A DNA stretch of 64,000 nt, taken from the NCBI RefSeq assembly GCF_030295935.1, contig NZ_AP027362.1:744001-808000 (forward strand). Reading direction: 5' to 3'. Origin of the DNA: Thalassotalea piscium (GTDB taxonomy: Bacteria; Pseudomonadota; Gammaproteobacteria; Enterobacterales; Alteromonadaceae). This document shows positions 1 to 64,000 of the stretch, piece after piece; position 1 is the stretch's first letter, and each line of letters starts with the position of its first letter. The translations under genes and the position numbers were made by a program. The notes under the pieces are model-generated. The model did not search any database and was not told the DNA's origin. It saw only the letters and a list, made by a program, of their open reading frames with translations.

Positions 1-255
1 TATTAATCAATGATATGGGTACCGTAAATCTGATGGCCTGAAGGCCAACCTACACAAGTGAAGATACGATGTAGGTCGGTATTTATGCCGACAAATGTTT
101 TTAATCAATGGTATGGGTACCGTAAATCTGATGGCCTAAAGGCCAACCTACACAAGTGAAGATCCGATGTAGGTCGGTATTTATGCCGACAATAAATTTA
201 TTAATCAATGGTATGGGTCGGGTAAACTGATGGCCTAAAGGCTAACCTATAATAG
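1..255. repeat. REP/REPIN-like array A (98-bp unit, cut by window edge)
   Basis: Two and a half units with a 98-bp period (GTAGGTCGG occurs at 71 and 169). Each unit pairs a hairpin around GGCCTGAAGGCC or GGCCTAAAGGCC, ending AACCTAC, with a facing hairpin that starts GTAGGTCGG and ends TGCCGACA. The third unit is degenerate. The array lies just beyond the 3' end of the minus-strand radical SAM gene and may serve as its terminator region. The left end lies outside the window. Confidence 0.8.
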
Positions 256-272
256 CTTTAGGCCCTATTTTC

Positions 273-1853
273 TTAAACAACTTCTTTGTACTTGGCTAGC
301 GGTCCAGCCTCTTTAACTGTTCTTAAATTGAATGAAGCTTTAGGTTCAACTACAGGTGCTAAATGTTGTTGCACTGGAGCCCAATGCTTTTCAGACAAGT
401 CTAATAAACGTAAATCTTTTAAATATACAATTTGCTGTAAACCAAGTAATTGCATCGGCGAGAATTCTTGAGAAATGGTTGCGGTAATTTTACTAGCATC
501 ACCTAAGTCCATAATATAGGCTTCTAAGTCACCATTATATTGTTCTAAAATTGAATCTTTATAGGCATAGTACCATTCGGAGCCAGGGTAAGCGGTAGCA
601 AAATGGGGCTTAGCGGTTATACCAAGCTCTATCAGCGCATCTATAGTATTACGTACACTCTCAAACGATTCTTCTGGAAAGCCGATAATAATATTTGGAA
701 TAGGTTTAATACCTGATGCTAAGCACGTTGCGATACTCTGTTTGTTTTTTCGAGCATTAGAGCCTTTACCTAAATTACGTAAAATATGCGGATCAAAAGA
801 CTCAAGCCCATACACTAAGTGAGTGCAGCCTGCTTCATACATTAACTTTAATGTATCAGGTCGATGTAATCCCGCATGGGAAGTACCATTCCAATGCACG
901 CCTTTACAGTTTTCGTCATGGGCAATGCCTTGCTGGCGACATGTAGGCTGTAATCCGGCATCAATCCATTTAGCGCAAAGCTCTTTTAGCCATGTACCTT
1001 TACTTGCAACATCCATTGTCATCAAGTTTTCATCAATAAAGGCTGCAAAATCAATATCGTAAGTATCGTATAGGTGTTTAACCATGCCAACGATATAGTC
1101 GGCGCTATGGTAGCGAATATTTCGACCGTATGTGAAGACTACATCATTTTCGCCCTCTTCATTCTTTTCAATCAGCATGTCGCCTGTTGTACCCAAGTGC
1201 CAACAATATTTGCAAGTTAAGCCACAACCAAAACTACCATTGATGTCCATTCTACGCTTAGAAGTAAATGACTCTTCACTAAATAAGTTCGCTGAGTTTG
1301 CAAAGTAAATATCAAGTGGAAATAGCTCCCAAGCAGGCCATGGTAACGTGTCTAAATCATTAATATTTGGGCGCACTGGTGTTAAAAAGCTTTTACCCGT
1401 TAAATCACGGTGAATAACACCGAGTACCGTTGAATAGTCGAAGTCTTTTTTATCTATTTTATCAAGCACCGCAGGGAAGGTTTCAAATGATTCGCCAATA
1501 CAGCCAACATCGATTTCAGGTATCCATTTAAATATTTCGGTAGGCATGCTGGTTAGAAAACCACCACCTGCAATTAATTGCGCTTTGGGTGCAGTTTGCT
1601 TAATTAACTTGCAGGCTTTCTTAATGTAGTTATAAGTTGTTGTAAGGCCGCCAATGCAAATAGCATCCCAATTGTCTGCTTCACATACTTCAATAATAGT
1701 ATCTAAAGGTAGACGATGTGCGTTAGCGTCATACACTTGCACTAAATGTCCTTTGTTCATAGCAATAGATGCCAATAGGGCAATACCATAAGGAATATGG
1801 CGTGGGACATCTTCTTCGCGAACGACAGGGTTAATAAATAAAATTTTAGCCAT
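273..1853 (-). CDS. B12-binding-domain radical SAM protein
   Basis: This 526-aa protein has an N-terminal cobalamin-binding-like Rossmann region (residues about 1-150, beginning MAKILFINPVVREED and containing the GGLTTTYN and AGGGF turns). A radical SAM core follows, with the 4Fe-4S cysteines in CGLTCKYC (C210, C214, C217). The order B12-binding then radical SAM matches class B enzymes that methylate or rearrange unactivated carbons. The C-terminal part contains the family segment IIGFPEES. It begins 3 nt after the stop of the upstream DUF115 gene, so the two are almost certainly cotranscribed. Since DUF115 proteins are flagellar motility-associated glycosyltransferases, a role in modifying flagellin or its sugar is inferred. 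The substrate cannot be read from the sequence. Family confidence is high and function is open. Confidence 0.85.
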   Translation of the reverse strand: MAKILFINPVVREEDVPRHIPYGIALLASIAMNKGHLVQVYDANAHRLPLDTIIEVCEADNWDAICIGGLTTTYNYIKKACKLIKQTAPKAQLIAGGGFLTSMPTEIFKWIPEIDVGCIGESFETFPAVLDKIDKKDFDYSTVLGVIHRDLTGKSFLTPVRPNINDLDTLPWPAWELFPLDIYFANSANLFSEESFTSKRRMDINGSFGCGLTCKYCWHLGTTGDMLIEKNEEGENDVVFTYGRNIRYHSADYIVGMVKHLYDTYDIDFAAFIDENLMTMDVASKGTWLKELCAKWIDAGLQPTCRQQGIAHDENCKGVHWNGTSHAGLHRPDTLKLMYEAGCTHLVYGLESFDPHILRNLGKGSNARKNKQSIATCLASGIKPIPNIIIGFPEESFESVRNTIDALIELGITAKPHFATAYPGSEWYYAYKDSILEQYNGDLEAYIMDLGDASKITATISQEFSPMQLLGLQQIVYLKDLRLLDLSEKHWAPVQQHLAPVVEPKASFNLRTVKEAGPLAKYKEVV

Positions 1854-1856
1854 AAG

Positions 1857-2882
1857 TTAATGCCCTTTTTGTAAAAAATCATTAAAAGTGATGCAGCTTA
1901 TATCACTAGCAAAAAGTGTACCAGCTTCAGAGCAGTTGTAGGTATTGCCGGATGAGCGACTATGTAAATCAAGAAAATTTCGACGGTACCAAAAGTAAGT
2001 AGGGTCGGTGTAAAACTCTTCACTGGTGAGCGGAAAGGTAAAGCGTGGAAAGAGCTGTTCCAACTCATCACGTGAGCTAACAAATTCTTGTAGCTCGTAA
2101 TAGGTTTGTGTCATTTCAAGCGGAGTGTCGCTATGATAACCCAAATCCATGCCAGTGATAGCAATTTCCGGTATTTTTAAAATAGCATTAGCAAATACCC
2201 AGGCCGCGGTGCCTACAGTCCCCCCAGTATTCATGCATGACTTTTTATTAATATTATAAATTTGTCTTGTTAGGCTTTCAGGATCTTGGGGCGCATCAAC
2301 AATTGGATTCCACCAGTACATGTCAAAGCCTGCCTCCATGGCCCTATCTACGACATTTTTTGGTGCTGATGAACAGATAACAAGCTTTATCTGGGGGGCA
2401 TATTTATTAATTAACTCAATATTTTCTTGGTTTTCTTTGATAGAGTTGTTGCGAAACTCAACATCTAAGTCTTGTCTGGAAAAATAATCATCGTGGCGAG
2501 TGTTTTCTTCAAAATCATTATCACCAAACCAACGTACCATTCGTGTTGGATGAGGGTCTAGTGTTAAGACATAGTCAGGTATAATGCCATTTTTTAAGCA
2601 TTTTACTAATGAGCCGTCAACAACCACAATAGTACCAGTATAGTTTGATGATTTCAGTTTTTGTAAAACGTTAAATTTATGTAAGCTAGGGCCCGCACTT
2701 ACTACAACAGCAGAGCGTTTTTTTTCTTGAGTTAGCGGCGCTAAATCTTTAAAGCTTTTATGACAAAAAGGTAGATTGACTTTTGCATTTTCAATTAAAT
2801 CATTGCTGTGCCATTGTTTGCCAATATCTGTAATTTGTGAAACAACATCAACAAATTTAATATTTAGATCATTCTGATTCAT
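1857..2882 (-). CDS. Short DUF115 / MAF_flag10-like (MptE-like) protein
   Basis: This 341-aa protein carries the DUF115 nucleotide-binding fold seen in motility-associated factor (Maf) proteins and in archaeal 6-hydroxymethylpterin pyrophosphokinase MptE. Visible signatures are VVVSAGPSL (about residues 59-67), GIIPDYVLTLDPHP (about 114-127) and a later AITGMDLGYHSD. It lacks the long N- and C-terminal extensions of the 836-aa Maf protein upstream, so it is a core-domain version. It is not a clear paralogous duplicate. It sits directly before the radical SAM gene (3-nt gap). A MITE-like element separates it from the small ORF and the large Maf gene on the same strand. A role in glycosylating flagellin with a nonulosonate-type sugar is inferred from family knowledge. 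A pterin-related activity is the alternative. Confidence 0.75.
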   Translation of the reverse strand: MNQNDLNIKFVDVVSQITDIGKQWHSNDLIENAKVNLPFCHKSFKDLAPLTQEKKRSAVVVSAGPSLHKFNVLQKLKSSNYTGTIVVVDGSLVKCLKNGIIPDYVLTLDPHPTRMVRWFGDNDFEENTRHDDYFSRQDLDVEFRNNSIKENQENIELINKYAPQIKLVICSSAPKNVVDRAMEAGFDMYWWNPIVDAPQDPESLTRQIYNINKKSCMNTGGTVGTAAWVFANAILKIPEIAITGMDLGYHSDTPLEMTQTYYELQEFVSSRDELEQLFPRFTFPLTSEEFYTDPTYFWYRRNFLDLHSRSSGNTYNCSEAGTLFASDISCITFNDFLQKGH

Positions 2883-2901
2883 AAATTACCTTTATTAAGA
2901 T

Positions 2902-3171
2902 CTAGGGCGTGTTGATCTTTGCTATACATTTTTGCAGCGATTTATTTGGTGTTTATACAAGGCTAAACTTATGTAATGGGGTTGTTCCCCATAAATAAGT
3001 GAAAACGCCGTAGAAATACCAAAGAGGCGCTGTCCTACGGATACGTTTAAACATGATTTACTTTTTGTTCTAGCTCGTTTATGTAGAATAACTACACTTT
3101 ACTCGCTACGCCTCAATTAAATCATGTTTAATTCGTACGAAATTTGTACTCGAAAGATCAACACGCCCTAG
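2902..3171. mobile_element. MITE-like element, 270 bp, CTAGGG(C) type
   Basis: A 19-bp perfect terminal inverted repeat, beginning CTAGGGCGTGTTGATC at 2902-2920, is matched by its reverse complement at 3153-3171. No transposase frame lies inside. An internal inverted repeat (AAACATGATTTA near 3050, TAAATCATGTTTA near 3118-3131) adds secondary structure. Both ends read CTAG, which could be the target duplication or part of the terminus. It sits in the Maf operon between the small ORF and the short DUF115 gene. Confidence 0.8.
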
Positions 3172-3197
3172 GTGTTTATTATTTATTTTTCACTAAG

Positions 3198-3272
3198 TAA
3201 GTCGGTATTTATTGCCGATAATATGTATTAACCCTTAGCGGCAAGACCAAGCTACAAGGTTTAGGCCCCTAG
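3198..3272. repeat. Degenerate REP remnant
   Basis: GTCGGTATTTATTGCCGA and, after it, TTAGCGGCAAGACCAAGCTAC resemble the two facing REP hairpins found elsewhere in the window but carry mismatches in the stems. The remnant lies beyond the 3' end of the small minus-strand ORF. Confidence 0.35.
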
Positions 3273-3290
3273 TCTAACATTAACTTTCGA

Positions 3291-3464
3291 CTATTCCTCG
3301 CCATCCCAGGTTAAATCAGTTCGTTCAACATATACCATTGAACCACCAATTGAATTTAATGCGGCCTTTTTAAATGCTTGTTGTGCGTTGTCTTTACCAC
3401 AGTTTTCTTCAGGTTTTTTTACTTCTTTTTGGGTAGTGAAGTTGCCTTTTAATAAATCACTCAT
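3291..3464 (-). CDS. Small 57-aa protein of unknown function in the Maf block
   Basis: A minus-strand reading frame of 57 codons begins MSDLLKGNFTTQKEVKK and ends TDLTWDGEE, with one cysteine (C22). A good Shine-Dalgarno sequence (GAGGATT, 6-8 nt before ATG) supports the start. It begins 59 nt after the stop of the 836-aa Maf gene on the same strand, so it is probably the next gene of that transcript. There is no signal peptide or membrane segment. I do not recognise the family. The composition is hydrophilic with a conserved-looking GGSMVYVERTDLTW tail. It could be a small partner or substrate of the neighbouring modification enzymes, but this is conjecture. Confidence 0.6.
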   Translation of the reverse strand: MSDLLKGNFTTQKEVKKPEENCGKDNAQQAFKKAALNSIGGSMVYVERTDLTWDGEE

Positions 3465-3523
3465 GGTTAATCCTCAAATATTTTCTTAGTAACAGCTTTG
3501 TATCGGTGTTGTAGCTGATTCCA

Positions 3524-6034
3524 TTAGCTTATGCTATCAAAAAATTGTTTTGCTTCAATATTGTTGGGGTCTAATGTTCTGACTTTATCAAATGCTTCTT
3601 TAGCTGGGGCTAACGCATTATTTTCTAGATAAAGATTTGCCAAGGCTAGCCATGCCTTAATATCATGACTTTGTTGCGCTAAATAACTTAAATATACATT
3701 TTCAGCTTCAGTTACTTTGTTGTTTAATTTCAGTATGGTTGCATACTGAGGCTGATAAGCAGGCGTTAACTCTGATAATTTCTTTAAAGACTTTTCTGCT
3801 TGTTGGTAATGGTTTAAGTCAATTTCTAACACAGATATTTGAATAAGCTCATCTTCTGATAAGTGGTGGTCATCTAGCTGATAAAATTGCTGTAAAGCTT
3901 GTCGGTTATTACCTTGCAACAAGGCTGAGTAAGCTGAGCATAATATAATTAACTGATCTAAATTTTCGTTGTCTTTTACGATGTTTTTGGTTTGTTTTTG
4001 GTTCTTTTTAAGTTTTTCTAAATTTGTTGTTAACGATGTTAACCCATCAGCGTTTTTGGCTTCAAACATATAAACGGCTTTACGATTTACACCACTTAAA
4101 CTTGATTGGGCTTTAGTGCGCTGTAAATGATAAGTATCAGTGTTTTCAAGTATCGCAAAATACTCTGCTATTTGAGAGTCTAATTCGTTTTTATCTAAAT
4201 CATTTAACTCTTGATAAATCGCAGGATTTTTTAGTTTCCAACCGTAAGCCCGACCAAAGTGCTTCTCACTTCGCCATTGCTCAAAGATATCATGATAATC
4301 TTGCTGAACAATAGTTTCTTGAAGACGTAAGTTGAGCTTTTTCTTTGCTGCTGCTAGTAGTGGTTTTAATTCATTTATATTATCGATAAAACATTGATAA
4401 TACTTTCGGCCCACTTCTTCCATATCTTCATCGGTCCACTCTGAATCTCCATCAGTTCTCGCTATTTGGATAAAACGATGAATACCATATTTTTTTAAAA
4501 AAGTGGCTGTTTTTTCATATGTTGTACTAAGTAATTCTTCTGCTTGATCGATTCGTTCTTTAATTTTTGCATTTTCTAATTCAGAATCGTAGGTTTTATA
4601 TAAGTTATGATTATCTGTTATTGCTTGTTCAACGACTTTCTTTATTTCATCAAGTTCATCAACAAGTCGATCGATGTCATCACTCACATCAGTAAATTGC
4701 TGGGTATTCACTTTACTGTATTTATGCTTTATTTTATTGATGATAGGAGTAACGAGATCTTCTTTAGCAAAATCTACATCATCGAAATTAGCGAGTAAAA
4801 TATTGTCAATTTTCGCTGCATTCGGTGATAAATTATAAAGTTGTGCCCCTTCTTTTATGGCAAAATCTGCTTGTTCTGCTATTGTTTTTGTTGCTTGTAT
4901 AAAGGTCAACATAGTTTCTGCCATTTTGCCACTGTAGGTTCTTATCCACTGTTCACGCTTCCCTAGAACTGGCCCTACATTTGCTTCGTTACTACCTTTA
5001 GCGTGGGTGTTTCCTTCACTTGAGTAGCACAAATCAACGCCGGACAGAAAAATACGCTTAAAACCAAAATCAATGGCAGCTGAAATTGCAGAATTAGTGA
5101 CAGTAGGACCGGCTAAGTTAACATTATCTTTAGATAGCTCACTTGGCCAAGGAACTCTTAGCCCGTCATGAAAAGCAACGCCTCGCCATTGACCTAACAG
5201 TACTGGTACCACATAGGTTGAGTGAAGGAAGATAGCGTCATCAGCCATTTCTAACATTTCTTTACTTACATCAAAACTGACTTCATGCGGATCAACTGAA
5301 ATAACAAAGTGAGGACATATTTTTTCACTGAGCAAGCGTTTCGCAATACGGGAAACTGCAATAATAACCACTTTGTTTTCTAATGAATTAAGTTTATCAA
5401 TAACTTCATCAAGAGAAGGACCGCCACCTAATATAATACAATCCATACCACCAAATTTATTTTTAAGCGCAGCCATAGGGTTGATATTGTCAGCTAAATT
5501 AATGATTTGTTTTATCACAAAGGGGGCGCGGTATAGGCTTACCATTGTATAGTGCTGTTGGGTTTCAAGTTTTAGTGCTATTTCAGTATTTGCTTGGTAG
5601 TAATAGTTATCGTAACCATCATTAGCAGCTATCGACTTTACGTACCTTACTTTATCAGTGTACATATAAGCCTGTAGGCTTAATTTTTCAGATTCCACTT
5701 CCCAAGTGGCAAGCGAAGCAAATGCTATGTTGTCACTCCATTGTGTAAAACTTAACTGTGCTTTTAGATTTTCAAGGACATGTTCTGAGTCTATAAATAG
5801 ATAGCGAGAACCTTTGGCAAGACCGTGCTCTAATATATAATTAGTCAGCAAACCAGAATCGCACCCTAAGATAATATAGAAATAATCTTCATCCCATAGT
5901 CTATTTTCATAAAAATTATCAAAAATAATTTTCGCACTATTTTTTTCAAAGACATTGCGATTAACTGAATATAAATAAGGGTCATCAAATTTACTTATCT
6001 GATATTGCTCGAATTGCGCTTGTCTTTCACTCAT
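3524..6034 (-). CDS. Maf-type motility-associated glycosyltransferase (DUF115) with TPRs
   Basis: The protein is 836 aa. The N-terminal 170 residues resemble the Maf N-terminal region. The DUF115/MAF_flag10 core contains CIILGGGPSLDE (about residues 195-206), CPHFVISVDPHEVSFD and the Maf-type segment FKRIFLSGVDLCYSSEG. A helical middle follows. The last 200 residues are TPR-like (alternating helix pairs, for example AWLALANLYLENNALAPAKEAF), ending near DPNNIEAKQF. Maf proteins transfer nonulosonic acids (pseudaminic or legionaminic type) to Ser/Thr of flagellin in the cytoplasm before export. The gene is divergent from flrA across a 283-bp gap, at the head of the flagellar regulon, which supports that role. 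The TPR tail may bind flagellin or the export machinery (inference). Confidence 0.85.
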   Translation of the reverse strand: MSERQAQFEQYQISKFDDPYLYSVNRNVFEKNSAKIIFDNFYENRLWDEDYFYIILGCDSGLLTNYILEHGLAKGSRYLFIDSEHVLENLKAQLSFTQWSDNIAFASLATWEVESEKLSLQAYMYTDKVRYVKSIAANDGYDNYYYQANTEIALKLETQQHYTMVSLYRAPFVIKQIINLADNINPMAALKNKFGGMDCIILGGGPSLDEVIDKLNSLENKVVIIAVSRIAKRLLSEKICPHFVISVDPHEVSFDVSKEMLEMADDAIFLHSTYVVPVLLGQWRGVAFHDGLRVPWPSELSKDNVNLAGPTVTNSAISAAIDFGFKRIFLSGVDLCYSSEGNTHAKGSNEANVGPVLGKREQWIRTYSGKMAETMLTFIQATKTIAEQADFAIKEGAQLYNLSPNAAKIDNILLANFDDVDFAKEDLVTPIINKIKHKYSKVNTQQFTDVSDDIDRLVDELDEIKKVVEQAITDNHNLYKTYDSELENAKIKERIDQAEELLSTTYEKTATFLKKYGIHRFIQIARTDGDSEWTDEDMEEVGRKYYQCFIDNINELKPLLAAAKKKLNLRLQETIVQQDYHDIFEQWRSEKHFGRAYGWKLKNPAIYQELNDLDKNELDSQIAEYFAILENTDTYHLQRTKAQSSLSGVNRKAVYMFEAKNADGLTSLTTNLEKLKKNQKQTKNIVKDNENLDQLIILCSAYSALLQGNNRQALQQFYQLDDHHLSEDELIQISVLEIDLNHYQQAEKSLKKLSELTPAYQPQYATILKLNNKVTEAENVYLSYLAQQSHDIKAWLALANLYLENNALAPAKEAFDKVRTLDPNNIEAKQFFDSIS

Positions 6035-6248
6035 AAAAAATCCTAATCACTTATGGTTAACTTCCTTCTTAACTTAAGGATATATCATTGCGAAGTTAAA
6101 AAGAATGTTGCAGCTAATAATAATAAAATAAAGCAAATAATAAGCCAACTCTTCAATGTAAAGGCTTCAGTATGCAGAGGTAAGTAACCTTTCTGTATGT
6201 TAGGTCTATCAAAAGTCAAATAAATGACCTGGTAGCGTCAAATTTTTG

Positions 6249-6276
6249 TTGAAAGATTATCCTTACAGGTTAGAAT
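6249..6276 (+). promoter_or_regulatory. Candidate sigma-70 promoter of flrA
   Basis: TTGAAA at 6249-6254 and TAGAAT at 6271-6276 with a 16-bp spacer, 42 bp before the flrA start. FlrA is the class I master regulator in Vibrio-type hierarchies and is usually sigma-70 dependent, which fits. The rest of the 283-bp gap (6035-6317) is AT-rich and shows no ORF. Confidence 0.4.
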
Positions 6277-6317
6277 CATTGTATATCTCAGATAATTAGT
6301 CGGTTTTTCAATCTATT

Positions 6318-7802
6318 ATGCAAGAACAAAAACATATTTTAATTGTTGATAATCAAAGTGCTCGACAAGAGCAATTAGCAACTGTTCTTGCTTTTATTGG
6401 CGAGCATTACTATTGCTGCAAAGCAGATGAAGTTGAGCAACACTTTAAGTCGCACCCTAATGTTTTAACGGTGATACTTTCTGGAGAAGTTTCTGAACCT
6501 TTAGCTGAAATAGTTAAAGCTAACCCTGCTTGTCCATTTATAACGCATGATGTAGTAGACAAGCACCCTATAATAGATAGGGTTAATTTGTTAGGCGATG
6601 TCACTATCCCACTGAATTACGCTCAACTGACAGAAATGATTCATCACTGTCACCAATACCATAATAAAATGCCAAACAAGCGGATTAAAAACGCAGGTAA
6701 TAGCATGTTATTTCGTTCATTAGTGGGTGCAAGTAATGCCATGCAGCAAGTACGCTTTTTAATTGAACAAGTTGCTAGCACGCAAGCAAACGTACTAATA
6801 CTTGGGGAGTCGGGTACAGGTAAAGAAGTGGTTGCACGCAATATTCATAACTTATCAGACCGACATAAAGGGCCTTTTGTACCCGTAAATTGTGGGGCAA
6901 TTCCTGGTGAGTTACTTGAAAGTGAATTGTTTGGTCATGAAAAAGGGGCTTTCACCGGCGCAATTTCTACTCGAAAAGGGCGGTTTGAATTAGCGGAAGG
7001 TGGCACATTATTTTTGGATGAAATTGGTGATATGCCGCAACCGATGCAAGTAAAGTTGCTGAGAGTATTACAAGAAAGAACGTTTGAACGTGTTGGTGGC
7101 GCAAAAAGTATCAAAGCTGATGTGCGTATTATTGCTGCCACGCACCAACATTTAGAAGATATGATCAAAGAAAATACCTTTAGAGAAGATTTGTATTATC
7201 GCCTTAATGTTTTTCCTATCGAAACACCTTCACTTCGAGAGCGTAAAGAAGACATACCTTTGTTACTTAAAGAGCTAGTCACTCGTTTTGAGCATGAACA
7301 AGGCAAGTCTGTGCGCTTTACTGAGCAAGCGATTGCTTCATTGCAAGAACATCCTTGGATGGGGAATGTTAGGGAGTTGTCAAACTTAATTGAGCGAATG
7401 ATTATTATGTTTGGCGAGCAGGTTGTGAATGTGAGTGAACTGCCCTCAAAGTATCGTCATATCGATGTTGAAGAGTATCAACCTCAATACCCAGAGGAGT
7501 TACAAGAGCGCGAGGCGATAAACGAGTTATTTGCTGGCTTTGATTATGAAGATGACGACGAAAAGTATAACGACAATGCTTTTGGCACTAACATTACTGA
7601 TGAAGCCAATACTGGTATGGTTGATATATTGCCTAATGAAGGGCTTAACTTAAAAGATTATCTTGCAGATTTAGAAGTGTCGATGATCAACCAGGCATTA
7701 GAAAAAAACGACTGGGTTGTTGCACGTTCGGCTGAATTGCTAGGAATGCGCAGAACTACATTAGTAGAAAAAATGCGTAAATATAATTTACAAAAAAGCT
7801 AG
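6318..7802 (+). CDS. flrA: Sigma-54-dependent polar flagellar master regulator FlrA
   Basis: This 494-aa enhancer-binding protein follows the FleQ/FlrA plan: N-terminal FleQ receiver-like domain (1-125), AAA+ ATPase with Walker A GESGTGKE (163-170) and the sigma-54 contact loop GAFTGA (210-215), then a Fis-type helix-turn-helix at the C-terminus ([21 protein letters not shown]). The usual phospho-acceptor position reads VILSGEVSE with no Asp, as in FleQ. Control by phosphorylation is therefore unlikely, and FleQ homologues respond to cyclic-di-GMP and FlhG. No strong Shine-Dalgarno sequence is visible. It activates flrBC and early sigma-54 flagellar promoters. The stop codon TAG overlaps the left end of a MITE-like element. 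Confidence 0.96.
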
Positions 7803-8162
7803 GGTCTGTTGATCTTTCATTTTAGCCTCTGCTATAGACTATTTTTTAAGATAACAAGGCGAAAATGGTGCAATGTAGCATTCTCGGCTTTGGCATCCTG
7901 CGTCGCTCTACCTTCTGCATCCGTGCAGTCGTACTTTAACCATTTTTAACGATGTTAGGTTGAAAAATAGTCATAGCCCTTTGGGTTGCCTTGAAAAAGC
8001 GTCACTCTTTGTCGCCTACAGGATGTAGGTACTTAACGAGAGCAGGACGCGGCAGTTGTACTTAATGTGCATTTGGAACAACCAAACATTACATTAAGTG
8101 CCTCGACTGTCATCTTTTTCAAATGCAACAGAGCTATAAACTGAAAGATCAACAGACCCTAG
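7799..8162. mobile_element. MITE-like element, 364 bp, CTAGGG(T) type, overlapping the flrA stop
   Basis: A 21-bp perfect terminal inverted repeat begins CTAGGGTCTGTTGATCTT at 7799-7819 and recurs inverted at 8142-8162. The termini match those of the 2902-3171 element in 16 of the first 19 bases or better (GGGCGTG against GGGTCTG), so the two are subfamilies. The interior holds no coding frame and several short palindromes. The left CTAG supplies or preserves the flrA stop codon at 7800-7802. Confidence 0.82.
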
Positions 8163-8384
8163 CATCTAACTTATTTTAAACTTTTTCTTTTTGACATTAA
8201 CGGGGAGTCCATATCAGACTCTATGGCTTAGTTTGCAACTAATACCTAGCAACTAGCACACTTACATCCACACATAACGTGGTCTACTTATTGCTGTCCT
8301 ATTAACGATAAGCCAATTCTTTGACTGTTACTAATACCTGATTTCACCTTATTAACGTATTGTTATTAAAGGGTAAATTGGGTT

Positions 8385-8398
8385 GGTATAAAAAGTGC
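8385..8398 (+). promoter_or_regulatory. Sigma-54 promoter of flrBC
   Basis: TTGGTATAAAAAGTGCAT shows the invariant GG (8385-8386) and GC (8397-8398) separated by exactly 10 bp, 36 bp before flrB. In Vibrio and Shewanella, FlrA activates flrBC from a sigma-54 promoter. The stretch 8163-8380 between the MITE and this site shows only a short GAGTC/GACTC inverted repeat. Confidence 0.75.
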
Positions 8399-8433
8399 AT
8401 TGATTGGTTGTTATCGTTAAATAGGTAAGTATT

Positions 8434-9660
8434 ATGACAGTGGCATATTCAACTACATCAAAAAGCGTGGATCATTCATCTTTGTTCAATACCGCAAAGG
8501 TTTCTATGCACTCACCTGTATTTGGTGAAGAAACGTCTGAATTACAGCGTGAAACTTATCATGGAGAGCTTGCGCTGTTAAGGCAGCAATCAGAGCAGCT
8601 TGCGCAAGTTATTAATGTTATGCCGTCAGGTGTGATCTTGCTCGATGGTAATGGTGTAGTGGTAAAAATTAATAAAATTGCTAGTCAGTTACTTGATGAG
8701 CCTATTTTAGGCCAACCTTGGTTCGATGTTATTCGTCGCTCATTTAAACCACGGGCAGATGACTGGCATGAAGTGTCACTTAAAGACGGTCGCCGAGTAA
8801 AGCTTGAGATCACTCCATTAGTTGATCAACCGGGTCAGCTAATTTTGATCACAGACCTAACCGAAACACGATTACTGCAAGATAAATTAGGCCAATTACA
8901 ACGTCTATCTTCGCTAGGGCAAATGGTGTCTAAGCTTGCTCATCAAATTAGAACACCGTTATCGGCAGCAATGCTTTATGGTGCAAACCTGAAAAATAAA
9001 AATTTAAAAGTTGAAGATAGAGAAAATTTTCAGCACAAATTAATGTCACGTTTAAACGACCTAGAACAGCAAGTTAATGATATGTTGTTATTTGCTAAAA
9101 GTGGTAAACAACAGGTGGTTGAGCCAATTTCTATTAATGAGCTGGTGTCTGAGTCAAGCAATGGCTTAGAAGCGCTTATTAAAAAAGCCAATGCCACTCT
9201 TACCATAAAACCTTGCCCAGACGATTGTAAAGTTCTGGGAAATAAGCGCGCACTTAATGGTGCCATTGTTAATTTAATTCATAATGCCTTACAAGTGATA
9301 CCTGACAAAGCAAAAATACAAATTGAGTCTCGCTGCCTTGAAGACTACGCATTTATTAGCGTAATAGATAACGGCAAAGGAATTGACAGCGCATTAGCGA
9401 ATAAAATTTTTGAACCTTTTTACACTTCACGAGTTCATGGCACAGGCTTAGGACTTGCTGTTGTCAAATCAGTAGCAAATGCGCATCAAGGTGATGTTAA
9501 ATTACTTAGTGGCCCAAATGAAGGCGCGCATTTTTGTATTAAGTTACCGTTACTGAAATTGAAACAAGAAACAACTGATGAAGTAAAAGCACACCAATAC
9601 CCCCATTATACTGATACCTTTCAGTCAGCTTCACAGGAGAGTACTTATGAATCAGAGTAA
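8434..9660 (+). CDS. flrB: Flagellar sensor histidine kinase FlrB
   Basis: This 408-aa soluble kinase has no membrane segment. A PAS-like domain covers about 55-145 (VMPSGVILLDGNGVVVKIN). The HisKA domain has the phospho-acceptor H170 in KLAHQIRTPLS. The HATPase_c domain has an N box (LIHNALQ), G1 box DNGKGID and G2 box GTGLGLAV. It phosphorylates FlrC to switch on class III genes (basal body, hook, export). It overlaps flrC by 14 nt, so the two are translationally coupled. The length matches the FlrB/FleS family. The last 40 residues are a polar tail of no recognised fold. Confidence 0.95.
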   Translation: MTVAYSTTSKSVDHSSLFNTAKVSMHSPVFGEETSELQRETYHGELALLRQQSEQLAQVINVMPSGVILLDGNGVVVKINKIASQLLDEPILGQPWFDVIRRSFKPRADDWHEVSLKDGRRVKLEITPLVDQPGQLILITDLTETRLLQDKLGQLQRLSSLGQMVSKLAHQIRTPLSAAMLYGANLKNKNLKVEDRENFQHKLMSRLNDLEQQVNDMLLFAKSGKQQVVEPISINELVSESSNGLEALIKKANATLTIKPCPDDCKVLGNKRALNGAIVNLIHNALQVIPDKAKIQIESRCLEDYAFISVIDNGKGIDSALANKIFEPFYTSRVHGTGLGLAVVKSVANAHQGDVKLLSGPNEGAHFCIKLPLLKLKQETTDEVKAHQYPHYTDTFQSASQESTYESE

Positions 9661-10990
9661 AATCTTAGTGGTAGAAGATGATGCTGGTCTAAGAGAAGCG
9701 TTAGTTGATACCTTAACTATCGCAGGTTACCAGTGCATTCAAGCAGAGTCAGGCGAAGCGGCGTTATTGTTATTAAAGAACCACCTTGTTGATCTCGTTG
9801 TCAGCGATGTTCAAATGGGGGGGATGTCGGGACTTTCTTTACTAAAATCAATTAAAAGCGCTAATGCGCAGCTACCTGTATTAATAATGACGGCATACGG
9901 TACTATTGATGATGCAGTGCAAGCGATGAAAGATGGTGCATGTAATTATATGGCTAAGCCATTTGCCCCTGAAGTGCTGCTCAATATGGTGAGCCAATAC
10001 ATACCGTTAGTTATTAATGACGGTGGCGACCCTATTGCACAAGACAAGCAAAGTATTGAGTTATTAAACTTAGCAAGAAAGGTTGCAAGCACAGATGCTT
10101 CCGTGATGGTTTTGGGTCCTAGTGGTTCGGGTAAAGAAGTACTTGCGCAATATGTACATTACCATTCGGCCCGAGCAAGCAAACCTTTTGTTGCTATTAA
10201 TTGTGCAGCTATTCCGGAAAACATGCTCGAAGCAACGTTATTTGGCTATGAAAAAGGTGCGTTTACTGGTGCTATTCAAGCATGTCCAGGTAAGTTTGAA
10301 CAAGCACAAGGTGGCACTATTTTACTTGATGAAATAACCGAAATGGACTTAGGCCTACAAGCTAAGATATTGCGCGTTTTGCAAGAGCGTGAAGTTGAGC
10401 GTTTGGGCGGTCGAAAAACAATACAATTAGATGTTCGGGTAATTGCTACAAGTAATAGAGATTTACGAGAGGCAGTAAAAGAAGGCATATTTAGAGAAGA
10501 TTTATATTATCGCCTTAATGTTTTTCCATTAACCTGGTTACCTTTAGCTGATCGTCGAGATGATATTATTCCATTGGCGCAACACATGGTGGCACGAATT
10601 TGTCAAAAAAATGGGGATGTAATTCCTGAATTTACTGCGTCCGCGCGGAGTAAGTTAATGACTTATCACTGGCCGGGAAATGTGCGTGAATTAGACAACG
10701 TAATGCAACGCGCATTAATTTTGCATAGTGATCAACAAATTGATGCTATAGATATATTAATTGAGAATTTTGATACTGAAATTATTCAAGAGCAGGAAGA
10801 AGTAACTCCAGCTAGCACCGATAAGTTAGGCAGTGAGTTAAAGCTGCAAGAGCATCAAATTATTCTTGATACTTTACATGCCTGTCATGGTAGTAGAAAA
10901 GAAGTCGCTGAACGGTTGGGTATTAGCCCTCGTACTTTACGTTATAAAATAGCGCGTATGCGTGATAGTGGTATTCAAATACCGGCTTAA
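9647..10990 (+). CDS. flrC: Sigma-54 response regulator FlrC
   Basis: This 447-aa protein has a receiver domain with D54 as phospho-acceptor (VVSDVQM), acidic pair E10-D11 and a conserved Lys in MAKPFAPE. The AAA+ domain has Walker A GPSGSGKE and loop GAFTGA. A C-terminal Fis helix-turn-helix follows (KEVAERLGISPRTLRYKIARM). FlrC with FlrB activates the sigma-54 class III promoters, such as the one before fliE. Unlike FlrA, the receiver keeps all catalytic residues, so phospho-control by FlrB is expected. Confidence 0.95.
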   Translation: MNQSKILVVEDDAGLREALVDTLTIAGYQCIQAESGEAALLLLKNHLVDLVVSDVQMGGMSGLSLLKSIKSANAQLPVLIMTAYGTIDDAVQAMKDGACNYMAKPFAPEVLLNMVSQYIPLVINDGGDPIAQDKQSIELLNLARKVASTDASVMVLGPSGSGKEVLAQYVHYHSARASKPFVAINCAAIPENMLEATLFGYEKGAFTGAIQACPGKFEQAQGGTILLDEITEMDLGLQAKILRVLQEREVERLGGRKTIQLDVRVIATSNRDLREAVKEGIFREDLYYRLNVFPLTWLPLADRRDDIIPLAQHMVARICQKNGDVIPEFTASARSKLMTYHWPGNVRELDNVMQRALILHSDQQIDAIDILIENFDTEIIQEQEEVTPASTDKLGSELKLQEHQIILDTLHACHGSRKEVAERLGISPRTLRYKIARMRDSGIQIPA

Positions 10991-11045
10991 GTTATTTAGA
11001 CTATTGCTAAAAAATAGCATTGTTAATAAAAGCTTTATTTTAATT

Positions 11046-11082
11046 AATGGCATATAATCAATTGGTTATGTGCCATTTTTTA
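11046..11082 (+). terminator. Rho-independent terminator after flrC
   Basis: AATGGCATATAA pairs with TTATGTGCCATT over about 12 positions with one G-T or mismatch, followed by a run of six T. It lies 55 nt after the flrC stop and just before the sigma-54 promoter of fliE, separating the two transcription units. Confidence 0.7.
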
Positions 11083-11096
11083 TAGTAAATAACGTT

Positions 11097-11110
11097 GGCA
11101 CTAAGCTTGC
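11097..11110 (+). promoter_or_regulatory. Sigma-54 promoter of the fliE operon
   Basis: TTGGCACTAAGCTTGCTTT is close to the sigma-54 consensus TGGCAC-N5-TTGC. GG is at 11097-11098 and GC at 11109-11110 with 10 bp between, 53 bp upstream of fliE. It is the best-scoring promoter of the window by eye and probably FlrC-dependent. Confidence 0.85.
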
Positions 11111-11163
11111 TTTATTACTCGTAATCGTTAATTAAACAATAAATTGACACAAGAGAGCAGGTT

Positions 11164-11514
11164 ATGGATATCAAAGCAAATTCACTCTACGCACAAATGC
11201 AGAGTATGTCGTTAGAAGCTTCAGGTAAACGCTTTCCCGTTGAAGGCAATAGTGAGCTTGTTAATGCCGTTGCACCTGCAAATAACTCATCTGCAAACTT
11301 CGCGTCTATGTTAAAAGACGCGGTTAATACTGTAAACGACCTACAACAAGATGCTGGTGCTAAACGTACGGCGTTTGAAATGGGCGATCGCAGCGTGACG
11401 TTAGCTGACACTATGATTGCAGCGTCCAAGTCAAGTGTTGCCTTTGATGCAACAGTTCAGGTTCGCAACAAATTTGTTGAAGCCTATAAAGAAATAATGA
11501 GTATGCCAGTTTAG
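11164..11514 (+). CDS. fliE: Flagellar hook-basal body protein FliE
   Basis: This 116-aa protein is the normal size for FliE, the junction between the MS ring and the rod. The C-terminal half holds the family pattern (DRSVTLADTMIAASKSSVAFDATVQVRNKFVEAYKEI, split across residues 75-112). It is preceded by AGAGAGCAGG Shine-Dalgarno-like sequence and leads the fliEFGHIJ operon. FliE is exported by the flagellar type III apparatus without a cleaved signal peptide. Confidence 0.95.
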   Translation: MDIKANSLYAQMQSMSLEASGKRFPVEGNSELVNAVAPANNSSANFASMLKDAVNTVNDLQQDAGAKRTAFEMGDRSVTLADTMIAASKSSVAFDATVQVRNKFVEAYKEIMSMPV

Positions 11515-11564
11515 TGTTACTAAACAACGCAATATCTAAGTAAAGTAAAAGAGCGAGACGTAAC

Positions 11565-13280
11565 ATGGCAGATACAAACACAGCAATGGTTTCATCAGAT
11601 AACAATACCGATTTGGTTGTGAATGAACACGACGATTCAGATATTGATGAGCAAAAATCAGGTTTTGCTGCAGCAATGGGAAATGTTGATGTTTTGCGTC
11701 AAATAACATTAATCATGGCGTTAGCAATATGTTTAGCGATAGCTGTTTTTGTTATTTTGTGGGCAAACCAGCCCGATTATCGCTTTTTAGCAAAGCAACC
11801 TACTGATCAATTAATTAAAACCATGGATTTTCTTGATGCCAATAAGGTTGAGTATACTCAGGAAAATAACACTATTTCGGTGCGTGCAGACGAATATCAG
11901 AGTGTAAAACTATTACTCGCAAGAGAAGGACTAGACGATCAGCCTAAAGCGGGTAATGAAATAATTATGCAAGATATGGGCTTTGGCGTTAGTCAACGCT
12001 TGGAAGGTGAACGCTTAAAGCACTCTCGTGAACAACAATTGGCTCGTACTATTGAAGAGCTGCAGTCTATTACTCGCGCTAAAGTATTATTAGCTATACC
12101 GCGTGAAAATGTTTTTGCTAAACGTAAAAGTTCGCCATCAGCAACAGTTGTATTAACTATGCGCCGAGGACGAATGTTGTCAGAAGAAGAAGTTGACTCG
12201 GTGGTTGATATAGTCGCTTCAGCGGTACAAAGCCTTGATCCAAATAGAGTAACGGTTACTGATCAAAATGGTCGTTTATTAAATTCAGGATCACAAGACT
12301 CCATTTCTTCTCGCTCTAGAAAAGAGTTTGAAATTGAGCAAAAACGTGAAAAAGAGTACATGGAAAAGCTCGACACCATTCTAATTCCAGTGGTTGGTTT
12401 AGGTAATTATACCGCGCAAGTCGACGTAACTATGGATTTTACAAACTCAGAAGAAACACAACGGCGCTATAATCCTGATTTACCTGCACTTAGAAGTGAA
12501 ATGAAAGTTGAAGACAGCACTACGGGTGGCCTGCTAGGCGGTATTCCTGGTGCACTCACTAATCAACCTCCACTAGATTCTAATATTCCAGAGAACGCAG
12601 AAGGTGGACAACAAAAGGCAATGCCAAGTCGTAAACATTTAGAATCTACTAAAAACTATGAGCTTGACGAATCTATTAGCTATGTTAAGCAACAAACAGG
12701 GGTTATCCGTCGAATTAGTGTTTCAGTAGCATTAGACTATATTAATAATGTAGGCCCTGAAGGGCAGATTGATCAAGCACCACGTTCAGCGCAAGAGTTA
12801 GCAAATATTCGTCGCTTGTTGCAAGGTAGTATAGGTTTTGATATGCAACGAGGTGACGCATTAGAGGTCGTTACTTTACCATTCTCACGCCTTGCAGAGC
12901 CTGAATTAATTGAGCCAGCAATTTATGAGCAACCTTGGTTTTGGAAGGCGATTAAACTTGGAGTAGGTGGTTTAGTTATTATTGTGCTAATAATGGCAGT
13001 AGTGCGTCCAATGTTAAAACGCTTAATTTATCCAGATCAATCACCGTCTGATTATGGCGATAAATCACTTGATAGCCACATTGACTTAGGTGATGAAACA
13101 ATGGATATGCTAACATCTGACTTTGATGCAGGCGCTGTTGGCTTTGCACCAGATGGTAGCTTACAGCTACCAGATCTTCACAGAGATGAAGATATATTAA
13201 AAGCGGTTCGTGCCTTAGTTGCCAACGAACCTGAATTATCGTCGCAAGTTGTAAAAAGTTGGTTGAACGAAGATGAGTGA
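11565..13280 (+). CDS. fliF: Flagellar MS-ring protein FliF
   Basis: This 571-aa protein has two membrane segments, at about residues 46-68 and 464-485, flanking a large periplasmic region with YscJ/FliF ring-building motifs (MDFLDANKVEYTQ, LLAREGLDDQPKAG). The cytoplasmic C-terminal tail (ILKAVRALVANEPELSSQVVKSW) is the FliG-binding segment. The length is typical. It overlaps the start of fliG by 8 nt, indicating coupling of the MS ring and switch. A predicted acidic N-terminal extension of about 40 residues precedes the first membrane helix. Confidence 0.97.
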   Translation: MADTNTAMVSSDNNTDLVVNEHDDSDIDEQKSGFAAAMGNVDVLRQITLIMALAICLAIAVFVILWANQPDYRFLAKQPTDQLIKTMDFLDANKVEYTQENNTISVRADEYQSVKLLLAREGLDDQPKAGNEIIMQDMGFGVSQRLEGERLKHSREQQLARTIEELQSITRAKVLLAIPRENVFAKRKSSPSATVVLTMRRGRMLSEEEVDSVVDIVASAVQSLDPNRVTVTDQNGRLLNSGSQDSISSRSRKEFEIEQKREKEYMEKLDTILIPVVGLGNYTAQVDVTMDFTNSEETQRRYNPDLPALRSEMKVEDSTTGGLLGGIPGALTNQPPLDSNIPENAEGGQQKAMPSRKHLESTKNYELDESISYVKQQTGVIRRISVSVALDYINNVGPEGQIDQAPRSAQELANIRRLLQGSIGFDMQRGDALEVVTLPFSRLAEPELIEPAIYEQPWFWKAIKLGVGGLVIIVLIMAVVRPMLKRLIYPDQSPSDYGDKSLDSHIDLGDETMDMLTSDFDAGAVGFAPDGSLQLPDLHRDEDILKAVRALVANEPELSSQVVKSWLNEDE

Positions 13281-14325
13281 TGAAGCCCAAACCCAAACTA
13301 TGAGCGCACCGGCTGGTTTTGATGTTGATAAACTAGACGGCTCCGAAAAAGCGGCCATTTTATTATTAAGCTTGTCGGAAGAAGATGCAGCACAAATTTT
13401 AAAGCATCTTGAGCCGAAGCAAGTTCAGCAAGTCGGCATGATTATGGCGGCGATGGAAGACTTTACGCAAGAAAAAATTACTGCGGTTCATAAGCTTTTT
13501 ATTAACGAAATACAAAACTTTAGTACCATTGGTTTCCAAAGTGAAGAATTTGTTCGTCGAGCATTAACTGCGGCATTAGGTGAAGATAAAGCTGGTAATC
13601 TTATTGATCAAATTGTTATGGGTGGTGGTGCTAAAGGCTTAGATTCATTGAAATGGATGGACTCTAAACAAGTAGCAAATATTATTCGTAATGAGCATCC
13701 TCAAATTCAAACGATTGTACTTTCGTACTTAGAACCCGAGCAGTCAGCTGAAATAATGAGTCAGTTCGCTGATAAAGTGCGCCTTGACTTGATGATGCGT
13801 ATTGCCAACTTAGAAGAAGTACAACCAGCAGCATTACAAGAATTAAATGAAATAATGGAAAAACAATTTGCCGGTCAAGCTGGGGCTCAAGCTGCGAAAA
13901 TGGGTGGTTTAAAAGCGGCTGCAGATATTATGAATTACCTCGATACCAATATTGAAGGGGTCTTAATGGATGCGATTCGTGAGCATGACGAAGAAATGAG
14001 CCAACAAATACAAGACTTAATGTTTGTTTTTGAGAACCTTGCCGATGTAGATGACCGTGGTATACAAGCAATTCTGCGTGAAGTGCAACAAGATGCACTG
14101 ATGAAAGCAATAAAAGGTGCTGACGAAGCATTGAAAGAAAAAATTATGAAAAACATGTCTAAGCGTGCTGCTGAAATGATGATGGATGACTTAGAAGCAA
14201 TGGGCCCTGTGCGCATCAGTGAAGTTGAAGCTGCTCAGAAAGAAATACTGTCAATTGCACGCCGTTTATCTGATGCTGGTGAAATTATGCTCGGCGGAGG
14301 AGGCGGTGGTGATGAGTTCTTATAA
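13273..14325 (+). CDS. fliG: Flagellar motor switch protein FliG
   Basis: This 350-aa protein has the three FliG domains. The N domain binds FliF (SEKAAILLLSLSEEDAAQILKHL), the middle domain carries EHPQIQTIVLSYLEP, which corresponds to the EHPQ motif that contacts FliM, and the C domain has the charged torque helix (DDRGIQAILREVQQDALMKAIKG). A glycine-rich end (GGGGGGDEFL) is usual in this group. It sits at the cytoplasmic face of the rotor and interacts with the stator. Confidence 0.97.
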   Translation: MSDEAQTQTMSAPAGFDVDKLDGSEKAAILLLSLSEEDAAQILKHLEPKQVQQVGMIMAAMEDFTQEKITAVHKLFINEIQNFSTIGFQSEEFVRRALTAALGEDKAGNLIDQIVMGGGAKGLDSLKWMDSKQVANIIRNEHPQIQTIVLSYLEPEQSAEIMSQFADKVRLDLMMRIANLEEVQPAALQELNEIMEKQFAGQAGAQAAKMGGLKAAADIMNYLDTNIEGVLMDAIREHDEEMSQQIQDLMFVFENLADVDDRGIQAILREVQQDALMKAIKGADEALKEKIMKNMSKRAAEMMMDDLEAMGPVRISEVEAAQKEILSIARRLSDAGEIMLGGGGGGDEFL

Positions 14326-14363
14326 TCGATTTAGCTTGTTAGCATACGTACTTTGTTAGCTCT

Positions 14364-15161
14364 ATGAAAAACTTTAATTCAAAGAACCCAGTTGATCATG
14401 TTGTTCAATTAGAAGATGACCAAGAGCTAGATGTATGGTCATTGCCGGATGTGACTCAACAAAAATCGCTCGAAAACGAAAAAACCAATGCTTTTGGTAA
14501 AAAATCAACTTGGGTGTATGAGCCACCAGAAGAGGACGAGCCGGTGCTTGCTCCTCTTACTGCTGATGAAATAGAAGCGATAAGACAAGCGGCACATGAA
14601 GAAGGCTTTAATCAAGGCAAAGAAGAAGGTTTTGTTGCGGGCTTTGAACAAGGACAAAAAACAGGCCACGAAGAAGGCGTTACTAAAGGTCATGAAGAAG
14701 GGCTTGAGCAAGGTCTTTTGCAAAGCAAAGAAGACATTGACCAGCTAACTCAGCAATGGCAACAGTTAATAGAACAGATACATCAGCCAATGCAAGTCGT
14801 TGAAGGTATGGTTGAAGAGCAACTATTACAGTTAGTAGTACAACTAACTGAAGCAATTACCTTGCACGAAGCTAAAACAAATCCAGACATTATTCTCTCT
14901 GCAATAAAAACCGGAATGAAAGCACTTCCAATACAAGAAGCACAAACAAAAATATTACTTCACCCTGATGATATTAAGTTAATTGAAAAAGAAATATCTG
15001 CTGAAGTTATCAGCGAGCAAGGCTGGCGATTATTACCGACACCTCATCTAACTCGTGGTTCTTGCCAAATAGAAAACAGCACCTCTAATATTGACCTTAC
15101 AATAGAGACCAAACTAAAAGAAGTATTGGACTCATTTTTGCAAGAAGCACTACATCAGTAA
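14364..15161 (+). CDS. fliH: Flagellar export ATPase regulator FliH
   Basis: This 265-aa protein has the FliH hallmark: an EG/QG-rich stretch at about residues 82-115 with GxxxG spacing (EGFNQGKEEGFVAGFEQG, then further GHEEG and GLEQG units) forming tightly packed helices. The C-terminal domain binds FliI. The N-terminus (residues 1-50, with the Trp-containing LDVWSLPD) would anchor to FliN/FlhA. It is the stator of the flagellar type III ATPase. Confidence 0.95.
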   Translation: MKNFNSKNPVDHVVQLEDDQELDVWSLPDVTQQKSLENEKTNAFGKKSTWVYEPPEEDEPVLAPLTADEIEAIRQAAHEEGFNQGKEEGFVAGFEQGQKTGHEEGVTKGHEEGLEQGLLQSKEDIDQLTQQWQQLIEQIHQPMQVVEGMVEEQLLQLVVQLTEAITLHEAKTNPDIILSAIKTGMKALPIQEAQTKILLHPDDIKLIEKEISAEVISEQGWRLLPTPHLTRGSCQIENSTSNIDLTIETKLKEVLDSFLQEALHQ

Positions 15162-15201
15162 ATAGTGACCTAAACGTCAAAGAACCAACGGTTTTAATAA
15201 T

Positions 15202-16572
15202 ATGTTTGACACCGAAAAATTGACTAATCGGCTCAAAAACAGCCAGCGCTATGTGCATAAACATCAGTTATCAGTTGCTGGTCGCTTAGTTCGTGTTGTC
15301 GGTTTAACATTGGAAGCTGTAGGTGTGAAAGCATCGGTAGGTAGCCAATGTTTGGTCGAGACGGCACAAGGTGACTTAATCGCTGAAGTCGTTGGTTTTT
15401 CAGGTGACACCACATATTTAATGCCAGAGTTAAGCCTACGCGGTGTTTTACCCGGTGCGCGTGTTGTTCCTGTTAGTAGTAAATCTCGTGTACCGCTGTC
15501 TATGGACTTACTAGGCCGAGTTGTTGATGGTGTCGGCAAACCGCTTGATGGCAAAGGCCCGATAAAAACTGACGAAGCTGCAAACTATAATCCACAATTA
15601 ATTAATCCATTATCACGCCGTGCGATATCCAAGCCCTTGGATGTTGGCGTACGCGCTATTAATAGCTTTATTACTGTGGGGCTAGGCCAACGTATGGGCC
15701 TTTTTGCTGGTTCAGGTGTTGGTAAGAGTGTACTGATGGGAATGATGACCAAAGGCACAACGGCAGATGTTATTGTTGTGGGCTTAGTTGGCGAACGTGG
15801 TCGAGAAGTTAAAGAGTTTATTGAAGAAATATTAGGTGAAGAGGGGCGTGCACGCTCTGTTGTAGTTGCTGCCCCTGCTGATAATTCACCGCTCATGCGT
15901 TTAAAAGGTTGTGAAACTGCAGTGCAAATTAGCGAGTATTTTCGTGATCAGGGCTTAAACGTTCTTTTATTAATTGACTCACTAACTCGATACGCGCAAG
16001 CTCAGCGTGAAATAGCATTAGCTGTGGGTGAACCGCCTGCAACGAAAGGCTACCCACCGTCAGTTTTTTCTAAGTTACCACAATTAGTGGAACGTGCAGG
16101 TAATGGTGGTGCAGGGCAAGGCTCAATTACCGCTTTTTTCACCGTACTTACCGAAGGGGATGACTTACAAGATCCTATTGCTGATGCTGCTCGTGCTATT
16201 TTAGATGGTCACATTGTATTATCACGAGATTTAGCTGATGCAGGTCACTATCCTGCTGTTGATATAGAAGCGTCGATTAGTCGAGTTATGCCAATGGTTA
16301 CAAGCGAAGAACATCAGCAACTAGCGCGACAATTGAAGCAAATGTATTCACTGTATCAACAAAATAAAGACTTAATTTCAATAGGTGCTTATACCCGAGG
16401 TAGCGACCCTCGAATTGATCATGCGATCGAACTTAACCCCGTAATAAAGTTTTTCTTACAACAAAAAATGAATGAAATCATTCCTTATGATCAAAGCTTA
16501 AGCCAGTTACAAGAAATATTACAAGCTGCACAAGCGCATGCTCAAAGTAACACTAATCAAGCTACTAATTAG
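15202..16572 (+). CDS. fliI: Flagellum-specific type III export ATPase FliI
   Basis: This 456-aa F1-beta-like ATPase has Walker A AGSGVGKS (169-176), Walker [19 protein letters not shown] and the family segment [13 protein letters not shown]. The length is standard. It forms the hexamer that, with FliH and FliJ, energises export of rod, hook and filament proteins. It is separated from fliH by 40 nt and from fliJ by 8 nt. Confidence 0.97.
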
Positions 16573-16580
16573 GAATTCTA

Positions 16581-17024
16581 ATGTCGCTACAGCAATTAAA
16601 TACCTTATATAAATATGAGTATGACAAAGAGCAAAAAGCAGCGCAGCAGCTACAACTTGCTGAGCAAGATTATCAGCAAAATTTATTAAGGCTTCAAAAT
16701 GTGGGTGACTATCGCCTTGAATATATGAAAAGGTTAGAGCAACGTTCATTAGAAGGAATAGATAGTGCCACCTACCGACACTTTCACGCATTTATTGCCA
16801 AGCTAGATAATGCCGCAGAGCAGGTTGAAATCGCAATTACCCAAGCAAAAGCGCTGGTAGAGCAAAGTAAAAAACTATGGCTTGCACAGCGACAAAAGGT
16901 TAAGGCCGTTGAACAGTTACAACAACAAAAATTAAAGCAAAAAGTAAACCTTGAGAATAAACGGGAGCAAGCCATGTTTGATGAGTTCGCTACACAACAA
17001 TACATTCGTCGACATCATCAATAG
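16581..17024 (+). CDS. fliJ: Flagellar export chaperone FliJ
   Basis: This 147-aa, almost wholly helical coiled-coil protein is rich in Gln, Glu, Lys and Leu. Position directly after fliI and length identify it. FliJ is the central stalk of the export ATPase and a chaperone-escort protein. Sequence identity in this family is weak, so context carries much of the call. It ends the fliE operon. The next gene follows after 103 nt. Confidence 0.9.
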   Translation: MSLQQLNTLYKYEYDKEQKAAQQLQLAEQDYQQNLLRLQNVGDYRLEYMKRLEQRSLEGIDSATYRHFHAFIAKLDNAAEQVEIAITQAKALVEQSKKLWLAQRQKVKAVEQLQQQKLKQKVNLENKREQAMFDEFATQQYIRRHHQ

Positions 17025-17127
17025 ATAACAGAAAGAGTTGGAATGAAAATTGTATGGTTAGGGTAACAGGCAAATAAAGTTATAGCGCTTTACTTGCTGT
17101 AATATTACTTTTTAGCAAAGGTTTGTT

Positions 17128-19164
17128 ATGTCATCAATGAATGTTTTAAACATAGAGAGTGTCCAATCTACTGATATTTCAGTGGTTAGTGCCGAATCTG
17201 CTTTAGGGCCTTGGAATGGAAGCTCAGGCAAATTTTCTGATTTAATTAACCAACATAAAAAAGAAAGTAGCGGCAACAGTGAGCCTAAAAGCGGCAACGG
17301 AGCCGATAAAGTAGTCACAATTGTGGCAGAGTCGGATATAAAAGAGACAAACATTGAAAATCAGCCGCCACAAAGCTCTGCTGAGGTGCTAAGTAAAGGG
17401 CCCGATGAACAATCAGATAATTTTACTACCGAGCAAAATAGTGAAAACTTACCAAATGAAACTATTGTAAATCAACAGATAACACCCATTAATGATGATG
17501 CAGAACACCTAAAGCTATTAGCGATGATAGCAACTTCCAACACATTATCTGTTGATCATAAAAACCTCAAAGAGAATGGTTTGCCCGCCACAGAAGTGCG
17601 AAAGTTAGCCGAACTGTTAGGTACAATGAAAAATTTAACCGAAGCCGAATACTCTGAATTTAAAGCTAAGTTTGAAAGCTTAGCGGGTAAAGAAACGGCG
17701 GCTTTAGCACTGCAAAAGTACAAATTTAAAACTCCAGATATTGTTATTAATCCGATACAAGAGAAAAAAGATTCCTCACTATTTGATAGCGAATCGGTTG
17801 AACAATTAGACAGTAAAGGAGCTCAATCGGGTATAAAACTCGATGAAAAAATCTCTGCTGCTATATCAGATAAAGTCGCCATTAAAGTTAATGCAACAGA
17901 AACCGTTGAAGCTAATAATAAAGTTGGTCTAAGGGGGCAATTTGGTGATGTTGTAGCGCAGTCAAAAAGTGTATCTGTAATCTTTCCTCAATCTGAGACA
18001 CTTAATAGCGGTAATAATACAAATGACAATAAAGACACGAAAACGGTAAACGAGACAGTTATAAAAACTCAATTTAGTGATGTGGCAGAACATGAGAAAG
18101 TAGTAGCTGTAACGGCGAATAAACAAGACGTTACTTCTAGCAAAAACGTTGACAGTGCAACTGATAAAATAGAGAGTAAATTAAAAAGTGCTCAATTCGC
18201 CAATCAAGGTGTTTCACTAAATGAAACAAAGAATCAGTCTACAGACTCTTTTATTGCAGCGGCAACAGCAAAGGGCGTTGAGGCAACTAAAGAGGTTAAT
18301 GTAAGTTTGCAAAATAACGCAAATAAAGAAAGCTCAGTAAATTTAGACCGAATATCTGGGAGCCGTAGCTTTAATCAAAGTAATGGTGAAAGCAAAGAAC
18401 AATCTGGTCAAGGTAAAGCTAATAGTGAAGCAAATACTTTCAATTTAAAAGCTGATGCCATTAAAAGCGCCGCCGGTGACGCAGATAAGACTCAACCAGA
18501 GTTAAGCGTAAAGCACAGAATAGAGCAGGAAAGTAATGCTGATATTAAGCATGCTTTATCAATGTTAACACCTAAAGAAACTTCTGCATTAAAGCCAATT
18601 GAACACAGTTCACATAATATTCACTCTGCTAACTTTGTTCAGGCAGAGCAACAAGCAGCTGCTCATATTATTGAAAAATCAGCAAGTGATGCAGTTGATG
18701 CAATGACACAGAAAAAAACACTAAATTTGCATAATGAAACGATTGCCATACATCGTAAAGATTTTAGTGTTGCGGTAAAAGATAAAGTCATGGTGATGAT
18801 CAGCCAAAAGTTGCAACAAATTGAAATTAGGCTTGACCCACCAGAATTAGGTAGTATGCATGTAAAAGTTAACTTACAAAATGAACAAGCCGTGGTTAGT
18901 TTCATTGTGCAAAATCAGCAAGCAAAAGAGGCACTAGAGCAAAGTATGGGGAAATTACGCGATATGCTCTCTGAAAGTGGTGTAGATGTTGGTGATGCCA
19001 ATGTAGAGCAACAGCAGCAACAAGCAAGTAGTGAAGATGCTAGTACAGAACGAAACCAACATGCTGAGCATGAAAATGTTACTGATATAGACGATCAACA
19101 AAGCTTTGTTGATAATGCAAATTTGTACAAAGCTTCAGCAACTAGTATTGATTACTATGCTTAA
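17128..19164 (+). CDS. fliK: Flagellar hook-length control protein FliK
   Basis: This 678-aa protein has a long low-complexity, Ser/Lys/Asn-rich N-terminal and middle region (1-530), typical of a secreted ruler. The conserved Flg_hook domain at about 545-635 contains QQIEIRLDPPELGSMHVKV and LRDMLSESGVDVGDANV. The length is at the long side of the family. Hook length scales with the ruler, so a longer-than-average hook is possible (inference). The gene lies between fliJ and fliL as in Vibrio. The 103-nt upstream gap holds no convincing promoter. Confidence 0.93.
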   Translation: MSSMNVLNIESVQSTDISVVSAESALGPWNGSSGKFSDLINQHKKESSGNSEPKSGNGADKVVTIVAESDIKETNIENQPPQSSAEVLSKGPDEQSDNFTTEQNSENLPNETIVNQQITPINDDAEHLKLLAMIATSNTLSVDHKNLKENGLPATEVRKLAELLGTMKNLTEAEYSEFKAKFESLAGKETAALALQKYKFKTPDIVINPIQEKKDSSLFDSESVEQLDSKGAQSGIKLDEKISAAISDKVAIKVNATETVEANNKVGLRGQFGDVVAQSKSVSVIFPQSETLNSGNNTNDNKDTKTVNETVIKTQFSDVAEHEKVVAVTANKQDVTSSKNVDSATDKIESKLKSAQFANQGVSLNETKNQSTDSFIAAATAKGVEATKEVNVSLQNNANKESSVNLDRISGSRSFNQSNGESKEQSGQGKANSEANTFNLKADAIKSAAGDADKTQPELSVKHRIEQESNADIKHALSMLTPKETSALKPIEHSSHNIHSANFVQAEQQAAAHIIEKSASDAVDAMTQKKTLNLHNETIAIHRKDFSVAVKDKVMVMISQKLQQIEIRLDPPELGSMHVKVNLQNEQAVVSFIVQNQQAKEALEQSMGKLRDMLSESGVDVGDANVEQQQQQASSEDASTERNQHAEHENVTDIDDQQSFVDNANLYKASATSIDYYA

Positions 19165-19272
19165 TGCTTACATATTGTTAGAAAAGACTTTTGCTGAATA
19201 CGTGATCAAGTATATAGTCTAAGGTAGCATACCCTTTTAGGGGAAATACTTGAGTAATATTAAGGATTAACC

Positions 19273-19812
19273 ATGGCAGATGAAAAAGAACTCGAATTAG
19301 AGAAACCGGGTAAGAAAAAAAAGCTAATTATCATCATAGCTGTTGTCGCGATACTAGCTATTGGTGGAGGGGCTGCATTCTTTTTTATGTCTGGTGGTGA
19401 AGATGTTTCACAAGCACAGTTAGATGCAGCGCTAGATGGTGGGCAACCTTTAGCTGAAGGTGAAGAGTCAGAAGCACAAAAAGCAACCTTGGGTAGTGCT
19501 TTATATGTACCCATGCCAAGGCCTTTTAGGTTTAATGTACCAGGCGCAGCGCGAGATCGCTTTGTAGAAATTCGAGTGCAATTATTAGTACGTGGTGGCA
19601 GTAATGAAGAAGCAGCCAAAAAGCATATACCCTTAGTTGAAAGTACTTTGCTTGCGGTATTTACACAGTCTAATGCTGATGATTTGGCCACTAGTGCAGG
19701 TAAAACTTCACTAAAGCAAAAAGCATTAGCTGAAGTGCAAAAAATTATGACTGAAGTTGAAGACGCCAAAGTAGTAGAACAAGTATTATTTACAGGTTTT
19801 GTAATGCAATAA
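19273..19812 (+). CDS. fliL: Flagellar basal body-associated protein FliL
   Basis: This 179-aa protein has a short charged cytoplasmic N-terminus (MADEKELELEKPGKKKK), one membrane segment at about 17-40 and a periplasmic FliL domain (PRPFRFNVPGAARDRFVEIRV across residues 80-100). FliL forms a ring around the stator and supports torque. It starts the second structural operon (fliLMNOPQR-flhB). The 108-nt gap from fliK contains a small CCCTTTTAGGG palindrome of unknown meaning. Confidence 0.94.
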   Translation: MADEKELELEKPGKKKKLIIIIAVVAILAIGGGAAFFFMSGGEDVSQAQLDAALDGGQPLAEGEESEAQKATLGSALYVPMPRPFRFNVPGAARDRFVEIRVQLLVRGGSNEEAAKKHIPLVESTLLAVFTQSNADDLATSAGKTSLKQKALAEVQKIMTEVEDAKVVEQVLFTGFVMQ

Positions 19813-19843
19813 TGCATTACAAATAAATCATTAGGATTATTGA

Positions 19844-20911
19844 GTGAGCGATTTATTATCACAAGACGAAATCGATGCGCTACTTCACGGTGTAGATGAA
19901 GTAGAAGAAGAAGAGGTAGTCGAAGAGTCTGGCGAGCGTAAAGGCACCAGCGACTACGACTTCTCGTCTCAAGATCGTATCGTTCGTGGTCGTATGCCAA
20001 CACTGGAAATGGTAAACGAACGCTTTGCTCGTCATATGCGTATTAGTTTATTTAATATGATGCGCCGAACTGCCGAAGTGTCAATCAACGGTATTCAAAT
20101 GATAAAGTTTGGTGAGTATGTTCACACTTTATTTGTGCCGACAAGTTTAAATATGGTGCGTTTTCGTCCATTAAAAGGCACGGCGCTGATCACAATGGAA
20201 GCCCGATTAGTCTTTATACTCGTCGATAACTTTTTTGGTGGTGATGGTCGTTACCACGCCAAAATTGAAGGCCGTGAATTTACGCCCACCGAACGGCGTA
20301 TCATACAAATGCTATTAAAGCTGATTTTTGAAGATTACAAAGAAGCGTGGTCACCGGTGATGGATGTTTCGTTTGAATATTTAGATTCGGAAGTAAACCC
20401 ATCTATGGCCAATATTGTAAGCCCAACAGAAGTGGTAGTCATCAGCTCATTTCATATTGAACTTGATGGTGGCGGCGGTGACTTTCATGTAGCACTACCT
20501 TATTCCATGTTAGAGCCAATACGTGAATTACTAGATGCGGGTGTGCAAAGTGACAAAGAAGACACAGATATGCGCTGGTCAAAGGCGCTGCGTGATGAAA
20601 TTATGGATGTTCCGGTTGAATTAACCACTAAATTCTTAGAGGTTGAGGTTACATTGCAGCAAATAATGGACTTTAAAGTAGGTGATATAATTCCGATAGA
20701 AATGCCAGAGCATATTACCGTCTTAATTGAAGATCTACCGTCATTTAGAGCTAAGTTAGGTAAGAGTCGTGAGAATGTGGCTTTACAAATACAAGAGAAA
20801 ATTAAACGCCCAGAATCAGTGAAGTCAGAGCTGACTATTTTGACTAAAGGCGGTAAACGATTAGATAGTGATGCTGAATTACATCTGCTAGAAGATGATT
20901 TAGATTATTGA
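19844..20911 (+). CDS. fliM: Flagellar motor switch protein FliM
   Basis: This 355-aa protein begins at GTG with AGGA eight nt upstream. The N-terminal LSQDEIDALLHG (residues about 5-16) is the CheY-P binding peptide. The middle CheC-like domain and the C-terminal SpoA domain (LDSDAELHLLEDD end, VEVTLQQIMDFKVGDIIPIEMP) form the C ring with FliG and FliN. The length is standard. The N-terminal peptide resembles repeats found in CheA of this window. Confidence 0.97.
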   Translation: MSDLLSQDEIDALLHGVDEVEEEEVVEESGERKGTSDYDFSSQDRIVRGRMPTLEMVNERFARHMRISLFNMMRRTAEVSINGIQMIKFGEYVHTLFVPTSLNMVRFRPLKGTALITMEARLVFILVDNFFGGDGRYHAKIEGREFTPTERRIIQMLLKLIFEDYKEAWSPVMDVSFEYLDSEVNPSMANIVSPTEVVVISSFHIELDGGGGDFHVALPYSMLEPIRELLDAGVQSDKEDTDMRWSKALRDEIMDVPVELTTKFLEVEVTLQQIMDFKVGDIIPIEMPEHITVLIEDLPSFRAKLGKSRENVALQIQEKIKRPESVKSELTILTKGGKRLDSDAELHLLEDDLDY

Positions 20912-20921
20912 GGTTAAAAGT

Positions 20922-21317
20922 ATGAGTGAGAACGAAGAAGACTTAGGCATGTGGGACGAAGCGATGGAAGAACAAGCCGAAGCTGAAGCCGAAGAAGCCA
21001 AACCTGTAGAGCTTGATGAGCTTAAAGAAGAGGATGCACCAATAACAGGGGAAGAAAAACGCAAACTTGATGCGATTTTAGATATTCCTGTTACCATAGC
21101 GATGGAAGTGGGTCGTAGTCATATTAGCATTCGTAATTTACTACAACTTAACCAAGGTTCAGTGGTTGAGCTAGATCGCGTAGCAGGTGAAGCACTTGAC
21201 GTATTAGTTAACGGGACATTAATTGCACATGGCGAAGTCGTTGTGGTTAATGATAAATTTGGTATTCGATTAACGGATGTTATTAGTCAAGTTGAACGTA
21301 TTAAAAAGCTTAAATAA
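20922..21317 (+). CDS. fliN: Flagellar motor switch protein FliN
   Basis: This 131-aa protein has an acidic N-terminal extension (1-45) and a C-terminal SpoA domain (ILDIPVTIAMEVGRSHISIR, then LLQLNQGSVVELDRVAGE and [14 protein letters not shown]). It forms the base of the C ring and docks FliH. It follows fliM by 10 nt and overlaps the longest fliO frame by 41 nt. Confidence 0.97.
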   Translation: MSENEEDLGMWDEAMEEQAEAEAEEAKPVELDELKEEDAPITGEEKRKLDAILDIPVTIAMEVGRSHISIRNLLQLNQGSVVELDRVAGEALDVLVNGTLIAHGEVVVVNDKFGIRLTDVISQVERIKKLK

Positions 21318-21759
21318 AACGTTGAAATATATATTCATCTATTTGATGCTCAATGTAGCTTCAATGTCTGCTCTCGCACAAGAAGAAGCGGTACAGGTGG
21401 GTAAGCATGCTAACACTAACTTAGATGCAGGCTCGATGATTGTGTCTTTACTTATGGTGTTAGCATTAATCATTATTAGTGCCTTTATCTTAAAAAAGTT
21501 TAAATTATCCACTGAAACTGTTTCTGGAATGAAAGTGATCACAAGTTTGTCGCTTGGCCCAAAAGAGCGATTAGTGGTGGTTGAAATACAACAACAACAA
21601 GTTTTGCTTGGCGTTACTGCTCAACAAATTACCTTATTGAAAACACTAGACGAGCCAATGATTGTTGAAAAGTCTGCATCTACATCGATGAAAAATTCGA
21701 TGAATAGTACGCTGTTGAAATACCTGACGAAGCAGAGTGAAAATAATGATAAAAAATAA
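21277..21759 (+). CDS. fliO: Flagellar biosynthesis protein FliO
   Basis: The protein is up to 160 aa. A signal-peptide-like hydrophobic segment ([17 protein letters not shown], cleavage before QEEA) is followed by one membrane helix (about residues 52-72) and a small cytoplasmic FliO domain ([28 protein letters not shown]). FliO assists assembly of the FliP ring. The longest frame starts inside fliN. A TTG at 21322, 4 nt after the fliN stop, would give a 145-aa protein with a more compact signal peptide and is an equally good start. Family identity rests on position and the [10 protein letters not shown] motif. Confidence 0.88.
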
Positions 21760-22537
21760 CGCATTTAGACGCATAGTTAATATTAAACTTATTGTCATTA
21801 TTTCGCTGTTAGCATTGGGTTTAATCAGCCAAACTGCAATTGCTCAAGATTTATCAATGTCGGCATTGAAACTGACAACTAACCCTGATGGCTCTCAAGA
21901 ATATTCGGTTACCCTTCAAATTCTAATTTTTATGACGGCGCTAAGTTTTATACCTGCGGCCGTCATTATGATGACCTCGTTTACGCGTATCGTTGTGATT
22001 ATGGCGATACTGCGTCAAGCATTCGGTCTGCAACAAACACCTTCGAATCAAGTAATTATTGGTTTAACGCTGTTTATGACTTTGTTTATTATGACTCCGG
22101 TCTATAATCAAATACATGAGCGGGCAATAGCACCTTATATGGCAGATCAATTAACCTCAGTTGAAGCCATAGACAAAGCCAAAGTACCTTTACGTACTTT
22201 TATGTTAGAGCAAACAAGGATCAAAGATTTAGATACTTTAGCCAGTATGGCAGGTATAACTCAAGCGGATAAACCTGAAGACTTACCCATGACGGTAATT
22301 ATTCCTGCATTTATCATTAGTGAGTTAAAAACGGCTTTTCAAATTGGCTTTATGCTATTCATCCCCTTTTTGATCATTGATTTAGTCGTGGCAAGTATAC
22401 TAATGGCAATGGGTATGATGATGTTATCGCCGATGATCGTATCACTACCGTTTAAGCTAATGTTATTCGTTTTGGTAGATGGCTGGAATTTAGTGATAGG
22501 CACTATTGCAACAAGCTATGGATTAGGAGCCGTTTAA
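21737..22537 (+). CDS. fliP: Flagellar export gate protein FliP
   Basis: This protein of up to 266 aa has a cleavable signal peptide ([19 protein letters not shown] before QDLS) and four membrane segments. The conserved patterns are [21 protein letters not shown], split across about 71-92, and [18 protein letters not shown] near the end. FliP5-FliQ4-FliR1 forms the core export channel. The GTG start at 21737 overlaps fliO. An ATG three codons later (21746) is an alternative. Confidence 0.96.
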
Positions 22538-22806
22538 TGAGCCCTGAAGTCTTTGTTGATATTCTACGTGATGCCTTATTTTTAGTTATTTTACTCGTCA
22601 GTACGATTATAGTGCCAAGTTTAATTATTGGATTAATCGTTGCTGTTTTTCAGGCTGCGACCTCTATTAACGAACAAACCTTAAGTTTTTTACCACGTTT
22701 AATTGTCACTTTACTTGCCTTAATTGTTGGCGGACATTGGCTTGTACAACAGCTGATGGACTATACTATAAGGCTTATCAATAGTATTCCTTCTGTGGTG
22801 AGCTAA
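22537..22806 (+). CDS. fliQ: Flagellar export gate protein FliQ
   Basis: This 89-aa protein has two membrane helices (residues about 15-40 and 50-75) with the family signature GLIVAVFQAATSINEQTL. It begins at the last base of the fliP stop codon (TAATG overlap), showing tight translational coupling, and it overlaps fliR the same way. Confidence 0.96.
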   Translation: MSPEVFVDILRDALFLVILLVSTIIVPSLIIGLIVAVFQAATSINEQTLSFLPRLIVTLLALIVGGHWLVQQLMDYTIRLINSIPSVVS

Positions 22807-23588
22807 TGGAGTTTACCGAGTCAGTTATCAATCAGTATATGGCTGATTTTTTACTGCCTTTCGCTCGAGTGTCTGCATTAATTATGTCTATGATGGGGTT
22901 TGGCGCCCAAAATATCCCTACTCGAGTAAAATTATTTTTATGTTTAGCAATCACAGTGGCTATTATGCCTGCTATTCCACCGGTTAAAGTTGAACAGCTG
23001 CTTTCTTTTCAAACTGCATTACTTGTTGCAGAGCAAACGATAATAGGCGTAATGATTGGTTTTGTAACAATTATCGTTGTTAATACCTTTACCTTAGCGG
23101 GTCAAATTATTGCGATGCAATCAGGTTTGGGTTTTGCTTCATTGGTTGACCCTGCAAGTGGTACAAGCGTACCTGCTGTGGGGCAGTTTTTCTTAATTTT
23201 AACCACGTTGCTTTTTTGGACTATGGATGGTCATCTAGCCTACTTAAACTATGTGGTGGCGAGCTTCGAGACATTGCCTATCCCGCTTGAAAGCTTTGAA
23301 ACCGTTAAATATCGAGAAATAGTTGAGTGGGGGAGTTGGATGTTTGCTACGGCTTTATCGCTAGCAATGGCGCCCATTACGGCAATGTTATTAATTAATT
23401 TTTCATTTGGTATTATGACGCGAGCTGCACCACAGTTAAATATCTTTGCGATTGGTTTTCCTATAACCATGTGCTCAGGGTTAATTATCATGTGGTTAAC
23501 CATGGGGAACTTTCTAACGCACTTTGAAGCCCAATGGCAAAGGGCACTCGACTTTAGTTGTTATCTTATTAACTGTCAGGCAAGCTAA
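22806..23588 (+). CDS. fliR: Flagellar export gate protein FliR
   Basis: This 260-aa, six-helix membrane protein has the family segments FARVSALIMSMMGFGAQNIP and GLGFASLVDPASGTSVPA. The length is standard. It is coupled to fliQ and flhB by one-base stop/start overlaps. It closes the FliPQR pore complex. Confidence 0.96.
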   Translation: MEFTESVINQYMADFLLPFARVSALIMSMMGFGAQNIPTRVKLFLCLAITVAIMPAIPPVKVEQLLSFQTALLVAEQTIIGVMIGFVTIIVVNTFTLAGQIIAMQSGLGFASLVDPASGTSVPAVGQFFLILTTLLFWTMDGHLAYLNYVVASFETLPIPLESFETVKYREIVEWGSWMFATALSLAMAPITAMLLINFSFGIMTRAAPQLNIFAIGFPITMCSGLIIMWLTMGNFLTHFEAQWQRALDFSCYLINCQAS

Positions 23589-24718
23589 TGGCTGAAGAAA
23601 GTAGTGGTGAAAAAACCGAAGAACCAACAGCAAAGAAACTTGCAGATGCCCGTAAAAAAGGGCAAATAGCACGATCAAAAGATTTAGGGACATTATTTGT
23701 GCTCGTTGGCAGCGCAATAGCTCTAATGATGGTTGGTAGCTCACTCGTTGACAGCTTATCTAAAATGATGGCACGTTTATTTAGTGTAACGCGCAAAGAA
23801 GCCATGGATGTACATGCGTTATATCAAGTAGTTAGCGAAAGCGTTTCAGCCGTATTCTCTCCATTAATGTGGATTTTCGCCATTATTATGTTAGCGGCGT
23901 TTATTGGCAATACCATGTTGGGTGGCATGAGTTTTTCGTGGGAGGCGATGGCACCTAAGTGGAGCAAGCTTTCACCTTTAGCTGGCTTTAAACGAATGTT
24001 TGGAGTACAAGCTTATGTTGAACTAGTTAAATCGATACTCAAATTTTTTGTAGTGTTTATAGTTGCTTATTTGTTATTAGATAACCTCTTCGATCAAATT
24101 CTATCGCTTAGCATCGAAGCGATACCACTGAACTTCAATCATGCGGTTGAAATGCTGTTATGGATGTTCTTAGTATTGGGCTGTTCGTTAATTATTATTG
24201 TTATTGTTGATGCACCATATCAAAAGTGGAATCATACTCGTCAGCTAAAAATGACTAAACAAGAAATAAAAGACGAAAATAAAAATACAGAGGGTAACCC
24301 TGAAATTAAAGGCCGGATCCGCCGTACGCAATACGAAATGTCACAACGACGAATGATGTCGGAGGTGCCAAATTCTGATGTAGTGATCACCAACCCAACT
24401 CATTTTTCAGTTGCGCTAAAATATGACCCCAATGGAGGTGGAGCACCGGTAGTTATCGCTAAAGGGGTTGATGAAATGGCTATTCATATTCGTACAATTG
24501 CTAAAGAGCACAATGTTGAAATTATTGCCTCACCAGCATTAGCTCGCTCTCTTTACTACACAGCAGAAGTTGATGATGAAATACCTGAAGAATTATTCGC
24601 TGCAGTAGCACAAATATTAGCGTTTGTTTTTCAATTAGCTGAGCATAAAAAAGGACAAGCTAAACGTCCGAAAGCGATCCCAAAAAACTTACCTATTCCA
24701 GATGAATTTAAGTATTAA
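23588..24718 (+). CDS. flhB: Flagellar export switch protein FlhB
   Basis: This 376-aa protein has four membrane segments in the first 210 residues. The cytoplasmic C domain contains the autocleavage motif NPTH (in VVITNPTHFSVALKYD, about residues 268-283). N-terminal ESSGEKTEEPTAKKLADARKKGQ is diagnostic. Cleavage between N and P switches export from hook to filament proteins, together with FliK. It ends the fliL operon. A 1.1-kb REP array follows before flhA. Confidence 0.97.
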   Translation: MAEESSGEKTEEPTAKKLADARKKGQIARSKDLGTLFVLVGSAIALMMVGSSLVDSLSKMMARLFSVTRKEAMDVHALYQVVSESVSAVFSPLMWIFAIIMLAAFIGNTMLGGMSFSWEAMAPKWSKLSPLAGFKRMFGVQAYVELVKSILKFFVVFIVAYLLLDNLFDQILSLSIEAIPLNFNHAVEMLLWMFLVLGCSLIIIVIVDAPYQKWNHTRQLKMTKQEIKDENKNTEGNPEIKGRIRRTQYEMSQRRMMSEVPNSDVVITNPTHFSVALKYDPNGGGAPVVIAKGVDEMAIHIRTIAKEHNVEIIASPALARSLYYTAEVDDEIPEELFAAVAQILAFVFQLAEHKKGQAKRPKAIPKNLPIPDEFKY

Positions 24719-24723
24719 TATTA

Positions 24724-25798
24724 TAGGTCGGCGTTTACGCCGTCAAAAAAATATGAAGAGCTTAGCAATAATTGTACTTCTATACACGGAATAGCGAATC
24801 ATTGATGGGCCGAAGCCCAACCTACACATAGAAAATATTGTAGGTCGGCGTTTACGCCGTCAGAAAAATATGAAAAGCTTAGCAATAACTTTACTTCTAT
24901 ACACGTTCTAGCGAATCCTTGGTGGGCTGAAGCCCAACCTACACATAGAAAATATTGTAGGTCGGCGTTTACGCCGTCAGAAAAATATGAAAAGCTTAGC
25001 AATAACTTTACTTCTATACACGTTATAGTGAATCCTTGATGGGCCGAAGCCCAACCTACACATAGAAAATATTGTAGGTCGGCGTTTACGCCGTCAGAAA
25101 AATATGAAAAGCTTAGCAATAATTGTACTTCTATACACGTTATAGCGAATCATTGATGGGCCGAAGCCCAACCTACACATAGAAAATATTGTAGGTCGGC
25201 GTTTACGCCGTCAGCAAGATATGAAAAGCTTAGTAATAATTGTACTTCTATACACGGAATAGCGAATCCTTGATGGGCTGAAGCCCAACCTACACATAGA
25301 AAATATTGTAGGTCGGCGTTTACGCCGTCAGAAAAATATGAAAAGCTTAGCAATAATTGTACTTCTATACACGTTATAGCGAATCATTGATGGGCCGAAG
25401 CCCAACCTACACATAGAAAATATTGTAGGTCGGCGTTTACGCCGTCAGAAAAATATGAAAAGCTTAGCAATAACTTTACTTCTATACACGTTATAGCGAA
25501 TCCTTGGTAGGCTGAAGCCCAACCTACACATAGAAAATATTGTAGGTCGGCGTTTACGCCGTCAGAAAAATATGAAAAGCTTAGCAATAACTTTACTTCT
25601 ATACACGTTATAGTGAATCCTTGATGGGCCGAAGCCCAACCTACACATAGAAAATATTGTAGGTCGGCGTTTACGCCGTCAGAAAGATATGAAAAGCTTA
25701 GTAATAATTGTACTTCTATACACATTATAGCGAATCATTGATGGGCCGAAGCCTAACCTACACATAGAAAATATTGTAGGTCGGCGTTTACGCCGTCA
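24724..25798. repeat. REP/REPIN-like array B: nine 117-bp tandem units plus a partial
   Basis: TAGGTCGGCGTTTACGCC recurs at 24724, 24841, 24958, 25075, 25192, 25309, 25426, 25543, 25660 and 25777, exactly 117 bp apart. Each unit has a GGCG-TTTA-CGCC hairpin, an AT-rich spacer containing ATGAAAAGCTTAG, and a facing GGGCCGAAGCCC hairpin ending CAACCTAC. Units differ by scattered point changes only. Because 117 is a multiple of 3, minus-strand frames stay open for up to 113 codons, but these are not genes. The array fills the whole flhB-flhA gap. Confidence 0.92.
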
Positions 25799-25845
25799 AA
25801 GCTCAACTGAAAATTTTGGCATATTAACCGTATTTCATCTTAGTT

Positions 25846-25859
25846 GGTCTGAATATTGC
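25846..25859 (+). promoter_or_regulatory. Sigma-54 promoter of flhA
   Basis: TTGGTCTGAATATTGCTG has GG at 25846-25847 and GC at 25858-25859 with a 10-bp spacer, 41 bp before the flhA start. It lies just beyond the end of REP array B, giving flhA-flhF-flhG-fliA its own start. FlhA is sigma-54/FlrA-controlled in Vibrio. Confidence 0.72.
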
Positions 25860-25899
25860 TGTTTGCTTGTATGCGTCAAAATTTTATCGTGTGTATTAA

Positions 25900-28002
25900 A
25901 TGCAACTAGCAGCTCATTTTAATAAAATAAAACAAAAAAAATTCAGTTATTTAACTGGAATGGGAACGCCATTGTTAGTGATGGCCATCCTAGGCATGAT
26001 CATTCTTCCGATGCCATCATTCTTACTGGACATTCTATTTTCATTTAATATTGCCTTATCATTGGTGGTTTTACTGATCACTGTTTATACCCTAAAGCCG
26101 CTTGATTTTGGCTCTTTTCCCGCCGTTTTATTAATTGCGACAATTTTAAGATTAGCGCTAAATGTAGCTAGTACTCGAGTCGTACTACTCGAAGGGCACG
26201 AAGGCCCTGGTGCTGCAGGGAAGGTGATTGAAGCCTTTGGCTCGGTAGTTATTGGTGGCAATTATGCTGTTGGTTTAGTGGTTTTTTTAATTCTTATTAT
26301 TATTAACTTTATGGTTGTTACTAAAGGTGCAGGGCGAATTTCAGAAGTAACCGCGCGTTTTACCTTAGATGCAATGCCAGGTAAGCAAATGGCGATCGAC
26401 GCTGACTTAAATGCTGGTTTTATTACTGCTGAGCAAGCAAGAGAACGTCGTGTAGAAGTAACAAGTGAAGCTGATTTTTATGGGTCTATGGATGGTGCAA
26501 GTAAGTTTGTTAAAGGTGATGCTATTGCCGGTATCTTAATTTTAGTGATTAATATTACCGGTGGGTTAGTTATTGGTATGGTTCAACACGACTTATCCTT
26601 TGATAGTGCGGTTGAAATATATACCCTGTTAACCATTGGTGATGGCTTGGTAGCTCAAATTCCTGGTTTATTACTTTCTGTTGGAACCGCAATTGTAGTT
26701 ACCCGTCAAAATACTACACAAGACATGGGGCAGCAAGTTAGTAACCAGCTCGGTCAAGAAAAGTCACTGTACATTGCTGCAGGCGTTATGTTTGTAATGG
26801 GTATTGTCCCAGGAATGCCTAATTTTACTTTTATCATGTTTGCATTATTTATTGCAGGTGGGGCATATTTTAGTAATAAATTAAAAATTGCTAAAGCGTT
26901 AGAGCTTGTTGAAAAAGAACAGGCTGACATAGTAGAGTCAAAGCAGCAAGATGCTGAAGTGAAAGACTTAGGTTGGGACGATGTAAATCATGTTGACATT
27001 ATAGGGTTAGAAATTGGCTATCGATTAATTCCACTTGTAGATAAAGGCCAAGGCGGAGAGCTACTCAATCGCATCAAAGGCGTAAGAAAGAAACTATCAC
27101 AAGAGTTTGGCTTTTTAGTTCCTGCGGTTCATATTCGAGATAATTTAGATCTTGATCCTAACTCTTATCAAATATCACTGATGGGAGTCGCCATTGGCGA
27201 AGCTGAAATTCGCCATGATCATGACCTAGCAATTAATCCAGGTCAGGTATATGGTAAGCTTGATGGTATTGCTACTAAAGACCCTGCCTTCGGATTAGAT
27301 GCAGTTTGGATCACGCAAAACCAAAGAGAGCAAGCACAGTCATTAGGTTATACTGTTGTTGATGCTGCAACAGTATTAGCGACCCATCTAAGTCAAGTGT
27401 TAACCAATAATGCTGCTCAACTACTTGGTCATGAAGAGGTGCAAAACTTACTCGATTTATTAGCGAAAAACTATCCTAAATTAGTTGAAGGATTAATTCC
27501 TGATACGCTGACTCTGGGAACAATCGTTAAAGTATTGCAAAACTTAATGAACGAAGGGGTAGCGGTTCGTGATATGCGCAGCATAGTTCAAACGTTAGTT
27601 GAGTACGGACCAAAGAGTCAAGATCCTGAAATATTAACAGCAGCAGTGCGCATAAGCTTACGAAAATTTATCGTGCAAGAGCTTGTTGGCTCTGACATTG
27701 AAGTACCTGTCATAACATTGTCGCCAGAGTTGGAACAAATGTTGCACCAGTCAATGCAAATGGCGGGAGATGATGGTGCTGGTATTGAACCTGGACTTGC
27801 TGAGCGACTACAACAGTCTTTGACTGAAGGGGCGCAGCAACAAGAAATGGCCGGTGAAACACCCATTTTATTAACGTCAGGAATATTAAGAACAGTTATG
27901 GCCAAATTTGTTAAATATACCATCCCAGGATTACGAGTAATTTCATATCAAGAAATACCGGATGATAAACAAATTAAAATTGTAAGTTCAATTGGTCAGT
28001 AG
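25900..28002 (+). CDS. flhA: Flagellar export gate protein FlhA
   Basis: This 700-aa protein has about eight membrane helices in the first 330 residues, the FHIPEP family segment (LNVASTRVVLLEGHEGPGAAGKVIE around 85-110, ATILRLALN just before) and a large cytoplasmic domain that forms a nonamer and docks chaperone-substrate complexes. The length is standard. It heads the operon flhA-flhF-flhG-fliA. Confidence 0.97.
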   Translation: MQLAAHFNKIKQKKFSYLTGMGTPLLVMAILGMIILPMPSFLLDILFSFNIALSLVVLLITVYTLKPLDFGSFPAVLLIATILRLALNVASTRVVLLEGHEGPGAAGKVIEAFGSVVIGGNYAVGLVVFLILIIINFMVVTKGAGRISEVTARFTLDAMPGKQMAIDADLNAGFITAEQARERRVEVTSEADFYGSMDGASKFVKGDAIAGILILVINITGGLVIGMVQHDLSFDSAVEIYTLLTIGDGLVAQIPGLLLSVGTAIVVTRQNTTQDMGQQVSNQLGQEKSLYIAAGVMFVMGIVPGMPNFTFIMFALFIAGGAYFSNKLKIAKALELVEKEQADIVESKQQDAEVKDLGWDDVNHVDIIGLEIGYRLIPLVDKGQGGELLNRIKGVRKKLSQEFGFLVPAVHIRDNLDLDPNSYQISLMGVAIGEAEIRHDHDLAINPGQVYGKLDGIATKDPAFGLDAVWITQNQREQAQSLGYTVVDAATVLATHLSQVLTNNAAQLLGHEEVQNLLDLLAKNYPKLVEGLIPDTLTLGTIVKVLQNLMNEGVAVRDMRSIVQTLVEYGPKSQDPEILTAAVRISLRKFIVQELVGSDIEVPVITLSPELEQMLHQSMQMAGDDGAGIEPGLAERLQQSLTEGAQQQEMAGETPILLTSGILRTVMAKFVKYTIPGLRVISYQEIPDDKQIKIVSSIGQ

Positions 28003-28073
28003 TCTGATAATTCAAACCGAAAATATAGCTAGTGTGATAAGTTTATGTGCGTGAAGCTGGTGTAGGAGTTTTT

Positions 28074-29531
28074 ATGAAAATTAAACGTTTTGTTGCAAAA
28101 GATATGAGAACCGCCTTAATTGACATTAAGGAAGAATTAGGCGCAGATGCCGTTATCATGTCAAATAAAAAAATTCCTGAAGGTGTCGAATTAATGGCAG
28201 CTGTCGATTATAACCAAAAAGCGCCTGCAACATCGGTGCCTGAAGAAAATGAAGACAGCATACCCAATGATGTAGTTTCTATCAGTAGTCAGGCATTTCA
28301 GCCTAGTGATAAAAGTGCTAACGAGCAACCGCCGGTTGATAGTTTGTCAGCATTATTAAACCGTACGGTTCAAAAGCCCCAGACAGCAACAAATCAAAAT
28401 AAGGCTAGTTCACCATCTCAGAATGTAGCAAAAACAGATAGTGATATTGAAGACCAACTTAAAAGCTTTACCGATAGACTAGAGCAAAATGCTCAACAAA
28501 CACCTCAAGTTCGCTCAGCACATCATACTGATGAGGTAATGCAGCCTTCAGCGCCTCATGTAGCTAATGAGTATGCAAATCAACAGTATCACCATACTGA
28601 CTCTGCTAATGAAATTGAAAAAATGCGTCAAGAGATGCACAGTATTCGTCAATTATTAGAGCATCAAGTGTCTGGATTAATGTGGCAAGATATGGCACAA
28701 AAAGATCCTGGCAAAGCTGTACTTGTAAACCGCTTAATGCAAATGGGCATCACAGAAGCATTAGCAGAGCAAGTAGCGAGTTACATTCCAAGTTCGGCCA
28801 ATGAAAGTCAAGCATGGGAACATGCAAAAAACTTATTAACTCAACAGCTTAGTACCACCAGCAATGACATTATTCATAAGGGTGGTGTTGTATCGTTAAT
28901 TGGTCCTACTGGCGTTGGCAAAACTACAACTATTGCAAAACTAGCAGCGAGATATGCACAAATACATGGTGCTGATCAAGTGGTTATGATCTCAACAGAT
29001 AGCTACCGTATTGCGGGTTTTGAACAACTTTCCACTTATGGAAAAATTATTGGTTGCCAAGTTAAAATGGCGAAAGACGCTCAATCGCTTGATTTATTGT
29101 TGCAACAATATGCGAATAAAAAATTGGTTTTAATCGATACCGCTGGCATGGGCCAACGTGATATGAGATTAGCCCAACACTTAGCAACACTTGTAGCAAA
29201 CTCACGGGTAAAAATAAGAAATTATCTAGTTCTTGCAGCTAACTCGCAACAACGGGTTATGCAAGAGAATGTTCAACGGTTTAAAAAAATACCACTAGCG
29301 GGTTGTATTTTTACAAAGCTAGACGAAAGCTTAAGTGTTGGTGAAATAGTTACCACAGCTATTCAAAATGGTCTGCCGATCGGCTATCTTACTGATGGGC
29401 AAAGAGTACCAGAAGATATTAAAGTTGCAAATGCTGAAAAGTTAGTTACTCTTGCTGAAAGAATGGCAAATAAATACAATAATCAACACGTTTCGCGACC
29501 AATGCCCATGACTTCTGCTGCAATTGTGTAA
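28074..29531 (+). CDS. flhF: Polar flagellar placement GTPase FlhF
   Basis: This 485-aa SRP-type GTPase begins MKIKRFVAKDMRTALIDIK, the family N-terminus, with AGGAG at 28064-28068 before ATG 28074. A GTG nine codons upstream (28047) is open but less likely. The B domain and low-complexity linker (about 60-190) precede the NG domain with G1 GPTGVGKT from residue 277, and the DTAGMG and TKLDE motifs. FlhF marks the cell pole for flagellar assembly and sets flagellar number with FlhG. Confidence 0.96.
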   Translation: MKIKRFVAKDMRTALIDIKEELGADAVIMSNKKIPEGVELMAAVDYNQKAPATSVPEENEDSIPNDVVSISSQAFQPSDKSANEQPPVDSLSALLNRTVQKPQTATNQNKASSPSQNVAKTDSDIEDQLKSFTDRLEQNAQQTPQVRSAHHTDEVMQPSAPHVANEYANQQYHHTDSANEIEKMRQEMHSIRQLLEHQVSGLMWQDMAQKDPGKAVLVNRLMQMGITEALAEQVASYIPSSANESQAWEHAKNLLTQQLSTTSNDIIHKGGVVSLIGPTGVGKTTTIAKLAARYAQIHGADQVVMISTDSYRIAGFEQLSTYGKIIGCQVKMAKDAQSLDLLLQQYANKKLVLIDTAGMGQRDMRLAQHLATLVANSRVKIRNYLVLAANSQQRVMQENVQRFKKIPLAGCIFTKLDESLSVGEIVTTAIQNGLPIGYLTDGQRVPEDIKVANAEKLVTLAERMANKYNNQHVSRPMPMTSAAIV

Positions 29532-29557
29532 TACTGATAAAACGAGAAAGAATATAG

Positions 29558-30430
29558 ATGATCGATCAAGCGAGTGGCTTAAGAAAAATGCAAGATGCAA
29601 ATCACAACAGTAGAAAAGGAAGTAACCCTGTAAAGGTTATTGCTGTTTCAGGCGGTAAGGGGGGTGTAGGTAAAACTAATATATCACTTAATACTGCAAT
29701 TGCTTTAGCTCAACTTGGTAAACGGGTATTGGTTTTAGATGCCGATTTAGGCTTAGCCAACTGCGATGTTATGCTTGGTTTAAGAGTGCAGCGTAATTTA
29801 TCTCATGTGTTATCAGGTGAGTGCGAGCTTGATGATGTCATTATTAAAGGTCCAGCTGGCATTAATATAATTCCTGCAACCTCTGGTACCCAATCTATGG
29901 TCGACTTAACACCAGCTGAGCATGCAGGTTTAATTCGCGCTTTTAGCGACATGAAAACTAAGTTTGATGTTTTGGTTGTTGACACCGCGGCTGGTATTTC
30001 AGATATGGTGCTAAGCTTTGCAAGAGCTGCACAAGATGTACTTCTGGTGGTATGTGATGAACCCACTTCAATTACTGATTGCTATGCTTTAATGAAACTA
30101 TTAAGTCGTGACCATGGCGTATATAAATTTAAAGTTGTCGCCAATATGGTACGTAGTCCAAAAGAAGGACAGCAGCTTTTTGGAAAATTATCAAAAGTTA
30201 GTGAACGTTTTCTTGATGTTGCGCTAGAATTAGTGGGTGTCATTCCTTTTGATGAAAACATACGAAAATCTGTACGTAAGCAACAGGCTATTGTTGAAGC
30301 TTATCCAGATTCACCAGCAGCGAAGGCACTTAAACAACTTGCTGAAAAAATAGTTAAGTGGCCAATACCTCACCAAGCGTCAGGTCATTTAGAATTCTTT
30401 ATCGAGCAGTTGTTAGAAAATAAATCGTAA
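29558..30430 (+). CDS. flhG: Flagellar number regulator FlhG (FleN, MinD-like ATPase)
   Basis: This 290-aa ParA/MinD-family ATPase has a deviant Walker A KGGKGGVGKT-type motif (SGGKGGVGKTNIS, residues 31-43), Walker B VLVVDTAAGIS and switch I DADLGLANCDVMLG. It restrains FlhF and FlrA to keep flagellar number low. It is adjacent to flhF and fliA as in Vibrio, Shewanella and Pseudomonas. Confidence 0.96.
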   Translation: MIDQASGLRKMQDANHNSRKGSNPVKVIAVSGGKGGVGKTNISLNTAIALAQLGKRVLVLDADLGLANCDVMLGLRVQRNLSHVLSGECELDDVIIKGPAGINIIPATSGTQSMVDLTPAEHAGLIRAFSDMKTKFDVLVVDTAAGISDMVLSFARAAQDVLLVVCDEPTSITDCYALMKLLSRDHGVYKFKVVANMVRSPKEGQQLFGKLSKVSERFLDVALELVGVIPFDENIRKSVRKQQAIVEAYPDSPAAKALKQLAEKIVKWPIPHQASGHLEFFIEQLLENKS

Positions 30431-30471
30431 TAATCCAATAAAACTAAGTACAATCCATAAAATAGTGGTGG

Positions 30472-31197
30472 GTGATAGTGGCTAAAGCAAATGCTTACAT
30501 TAATCAAATAGATAAAACTACTCTACTAGAGCAACATACCGTTTTAGTAAAACGAATAGCCTACCATTTGCTTGCTCGACTTCCCGCTAGTGTCATTGTT
30601 GACGATCTTATACAATCAGGCATGATTGGCTTATTAGAGGCAGCTAATAATTTTGATAATACTAAAGGCGCTAGTTTTGAAACCTTTGCTGGGATCAGAA
30701 TTAGAGGTGCGATGCTTGACGAAATACGCCGTGGTGACTGGACTCCGCGCTCAGTTCATAAAAATAGCCGAATGGTTAACGAAGCAATTAAACACTTAGA
30801 AGCCGAACTTGGTCGCGACGTAACTGATATTGAAGTTGCTGAAAAACTTGATATTTCGTTAAATGAGTACCATGATATTCTTAACGAGGTAAGTACGGGA
30901 AAGATTATTGGGATTGAAGACTTAGGAGTTAGTGAAGACGCACTAAGTCAGTTAGAAGATAGAAGTAACAACAATCCTTATAGCAATATAGAGCAAATAG
31001 TTTTTAAAAAAGCACTCAGTGAATGTATTTCTACTTTACCCGAACGCGAAGCTCTAGTACTGTCGTTGTATTATGACGAAGAATTAAACTTACGAGAAAT
31101 TGGTCATGTCCTTGACGTTAGTGAGTCAAGAGTAAGTCAAATCCATAGTCAAGCGTTACATCGATTAAAAGCACGTATGCAATCGTGGAAAAGTTGA
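30472..31197 (+). CDS. fliA: Flagellar sigma factor FliA (sigma-28)
   Basis: This 241-aa sigma-70 family protein has region 2 (HTVLVKRIAYHLLARLP, DDLIQSGMIGLLEAANNFD), region 3 and region 4 (LPEREALVLSLYYDEELNLREIGHVLDVSESRVSQI, split). It directs late flagellar genes (filament, motor, chemotaxis). GTG codons at 30472 and 30478 both fit. The second gives 239 aa. Confidence 0.96.
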   Translation: MIVAKANAYINQIDKTTLLEQHTVLVKRIAYHLLARLPASVIVDDLIQSGMIGLLEAANNFDNTKGASFETFAGIRIRGAMLDEIRRGDWTPRSVHKNSRMVNEAIKHLEAELGRDVTDIEVAEKLDISLNEYHDILNEVSTGKIIGIEDLGVSEDALSQLEDRSNNNPYSNIEQIVFKKALSECISTLPEREALVLSLYYDEELNLREIGHVLDVSESRVSQIHSQALHRLKARMQSWKS

Positions 31198-31234
31198 TTA
31201 CAATATAATAAATAGAATTTAGAACTATATCCCC

Positions 31235-31239
31235 GGAGG
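31235..31239 (+). promoter_or_regulatory. Shine-Dalgarno sequence fixing the TTG start of cheY
   Basis: A strong GGAGG lies 5 nt before TTG at 31245. No suitably spaced ATG is available for it, because the in-frame ATG is 12 nt further on (31257). This supports the TTG start. Confidence 0.7.
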
Positions 31240-31244
31240 GTGTC

Positions 31245-31628
31245 TTGGATAAAAATATGAAAGTACTTGTTGTTGACGATTTCTCAACAATGAGACGTAT
31301 AGTGAAAAATCTTTTACGCGACTTAGGCTTCACCAATATTTCAGAAGCAGATGACGGTAGTACAGCATTACCTATGCTTCAAGGCGGTGATTTTGATTTC
31401 GTTGTAACCGACTGGAACATGCCAGGCATGCAAGGTATTGACTTATTAAAAGCAATTCGTGCAGACGCTAGCTTATCGCACATTCCTGTATTAATGGTGA
31501 CAGCTGAAGCTAAAAAAGAGCAAATTGTTATGGCAGCTCAAGCTGGCGTAAATGGGTACATTGTTAAGCCATTTACAGCTGCAACGTTGAAAACCAAGCT
31601 TGATAAAATATTTGAGCGTTTAGGGTAA
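31245..31628 (+). CDS. cheY: Chemotaxis response regulator CheY
   Basis: This 127-aa single receiver domain has phospho-acceptor D56 (VVTDWNMPG), acidic pair D11-D12, a Thr in VMVTAEA and Lys in YIVKPFTA. When phosphorylated by CheA it binds the FliM N-terminal peptide and changes rotation. It lies between fliA and cheZ. Confidence 0.97.
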
Positions 31629-31655
31629 ACCTTAACCGTTAATTAAGGACGTTGC

Positions 31656-32399
31656 ATGAGTATTAATACGAGTGTCCATGTGTCGCTGGAACAGGCAAAA
31701 TTATTGGTTGAATACCTTGAAAGTAATCAACAAGATAAAGCCGATGAGTTAGTCGCTGAGATACAAAATCCGATCAATACCGCGCTTTTTGCTGAAATTG
31801 GTAAATTAACGCGTCAATTACATGATTCGTTAACTAATTTCCAAGTTGATTCACGACTCAACGATTTAGCTAATGCAGATATTCCTGATGCAAAAGAGCG
31901 CTTAAACTATGTGATTAGTCGCACAGAAGAAGCCGCTAATAAAACCATGGATGCTGTAGAGTCTATTTTTCCTGTTGTTGATACTATTCAGCAGCAAATA
32001 GCTACGGTTAAGCCTTTGTGGCACAAGCTGATGCATAACGAACTTGAACTTTCAGAATTTAAAGCATTATGTGCCGATATTGACGTTTTACTAACAACAA
32101 CAGAAAAAGAAACATCGCACATGCACGCCTTAATGACCGATGTATTAATGGCGCAAGACTTTCAAGACTTAACCGGGCAGGTTATTCGTAAAGTTATTGA
32201 CTTGGTTAGAGAGGTTGAAGAAAGCTTAATTAACATGTTAACGGCCTTTGGATTAAACTCAGAACGAGATAAAGAAAAAAAACAACCTAAAGTGGGCGAT
32301 AACTTAGTAGAAGGCCCAATTGTAAACACAGAGAATAGAGATGACGTTGTTTCTGACCAAGATGATGTTGATGATCTTTTATCAAGCCTAGGATTTTAA
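31656..32399 (+). CDS. cheZ: Chemotaxis protein phosphatase CheZ
   Basis: This 247-aa helical protein has the catalytic motif region MAQDFQDLTGQVIRKVIDLV (residues about 168-187, with the Gln of QDLTGQ). The C-terminal peptide QDDVDDLLSSLGF binds CheY-P. It dephosphorylates CheY-P. The presence of cheZ directly after cheY is the usual gammaproteobacterial arrangement. Confidence 0.96.
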   Translation: MSINTSVHVSLEQAKLLVEYLESNQQDKADELVAEIQNPINTALFAEIGKLTRQLHDSLTNFQVDSRLNDLANADIPDAKERLNYVISRTEEAANKTMDAVESIFPVVDTIQQQIATVKPLWHKLMHNELELSEFKALCADIDVLLTTTEKETSHMHALMTDVLMAQDFQDLTGQVIRKVIDLVREVEESLINMLTAFGLNSERDKEKKQPKVGDNLVEGPIVNTENRDDVVSDQDDVDDLLSSLGF

Positions 32400-32412
32400 G
32401 AGGAATTGTTGG

Positions 32413-34491
32413 ATGTCTTATGAAGCAGATGAAGAAATTCTACAGGATTTTTTAATCGAAGCAGGTGAAATACTTGAAAGTTTATCTGAACAACTTGTTG
32501 AGTTAGAGAACGATCCAAATAACGCAGAGTTATTAAACGCTATTTTTAGAGGCTTTCATACGGTAAAAGGTGGCGCAGGCTTTTTAGCATTAACTGAACT
32601 TGTTGATGCTTGCCATGGTGCAGAAAATGTCTTTGATATACTGCGTACCGGTAAGCGTGCAGTAACCGCAGATTTAATGGACGTTATCTTAAAGGCGTTA
32701 GACACCATTAATGAAATGTTTAGCCAAGTTCAAAATAGAGAACCTGTTGATGCTGCTGATCCCGCACTTCTAGAACAACTTCACCGTTTAAGCGAGCCAG
32801 AAGGGGCTGCACCACCAGTTGAAACTACTGTGGTTGTAGAAAATACGGTAAGTGGTAATGAATCTAGCGTTACTTCAAGTGATGAAATGTCAGAAGATGA
32901 ATTTGAACGACTCTTAGATGAATTACATGGTACAAGTGCGCCAAGCACTCCTGCGGTAACTAGTTCGAATAATAGTAATGATATTTCAGATGATGAGTTT
33001 GAATCATTGTTAGATGAACTGCATGGTCAGGGGGCATTTTCTTCTGATGTGGCAAAAACACCACCAGCGACACCGGCCAATAAAGCCTCGTCTAATGATA
33101 TATCTGATGATGAATTTGAATCACTGCTAGATGAATTGCATGGTCAAGGAAAGTCACCACAAACAAGTCAAAAACCAGTAACCCCCGCGCCTACAGCCGC
33201 ACAAAAACCGGCAGCCGCACCTGCATCAAAACCCGCACCAGCGCCTGCAGCTAAACCAGTGGCAGCTGAGAAAAAACCTGGACAGAGTAGCGCTCCTCAA
33301 GGTGAAACAACGGTTCGTGTTGACACGCAACGCCTTGATCAAATAATGAACATGGTTGGTGAGCTCGTTTTAGTGAGAAATCGCTTAACAAGTTTAGGTA
33401 TGACCAAAGAAGATGAAGAGTTGACAAAAGCTGTGTCAAACTTAGACGCAGTTACTACAGATTTACAGGGCGCGGTAATGAAAACGCGCATGCAACCGAT
33501 TAAGAAAGTTTTCGGACGTTTCCCTCGCGTTGTTCGAGACTTAGCGCGTACCTTGAATAAAGACATTAAGTTAATTTTACAAGGTGAAGAGACCGATTTA
33601 GACAAAAACTTAGTTGAAGCATTAGCTGATCCACTCGTGCATTTGGTGCGTAACTCAGTAGATCATGGGATTGAATTGCCTGACGATCGTGAAGCCAAAG
33701 GTAAAAGTCGAGAAGGTACCGTCATTTTATCTGCTTCTCAAGAAGGTGACCATATATTACTGACTATTCGTGACGATGGTGCAGGTATGGACGCTAATAA
33801 ATTAAAAAGCATTGCTATTGAGCGAGGTGTCTTAGATGAAGATGCGGCTAATAGAATGTCAGACAAAGACGCCTTTGCTTTAATTTTTGCGCCAGGATTT
33901 TCTACCAAAACTGAAATATCTGAAGTATCAGGACGTGGTGTTGGGATGGACGTGGTGAAAACGAAAATCACCCAACTTAATGGTACTGTTAATATAGACT
34001 CAGAAATGGGCGTAGGCACAGTACTAGAAATTAAAGTGCCACTTACGTTAGCTATTTTACCAACGCTAATGGTTATTGTGGGTAAGCAAACTTTTGCTTT
34101 ACCACTAGCGGCTGTAAATGAAATATTTCATTTAGACTTAACTAATACCAATTTAGTTGATGGTCAGCTCACCATTATTGTTAGAGAGAAAGCTATCCCG
34201 TTATTCTACCTTGACCAATGGTTGGTTAGAAATCATGTTGAGAATAAGCGTAAAACGGGCCATGTTGTTATTGTACAGCTTGGCACGCAGCAAATAGGTT
34301 TTGTTGTTGACAGCTTAATTGGTCAAGAAGAAGTAGTAATTAAACCATTAGATCGACTTTTACACGGTACGCCTGGTATGGCGGGCGCTACAATTACGAG
34401 TGATGGCGGCATTGCACTCATTATTGATGTAGCTAATATGCTAAAATATTATGCGAAAAAATCGATCGTGAATAAAAAGTTACGCTCATAA
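32413..34491 (+). CDS. cheA: Chemotaxis histidine kinase CheA with triple acidic motif in place of a clear P2
   Basis: This 692-aa protein has a P1 Hpt domain with H49 (GFHTVKGGAGFL), a P3 dimerisation domain, a P4 kinase (VRNSVDHGIE N box; DDGAGMD; GRGVGMDVV) and a P5 CheW-like domain. Between P1 and P3 (about 135-295) no P2 fold is recognisable. There are instead three copies of an acidic motif, DDEFESLLDELHG or close to it, at residues 159-173, 191-205 and 230-244, then an Ala/Pro/Lys linker. The motif resembles the CheY-binding peptides of FliM and CheZ. The kinase is expected to be intact. Confidence 0.97.
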   Translation: MSYEADEEILQDFLIEAGEILESLSEQLVELENDPNNAELLNAIFRGFHTVKGGAGFLALTELVDACHGAENVFDILRTGKRAVTADLMDVILKALDTINEMFSQVQNREPVDAADPALLEQLHRLSEPEGAAPPVETTVVVENTVSGNESSVTSSDEMSEDEFERLLDELHGTSAPSTPAVTSSNNSNDISDDEFESLLDELHGQGAFSSDVAKTPPATPANKASSNDISDDEFESLLDELHGQGKSPQTSQKPVTPAPTAAQKPAAAPASKPAPAPAAKPVAAEKKPGQSSAPQGETTVRVDTQRLDQIMNMVGELVLVRNRLTSLGMTKEDEELTKAVSNLDAVTTDLQGAVMKTRMQPIKKVFGRFPRVVRDLARTLNKDIKLILQGEETDLDKNLVEALADPLVHLVRNSVDHGIELPDDREAKGKSREGTVILSASQEGDHILLTIRDDGAGMDANKLKSIAIERGVLDEDAANRMSDKDAFALIFAPGFSTKTEISEVSGRGVGMDVVKTKITQLNGTVNIDSEMGVGTVLEIKVPLTLAILPTLMVIVGKQTFALPLAAVNEIFHLDLTNTNLVDGQLTIIVREKAIPLFYLDQWLVRNHVENKRKTGHVVIVQLGTQQIGFVVDSLIGQEEVVIKPLDRLLHGTPGMAGATITSDGGIALIIDVANMLKYYAKKSIVNKKLRS

Positions 34492-34537
34492 TAATTACAC
34501 AACTAATCCAGTTTTGTAAAAGACAAAGAGAAGTTAA

Positions 34538-35680
34538 ATGACCTACAGGGTTTTGGTGGTAGACGACTCCAGCTTTTTTCGTCGTCGTGTTAGTGATATT
34601 TTAGAAAGTGACCCTAACCTCACTGTGGTAGATTTTGCGGTTAATGGTCAAGAAGCGGTAGATAAAGCTAAGTCGTTAAGACCTGACGTGATCACCATGG
34701 ACATTGAAATGCCAGTACTTAATGGTATTGATGCCGTTAAGCAAATAATGGCGAATTCTCCAACTGCTATCTTAATGTTTTCTTCATTAACGCATCAAGG
34801 CGCAAAAGCTACTTTAGAAGCTTTAGACGCGGGAGCATTAGACTTTTTACCTAAGAAATTTAATGAAATTGCAAAAACAACGAGTGATGCAGGACATATT
34901 TTAAAACAACGGGTATTAGAGATAGCCCAAAAAAAAGGCAAAAGTACACGTAGAGCCTTATCAACACCAGCTTCAACACCATCATTACGAAGAAAGTTTG
35001 ACAGTAGCTTGTCGCGTGAACCTACTAGTACATTCACTAGATCGACCAGTACTCCTGTTGTAGCTAGTATTCCTACTAGAAGTGCAGGTAACTTAACTAA
35101 AAGCAAGTCATACAAGCTTTTAGCTATTGGAACATCTACCGGAGGGCCTGTTGCACTTCAAAAAGTATTAACAGCATTACCAGCAGACTTTCCTCTTCCT
35201 ATTATTATGATCCAGCATATGCCTGCTGCTTTCACTTTAGCATTTGCAAACCGACTTGATTCTTTATGCAACATTAAAGTCAAAGAAGCCGAAAATGGGG
35301 ACGTGCTTAAACCAGGGCATGCATATTTAGCTCCTGGTGGTAAACAAATGATAGTAGAGGGCAACAGTAACAATGCTAAATTAAGAATATTTGAAGATGA
35401 TTCACCTCGTATTGCTTTTAAGCCAAGTGTTGATATTAGCTTTGGTTCAGCAGCTAAAGTTTTTTCAGGAGATGTGTTAGGTATTATCTTAACGGGAATG
35501 GGCGCTGACGGTAGAGAAGGTTCGCGTTTGTTAAAAGGCAAAGGGGCAACCATTTGGTCACAGGATGAAGCAACTTCTGTTGTTTATGGAATGCCACAAG
35601 CGGTTGCTGTAGCAGGTATATCAGAATTAGTATTACCGTTACTTGAAATTCCTAATGCTATAATGAAAGTTGTCATATAA
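34538..35680 (+). CDS. cheB: Chemotaxis methylesterase CheB
   Basis: This 380-aa protein has an N-terminal receiver (VVDDSSFFRR; DVITMDIEMPVLNGID) and a C-terminal methylesterase domain with catalytic Ser in GTSTGGP, His in IQHMPAAF and Asp in GMGADGREG. A Ser/Thr-rich linker of about 60 residues joins them. It removes methyl groups from receptor glutamates and deamidates glutamines. REP array C follows. Confidence 0.97.
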   Translation: MTYRVLVVDDSSFFRRRVSDILESDPNLTVVDFAVNGQEAVDKAKSLRPDVITMDIEMPVLNGIDAVKQIMANSPTAILMFSSLTHQGAKATLEALDAGALDFLPKKFNEIAKTTSDAGHILKQRVLEIAQKKGKSTRRALSTPASTPSLRRKFDSSLSREPTSTFTRSTSTPVVASIPTRSAGNLTKSKSYKLLAIGTSTGGPVALQKVLTALPADFPLPIIMIQHMPAAFTLAFANRLDSLCNIKVKEAENGDVLKPGHAYLAPGGKQMIVEGNSNNAKLRIFEDDSPRIAFKPSVDISFGSAAKVFSGDVLGIILTGMGADGREGSRLLKGKGATIWSQDEATSVVYGMPQAVAVAGISELVLPLLEIPNAIMKVVI

Positions 35681-35751
35681 TACATAGAGTAAAGGGTAGT
35701 TAACTAAAGTAATATTTACTCAGCGGCAGACGATAAGAAAATACACTACTT

Positions 35752-36526
35752 GTAGGTTGGGCTTTAGCCCATCAAAAAGTAACGAGCGTTAAGCTATTGA
35801 CGGCATAAATGCCGACCTACAACAGGCAATAAGCAAACTGTACTTTATTGAAATGTAGTTTGGGTTTTGCCGCTAAAGATGGCGGTAGTAGGGTAATGCA
35901 GAAGCAATTACCGATAAGCCCATATATTTGTAGGTTGGGCTTTAGCCCATCAAAAAGTAACGAACGTTAAGCTATTGACGGCATAAATGCCGACCTACAA
36001 CAGGCAATAAGCAAACTGTACTTTATTGAAATGTAGTTTGGGCTTTGCCGCCAAAGGTGCGGTAGTAGGGTAATGCAGAAGCAATTACCGATAAGCCCAT
36101 ATATTTGTAGGTTGGGCTTTAGCCCATCAAAAAGTAACGAACGTTAAGCTATTGACGGCATAAATGCCGACCTACAACAGGCAATAAGCAAACTGTACTT
36201 TATTGAAATGTAGTTTGGGCTTTGCCGCCAAAGGTGCGGTAGTAGGGTAATGCAGAAGCAATTACCGATAAGCCCATATATTTGTAGGTTGGGCTTTAGC
36301 CCATCAAAAAGTAACGAACGTTAAGCTATTGACGGCATAAATGCCGACCTACAACAGGCAATAAGAAAACTGTACTTTATTGAAATGTAGTTTGGGCTTT
36401 GCCGCCAAAGGTGCGGTAGTAGGGTAATGCAGAAGCAATTACCGATAAGCCCATATATTTGTAGGTTGGGCTTTAGCCCATCAAAAAGTAACGAGCGTTA
36501 AGCTATTGACGGCATAAATGCCGACC
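35752..36526. repeat. REP/REPIN-like array C: four 177-178-bp units plus a partial
   Basis: GTAGGTTGGGCTTTAGCCC starts at 35752, 35930, 36107, 36284 and 36461. Each is followed after about 35 bp by a facing GGCATAAATGCC hairpin ending GACCTAC and a unit-specific spacer that includes GGTAATGCAGAAGCAATTACC, itself a palindrome. Spacer changes are few. The array lies between cheB and parA, same-strand genes usually adjacent or nearly so. Confidence 0.9.
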
Positions 36527-36664
36527 TAAAATAAAAATAACTATTAAGAATCTAGGTTGCATGGTGCCTATGTATTGCTATAACACATGATTATTAAATG
36601 TAAGCAATTACTAACACATTTGCTTTAGTATTTAATATAAGTAAATTAATTTGAAGGTGAACCT

Positions 36665-37441
36665 TTGATAGTTTGGACAGTAGCGAATCAAAAAGGTGGT
36701 GTTGGAAAAACAACAACTACTATATCGTTAGGCGGCTTGTTAGCTGAGCAAGGCTATAAAGTATTGCTTATCGACACTGATCCTCACGCCTCATTAAGCT
36801 ACTACTTTGGCATAGAGTCGGAAGACTTAGAGCTGAGTGTATATGACTTATTTGTGCAGGTATCAACCAAAGAACAAATAATGATGAGTTTAGCGCCAAC
36901 CGCCTATGAAAATATAGATGTGCTACCCGCAACCATGGGCTTAGCTACACTTGATCGTTCATTAGGTAGTAAAGGTGGTATGGGGCTAGTCCTCAAAAAA
37001 GCACTAGAAAAGCTAAAAGATGAATATGATTATGTACTTATAGATTGTCCTCCTGTTTTAGGGGTGTTAATGGTAAATGCGCTTGCTGCGTGTGATCGTA
37101 TTATTGTACCCGCACAAACAGAATTTTTAGCCCTTAAAGGGTTAGAGCGCATGATTAAAACAATGGAAATTATGCAAGTTGAACAACATAAGCCATTTAC
37201 ATTTAGCATAGTGCCAACTATGTTTGATAAAAGAACTAAGGCATCGTTGCAAGCGTATTTGAAAATGCAAGAGTTATACGGAGCTGCAGTATGGCCGGGT
37301 GTAATTCCAATCGATACTAACTTTAGAAATGCAAGTGTAGAGCAAAGGGTCATTTCTGACTTTGCCGCTTCTTCAAGAGGCACACTCGCTTATCGTAAAT
37401 TAATAGATTATTTAATCAAATTAGATGTAAAAAATAGATGA
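36665..37441 (+). CDS. ParA-like ATPase for polar chemosensory array positioning (ParC)
   Basis: This 258-aa ParA-family ATPase has a TTG start with AAGGTGA just upstream. Deviant Walker A KGGVGKTTT is at residues 10-18, Walker A' is DTDPHASLSYYFG and Walker B is DYVLIDCPPVLG. In Vibrio, the ATPase encoded in the same place (between cheB and parP) recruits chemotaxis arrays to the pole and ensures their inheritance. It is often annotated soj. The role in this organism is inferred from synteny. Confidence 0.9.
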   Translation: MIVWTVANQKGGVGKTTTTISLGGLLAEQGYKVLLIDTDPHASLSYYFGIESEDLELSVYDLFVQVSTKEQIMMSLAPTAYENIDVLPATMGLATLDRSLGSKGGMGLVLKKALEKLKDEYDYVLIDCPPVLGVLMVNALAACDRIIVPAQTEFLALKGLERMIKTMEIMQVEQHKPFTFSIVPTMFDKRTKASLQAYLKMQELYGAAVWPGVIPIDTNFRNASVEQRVISDFAASSRGTLAYRKLIDYLIKLDVKNR

Positions 37442-37495
37442 ACATATTATTAGGTTATACAAGTAATGTGGGTCGCATTTAAATGATTGATATAT

Positions 37496-38066
37496 GTAGG
37501 TCGGCATTTATGCCGTCAAAGCTTTAGGCTTAAGGTTAAAGGGCTATTCGGTAATTGCTTCTGTAGTACCTTGCAAACGCCAGTTTTGATGGGCTGAAGC
37601 CCAACCTACAAAAGAATAATAGTATAAAATGTAGGTCGGCATTTATGCCGTCAAAGCTTAAGGCTTAAGGCTTAAGGTTAAAGGGCTATTCGGTAATTGC
37701 TTCTGTAGTACCTTGCAAACGCCAGTTTTGATGGGCTGAAGCCCAACCTACAAAAGAATAATAGTATAAAATGTAGGTCGGCATTTATGCCGTCAAAGGT
37801 TAAAGCTTAAGGTTAAAGGGCTATTCGGTAATTGCTTGTGTAGTACCTTGCAAACGCCAGTTTTGATGGGCTGAAGCCCAACCTACAAAAGAATAATAGT
37901 ATACAATGTAGGTCGGCATTTATGCCGTCAAAGGTTAAAGCTTAAGGCTTAAAGGGCTATTCGGTAATTGCTTCTGTAGTACCTTGCAAACGCCAGTTTT
38001 GATGGGCTGAAGCCCAACCTACAAAAGAATAATAGTATACAATGTAGGTCGGCATTTATGCCGTCG
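37496..38066. repeat. REP/REPIN-like array D: four units of 135-142 bp plus a partial
   Basis: GTAGGTCGGCATTTATGCC starts at 37496, 37631, 37773, 37908 and 38044. The facing hairpin is GGGCTGAAGCCC ending AACCTAC. The unit length changes by 7 bp because of a slipping AGGCTTAAGGTTAA stretch. The spacer also carries GGGCTATTCGGTAATTGCTTCTG. It occupies the gap between parA and parP. Confidence 0.88.
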
Positions 38067-38111
38067 AAAAGCTAGCTCTAACACAAGTATTAACGGGTAG
38101 TAGATAGTAAA

Positions 38112-38927
38112 ATGAAAGATAGCAGCGGCTTAGCCGCAAGTAAAAAATTAATGCAAAACTACCTATCAGAACTGTTAACTGAAGAGTCCGAAGAGGTTTT
38201 GCCACAACCGGTTTTAGAAAAGAAGCCAGCTACTGCTATGGCCGAAAGGGTTGATAGTGTTGAAAAAGAAAAGCTAAATAAACTATTACAACAAGCAAGC
38301 GCTACGAAGGCGTTAACTGAAAACTTTAATACGGTAACAACCGTTAAGTCTGAAAGTCAAAAAGTTGCAGTAGCACCAACGGTTAAAGAGAAAACAGTTG
38401 CCGTTGATACAGTTAAAGAAATTACAACACGAAAAAGTGCCGGCGAATTTAAAATAAAACCCGAAAAAGACTATCGTAAGGGTAGTTTTCAAGCGATGTT
38501 TTTTGACGTTGCGGGTTTAACTATCGCTGTTCCTCTTATTGAGCTAGGTGGAATACATAATGTAGATAAAACCACTAGTTTAATGGGTAAACCTAATTGG
38601 TTTAAAGGAGTAATGGTCCACCGTGATGATAAAATTAATGTAGTTGATACCGCATTATGGGTAATGCCAGAAAAATGTAATGAACAATTAATAAATTCGC
38701 TAAATTATCAATATATTATTATGCTTAGTGAAAGTGCTTGGGGATTAATGGCAGAGCACTTAGTTGACACCGTAACCTTAGAGCAAGAAGATGTGAAGTG
38801 GATAGAGCAATCAAATAAGCGTCCGTGGTTAGCAGGTTTAGTTAAAGAACGTATGTGTGCCTTGCTTGACGTTGAAGCATTAATTACCTTATTAAATAAA
38901 GGTGCTGATATTAATCAGTATAGGTAA
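38112..38927 (+). CDS. CheW-domain polar array protein ParP
   Basis: This 271-aa protein has a variable, charged N-terminal half (1-120) and a C-terminal CheW-like domain (FQAMFFDVAGLTIAVPLIEL; LVDTVTLEQEDVKWIE). In Vibrio, ParP links ParC to the CheA array and blocks array dissociation. The order parA-parP-cheW is the same here. The CheW-like fold without the full CheW consensus and the position support the call. Confidence 0.85.
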   Translation: MKDSSGLAASKKLMQNYLSELLTEESEEVLPQPVLEKKPATAMAERVDSVEKEKLNKLLQQASATKALTENFNTVTTVKSESQKVAVAPTVKEKTVAVDTVKEITTRKSAGEFKIKPEKDYRKGSFQAMFFDVAGLTIAVPLIELGGIHNVDKTTSLMGKPNWFKGVMVHRDDKINVVDTALWVMPEKCNEQLINSLNYQYIIMLSESAWGLMAEHLVDTVTLEQEDVKWIEQSNKRPWLAGLVKERMCALLDVEALITLLNKGADINQYR

Positions 38928-39037
38928 GTAAAAATATAATTGTTAAATCGAAAGTTCGTAAACAACTATAACTATTAAGAATTTAGATATAAACTAATAT
39001 CAAGTTTAAAAGTGAATAACTTTGAGAGGCAAGTTGT

Positions 39038-39532
39038 ATGTCTGATGAAAGACGCAATACTAAAGAAACACAAGATTCAAATGACGAAGTATTACAGTGG
39101 GTAACGTTTAAGCTCGACAACGAAACCTACGGTATTAACGTAATGCAAGTGCAAGAAGTATTACGCTATACAGAAATAGCGCCGGTACCTGGCGCTCCTC
39201 TTTATGTGTTGGGTATAATAAACCTTCGTGGCAATGTAGTAACTGTTATCGATACGCGTTCACGCTTTGGTTTAGAGTCATCTGAAATAACCGACAACAC
39301 CCGCATTGTTATTATAGAATCTGAAAAGCAAGTTATTGGTATATTAGTAGATAGCGTTGCAGAAGTTGTTTACTTAAAAGCATCTGAAATTGATGTTGCA
39401 CCAAACGTTGGAAACGAAGAAAGTGCTAAGTTTATTCAAGGCGTTTCTAATCGTGATGGAGAATTATTGATCTTAGTTGATCTTAACAAACTACTATCAG
39501 ACGATGAATGGGATGAACTTAAGCAATTTTAA
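39038..39532 (+). CDS. cheW: Chemotaxis coupling protein CheW
   Basis: This 164-aa protein has the full CheW domain (WVTFKLDNETYGINVMQVQEVL, then PGAPLYVLGIINLRGNVVTVIDTR, split by sequence limits, and ILVDSVAEV). GAGAGG lies before the ATG. It joins receptors to CheA. The 110-nt gap from parP is AT-rich with no recognisable promoter. Confidence 0.96.
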   Translation: MSDERRNTKETQDSNDEVLQWVTFKLDNETYGINVMQVQEVLRYTEIAPVPGAPLYVLGIINLRGNVVTVIDTRSRFGLESSEITDNTRIVIIESEKQVIGILVDSVAEVVYLKASEIDVAPNVGNEESAKFIQGVSNRDGELLILVDLNKLLSDDEWDELKQF

Positions 39533-39600
39533 TTGCTGTTAACGCCTAGTATTACTGAAATTACCTAACCTACAGAGTATTAGTCGTTGAAGTTGATGTT

Positions 39601-40065
39601 ATGAAAGAAGAATACATTCTCATTATTAGTATAGCTACCTCAGGCGCTGCACTTATTGCCGCGCTTCTGTCTTTAGTTAAGCATCATATTAAAAATACCG
39701 ACATAAATATGCTAAAAACTCAAATTGAAGGAAGCGAGCTATTAATTAGCCAATTACAGCTTTCTTTGAGCGATGTGCAAAAACAACTGATATTACTTAA
39801 TGAAACCTTGAATAATCAACAAATTGAAAGTGAACAAGTCAGTAAGCAATTAGAGCACCGAATTAAAATAGTTAACCAGCAATTAAAAAATCAAAACGAA
39901 ACCATCGAGCAACTTAAGCTGCAACAACCCGAAGATAAACTGTATAGCCGAGCTCAAAAGTTAGTGTTATTAGGTGCTGATGTTGCAGAGTTAATGGCTG
40001 AATGCGACCTTCCCCAAGCCGAAGCAGAAATGCTAGTAACTCTGCATCAACGTAAAAGCAATTAA
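39601..40065 (+). CDS. DUF2802 membrane-anchored coiled-coil protein
   Basis: This 154-aa protein has one N-terminal membrane helix (ILIISIATSGAALIAALLSLV, trimmed, about residues 5-25), a long coiled coil (35-110, many Gln and Leu) and a C-terminal helix-turn motif (KLVLLGADVAELMAECDLPQAEAEMLV). It matches the DUF2802 gene that follows cheW in Vibrio and Shewanella. Its function is unknown. Confidence 0.8.
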   Translation: MKEEYILIISIATSGAALIAALLSLVKHHIKNTDINMLKTQIEGSELLISQLQLSLSDVQKQLILLNETLNNQQIESEQVSKQLEHRIKIVNQQLKNQNETIEQLKLQQPEDKLYSRAQKLVLLGADVAELMAECDLPQAEAEMLVTLHQRKSN

Positions 40066-40084
40066 TATAAGTAAATATTAAACT

Positions 40085-40905
40085 TGATGGCCTGAAGGCC
40101 AACCTACAAAAATAGCTCTGAATTACAGGTGTAGGTCGGCGTTTACGCCGTCAAAAGGTAACAGATTTGAGTGAAATTAATGGGCTTAACGTTAATTGAT
40201 TCTGCATTACCCTTTTATAATTGTTGATGGCCTGAAGGCCAACCTACAAAAATAGCTCTGCATTAGAGGTGTAGGTCGGCGTTTACGCCGTCAAAAGGTA
40301 ACAGGTTTGAGTGAAATTAATGGGCTTAACGTTAATTGATTCTGCATTACCTTTTTATAATTGTTGATGGCCTGAAGGCCAACCTACAAAAATAGCTCTG
40401 AATTACAGGTGTAGGTCGGCGTTTACGCCGTCAAAAGATAACAGATTTGAGTGAAATTAATGGGCTTAACGTTAATTGATTCTGCATTACCTTTTTATAA
40501 TTGTTGATGGCCTGAAGGCCAACCTACAAAAATAGCTCTGAATTACAGGTGTAGGTCGGCGTTTACGCCGTCAAAAGGTAACAGGTTTGAGTGAAATTAA
40601 TGGGCTTAACGTTAATTGATTCTGCATTACCCTTTTATAATTGTTGATGGCCTGAAGGCCAACCTACAAAAATAGCTCTGAATTACAGGTGTAGGTCGGC
40701 GTTTACGCCGTCAAAAGGTAACATATTTGAGTGAAATTAATGGGCTCAACGTTAATTGATTCTGCATTACCCTTTTATAATTGTTGATGGCCTGAAGGCC
40801 AACCTACAAAAAAATAGTGCTGCTAAACAAATATCGGTCGGCATTTATGCGGCCAGAAGCCAATAAAAAAAGCTAGCAACACTGTAGGTCGGTATTTATA
40901 CCGTC
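40085..40905. repeat. REP/REPIN-like array E: five 140-bp units plus degenerate ends
   Basis: TGATGGCCTGAAGGCCAACC starts at 40085, 40225, 40365, 40505, 40645 and 40785, exactly 140 bp apart. The facing hairpin is GTAGGTCGGCGTTTACGCC and the spacer includes GGGCTTAACGTTAATTGATTC. The tail (40810-40905) has one decayed hairpin (GGTCGGCATTTATGCGGCC) and a variant GTAGGTCGGTATTTATACC in which both stem arms changed. It separates the DUF2802 gene from the mannose genes. Confidence 0.9.
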
Positions 40906-40979
40906 AAAAAGTTAATACTACGAATAAAAACTTTACTAAAAAACAATCTCAATTTAAAAATTTATCAATGGAAACTATT

Positions 40980-42365
40980 ATGAGTACATCACCACTTACC
41001 TGTTTTAAAGCATACGATATTCGCGGAAAGCTTGGCGACGAATTGAATAACGAAATTGCGTATCGAATAGGTAGAGCATTTTCACAGCATACTAAAGCAA
41101 AGAGCGTTGTGGTTGGCGGGGATATTCGCTTAACCAGCGAAGAGTTAAAGTTAGCGCTTAGTAATGGATTAATGGATGGAGGCACCAATGTAATCGACAT
41201 AGGATTATGTGGCACAGAGCATATTTACTTTGCAACCAGTCATTTACAGTGTGATGGTGGTATTGTCGTTACAGCAAGTCATAATCCTATAGACTATAAC
41301 GGAATGAAGCTCGTACGCGAACAAAGTAAACCGATAAGTGGTGATACTGGGCTATTTGACATAAAGAAATTAGCTGAATTAAATAAATTTAAAGAAGTTA
41401 AAGCAAAAGGCAGTATGTCTACATTGGATATATCAAAGCCTTATACTAAGCACTTACTAACCTATTTTGACCCAGTTAATATCAAACCATTAAAAATAGT
41501 GGTGAATGCCGGTAATGGAACAGCAGGGCCAGCATTAGATGTAATAGAACATACTTTCAACCAACTAAAGTTGCCTGTTACATTCATTAAAATCAATCAC
41601 CAACCTGACGGCACATTTCCAAATGGTATACCTAATCCCTTACTAGTAGAAAATCGCTCAGCAACACAAAATGCAGTTATTACTCATAAAGCAGACTTTG
41701 GTGTTGCATGGGATGGAGACTTCGACCGTTGCTTTTTATTCGACGAAAATGGTGACTTCATTGAAGGGTACTATATTGTTGGCTTATTGGCAGAAAACTT
41801 TTTAGCGAAAAAACATCAAGCTAATCAAGTAAAAGAAAAAATTATTCATGACCCGCGCTTAACTTGGAATACAATCGATATAGTTAATCAGGCGGGTGGT
41901 GAAGCCATTCAAAGTAAAACTGGTCATGCATTCATAAAAGAAAGAATGAGAAAAGAAAATGCGATTTACGGTGGTGAAATGAGTGCTCATCATTATTTTC
42001 GCGATTTTTATTACTGTGACAGCGGGATGATCCCTTGGTTACTGATTGCTGAATTAATATGCTTAAAAGAAAAACCACTTTCTGAGCTTGTATCAGCACG
42101 AATCAAAGCATTCCCATCATCAGGAGAAATTAACAATATAGTTAAGCAGCCTAATATCGCCATTAAACGTGTTTTGGCATATTATCAGGAGCATGCATTA
42201 ACTATTGATGAAACCGATGGTGTAAGCGTAGAGTTTGCAGATTGGCGATTTAATCTTCGTTGCAGTAATACTGAACCTGTAGTCCGTTTGAATGTAGAAT
42301 CACGTGCAGATGAAGAACTAATGCAAACAAAAACGAAAGAAATACTGAGTATCTTGTTAGCATAA
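40980..42365 (+). CDS. manB: Phosphomannomutase/phosphoglucomutase
   Basis: This 461-aa alpha-D-phosphohexomutase has the CpsG/ManB N-terminus [18 protein letters not shown], the active-site Ser loop [13 protein letters not shown], the metal loop DGDFDRC and the sugar-binding loop [10 protein letters not shown]. It converts mannose-6-phosphate to mannose-1-phosphate for GDP-mannose. The start at 40980 has GGAA 6-7 nt upstream. An ATG four codons earlier (40968) is possible. It is the first gene after REP array E and the entry gene of the sugar block. Confidence 0.93.
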
Positions 42366-42395
42366 AATTGTTAACACATAATACCCCTCAACCTG

Positions 42396-42423
42396 ACCCT
42401 GTAATATAATGTCATTACAGGGT
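42396..42423 (+). terminator. Hairpin after manB, possible terminator
   Basis: ACCCTGTAAT (42396-42405) pairs perfectly with ATTACAGGGT (42414-42423) across an 8-nt loop. A T-rich tract is absent on the plus strand, so attenuation or a protein site is as likely as intrinsic termination. Confidence 0.4.
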
Positions 42424-42452
42424 TAAACAGAGTCTTTATTCTCCTATCTTAA

Positions 42453-44222
42453 TTGATAAATGTAGGTAGTAGGTTTAAACTACGCCGCACTCAAATAACT
42501 ACAGCGGGATGTATTTTGTATTTCGAGCAAAAAACAAGCTTTTCTATATTTACCTTTTTTTTCCTTTTAATTGTGATATTTTTAGCGTATTCAAACTCGT
42601 TTTTAGTTCCATTTTTATTCGACGATATAACGTCTATTGTCGAAAAACAAAAGGTTTATATAGAGGGCTTTTCTGCTATTTATCAAGAGTTTGGTCAACG
42701 ATTACTTGTGTACTTAACTTTTTATGGGAATTACCAACTCCATCAACTAGACGTATGGGGTTATCACTTAGTAAACACTTGCATTCATTTAATAAGTGCA
42801 TTCTTTGTGTACTTACTCACCTTAGAAATACTTAAAGCCAATCAAATTCTTGTTCTTAAAGAAAGGGCGCCGCTGTTAAATATACAGTGGTTTGCATTAC
42901 TGGTTTGTTTACTCTTTGCATTGCACCCGCTTCAAACTCAAGCGGTAACTTATATTGTACAAAGAACAACTTCGCTTGCAGCATTATTTTATATTGCAAC
43001 CATGTTCAGTTATTTTAAGTTCAGGTTTGCAGAAAAACATACGCACAAAACGGTAATGTTTATTGCTACTTTTGCCCTATTTGTTTTAGCCGTACTAACT
43101 AAGCAAAATACATATACATTACCTGGTGCGTTACTCGTACTTGAAATTATTTTTATCTATCCAATTTTACGTTATTCGCCGCGGATACCACTTATTATTG
43201 GTGCTTGTTTAACTGTAGTTATGGCAATTAGCTTGCTTATATTTCCAGAGATTGTAATTGCTCTAGATGCTGCGAGTAAAGAAACAACAGATTTTACTCG
43301 GTTGGCATATTTTGAGTCTCAATTAACTATACTTGTTCACTACATAACGCTATTTATTTACCCAGTAAACTTACAAGTAGAATATATTTACCCTCTAGCA
43401 GATGGTAATTTACTAGACAGCATAGGTTATTTATTTGCTTACGCAGTAGCGATTAGTGTTGCGTTTTTTTATCGTAGAAAAGAGCCAATTTTAGCATTTG
43501 CAATTATCTTCTTTTTTATTGCGCATGCAGTAGAATCTTCCTTTATTCCAATTTCAGATCTTGTTTTTGAACATAGAACGTATCTCCCCAACTTATCGTT
43601 ATGCTTGTTAGCTATATTTTTCTTGCAAAAAATAGCGAGCAAACAACTATTCACAGTAAAGGTTGTTACTCTATTAATAATAGTGGTGTTAGCTTACTTA
43701 ACTTATCAGCGAAACGAGGTTTGGTCTGACCCCGAAAAACTATATGCTAACGAATTAAAAATTAACGATAATAAACCAAGAATTTATGCAAGTCTTGGAG
43801 ATTATTACCGACTAGACAGCAAGCATAAGCTTTCAGCCGATAACTATAAAAAAGCCTATGAGTTAACAGGTGAATTTAACGACCTAGATAATCAAGGGTT
43901 TGATGCTAAGTTTGGCTATTTTAATAATTATATAGCAGCGCTTAGTAGAGCAGGGGAAAACAAAGAGGCTATTGCTGTAACATTACAATTATTACCGCAA
44001 CTTAAAGGGAGTAAATTTTTACCAATAATTTATACTAATTTGGGTAGTTTTTACTGGCAAGAAAAAAACTATTTACATTGCACAAAGTACATGTTTCAAG
44101 CAATGAAATTAAAACCAAACATGATAGAGCCAGTGATTGGTGTGGGTAAGTGTTTTGAAGAAATGGGTGATAAAGAAATGGCTTTACACATGTTCAATAA
44201 AGCGCGAAAACTCTCACAATAA
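42453..44222 (+). CDS. TMTC-like multi-pass membrane protein with C-terminal TPRs
   Basis: The longest frame is 589 aa. A TTG at 42516 preceded by GCGGGA gives 568 aa and starts close to the first membrane helix. About ten membrane segments fill residues 30-410. The luminal or periplasmic loop FLFDDITSIVE has the DD acidic pair typical of GT-C glycosyltransferases. The segment HPLQTQAVTYIVQRTTSLAAL is characteristic of bacterial TMTC-like proteins. TPRs cover about 440-589 (NLGSFYWQEKNYLHCTKYMFQAMKL). Eukaryotic TMTC proteins are O-mannosyltransferases. Placement between manB and manC suggests a mannose-using enzyme, but the acceptor is unknown. Confidence 0.72.
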   Translation: MINVGSRFKLRRTQITTAGCILYFEQKTSFSIFTFFFLLIVIFLAYSNSFLVPFLFDDITSIVEKQKVYIEGFSAIYQEFGQRLLVYLTFYGNYQLHQLDVWGYHLVNTCIHLISAFFVYLLTLEILKANQILVLKERAPLLNIQWFALLVCLLFALHPLQTQAVTYIVQRTTSLAALFYIATMFSYFKFRFAEKHTHKTVMFIATFALFVLAVLTKQNTYTLPGALLVLEIIFIYPILRYSPRIPLIIGACLTVVMAISLLIFPEIVIALDAASKETTDFTRLAYFESQLTILVHYITLFIYPVNLQVEYIYPLADGNLLDSIGYLFAYAVAISVAFFYRRKEPILAFAIIFFFIAHAVESSFIPISDLVFEHRTYLPNLSLCLLAIFFLQKIASKQLFTVKVVTLLIIVVLAYLTYQRNEVWSDPEKLYANELKINDNKPRIYASLGDYYRLDSKHKLSADNYKKAYELTGEFNDLDNQGFDAKFGYFNNYIAALSRAGENKEAIAVTLQLLPQLKGSKFLPIIYTNLGSFYWQEKNYLHCTKYMFQAMKLKPNMIEPVIGVGKCFEEMGDKEMALHMFNKARKLSQ

Positions 44223-44244
44223 AATAAAATAAAATAAAATAAAA
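44218..44244 (+). repeat. Pentanucleotide microsatellite (AAAAT)n
   Basis: About five copies of AAAAT begin at the stop codon of the TMTC-like gene. The repeat is outside the coding frame except for the TAA stop. It lies in the 110-nt gap before manC, where length changes could alter spacing but not frame. Confidence 0.75.
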
Positions 44245-44332
44245 AGTTAAGCGTATTGAATAACTTTAACATTACGCTAGAATACCTCGCTTGCTTGGTA
44301 GCTGATAACAAATAGTTAATTTAAGGATTTCT

Positions 44333-45751
44333 ATGTCTGTAATACCCGTTATTTTGTCTGGTGGTTCTGGTACACGCCTATGGCCATTATCGCGCAAACA
44401 ATACCCTAAGCAGTTGCTTAATTTAGCAGGTGGCGAATACACCATGCTACAAGACACGCTTAAGCGGGTATCACATATTGACGCTCCTATAATTGTTTGT
44501 AACGAAGACCATCGCTTTATGGTAGCAGAACAATGTCATTCCATGGGAATTACACCTAAATCTATTTTATTAGAGCCAGTAGCTAGAAATACAGCCCCTG
44601 CAATAGCGTTAGCTGCTTATCAAGCCCTAAGTTTTGACCAAAACGCTGTTATTGCGGTATTTCCAGCAGACCACGTTATTACCAATGCCGAAGCGTTTCA
44701 AAATGCTTTAAATATTGCTATTGCAGAAGCCCAAAACAATAAATTAGTTACCTTTGGTATTGTAGCGAACAAGCCAGAAACAGGCTTTGGCTATATCAAA
44801 GCCGATAAATCAGCGAAAGGTTTGGCATACCATGTTGAAAAATTCGTTGAAAAACCAGATTTAGCTACCGCACAGCAGTATATTGAATCAGGTGACTATT
44901 TTTGGAACAGTGGCATGTTTGTATTTAAGGCTGAGGTTTATTTAAAAGCACTTGAACAGTCAAACCCTAAAATCACCAGAGCCTGTGAAAAATCATTGAA
45001 ATTGGCTAAAACAGATTTAGACTTTATACGAGTTGATAAAGAAGCTTTTAAACAAAGCCCAGATGACTCAATAGATTATGCAGTTTTCGAAGATGCAGCG
45101 GAACAGTCAAATAATGTACGTGTAGTACCTATGGACGCCGGTTGGAGCGATCTTGGAAGCTGGTCTGCATTATGGGACATATTAGACAAAGACAAAAATG
45201 CCAACGCGTTTGTGGGGGATGTAATTTCAATCAATAGTAATAATAACTTGGTACATAGCCCTAAAAAACTGGTTGCCACAATTGGACTAGAAAACTTAGT
45301 GATAGTAGATACGGATGACGCGCTATTAATTGCCAATAAAGATCAAGTACAAGATGTTAAAAAAGTCGTAGGGCAATTAAAAAAATATCAACGCGATGAA
45401 CACCTTCAACATCGAGAAGTACATCGCCCATGGGGTTGTTACGACTCAATAGATAACGGTAAGCGCTACCAAGTTAAGCGAATAACGGTAAAGTCAGGTG
45501 CGAGCTTATCGCTTCAAATGCATTATCACCGCGCTGAACATTGGGTAGTTGTGTCGGGCAGTGCACTAGTACAAGTTGGCGAAAAAGAGCAATTATTAAC
45601 AGAAAACCAATCGGTGTATATACCTATTGGTGAAACTCACAGGCTAACTAATCCTGGAAAATTACCATTAGAACTGATAGAAGTGCAAAGCGGCAGCTAT
45701 CTGGGTGAAGATGATATAGTTCGCTTTGAAGATGTATTTGGGCGTTGCTAA
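44333..45751 (+). CDS. manC: Mannose-1-phosphate guanylyltransferase / mannose-6-phosphate isomerase
   Basis: This 472-aa bifunctional type II enzyme has the nucleotidyltransferase signature LSGGSGTRLWPLSRKQYPKQ (residues about 8-27), FVEKPDLATA and a C-terminal cupin isomerase domain (HRPWGCYDSID, LQMHYHRAEHWVVVSG). It makes GDP-mannose from mannose-1-phosphate and GTP, and the cupin interconverts fructose-6-P and mannose-6-P. Together with manB it forms a complete route to GDP-mannose. The length is that of the ManC/CpsB/AlgA family. Confidence 0.95.
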   Translation: MSVIPVILSGGSGTRLWPLSRKQYPKQLLNLAGGEYTMLQDTLKRVSHIDAPIIVCNEDHRFMVAEQCHSMGITPKSILLEPVARNTAPAIALAAYQALSFDQNAVIAVFPADHVITNAEAFQNALNIAIAEAQNNKLVTFGIVANKPETGFGYIKADKSAKGLAYHVEKFVEKPDLATAQQYIESGDYFWNSGMFVFKAEVYLKALEQSNPKITRACEKSLKLAKTDLDFIRVDKEAFKQSPDDSIDYAVFEDAAEQSNNVRVVPMDAGWSDLGSWSALWDILDKDKNANAFVGDVISINSNNNLVHSPKKLVATIGLENLVIVDTDDALLIANKDQVQDVKKVVGQLKKYQRDEHLQHREVHRPWGCYDSIDNGKRYQVKRITVKSGASLSLQMHYHRAEHWVVVSGSALVQVGEKEQLLTENQSVYIPIGETHRLTNPGKLPLELIEVQSGSYLGEDDIVRFEDVFGRC

Positions 45752-45853
45752 AGAGAGATCACTTTTCACATTTCGTTTTAATATCTATCATACTTTTCCT
45801 AGTTTAAATTAGTGATTGCACATTAAGTTGAATTAATGTGCAATTAGATCGTA

Positions 45854-45883
45854 TTTACTTTACTAAAATAGTTAGTGTATAAT
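45854..45883 (+). promoter_or_regulatory. Candidate sigma-70 promoter of the PD40/FG-GAP gene
   Basis: TTTACT (45854-45859) and TATAAT (45878-45883) are separated by 18 bp, 66 bp before the ATG at 45949. The -10 is perfect and the -35 is weak. The rest of the 197-nt gap shows no other feature. Confidence 0.45.
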
Positions 45884-45948
45884 TTAATCGTTTTGTTTAT
45901 GTAGCTTTTTTATCAATTAATTAACTAAAAAATAGGGATGTTATTCTT

Positions 45949-48900
45949 ATGTTTGTTAAGCTTCTTTTTAGTAAACTTTTTTTTATTGTATTTATTTTTA
46001 TTACTACAATAAATAATGTAGTTGCCGCCACGTCAACTTGGACCACCACTGAGCTCGTCAGTGAAACTGAATTACATTACAATGATCATAACTCCAATCA
46101 GATGGCAGTTTCATGGAACGGTAGGTTTGTAGCTTTTCAATCTTGTGCATCAACGCTAGTCGATTATGACAGTAATGGGCGTTGTGACATTTTTTTACGC
46201 GATACGGTGCTAAATACCACGGATATTATCTCAAAAAACTTATTAGGTTTTCCTGCTAATGGTGATTCTTATGCACCATCAATTTCTGCTGACGGTCGTT
46301 ATATAGCTTTTTATTCTAGAGCATCAGATCTTATTTTAATTGGTGGTAACTCTACATATGACGTGTATTTGTACGATAGGGTGATGAACTCAATAGAATT
46401 GATTTCTCTTGCAACTGATAATGTAAGAGGGAATGGTACTTCTTATGGACCATCTGTATCTGATGATGGTAATTTAGTTGTATTTACTAGTGCTGCAACC
46501 TCATTAGATATTGAACAAAATGATATAAATAATAGAGAAGATATTTATTTAAGAAACCGTAGTGCAGGGACTACTAAACGAATCAGTATTGCTGGAGATG
46601 GAACTGAAGGTGATCGAAATTCAGGTGATGCGGTTATAAGTGGTGATGGTAAATTCATCGCATTTTCATCTGATGCAACTACATTATTGCCTACTGATAC
46701 TGATACTTATGACGATGTTTATCGTTATGATATATTAAATGACAGCCTTGAACTGATCAGTGTTGACTCAAATGAATTAAAGAACGCGTACCGCCCTAGT
46801 ATTGCCCCAAGTATTTCCAGTAATGGTAATTTAATTGCTTTTCAGACTACAGGTTCGCTTGCTATTACAGATGGGGACACCAGAGATGATATTTACGTTA
46901 GAAATGTAAGTGCTGGTACTACTGTTCAAGTAAGTCTAAATGAAAATGGGGTTAATACTGAAGGGTGGGCTACCAACCCTAGTATTTCGGCAGATGGCAG
47001 TCGTGTGGCTTTTTCGTCTACCTATGACTCTTTTACTTCTGATAAACCTGATGCTACTAATCATGAAATATTTGTCCGTGACTTAATTTCGGGTACAACA
47101 GTTATGGCTTCTCATGCTTACGATAGTAGCTTCCCAGGCGACGGTGACGCACTTTTACCTAAACTATCAGCTAATGGTCAGTTTATTGTTTATTATACCG
47201 ACAGGCAGGAAATAAATGCCTTAGATGTAGATAATCTTGATGATGTGTTTATGTATGATTTATTATCAACTACAACCGTTAAAATTAGCGAACCTGCTGG
47301 ACAACACTATACCAGTGACGTTGATGGAGTCGCTCTCTCAAGTACAGGACGATTTGCTTTAGTACGAACAGATGCTACTAATGTTTTAAAAGGAGGAGGC
47401 TCATACGATGATTTATATTTAATAGATCGAGCACTTAATACCAAAGAGCGATTAATGTTTGGCACTCGGGGTGCAAATTTAAATAGAGATATTGGTGATG
47501 CAGGTTTTGCTATTTCTAGCGACGGAGATAAGATCGTATTTGCTTCTTCGGCAACGAATATAGATGTTAATGATACTAGCACTACATGGGATATTTTTTA
47601 TCACACTCGTAGTAGTGGCGTTACTAAACGTATCAGCGTTGGCCATGATGGCAGTGAAGCAAATGGTGATTCAGATAGTCCTGATATCTCAGGGGATGGG
47701 CGCTATGTTGTATTTACGTCTAGAGCAAGTAATATTGTATCCAATGGTGATAGTTATACAGATATTTACTTGTACGACGCAGTTTCTGAAGAAACCATTT
47801 TAGTCAGTAAAAATGCTAACGGCTTCTCAACAACAGGAACATCTTCAAATCCGAAAATAAGTAGTGCTGGCAATTATATTACCTACCAAACAACTAAACA
47901 TGGCGTGTTTGGGTATGACAGCGGCTATTCTCATCAAATAGCCTTGTATGAAGTAGCAAGTAAGCAAAATACGTTGGTAACACTCTCTGTGGGTGAAGAC
48001 CCAACTAACTCAAGCAACTATAAACCATCAATTTCATGGAATGGACGGTATGTAACATATAATTCAGATGCTACAGAGGAAATTATTGGTTATGATAATG
48101 ATCACTCTTCATACGATGATATACTTTTATATGACCGCGCAACTAACCAGACTCAATTAATTAGTTTAGATACTGATAATAGCCAAATTAGATATGCTTA
48201 TGATAGTGAGATTTCGGATAATGGTCAGAAAGTGGTTTTCAAAGGCTATAATGCTGCAAATGAAGAACATATCTTAGTGCGTGACTTAGTGGCAAACACC
48301 ACACATTATATAGCTGAAGCAGGTAATATTTCGGATCATATTAAACCGCGTATTTCTGCCTCAGGAGATATTGTTATTTACCCTTCTAAAATACCACAGT
48401 TAGACTCGGTGTTGGCTCATAGCACAATTACCCAAGCTTATATAGCAATTCAAACAACTGACAGTGATGATGATGGTATTCCTGACAACATAGACCTTGA
48501 CGACGACAACGACGGCATGTCAGATGAGTTTGAATTGGCTAACGGCCTAAACCCACTTGACCCAACAGATGCATTAGTAGACTCAGACAATGACGGTTTA
48601 ACTAATCTTGCCGAGTACTTAGCAGGTACCAACCCTCAAGACAATGATTCAGATAGCGACGGTATTTTAGATGGCGATGACTTATCACCGTTAATGCCAT
48701 TAACCGACAACCGCGGTATCGACTTTAATAGTAACGGCCTAGCAGACTTACTGCTTAGAAATAAAAGCACGAATCAATGGTACTTATACGGTATAGATAC
48801 CGACTTAAGCTTAGCGAGTTGGGGCGGTGTAGGGCTGACAACGGACAGTAACTGGACAGTACAAGACATAGGGCATTTAAATAATGATGTTAATGCTGAT

Positions 48901-50613
48901 GTACTGGTACGCCATGATAATGGCCATTGGTATCAATTTACCTTAGATGGTAACCGTAGTGTTACAGGCGATGTAGGGTTTATAGGACAGCTGCCACAAT
49001 CAAAAGACTTTGAATTTAAAGGATTGCAGGACTTTGATAACGATGGGCTATCCGATGTACTAGTCAGAAATAGCACCAATGGCAGTTGGTGGCTATATCG
49101 TCTTGATGGAGCTAAAGGCGTTGCGAGCTATCGAAGCTTAGGGGTAACAACTAACCAAGACTGGGTATTTGAAGGACTTAGCGACCTTAATAACGACGGT
49201 TATGTTGATGTGTTATTACGCCATAACACCAACGGTGCATGGTATGTTAACCACCTTGATGCGAATGGCGATGTATTATCAAGCTCAGGCGGATTAGGGG
49301 TAAGTCGCAATAGCGATTGGCAGGTTAAACGTCTTGTTGATATGAACAGCGATGGCGTGGTTGACTTATTGCTACAACATCAAAGCACTTATGCCTATGA
49401 AGCCGTGGCCTTAAACCTTAATCGCACAGAGCGTGTAGCAGGTACTCACAGCTTAAGCGCAGGTATCCCACAAGATGAAAACTGGGTACTTCAACAAGTC
49501 GCAGACTATAACCAAGACGGTAACGTAGACCTAATTGTACGACACAAAGCTGATGGCCGCTGGAAAGGCTTCTTACTTAATGGACAAGGCAACCTAGTAC
49601 CAGGTAGTCGTAACATGGGCATGACTAAAGATATCAACTGGCATGTTGTCCCTACAGAGCAAGCAGAAGAAGATGCAATAATCAACGATGACTTTAACGG
49701 CGATGGTATTCCCGACGTGCTTATGCGTAATAGCAATGGTATTTGGTGGATTAATCACCTTAATGGCAATCGTGGTCTTGCAGCTAATTCAGGCGGCATA
49801 GCGATGATAGGTGATACGAACTATCAACTTAAAGCCAAAGCAGACTTTAACAACGATGGTTTTGAAGATGTACTGGTGAGAAACATGAATACAGGAGTAT
49901 GGTTCATGTATCACTTAAACGGTGCAAGAGGGTTTGCAGCTAATTCAGGTGGTGTTGGCCTATCAACGAGCTTAGACTGGGAATTTAAAACAGCCGAAGA
50001 CTTTAATGGCGATGGTAACGTTGACATTTTAATGCGTAACAGCGTAACAGGCGGTTGGTGGATATATCATATGAATGGTGCGCGTGGTTTAGCGGCTAAT
50101 TCAGGTGGTATAGCCTTAACAACAAACGCAAGCTACGAGTTTACAACAGCGAAAGACTTTAATGGCGATGGCAATACCGACGTACTGGTGAGAAACAGCA
50201 GTACAGGGGCTTGGTACCTTTATCATCTTAATGGTAACCGTGGTTTTGCAGCAGGCTCAGGTGGTATAGGTATGAGTTACGACACCGACTGGGAATTTAA
50301 AGCCGCACAAGACTTTAACGGTGATGGTAATACCGACATTCTTGTACGCAATAGCGCAACTGGTGGTTGGTGGTTATACCACTTAACTGGTGCAAGAGGT
50401 ATTGGTGCGGGCTCTGGAGGTTTAGGACTAACAACTGGCGCAGCATGGCAGTTTAAGGCAGCCAATGACTTTAATGGTGATGGTAATACCGACGTGCTTA
50501 TACGTAACAGTAATGGCGCATGGTATCTGTATCACCTTAATGGCAATAGAGGCTTTGCCGCTGGCTCAGGTGGTGTAGGAATGACCACTAATGGCAGTTG
50601 GATGTATCAGTAA
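45949..50613 (+). CDS. Secreted PD40-like propeller protein with TSP3 and FG-GAP tail
   Basis: This 1554-aa protein has a signal peptide ([17 protein letters not shown]..., cleavage near VVAA). Residues about 30-830 are repeats of TolB/PD40 type (motifs such as [33 protein letters not shown]), about 14 blades or more, which would make two propellers. Residues about 839-915 hold TSP type 3 Ca2+ repeats ([20 protein letters not shown]). Residues 918-1554 are about ten FG-GAP/VCBS-like units with [14 protein letters not shown] and WYLYHLNG motifs. It is probably secreted and surface-associated and calcium-stabilised. No catalytic motif is visible. The tail from about 870 onward is shared with the next gene. 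Confidence 0.85.
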
Positions 50614-50650
50614 TAAGGATAGATAGCGCCCGATATATGTCGGGCGTTTT
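48510..50650 (+). repeat. Duplicated block, copy 1 (TSP3/FG-GAP tail and terminator)
   Basis: This stretch aligns without gaps to 52310-54450 (offset exactly 3800 bp). From about 49050 to 50650 I see only two differences (near 49101 and 50427). Two patches are clearly diverged, at about 48595-48660 and 48953-49045. The similarity ends at the T run of the terminator. Confidence 0.93.
50627..50650 (+). terminator. Rho-independent terminator after the PD40 gene
   Basis: CGCCCGA (50627-50633) pairs with TCGGGCG (50640-50646) around a 6-nt loop, followed by TTTT. It is identical to the terminator at 54427-54450. The longest frame of the next gene would start before it. Confidence 0.85.
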
Positions 50651-50669
50651 AAATATAGTGGAACATAAA

Positions 50670-53600
50670 GTGAACTTTCATCTAATTAAAAATTTAATAC
50701 TAAATAGTATTGTCATTAGTGTTTTCTTATTGGTTGGATTACTTTTTAGCATGAATTCTTATGCTGCAAAAGACACAAAACAATTATGGAATTTGACTCA
50801 GTCAATACCAAGCTCCTTTCTTGGTGACCCTACAACGTTTATAAGAAAGTCAATGAAAGGCAAACAAAGTGTTTTAATCAATAAAGATATTATTCGATCA
50901 TTAAAAGTAGGCGACACAATAATATTACCTTTATTGAATAATAAGAGTGCTGAATTTACCATCACAACCTATAAAGTAAAAAATAGTATTGTATCTATTA
51001 CAGGGAAAACTACAGAGCAGGATTTTGATTATCCTCTAGTGCTAACCCTTGGCGAGCGAAGCTTTTTTGGCCGAGTTGTTACATCAAACACTACGTATTC
51101 AATTAAAGCAATTGATGGTTCAGGTGAATTAGGCAAAGAAAGTGTCATTCATAAAAATCGACATACGGACAGAGTTGATTATTTAATCCCCCCAAAAAAG
51201 AATAAGACTAATAGCAATATTGTTAGTCCAAAATCTTTGTCCAAAAAAAACCGTCAGACCATAGAGACTGAAAGTGGAACGCCAACAGAGAATGTTACAA
51301 TTAAATGGTTAGTTGCTTATACGTCTGGCGCGTTGCAGGCTTACCCTGAAATTGAAACAAAACTGGTTCATATTGAATCCATAACTAATCAAATATATAT
51401 AGACAGCGGCGTTAATTTAACCCTTGAATTTGTTCATAAAACCCTTACTAGCTTAGCTGACAGTGAAAGTATGAATACAGCATTGTATAGATTAAGTGGG
51501 CAGAATGGTTACAGTATAAAAAATGATGCTGAAGTGAAAAGAATTTGGGATCTACAATTGGCTAATAAAGCTGATTTTATGACGCTAATTAAAGTGGAGC
51601 CAAGCGGAAGTTCAAGCTGTGGGTTAGGATGGGTTTTATCTTCTCCTGCCACTATTAAGATGACTAAAACTGTGGTTGATATTTCTTGTGCAGACTATGT
51701 TGTAGCTCATGAAATTGGCCATAATATGGGGCTAAAACATTCATATGAACAGGGGGATACTGGAGCAAATTATGATTTTGGGCGAGGTTATGGGGTAGCG
51801 AATGAATTTGTGACAGTTATGGCCTATGCTAGTGCATTTGGTGTTTGGGGTAATGATAAAATATATAAGTATTCATCACCTGAGTTAACGTGTAAAAATG
51901 GAATGCCTTGCGGGATTGACAAGAATCTTTCAAATGGAGCCGATGCTGTATATGCGTTAAATGCACACACGGTAGAATTTGGAAAGTTATATGATGAGAG
52001 TGTTGCTTATGTGAAGTTTGATGATGCAATCGCTCAATTACAAGATCAAACACTTGCTCAGTGTATAAAAGATGATTACCCGGATGCGATAGTTGTGAGC
52101 GAGGTCACCTCTATTGATTGTTATAATTATACAGTAACTGATCTAAAAGGGCTTAGTGTATTTTACTCATTAAACTGGCTCCAAGTTTCACAATTTAATT
52201 TACCTTGTTGGCAAGTCGATGTTGTAAATAATATTTGGGGTATTGAACAAGCTTATTGGGTTACTCAAAACTGTAAAGCTGATGGTAATGAAATTCAAGA
52301 CTTTGACAACGACGGCATGTCAGATGAATTTGAATTGGCTAATGGCCTAAACCCACTTGACCCAACAGATGCATTAGTAGACTCAGACAACGACGGTTTA
52401 ATCAGCCTTGAAGAATACCAAGCAGGCACAGACCCAACAAATAGTGACACTGATGGAGATGGTGTATTAGATGGCGATGACTTATCACCGTTAATGCCAT
52501 TAACCGACAACCGCGGTATCGACTTTAATAGTAACGGCCTAGCAGACTTACTGCTTAGAAATAAAAGCACGAATCAATGGTACTTATACGGTATAGATAC
52601 CGACTTAAGCTTAGCGAGTTGGGGCGGTGTAGGGCTGACAACGGACAGTAACTGGACAGTACAAGACATAGGGCATTTAAACAATGATGTTAATGCTGAT
52701 GTACTGGTACGCCATGATAATGGCCATTGGTATCAATTTACCTTAGACGGCAACCGCCAAGTAACGGGTGACGTAGGCTTTATAGGGCAACTACCTACAG
52801 CTAAAAACCTTGAATTTAAAGGACTGCACGACTTTGACCGCGATGGGCTATCCGATGTACTAGTCAGAAATAGCACCAATGGCAGTTGGTGGCTATATCG
52901 CCTTGATGGAGCTAAAGGCGTTGCGAGCTATCGAAGCTTAGGGGTAACAACTAACCAAGACTGGGTATTTGAAGGACTTAGCGACCTTAATAACGACGGT
53001 TATGTTGATGTGTTATTACGCCATAACACCAACGGTGCATGGTATGTTAACCACCTTGATGCGAATGGCGATGTATTATCAAGCTCAGGCGGATTAGGGG
53101 TAAGTCGCAATAGCGATTGGCAGGTTAAACGTCTTGTTGATATGAACAGCGATGGCGTGGTTGACTTATTGCTACAACATCAAAGCACTTATGCCTATGA
53201 AGCCGTGGCCTTAAACCTTAATCGCACAGAGCGTGTAGCAGGTACTCACAGCTTAAGCGCAGGTATCCCACAAGATGAAAACTGGGTACTTCAACAAGTC
53301 GCAGACTATAACCAAGACGGTAACGTAGACCTAATTGTACGACACAAAGCTGATGGCCGCTGGAAAGGCTTCTTACTTAATGGACAAGGCAACCTAGTAC
53401 CAGGTAGTCGTAACATGGGCATGACTAAAGATATCAACTGGCATGTTGTCCCTACAGAGCAAGCAGAAGAAGATGCAATAATCAACGATGACTTTAACGG
53501 CGATGGTATTCCCGACGTGCTTATGCGTAATAGCAATGGTATTTGGTGGATTAATCACCTTAATGGCAATCGTGGTCTTGCAGCTAATTCAGGCGGCATA

Positions 53601-54413
53601 GCGATGATAGGTGATACGAACTATCAACTTAAAGCCAAAGCAGACTTTAACAACGATGGTTTTGAAGATGTACTGGTGAGAAACATGAATACAGGAGTAT
53701 GGTTCATGTATCACTTAAACGGTGCAAGAGGGTTTGCAGCTAATTCAGGTGGTGTTGGCCTATCAACGAGCTTAGACTGGGAATTTAAAACAGCCGAAGA
53801 CTTTAATGGCGATGGTAACGTTGACATTTTAATGCGTAACAGCGTAACAGGCGGTTGGTGGATATATCATATGAATGGTGCGCGTGGTTTAGCGGCTAAT
53901 TCAGGTGGTATAGCCTTAACAACAAACGCAAGCTACGAGTTTACAACAGCGAAAGACTTTAATGGCGATGGCAATACCGACGTACTGGTGAGAAACAGCA
54001 GTACAGGGGCTTGGTACCTTTATCATCTTAATGGTAACCGTGGTTTTGCAGCAGGCTCAGGTGGTATAGGTATGAGTTACGACACCGACTGGGAATTTAA
54101 AGCCGCACAAGACTTTAACGGTGATGGTAATACCGACATTCTTGTACGCAATAGCGCAACTGGTGGTTGGTGGTTATACCACTTAACTGGTGCAAGAGGT
54201 ATTGGTGCGGGCTCTGGAGGTTTAGGGCTAACAACTGGCGCAGCATGGCAGTTTAAGGCAGCCAATGACTTTAATGGTGATGGTAATACCGACGTGCTTA
54301 TACGTAACAGTAATGGCGCATGGTATCTGTATCACCTTAATGGCAATAGAGGCTTTGCCGCTGGCTCAGGTGGTGTAGGAATGACCACTAATGGCAGTTG
54401 GATGTATCAGTAA
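50670..54413 (+). CDS. Secreted zinc metalloprotease with TSP3 and FG-GAP tail
   Basis: From GTG 50670 the protein is 1247 aa. The frame is open upstream to 50598, but that part crosses the preceding terminator. A hydrophobic signal segment (about residues 8-32, ending SYAA) is followed by a prodomain-like region. A metzincin-type catalytic domain has [11 protein letters not shown] (H347, E348, H351, H357), as in reprolysin/M12B-like and related enzymes, and a possible Met-turn VMAYAS. TSP3 repeats start at about 545 and the FG-GAP tail at about 615. The tail is nearly identical to that of the upstream protein. The protease is probably exported. The tail may be an adhesive or scaffolding module. 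Confidence 0.87.
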
Positions 54414-54450
54414 TAAGGATAGATAGCGCCCGATATATGTCGGGCGTTTT
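52310..54450 (+). repeat. Duplicated block, copy 2 (TSP3/FG-GAP tail and terminator)
   Basis: Second copy of the 2.14-kb block described at 48510-50650. It encodes the tail of the metalloprotease and includes the identical terminator. The surrounding sequences are unrelated. Confidence 0.93.
54427..54450 (+). terminator. Rho-independent terminator after the metalloprotease gene
   Basis: Same hairpin and T run as at 50627-50650. It also lies downstream of the convergent HTCS gene (stop at 54496), so the symmetrical GC stem may act for both strands. Confidence 0.85.
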
Positions 54451-54495
54451 ATTTAGTATAAATTGAATATTAATAGGGTTATATTATTTTCTAAG

Positions 54496-57400
54496 TTACT
54501 TGCGAAACGCTTTAGGGCTTAAATTAAACTCTTCTTTAAAATGCTTGTTGAAATATGAAGTATTTGTGTAACCGCACTCTTCAGCAATTATTTGTATTTG
54601 TTTATCCGTCATTAATAATTTTTTAGCTTTATTCATTCGAGATTTTTTTAATATTTCTGTAAATGTTTGGTCAAAATATTGTTTCAGTTTTCTACGTAGA
54701 GTTGAGGTCGACATATTATGAGCATCGGCTAGTTCTGCAATACTATAGCTTGAATTTTGCTGATTTGCTTTTAAGGACTCTTTGATCTGAATAATAAACT
54801 TATCTTGATTATTATCGATTATTTCAATATTTTCTTTAGTAGTAACATAATTTAGTTGTAACTGCTTTTGTGCTTCTTTGGTTGTAATTATATTGTTAAT
54901 TTTTAGCTGTAAATTACTCATTTTAAATGGCTTGTTTAGGTAATCGTCAGCTCCTAAAGAAAGACCTTTATATAGACTCGAATTGTCAGATTTGGCCGTT
55001 AGCAATAAAAAAGGTATATGCTTAAAGTCGTTAGATTGTTTAACGTGTTTACATAAATCAAAGCCATTCATTATTGGCATCATTACATCAGAAACAATAA
55101 TATCTGGTAGATCACCCTTTGTTTGTTGAAGGTATTCAAGTGCTTGGTTTCCATTACAGCAAAACGTAACACAATATTGCTTGGCTAATGTTTCTTTAAA
55201 TAAAATTGTTAAGTTAGTGTCGTCTTCTACAAGTAAAACGTTATAAACCTTTTTACTTGTATTTGAAGGGGTTGTGGAGTTGAGCTGATAACTTTTCTGT
55301 TTTTGGGGTGTTTGCTCTGTTGTTTCTGTTTGAGGTTGTTGACAAGATAATGGTAATGATAGAATTATTTTACAGCCTAGTTCAAAGTTGTTAGTAATGC
55401 TTAATGTGCCTTGGTTTTTATTGATGTATTCTTTTACGTTCCATAACCCTAACCCTGTTCCCTCAATGTGCTTTGATTCTCTATAGTATTTATAGCAAAT
55501 CTTGTTTAAATCTTTAAAACCAGGTCCTTGATCAGAAATGCAAAATACCAAATTATTATCCTTAAGGTATAAGGTTATTGTTACGATTGAGCCATTAGGT
55601 GAATACTTTATGGCGTTATCAATTAAGTTACCAAATATAATATGTTCAGAGTCAACGACTAAATTAGCGAAAACATCCTCCCTTACATCAGAATGAAAAT
55701 TTAATGTAATGTTAGATTTATTAGCCTGTACTTTATGGTGCTCAATAAGCGTTGTTATACTAGACCTTATGTTGGTTAACTCACATTGATTATTAGATGA
55801 TGCGGGATCAGCGTTAAGTAGCATATTCTTTACTAAGTAGCGCAAACGTTGCGACTGGCTTTCTACAATTGAAATATAATTGGCGTATTTAATTGAAAGT
55901 TCTTTTTTGGGAAGTAGATCAAGGTAATTTAAAATAAGTGTTAATGGCGTTTGTAATTCATGTGATGAAGACTCGAACATATGCTCTTTTTCTGCAATTG
56001 CTTTACTTAATAACTTTGTTTTTTCTTGTACTTTACTTTCGAGTAAAGTGTTTTGTCTTATTAGTTTTGTGCTTCTTCTTTTAAATAAAGCAATGATAGA
56101 TAGTATAAATAGAACTATGTAAATTATTTTGGCATAAAGTGACAACCAAATAGGGGGTGAAATTATAATCATTAACTTTAGATTGTTTTCTGCCCATAAA
56201 CCATCGCTGTTGCTACTTCCTGCTTCTAAAAGGTACTTACCGTATGTTAATGCAGAAAGGCTTATTTCTGGTTTTAATGTGGTAGCCCAATTACTATTAT
56301 TAATACGGTAACGATATTTTTTATTATTTTGATTAACATAATCATCACTGTGAAAAGTTATATTAATTTGCTGAGTGTCAGAGGTTAAATTTAATTTGGG
56401 TATATTGTTATTGGTTGTAATTTTATTCGTAACCTTCTTTCCATCTACAATTAGGCTGTTTACGTGGTGTTCGCTTGGGAGCACAGTATTATGAATTATG
56501 TCGGTTTTTGGTTTAAACCAAGTTAAGCCATAAAAGCCACCATAAATTAAAGTACCATCCGGGTTAAGGTGTGCACTATTAAGATCAAATAAATTGGTCG
56601 CTAGTCCATCGTTAGTTGTGTAAGTTTTAACTTCATTATTACATTCTGTAAGCTGGCATAACGTTACATTAGCGAGACCTTTTTCTGTACTTAGCCAATA
56701 CTGGTTTTCAGATATCTTAGTAACTGATTGTATTGTGTCATTTAATAAACCATCGTTAGCGTTCAATTGGCTAAATTCATTTCGACCCTTCATACGGTAG
56801 AGTAAACCACCGCCCCATGTCGCTATAGCCGGTTGTTGGTAGTCATCTATAGTAATATCCATAATAGCGCTATTATATAAATCTGCGCTATATGTATAAG
56901 TTTCTGAAATTGTAAAATCTCTATCTAACTTAAATAATCCTTCCGTTGCGAGTTGACTGCCTAACCAGATTTCACCCTTGTTATTTTGTGCCATACCCCA
57001 AACAGCACCTTCTATTACAGGTATTTTTTTAACAAGCTTCATATCTTTTCTATGATATATCAATACGCCATTGGTTGTGCCTATTAGTAATTGTTCATTA
57101 TCTATCGGCAGAAAACTGAGTAAACCTTGTATGTTTTCTGGAGAATAAATTTTATTAATAGTGTCATCTGTTAAGTTTATTTGGTACAAGCCGCTACCTT
57201 CGGTTGCAACCCATAGAATATTTTTATCTTTATATAAAGATCTAATGTGTACTTTAGTTAGGAATTGTTTGTCTGTTTGCCATGTATCTTGATGTTTAAC
57301 AATTTTAATCAGCCCGTTAGTTTGACTCCCCAACCATATAGTATTGTTATTAATTTTTATTATGTCTCGTAGTGAATGCCCTCCAGTTAATCGCACGAGA

Positions 57401-58572
57401 TCTGATTTATGTAAATTGTTGAATTTATTTAGTCTTGTAGAGGCTATTTTTAAACCCGGCGTACCATCAGCAATTAAGTATTGATCATCAGTTACTTTTA
57501 CTACACTAAAAGTCGACCCGCCCAAACTTGCAGAAGTTTTATCTTTTAGGGCAGATATTTCAGCTTTTTCATTGATTAAAAACAAACCGATATTAGTCTC
57601 TAATATCGTAGGTAGAGCCTTGGTATAACCAACACCTTTTATCCATTGTGCTAAATTGTTTTTTTGAGGGAGTAACAGAGATTCTAATTTATGGTTTAAT
57701 AAATCATATTTATAAGCGCCACATTCAGACAGAGCCATAATATGATTACTTGAAACAGTGTAAAAAATGGGGTTGTTAAACATATGAGCTCGAGTTTGTG
57801 CTTTTATACGTTTAAATTGTTCTTTACTACAAAATGCCACATCAATCGACGAAATTAATTCAGTTTCTTTAAAAGTTAAGTGACTTTTAGTGCTTATTAA
57901 ATGTAGAAGGTTATTAGTTAGAAACAGACCATAAAAACTATCACTGTGAGTTTTAAAAATTAAATTAAGTGGTAATTCAATGCTTTTGCTGTAATAAAGA
58001 CCTTTTTGCGTTAAAACATAAACAGAACTATTCGCATTATTAAGTTTAAAGTTAATAATGCGTTCATCTTGTGGTGTTGCTAATAGGAGACTATTTTTAT
58101 TAACTTTTGACGAATACAGAAATAATTCACTTGTAGTATTCCAAAGCCATTGTGAACTTGATATTTTTTCTGTGTGAAGAAATGTGTTTATTTGATTTAA
58201 ATTATATGGGGCTTTAACATAACCATCTTTAATGCGGTCAAAATAAATTACGTCTGATAAAAAGGCATTTATGGCTAAATATCTGTTACCTAACTCATGA
58301 ATACTACTTATAGCGCCATTAAAAGCATGCGCATTAATGGCAAATCTATCATCTAACTTTACTAAGTTTTTGTTTGTATATCGATAAAGTCCTGAATCCG
58401 TGCCTATATAAATACGTTTTTGTTTATCAACAAACATTGTTCTAATTAACAAGTCTTTCAATGCAGGGTCATTAACAGGTGCTATAACTAAATTGTTAGC
58501 ATTACCATTATTTGAACAAAACAAACACAATATATAAAGAAAAAGAACTAGTTGATGTACAACTAACTTCAT
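54496..58572 (-). CDS. Hybrid two-component system (HTCS) regulator with AraC-type output
   Basis: From ATG 58572 the protein is 1358 aa (the frame is open 17 codons further upstream to 58623). A signal/anchor segment (LVLFLYILCLFC) is followed by a periplasmic Reg_prop two-component propeller (about 30-690, motifs such as IWLGSQTNGLIKI, ILWVATEGSGLYQI), a Y_Y_Y domain (about 720-800) and a membrane helix (about 810-830). The cytoplasm holds HisKA with H871 (SSSHELQTPL), HATPase_c (DNAIKYSPNG, GTGLGLWNV), a receiver with D1162 (IIVSDVMMPIMNG) and an AraC helix-turn-helix (STLRRKLKQYF, IAEECGYTNTSYFNKHFKEEF). One polypeptide thus senses, phosphorylates and binds DNA. In other bacteria HTCS proteins sense oligosaccharides. 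The target here is unknown. Confidence 0.93.
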   Translation of the reverse strand: MKLVVHQLVLFLYILCLFCSNNGNANNLVIAPVNDPALKDLLIRTMFVDKQKRIYIGTDSGLYRYTNKNLVKLDDRFAINAHAFNGAISSIHELGNRYLAINAFLSDVIYFDRIKDGYVKAPYNLNQINTFLHTEKISSSQWLWNTTSELFLYSSKVNKNSLLLATPQDERIINFKLNNANSSVYVLTQKGLYYSKSIELPLNLIFKTHSDSFYGLFLTNNLLHLISTKSHLTFKETELISSIDVAFCSKEQFKRIKAQTRAHMFNNPIFYTVSSNHIMALSECGAYKYDLLNHKLESLLLPQKNNLAQWIKGVGYTKALPTILETNIGLFLINEKAEISALKDKTSASLGGSTFSVVKVTDDQYLIADGTPGLKIASTRLNKFNNLHKSDLVRLTGGHSLRDIIKINNNTIWLGSQTNGLIKIVKHQDTWQTDKQFLTKVHIRSLYKDKNILWVATEGSGLYQINLTDDTINKIYSPENIQGLLSFLPIDNEQLLIGTTNGVLIYHRKDMKLVKKIPVIEGAVWGMAQNNKGEIWLGSQLATEGLFKLDRDFTISETYTYSADLYNSAIMDITIDDYQQPAIATWGGGLLYRMKGRNEFSQLNANDGLLNDTIQSVTKISENQYWLSTEKGLANVTLCQLTECNNEVKTYTTNDGLATNLFDLNSAHLNPDGTLIYGGFYGLTWFKPKTDIIHNTVLPSEHHVNSLIVDGKKVTNKITTNNNIPKLNLTSDTQQINITFHSDDYVNQNNKKYRYRINNSNWATTLKPEISLSALTYGKYLLEAGSSNSDGLWAENNLKLMIIISPPIWLSLYAKIIYIVLFILSIIALFKRRSTKLIRQNTLLESKVQEKTKLLSKAIAEKEHMFESSSHELQTPLTLILNYLDLLPKKELSIKYANYISIVESQSQRLRYLVKNMLLNADPASSNNQCELTNIRSSITTLIEHHKVQANKSNITLNFHSDVREDVFANLVVDSEHIIFGNLIDNAIKYSPNGSIVTITLYLKDNNLVFCISDQGPGFKDLNKICYKYYRESKHIEGTGLGLWNVKEYINKNQGTLSITNNFELGCKIILSLPLSCQQPQTETTEQTPQKQKSYQLNSTTPSNTSKKVYNVLLVEDDTNLTILFKETLAKQYCVTFCCNGNQALEYLQQTKGDLPDIIVSDVMMPIMNGFDLCKHVKQSNDFKHIPFLLLTAKSDNSSLYKGLSLGADDYLNKPFKMSNLQLKINNIITTKEAQKQLQLNYVTTKENIEIIDNNQDKFIIQIKESLKANQQNSSYSIAELADAHNMSTSTLRRKLKQYFDQTFTEILKKSRMNKAKKLLMTDKQIQIIAEECGYTNTSYFNKHFKEEFNLSPKAFRK

Positions 58573-58685
58573 CCACTGAAACCTTATTAAACATAAAAGC
58601 TGAAAAACATTAACACAATACAATACTCTTTAGAATAATTTGTAACTGTAAAGTTGATCCCACGCAATGTATTGGAACCAAAAGC

Positions 58686-58929
58686 TTAATTAACCTGAGT
58701 TCGGGATAAGCTAAGTACACCAAAGCTAAGATTTTTGCGCGCATCTGCGTATAATTTGCTACTAATAGCCAGCTATTAGGTACACAAATCAGCCTTGATT
58801 CACACAAAACTTTTAGCATTGGTTGAGTTACAATGCACCTAGTACTTATAAAAAATCACCTAAAGCACTGTAAACTATTATTTTAAATGTTTTTATGCAC
58901 ATCCATTATCCCGAACTCAGGTTAATTAA
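58686..58929. mobile_element. MITE-like element, 244 bp, 24-bp terminal inverted repeats
   Basis: A perfect 24-bp terminal inverted repeat (core CCTGAGTTCGGGATAA at the left end, TTATCCCGAACTCAGG at the right) bounds a non-coding interior. TTAATTAA flanks the core on both sides and could be target duplication or part of the element. It differs from the two CTAGGG elements. It lies in the gap between the HTCS start and the RHS gene, upstream of both divergent genes. Confidence 0.8.
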
Positions 58930-59034
58930 TACTAAGTTGATTGTATTTTGTTAATAGTTGCTTGGATCGTGTTATTAATTTATGGAGCAAAACCCTATAA
59001 TAGCGTTAACTTAATGTTAATTTGTTAATAAAAA

Positions 59035-62000
59035 ATGATAAAAATAAAATTCCTCTTCATTATCTCATTGTTATTTTTTGGTAATTCTTTCGCAGCTTTT
59101 TCGCAAACTAAAGAAACTGCCACCTTACTTCCTCAATTCAACCAAACATTCAATGTTAGTTATGATGCTTCCACAGAGCATTGGTTCAAGTTTGACAAGT
59201 TGGCGGGAGAAGGAGTTACCGTTGTCGCTAGTGGGCATTTTAATAATTCAAGCGGAATGAATGTTTTTCTTTATGATGCTGCCGATAATCTTTTAGGAAG
59301 CTTCGGCTATTCCACTTTGACTGACGGTAATACCTTATCATTTGACGAGCAAATATCTTCAGCAGGTACGTATTATTTAAAAGTATCAGGTCAGGCGGTG
59401 GGTAATTATGACTTAGCGGTTTATTCCACGTGGTCTTCTGCGGGTGCGCACGATGGGTTACGTACCTATAAGCACAGTTTTGGTAGTGCGCATTATTTAG
59501 TATCAGGGTCATATACTCGCACTCATCTAGAGCAAAATAATGCACCGTTAACAGATTATTATCGTTTTAGTGCGAATGCAGGTGATACATTTACGGCTGC
59601 GATAACGGGAGCTTTTAATGCAGGTTGGGCACGAGTAACGCTTTATGATGAAAACTTTGTTTCATTAGGGCAAATCCAAACGGTTTATGATGGGGAAACA
59701 AAAGAATTATCAGAAGCTATAACTAAAACGGGGCTTTACTACCTTAGTATTTCAGGTACGTCTGTCGGTAGTTATCAATTAGCTATTACTGGAGCCGAAA
59801 CAGATAGTGATAGTGATAATGATGGGCTTAATGATGCCGTTGAATATTTCCACCATTCTAACCCTTATGTGAAAGACACTGACGGTGATGGTGTTGAAGA
59901 CGGTGCAGAGCTTGTAAACGGTGGTAACCCAAACGCCTTCAAAGAATATGCTCATGAAAGTGTTTCAAATGTAAAATCAACAGCCACTCAGTTACCTTAC
60001 TTTAATCAAATGTTAACAGCAGAATACCAAGGGACTTCGAATACAGAGCATTGGTTCAAGTTTGACAAGTTGGCGGGAGAAGGAGTTACCGTTGTCGCTA
60101 GTGGGCATTTTAATAATTCAAGCGGAATGAATGTTTTTCTTTATGATGCTGCCGATAATCTTTTAGGAAGCTTCGGCTATTCCACTTTGACTGACGGTAA
60201 TACCTTATCATTTGACGAGCAAATATCTTCAGCAGGTACGTATTATTTAAAAGTATCAGGTCAGGCGGTGGGTAATTATGACTTAGCGGTTTATTCCACG
60301 TGGTCTTCTGCGGGTGCGCACGATGGGTTACGTACCTATAAGCACAGTTTTGGTAGTGCGCATTATTTAGCATCAGGGTCATATACTCGCACTCATCTAG
60401 AGCAAAATAATGCACCGTTAACAGATTATTATCGTTTTAGTGCGAATGCAGGTGATACATTTACGGCTGCGATAACGGGAGCTTTTAATGCAGGTTGGGC
60501 ACGAGTAACGCTTTATGATGAAAACTTTGTTTCATTAGGGCAAATCCAAACGGTTTATGATGGGGAAACAAAAGAATTATCAGAAGCTATAACTAAAACG
60601 GGGCTTTACTACCTTAGTATTTCAGGTACGTCTGTCGGTAGTTATCAATTAGCTATTACTGGAGCCGAAACAGATAGTGATAGTGATAATGATGGGCTTA
60701 ATGATGCCGTTGAATATTTCCACCATTCTAACCCTTATGTGAAAGACACTGACGGTGATGGTGTTGAAGACGGTGCAGAGCTTGTAAACGGTGGTAACCC
60801 AAACGCCTTCAAAGAATATGCTCATGAAAGTGTTTCAAATGTAAAATCAACAGCCACTCAGTTACCTTACTTTAATCAAATGTTAACAGCAGAATACCAA
60901 GGGACTTCGAATACAGAGCATTGGTTCAAGTTTGACAAGTTGGCGGGAGAAGGAGTTACCGTTGTCGCTAGTGGGCATTTTAATAATTCAAGCGGAATGA
61001 ATGTTTTTCTTTATGATGCTGCCGATAATCTTTTAGGAAGCTTCGGCTATTCCACTTTGACTGACGGTAATACCTTATCATTTGACGAGCAAATATCTTC
61101 AGCAGGTACGTATTATTTAAAAGTATCAGGTCAGGCGGTGGGTAATTATGACTTAGCGGTTTATTCCACGTGGTCTTCTGCGGGTGCGCACGATGGGTTA
61201 CGTACCTATAAGCACAGTTTTGGTAGTGCGCATTATTTAGCATCAGGGTCATATACTCGCACTCATCTAGAGCAAAATAATGCACCGTTAACAGATTATT
61301 ATCGTTTTAGTGCGAATGCAGGTGATACATTTACGGCTGCGATAACGGGAGCTTTTAATGCAGGTTGGGCACGAGTAACGCTTTATGATGAAAACTTTGT
61401 TTCATTAGGGCAAATCCAAACGGTTTATGATGGGGAAACAAAAGAATTATCAGAAGCTATAACTAAAACGGGGCTTTACTACCTTAGTGTTTCAGGTACG
61501 TCTGTCGGTAGTTACCAATTAGCTATTACGGGAGCACAAACAGATGGCGATAGTGATAATGATGGGCTTAATGATGCCGTTGAATACTTTCACCATTCTA
61601 ACCCTTATGTAAAAGACACTGACGGTGATGGTATTGAAGACGGTGCAGAGCTTTTAAACGGTGGTAATCCGAATGCCTTCGCAGAATATGCTCATGAAAG
61701 CGTTTCGAACACTAAATCAGCAGCTACACAGTTACCTTACTTTAATCAAATGTTAACAGCAGAATACCAAGGGACTTCGAATACGGTTCATTGGTTCAAG
61801 TTTGACAAACTCGCGGGAGAAGGAATTACAGTTGCCACGACAGCACATTTGAACAATTCATCACCAATTAGAGTATTTCTTTATAGCGATGCTAATCAGC
61901 TACTTGCCGATTCTAGTAATTTTTATGATGGTAATACTGTTTCATTTGATGAAGAGATAGCATCAGCAGGCACTTATTATATTAAAGTAACAGGCGCTGG

Positions 62001-64000
62001 TGTGGGTAGTTATGATTTGTCAGTCAATTCAACTTGGAGCTCTGCGGGTGCTCATGATGGTTTACGCACCTATAAGCACAGTTTTGGTAGTGCCCATTAT
62101 TTAGCATCAGGGTCATATACTCGCACTCATTTAACAAAGAGTAATACACCGTTAACTGATTATTATCGTTTTAGTGCAAATGCAGGTGATACATTTACGG
62201 CTGCGATAACGGGAGCTTTTAATGCAGGCTGGGCACGAGTAACGCTTTATGATGAAAACTTTGTTTCATTAGGGCAAATCCAAACGGTTTATGATGGGGA
62301 AACAAAATTATTAAATGTCACTTTTAATACTGATGGAGATTATTACCTTGGCATTTCAGGCAGTGCTGTTGGTGCTTATACTCTTGTCGCTACTTTTAAT
62401 GGAATACCTACACAAACGGCTGATTCAATAGATAATACCCATGTAGACCGATTATTAAGTTTAATTGCCGATCCTATTGATATTTCAACGGGTGCTCATG
62501 TGCTTAGTCGAAATGTGATGCATGTTCAAGGTGCTTTGCCGTTAGATATGGAGTTAAATTATAGCTCATTCAATCCTAAAAATGGCAATATGGGTTATGG
62601 CTGGAATCATAGTTTTAATATGAAGCTCGAATTTCAAGCAGGGCAAACTGTAGCCTTAACCTGGCCAACAGGCCGTATTACACATTACAGCAACCCAAGC
62701 TCAGGCAGATACCAAATTGTGGATGGCGATGCTAAAGACAAATTTACTACTATTAATGGTGGTTATCAGTTAATCGATAAAAACCAAGTAACGTACGAAT
62801 TTAATGCTAACGGACAACTTATCAGTAAAACTAATAAAGTAGGCCTGGCTTTAAACTATAGTTATACATCTAACCAGCTAACGTCGGTAACTGAACCATT
62901 ATCAGGTCGGTATATAGATTTTACTTATGATCTTAGCGGGCGTGTAAGTAGTATTACCGCGCTTGATGCAGGTACTGTTAGTTTTACTTATAATGGGAGT
63001 AATAATTTAATTACGATTACTGATGCACTCACACACACAGAATCATTTACTTATGATGAAAATCATAGGTTACTAACGGGTACAGATGCTTTAAATGTTG
63101 TCTATTTTAGTAATACATATGATGCTCAAGGTCGAGTTATTCAACAAGAAGATGCTAGAACTGGTAATGACGCAGGTAATATCTCATATACTAATAATGC
63201 TGATGGCTCAACTACGGCTGTATATACCGACAGAACTGGTAAAAGTAAAACCTATATTCATGATGCCCAATATCGGTTAATTAGCTTAACGGATGAGTTA
63301 GGTAATACCTCAACTTATAGTTATGATAGTCAAGGCAATAAAATCAGTGAAACGGACAATTTAGGAAGAACAACTCGTTATTACTATGATCTTGAAAATA
63401 ACTTAATTCAGTCGGTAGATACTTTCGGTAGCACTAGTACCTTTGCTTATGATGAAAATAGTAACCTGATTAGTTTGACCAATGCTAATTCAAAAAGTGC
63501 TCAATTTACCTATACAAATAATCGCTTAAGTTCAACGACAGATGCTTTGTCTCAAATCACGCAAACACAATACAATGCTGATGGGTTAGTTGTTGCTACG
63601 ATTAAACCTAATCAGTCTCAAACGGACTATGTTATTAGTAATGGTCAAACGCAGTCAATTACAGATGGAACTGGAAATAGCGTTTCCTTAACTTATGACA
63701 ATGCGGGTCGTGTTCTTACTATGACTGATGCTGCTGGTAAAGTTACGACTTACACCTATGACCTGAAAGGCCAGCTGTTAACGCAAACAGATCCACTAAA
63801 TCATGTCACTACTTTTACTTATGATGCTAAAGGTAGGAAAACGTCAATAACCAACGCTAGAGGTTTTACAACGAGCTATAGTTATGATGGAAATGACAAG
63901 TTAATCACTGAAACTAATGCATTAAATGGTGTTACCAAATATACCTATGATGGTGAAGACAGGTTACTTACTATCGAAAATGCATTGGGTCATATAACTA
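59035..64000 (+). CDS. RHS/YD-repeat protein with PPC-TSP3 N-terminal repeats (3' end outside window)
   Basis: An open frame of 1655 codons starts at ATG 59035 and is still open at 64000. The N-terminus (MIKIKFLFIISLLFFGNSFAAF) is a signal peptide. Four modules of 290 residues follow, each with two bacterial pre-peptidase C-terminal (PPC)-like beta domains (EHWFKFDKLAGEG, GTYYLKVSG; LTDYYRFSANAGD, GLYYLSISGTSVGSYQLAI). In modules 1-3 a TSP3 pair follows (DSDNDGLNDAVEY, DTDGDGVEDGAEL). From about residue 1143 (LIADPIDISTGAH, LDMELNYSS) an RHS N-terminal region (DUF6531-like) leads to many YD repeats (GRVSSITALDAG, FTYDAKGRKTS). RHS proteins form a shell enclosing a C-terminal toxin or adhesin tip, which is outside the window. 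Confidence 0.88.
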   Translation, partial: MIKIKFLFIISLLFFGNSFAAFSQTKETATLLPQFNQTFNVSYDASTEHWFKFDKLAGEGVTVVASGHFNNSSGMNVFLYDAADNLLGSFGYSTLTDGNTLSFDEQISSAGTYYLKVSGQAVGNYDLAVYSTWSSAGAHDGLRTYKHSFGSAHYLVSGSYTRTHLEQNNAPLTDYYRFSANAGDTFTAAITGAFNAGWARVTLYDENFVSLGQIQTVYDGETKELSEAITKTGLYYLSISGTSVGSYQLAITGAETDSDSDNDGLNDAVEYFHHSNPYVKDTDGDGVEDGAELVNGGNPNAFKEYAHESVSNVKSTATQLPYFNQMLTAEYQGTSNTEHWFKFDKLAGEGVTVVASGHFNNSSGMNVFLYDAADNLLGSFGYSTLTDGNTLSFDEQISSAGTYYLKVSGQAVGNYDLAVYSTWSSAGAHDGLRTYKHSFGSAHYLASGSYTRTHLEQNNAPLTDYYRFSANAGDTFTAAITGAFNAGWARVTLYDENFVSLGQIQTVYDGETKELSEAITKTGLYYLSISGTSVGSYQLAITGAETDSDSDNDGLNDAVEYFHHSNPYVKDTDGDGVEDGAELVNGGNPNAFKEYAHESVSNVKSTATQLPYFNQMLTAEYQGTSNTEHWFKFDKLAGEGVTVVASGHFNNSSGMNVFLYDAADNLLGSFGYSTLTDGNTLSFDEQISSAGTYYLKVSGQAVGNYDLAVYSTWSSAGAHDGLRTYKHSFGSAHYLASGSYTRTHLEQNNAPLTDYYRFSANAGDTFTAAITGAFNAGWARVTLYDENFVSLGQIQTVYDGETKELSEAITKTGLYYLSVSGTSVGSYQLAITGAQTDGDSDNDGLNDAVEYFHHSNPYVKDTDGDGIEDGAELLNGGNPNAFAEYAHESVSNTKSAATQLPYFNQMLTAEYQGTSNTVHWFKFDKLAGEGITVATTAHLNNSSPIRVFLYSDANQLLADSSNFYDGNTVSFDEEIASAGTYYIKVTGAGVGSYDLSVNSTWSSAGAHDGLRTYKHSFGSAHYLASGSYTRTHLTKSNTPLTDYYRFSANAGDTFTAAITGAFNAGWARVTLYDENFVSLGQIQTVYDGETKLLNVTFNTDGDYYLGISGSAVGAYTLVATFNGIPTQTADSIDNTHVDRLLSLIADPIDISTGAHVLSRNVMHVQGALPLDMELNYSSFNPKNGNMGYGWNHSFNMKLEFQAGQTVALTWPTGRITHYSNPSSGRYQIVDGDAKDKFTTINGGYQLIDKNQVTYEFNANGQLISKTNKVGLALNYSYTSNQLTSVTEPLSGRYIDFTYDLSGRVSSITALDAGTVSFTYNGSNNLITITDALTHTESFTYDENHRLLTGTDALNVVYFSNTYDAQGRVIQQEDARTGNDAGNISYTNNADGSTTAVYTDRTGKSKTYIHDAQYRLISLTDELGNTSTYSYDSQGNKISETDNLGRTTRYYYDLENNLIQSVDTFGSTSTFAYDENSNLISLTNANSKSAQFTYTNNRLSSTTDALSQITQTQYNADGLVVATIKPNQSQTDYVISNGQTQSITDGTGNSVSLTYDNAGRVLTMTDAAGKVTTYTYDLKGQLLTQTDPLNHVTTFTYDAKGRKTSITNARGFTTSYSYDGNDKLITETNALNGVTKYTYDGEDRLLTIENALGHIT
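59173..62400 (+). repeat. Tandem 870-bp repeat inside the RHS gene
   Basis: Units start at 59173, 60043, 60913 and 61783 (period 870 bp = 290 codons). Units 1 and 2 are almost identical (for example T/C at 59501 against 60371). Unit 3 diverges only in its last ~300 bp. Unit 4 is diverged and lacks the TSP3 part. The pattern indicates recent unequal recombination and may allow copy-number change. Confidence 0.95.

Follow-up and report, generated by a model that had tools for sequence, protein, structure and literature searches.

Five clustered genes of Thalassotalea piscium share a putatively lectin-like FG-GAP tail behind unlike heads

Identification of the tail genes

Two adjacent genes of Thalassotalea piscium encode proteins that begin differently and end almost identically, which raises the question of what keeps the ends alike and what a common tail might do for such unlike proteins. 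Coordinates below refer to the window, the whole 64,000-nucleotide stretch that was analyzed. Gene A (45949–50613, forward strand) encodes 1554 amino acids with a signal-peptide-like start, a PD40/WD40-like propeller head, a TSP3 linker, and an FG-GAP tail, as identified from the ORF, Pfam, and a check of the N-terminus. Gene B (50670–54413, forward strand; identified from the ORF, Pfam, and NCBIfam) has the same arrangement with a Reprolysin/Mep72-like metzincin head. Its product is 1247 amino acids long given a GTG start at 50670, with GTG 50658 or TTG 50598 as alternative starts. The match of its head to NCBIfam Mep72 (1.1e-44, 153 bits) falls under the equivalog cut-off of 645. The heads had been described from the sequence as a propeller and a metalloprotease, and Pfam agrees, assigning a PD40 propeller to one and a Reprolysin-type metallopeptidase to the other. 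FG-GAP_3 (PF13517) is found in both tails, at 97.5 bits in A and 118.8 bits in B against a curated threshold of 26.9. Pfam matches to TcdB_toxin_midN in the tails were taken as repeat cross-matches because they overlap the FG-GAP repeats; no stretch passes alone.

A search of the genome for further genes with this tail yielded three extra copies beyond the window end (C, D, and E, at 66254–68671, 68788–73446, and 75293–79276 on the scale of the window), also above the FG-GAP_3 threshold. All five lie inside 34 kb of a one-contig genome, and in every one a TSP3 linker precedes the tail. The remaining heads carry one RHS repeat (C), an ELWxxDGT propeller (D), and a TSP3-rich region (E). When heads and tails were aligned separately, none of the ten head pairs gave a blastp match at an E-value of 1e-6, while four of the tails (A, B, D, and E) were identical over 441 codons. 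By a simple rule, all five N-termini are signal-like (25 of 30 across all genomes analyzed), and the five proteins are probably secreted.

Polysaccharide genes occur on both sides of the cluster, with PMM and ManC to the left and MBOAT, ABC-2, sulfotransferase, and GT1 genes to the right. Within it, a hybrid sensor kinase with Reg_prop, response-regulator, and AraC-type output domains is encoded on the reverse strand (54496–58623); its position, the sole basis for the suggestion, hints that it may regulate the tail genes. An RHS/YD-repeat gene begins at 59035 on the forward strand, runs past the window end at 64000 to 66267, and lies directly upstream of gene C. It lacks the common tail and is tied to the cluster by position only. 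Tandem 870-bp units within it (59173–62307) are also very alike, and the 300-bp stretches sampled from three of them are identical in DNA. Despite this neighbor and the RHS repeat in head C, we set aside a polymorphic toxin (RHS/CDI), since here it is the C-terminal end that is shared and the heads that differ, the opposite of the usual toxin layout. No Rfam match at the gathering score was found within 38000–64000, and the 64-kb window contains no tRNA.

Mosaic structure of the tails

The block shared by A and B comprises the linker end, the tail, and a terminator (48505–50651 and 52305–54451, both forward strand). The sequence-only reading had proposed gap-free blocks of 2.14 kb at an offset of 3800 bp, with two strongly diverged patches and about two differences in the last 1.6 kb, and the alignment bears this out in detail. 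Over 2147 bp there are 58 differences, 52 of them in two patches and six outside. The first patch (48601–48666, forward strand) lies in the TSP3 linker and differs at 26 of 66 bases; the second (48946–49040, forward strand) lies in the tail and differs at 26 of 95 bases, with B the odd copy and A, D, and E alike. Exactly two differences, at 49101 and 50427, fall in the final 1611 bp (49041–50651). The longest difference-free gap, 1326, was reached in none of 10,000 random placements of the 58 differences. The likeness stops, as had also been noticed, at the T run of a terminator-like hairpin, which follows gene A at 50625–50651 (forward strand), about 10–25 nucleotides upstream of the GTG starts of gene B, and recurs after gene B at 54425–54451 (forward strand).

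The core that is identical in A, B, D, and E (49102–50426 in gene A, forward strand) includes about 287 synonymous sites. The C tail has only ~60% DNA identity to the other four over its last 312 codons, with a short identical tract further upstream. Synonymous divergence in windows places zero values directly beside strongly diverged patches. Between C and A, dS is 2.34 in columns 330–759 and 0.33 over columns 129–329, and there are no mismatches in columns 260–312. In shuffles of shared runs, nine of the ten tail pairs exceeded all 2000 replicates, and the pair A–C gave p = 0.009. The copies also group differently from site to site. Site 50427 has two states, uniting A with E and B with D; the terminators group A with B and D with E; D is nearest to C over columns 129–169; and the linkers are unlike in every pair. 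Given the absence of synonymous divergence beside diverged patches, the conflicting site patterns, and a like pattern in Paraglaciecola, repeated gene conversion between copies appears to be the best account of the mosaic and is well supported by the sequence comparisons.

Distribution in other genomes

Two Paraglaciecola genomes show the same layout, with six (G339) and twelve (G329) genes analyzed; the G329 set leaves out three matches, two of them on contig C15 and the third within the head of its gene 9 (C10:27222), and locus L108 was left out of the analysis. In the five closest pairs inspected, windows with a dS of 0.00 stand beside strongly diverged ones. The median dS is 0.49 within G339, 1.37 within G329, and 2.15 between them, so that paralogs are closer within a genome than between genomes. 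The tail is C-terminal in all 18 Paraglaciecola genes, as it is in all five from T. piscium. None of 15 head pairs within G339 matches at 1e-6, compared with 11 of 55 within G329 (11 heads, some matching in part only) and 3 of 66 between the two genomes; the comparison omits G329 gene 6, a 420-amino-acid protein whose head is too short. The Pfam scan took in 12 of the 18 Paraglaciecola heads.

Homogenization is not universal. The two tails compared in Alteromonas portus share 69% identity, and each is 98% identical to its own ortholog. Marisediminitalea tails are also unhomogenized. The earlier suggestion that conversion keeps one tail while heads differ therefore stands for T. piscium and Paraglaciecola and fails as a general rule; the diverged A. 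portus tails indicate that homogenization is lineage-specific. By record name, the layout is found in four genera, including Thalassotalea.

For the T. piscium tail, a tally among 59 relatives gave matches at 1e-20 in three genomes, and in the family five of 395 genomes, its own included, matched at an E-value of 1e-30 with at most three candidates scored per genome. No relative was found among genome contigs, a set from which the T. piscium genome and very near ones may be absent. The Paraglaciecola tail matched six of 395 family genomes at 1e-60, T. piscium not among them, with at most five candidates scored per genome, and one of 295 genomes of the order. A separate genome (G050) has 59 matches at 1e-12, with many FG-GAP genes on short contigs.

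Predicted fold of the tail

Each half of the tail contains six repeats by eye. For the C-terminal half (49645–50610 in gene A, forward strand; FG-GAP-type repeats), an AF2 model with a pLDDT of 72.6 and a pTM of 0.76 predicts a beta-propeller. Among the 50 matches listed in the VIA comparison, the first 24 are all lectins, counting the UmbA4 lectin protein among them. The PVL type leads with Z-scores of 22.5–23.1 over 305 of 322 residues at 15–17% identity. UmbA4, with teichuronic acid, follows at Z 17.0 and 22% identity. Photorhabdus and BP39L lectins reach Z 14–15, and the first non-lectin propeller 14.1, so that the Photorhabdus lectins (14–15) scarcely exceed unrelated propellers (13–14). 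The predicted fold is therefore of a beta-propeller lectin type, scoring above unrelated propellers in the case of PVL and UmbA4. The fungal lectins of the PVL type (Psathyrella, Agrocybe) are seven-bladed, whereas six repeats are counted here in each half.

Other searches give a less uniform picture. Foldseek alone places KICSTOR propellers at the top for the C-terminal half, and matches Bap1 (6mlt) only modestly, with an E-value of 3.5e-6 and a TM of 0.35. The model of the full tail is too poor to show its fold (pLDDT 68.2, pTM 0.52), with a TM of about 0.2–0.3 for its Foldseek matches. At the sequence level, kinship with lectins is weakly supported. By phmmer, CRTAC1 is the sole match to the T. 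piscium C-terminal half (E = 0.0071), and the Paraglaciecola tail profile has no lectin match and nothing at 0.001. A match to UmbA4 at 1.6e-17 arises only with a mixed profile including two distant rows, and is absent with the T. piscium C-terminal half or Paraglaciecola alone. Likeness to a lectin fold is by itself no demonstration of function. From the model, we infer that the tail may bind a glycan.

Comparison with known systems

A close parallel is in Vibrio cholerae, where the secreted matrix proteins Bap1 and RbmC have a common conserved beta-propeller that binds the producer's VPS and otherwise unlike domains (PMC10102183). The T. piscium and Paraglaciecola arrays similarly combine a common propeller, here predicted, with unlike other domains. 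However, Bap1 and RbmC are two proteins, compared with arrays of 5–12 here, and glycan binding by the tail is a prediction. Homogenized DNA, a feature of the arrays, does not appear in the portion of the Bap1/RbmC description considered (PMC10102183).

For the DNA pattern, a parallel is Helicobacter pylori, in which babA/babB and homA/homB are described as having a paralog 3' segment in concerted evolution by gene conversion while the 5' segment diverges (PMC3960876). As with babA/babB, the paralogous segment is closer within a genome than between species in Paraglaciecola, with A. portus showing the opposite. The H. pylori proteins are outer-membrane adhesins of related sequence, whereas the heads here are unrelated. 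The segment common to babA/babB and homA/homB is not known to contain a propeller.

The UmbA proteins of Streptomyces umbrella toxin particles are reported to end in a six-bladed beta-propeller lectin that follows other domains, and UmbA4 binds teichuronic acid (PMC13274773). In those proteins it is the C-terminal lectin that diversifies, preceded by a trypsin-like domain, which is the reverse of the array described here. Their target, moreover, is another bacterium. No array of like kind came up in searches of open-access papers, although this is no proof of absence.

Possible role of the common tail

We propose that the five genes encode exported proteins in which a signal peptide, a private head, and a TSP3 linker would be followed by a common lectin-like chassis. 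As in Bap1/RbmC, this chassis would dock unlike secreted proteins on polysaccharide of the producer, and recombination would keep the tails alike. We put the chance that this whole proposal is right at about even. The narrower idea of a common chassis, put forward from the sequence alone, is plausible given the lectin-like model of the C-terminal half and the position of the cluster among polysaccharide genes. Because it resembles propellers that bind sugars, the tail may tether unlike proteins, such as the protease and the other propellers, to the cell's own slime coat, whose polysaccharide would probably be the product of the flanking genes. Export would proceed through Sec and type II secretion, a route predicted from the signal-like N-termini and the presence of T2SSL (173.6 bits; the only component of the system looked for). 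The tail would have to fit one ligand, so that purifying selection and conversion would keep copies alike, while the heads, lying outside the homology, differ.

Alternatively, the likeness may follow from adjacency, with conversion a by-product and the tail having no common role beyond that of a stable extracellular propeller. All copies lie within 34 kb, long identity itself feeds recombination, and the neighboring 870-bp units show that other tandem DNA is also very alike. However, the tails appear constrained between lineages, with a median dN/dS of 0.06 (72 Paraglaciecola pairs, median over finite-dS pairs), a rough figure because dS is saturated. They also remain recognizably homologous beside unlike heads even in unhomogenized A. 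portus, and the layout extends to four genera. We consider adjacency a real possibility but a rather unlikely one.

The tail may instead serve chiefly as a C-terminal address tag for export or sorting, and not as an anchor that binds glycans. In known sorting domains of this position (T9SS CTD, PEP-CTERM, GlyGly-CTERM), a single module is attached to the end of secreted proteins with many different heads, and the tail is likewise C-terminal throughout the T. piscium and Paraglaciecola genes, behind heads that are mostly unlike. However, none of 30 proteins has a hydrophobic C-terminal segment (within the last 60 residues, mean hydropathy over 15 residues peaks at 1.09; L109 and L110 are possibly cut or different at the end), which rules out a hydrophobic tag of the PEP-CTERM or GlyGly-CTERM kind. 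A repeat propeller of 300–650 residues is also large for a tag, and a type II secretion component is present. An address tag is doubtful on these grounds.

The near-zero divergence of four copies would also follow from a single recent duplication burst in which several heads received the same tail, with the patches replaced later from elsewhere. This is quite improbable, as the tail of C is old and diverged apart from a short identical tract, the A and B terminators differ from those of D and E, the linkers are unlike in every pair, and the patches need recombination even so. Polishing with multi-mapped short reads can wipe out repeat differences, but collapse or polishing of repeat reads into one sequence is scarcely credible in a one-contig genome where each copy has a distinct head and flanks, sharp patches and the two-state site 50427 persist, and like mosaics occur in two other genomes.

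Conversion among docking tails would have a further possible consequence. Because the tails repeat, most heads are flanked by two alike tails of 1.3–2 kb, and the array may be a head-exchange system in which heads are the cassettes, in line with the exchangeable heads suggested from the sequence alone. Tails could recombine by homology with one another inside the cell or with DNA entering it, and so add, delete, or swap heads; each event would restore a working polysaccharide-docking tail, and the set of coat proteins would evolve by cassette replacement. We regard this extension as unlikely, if conceivable.

If the docking proposal is correct, T. piscium and some other Alteromonadaceae would display proteins on their coat in a modular way, using a single lectin-like tail for many unrelated secreted proteins, and recombination would keep the tails interchangeable in some lineages. 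The Bap1/RbmC principle, known for two adhesins, would then apply to entire gene arrays and be tied to segmental concerted evolution. The proposal would also offer a starting point for those FG-GAP repeat proteins currently without function.

A Five-gene Cluster with a Common Tail

The FG-GAP tail that the sequence-only reading had noticed in two secreted proteins is present five times in the Thalassotalea piscium genome (a single 3.90-Mb contig, of which the window covers 744001–808000), with all copies inside 34 kb; a 300-bp DNA probe likewise identifies five places. Genes A (45949–50613) and B (50670–54413) lie in the window, while C (66254–68671), D (68788–73446) and E (75293–79276) follow beyond its end, in continued numbering. 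The tail genes are homologous, mosaic, and common in layout. All five proteins (5/5) open with a signal-like hydrophobic segment, followed by an individual head, a TSP3 linker, and the tail, in which we counted 12 repeats by eye, six per half. The heads consist of a PD40 propeller (A), a metzincin protease (B), a region with one RHS repeat (C), and ELWxxDGT repeats (D); that of E is TSP3-rich, with no other head family found. None of the ten head pairs match at E 1e-6. The last few residues are common to all five tails, save one or two changes in C. Further FG-GAP repeats occur at 3.24 Mb within a 295-residue open frame, and a 519-residue secreted-looking protein of no clear family and without the tail is encoded between D and E (locus L007:11690–13249).

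As had been claimed, A and B share a gap-free block (48505–50651 and 52305–54451, offset 3800; 2147 bp, 58 differences). The two diverged patches hold 26 differences each (48601–48666 and 48946–49040) with 6 elsewhere, and the final 1611 bp contain two (49101 and 50427), the number estimated by eye for the last 1.6 kb. The longest difference-free gap was matched in 0 of 10000 random placements. Similarity does end where a hairpin has its T run (−16.4 and −18.6 kcal/mol; z scores, −3.7 and −4.9). The terminator-like hairpin of A (50625–50670 region) lies approximately 10–25 nt ahead of the GTG starts of B, leaving no obvious promoter room; transcription of B may depend on read-through.

Exchange among the Tail Copies

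Across 441 codons (about 287 synonymous sites) no difference separates the tails of A, B, D and E, and their summed synonymous divergence is bounded at about 0.0105 per site. The linkers differ in every pair. Synonymous divergence by window bears out the proposed mosaic: C is saturated against A in columns 330–759 (dS 2.34, dN 0.32), whereas dS is 0.33 in columns 129–329, with zero mismatches in columns 260–312. Over the last 312 codons C shares 59.7% DNA identity with the other four. The site patterns are in conflict. Site 50427 groups A with E against B with D, but the terminators group A with B against D with E, and in columns 129–169 A and B show 0/123 differences while D is closest to C (5/123). 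In shared-run shuffles (2000) 9 of 10 pairs exceeded every shuffle (A–C, p 0.009), as did 5 of 6 when only A, B, D and E were compared (B–D, p 0.0015). Such shuffles also respond to regional constraint, to which the synonymous counts are less open. Taken together, the conflicting patterns, shuffles and synonymous counts show that several exchanges are needed, and repeated gene conversion among the copies is the best explanation. That part of the original claim stands; that conversion is still ongoing is a fair but undated reading of the sequences. A bolder reading, of low probability, is that the heads could serve as recombination cassettes between tails.

Tail Genes in Relatives

Two genomes assigned to Paraglaciecola, a genus of the same family, carry genes of identical layout (12 analyzed in G329 and 6 in G339). 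In most pairs the best match starts about 300–450 residues before the C-terminus and extends to the last residue; some matches are longer, where the heads are also related. The 12 heads scanned (of 18) include DUF11, beta-helix with FG-GAP, PQQ/BamB, RCC1, InlB-type, and TSP3 repeat families, with no family found in two. The Paraglaciecola tail is ~30% identical to the C-terminal half of the T. piscium tail, and few genomes of the family have a close relative of it (6 of 395 at E 1e-60). In one Paraglaciecola tail protein (L095:8337–11900) the head itself is composed of about 20 FG-GAP matches. In a genome from another family of the order (G050), short contigs (L009 and other loci) yield 59 matches to the tail at E 1e-12, perhaps a much larger expansion.

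In 40-codon windows, identity reaches 1.00 within a Paraglaciecola genome, compared with maxima of 0.80–0.92 between the two species, and five close pairs combine windows of dS 0.00 with diverged windows. The median dS amounts to 0.49 in G339 (15 pairs) and 1.37 in G329 (a value was obtained for 59 of 66 pairs), against 2.15 for the 72 pairs compared across the two species. All 300 run shuffles were exceeded in 10/15 pairs of G339 and 12/66 of G329. The tail tree mostly groups by genome, with the exception of a339_2 with b329_5 at low support (0.65); Marisediminitalea tail 3 is separate from the rest.

Neighboring tail genes with unlike heads occur in Alteromonas portus and Marisediminitalea aggregata as well. 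However, the two complete A. portus tails compared are 69% identical to one another, whereas both reach 98% identity with their respective orthologues in a metagenome-assembled genome titled Rhodospirillaceae (head parts, 97.3% and 93.9%), and the Marisediminitalea tails share 58–74% identity. Judged from these identities, homogenization is limited to some lineages.

Genomic Context

Phosphomannomutase and ManC genes lie left of the T. piscium cluster, and MBOAT, ABC-2, sulfotransferase and glycosyltransferase genes lie to its right. Directly upstream of A (40968–45751), a 589-residue protein with weak TPR matches and hydrophobic stretches is encoded between phosphomannomutase and ManC; that it might be a mannosyltransferase is a guess. 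Just ahead of phosphomannomutase, intergenic 140-bp tandem repeats (40084–40943), each with a REP-like palindromic sequence, are mostly 97–98% alike (68% for the last sampled copy). An RHS gene (59035–66267, extending past the window) contains 870-bp tandem units (59173–62307); the 300-bp stretches sampled show 100% identity among three units and 84% for a fourth, though the translations differ in places. Antisense ORFs on this repeat (59240–59545, 60110–60415, 60980–61285) are probably artefacts.

Genes that follow the G339 cluster encode a sugar-transferase DXD domain, WcbI, and additional glycosyltransferase domains, and G329 has a nearby sulfotransferase gene. A sulfotransferase-like protein is found near the G339 and Marisediminitalea clusters. 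Two further proteins recur around the Paraglaciecola and Marisediminitalea clusters, one small and membrane-anchored, the other 400 residues long and assigned to no Pfam family; the 186-residue T. piscium neighbor matches none of these proteins.

Possible Role of the Tail

Sequence searches of the tail firmly support assignment to the FG-GAP family only, and the full-tail model is poor. The model of the C-terminal half is of moderate confidence (pLDDT 72.6, pTM 0.76). Foldseek by itself places KICSTOR propellers first. When its candidates were given a second look with VIA, PVL-type lectins ranked top (Z 22.5–23.1 over 305 residues), followed by UmbA4 with bound teichuronic acid (17.0) and Photorhabdus and BP39L lectins (14–15). 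Among the best 50 rows, lectins and UmbA4 fill rows 1–24, and the highest-placed propeller of another kind scores 14.1. VCBS-like propellers, which are near the FG-GAP ones, are described as typically linked to carbohydrate recognition but also to protein-protein interactions (PMC9218822).

The evolution of the array resembles that of babA/babB in Helicobacter pylori, whose 3' ends are described as alike within a strain (PMC3960876). The proposed working resembles that of Bap1/RbmC, in which a common propeller binds VPS and other domains differ (PMC10102183). We do not claim membership in either system. The proteins would be exported by Sec and then by a type II secretion system (T2SSL is found in the genome), the tail would dock on the producer's polysaccharide, and the heads would act at the cell coat. 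The earlier observation is confirmed and enlarged from two genes to a five-gene cluster, whose products may share this glycan docking.
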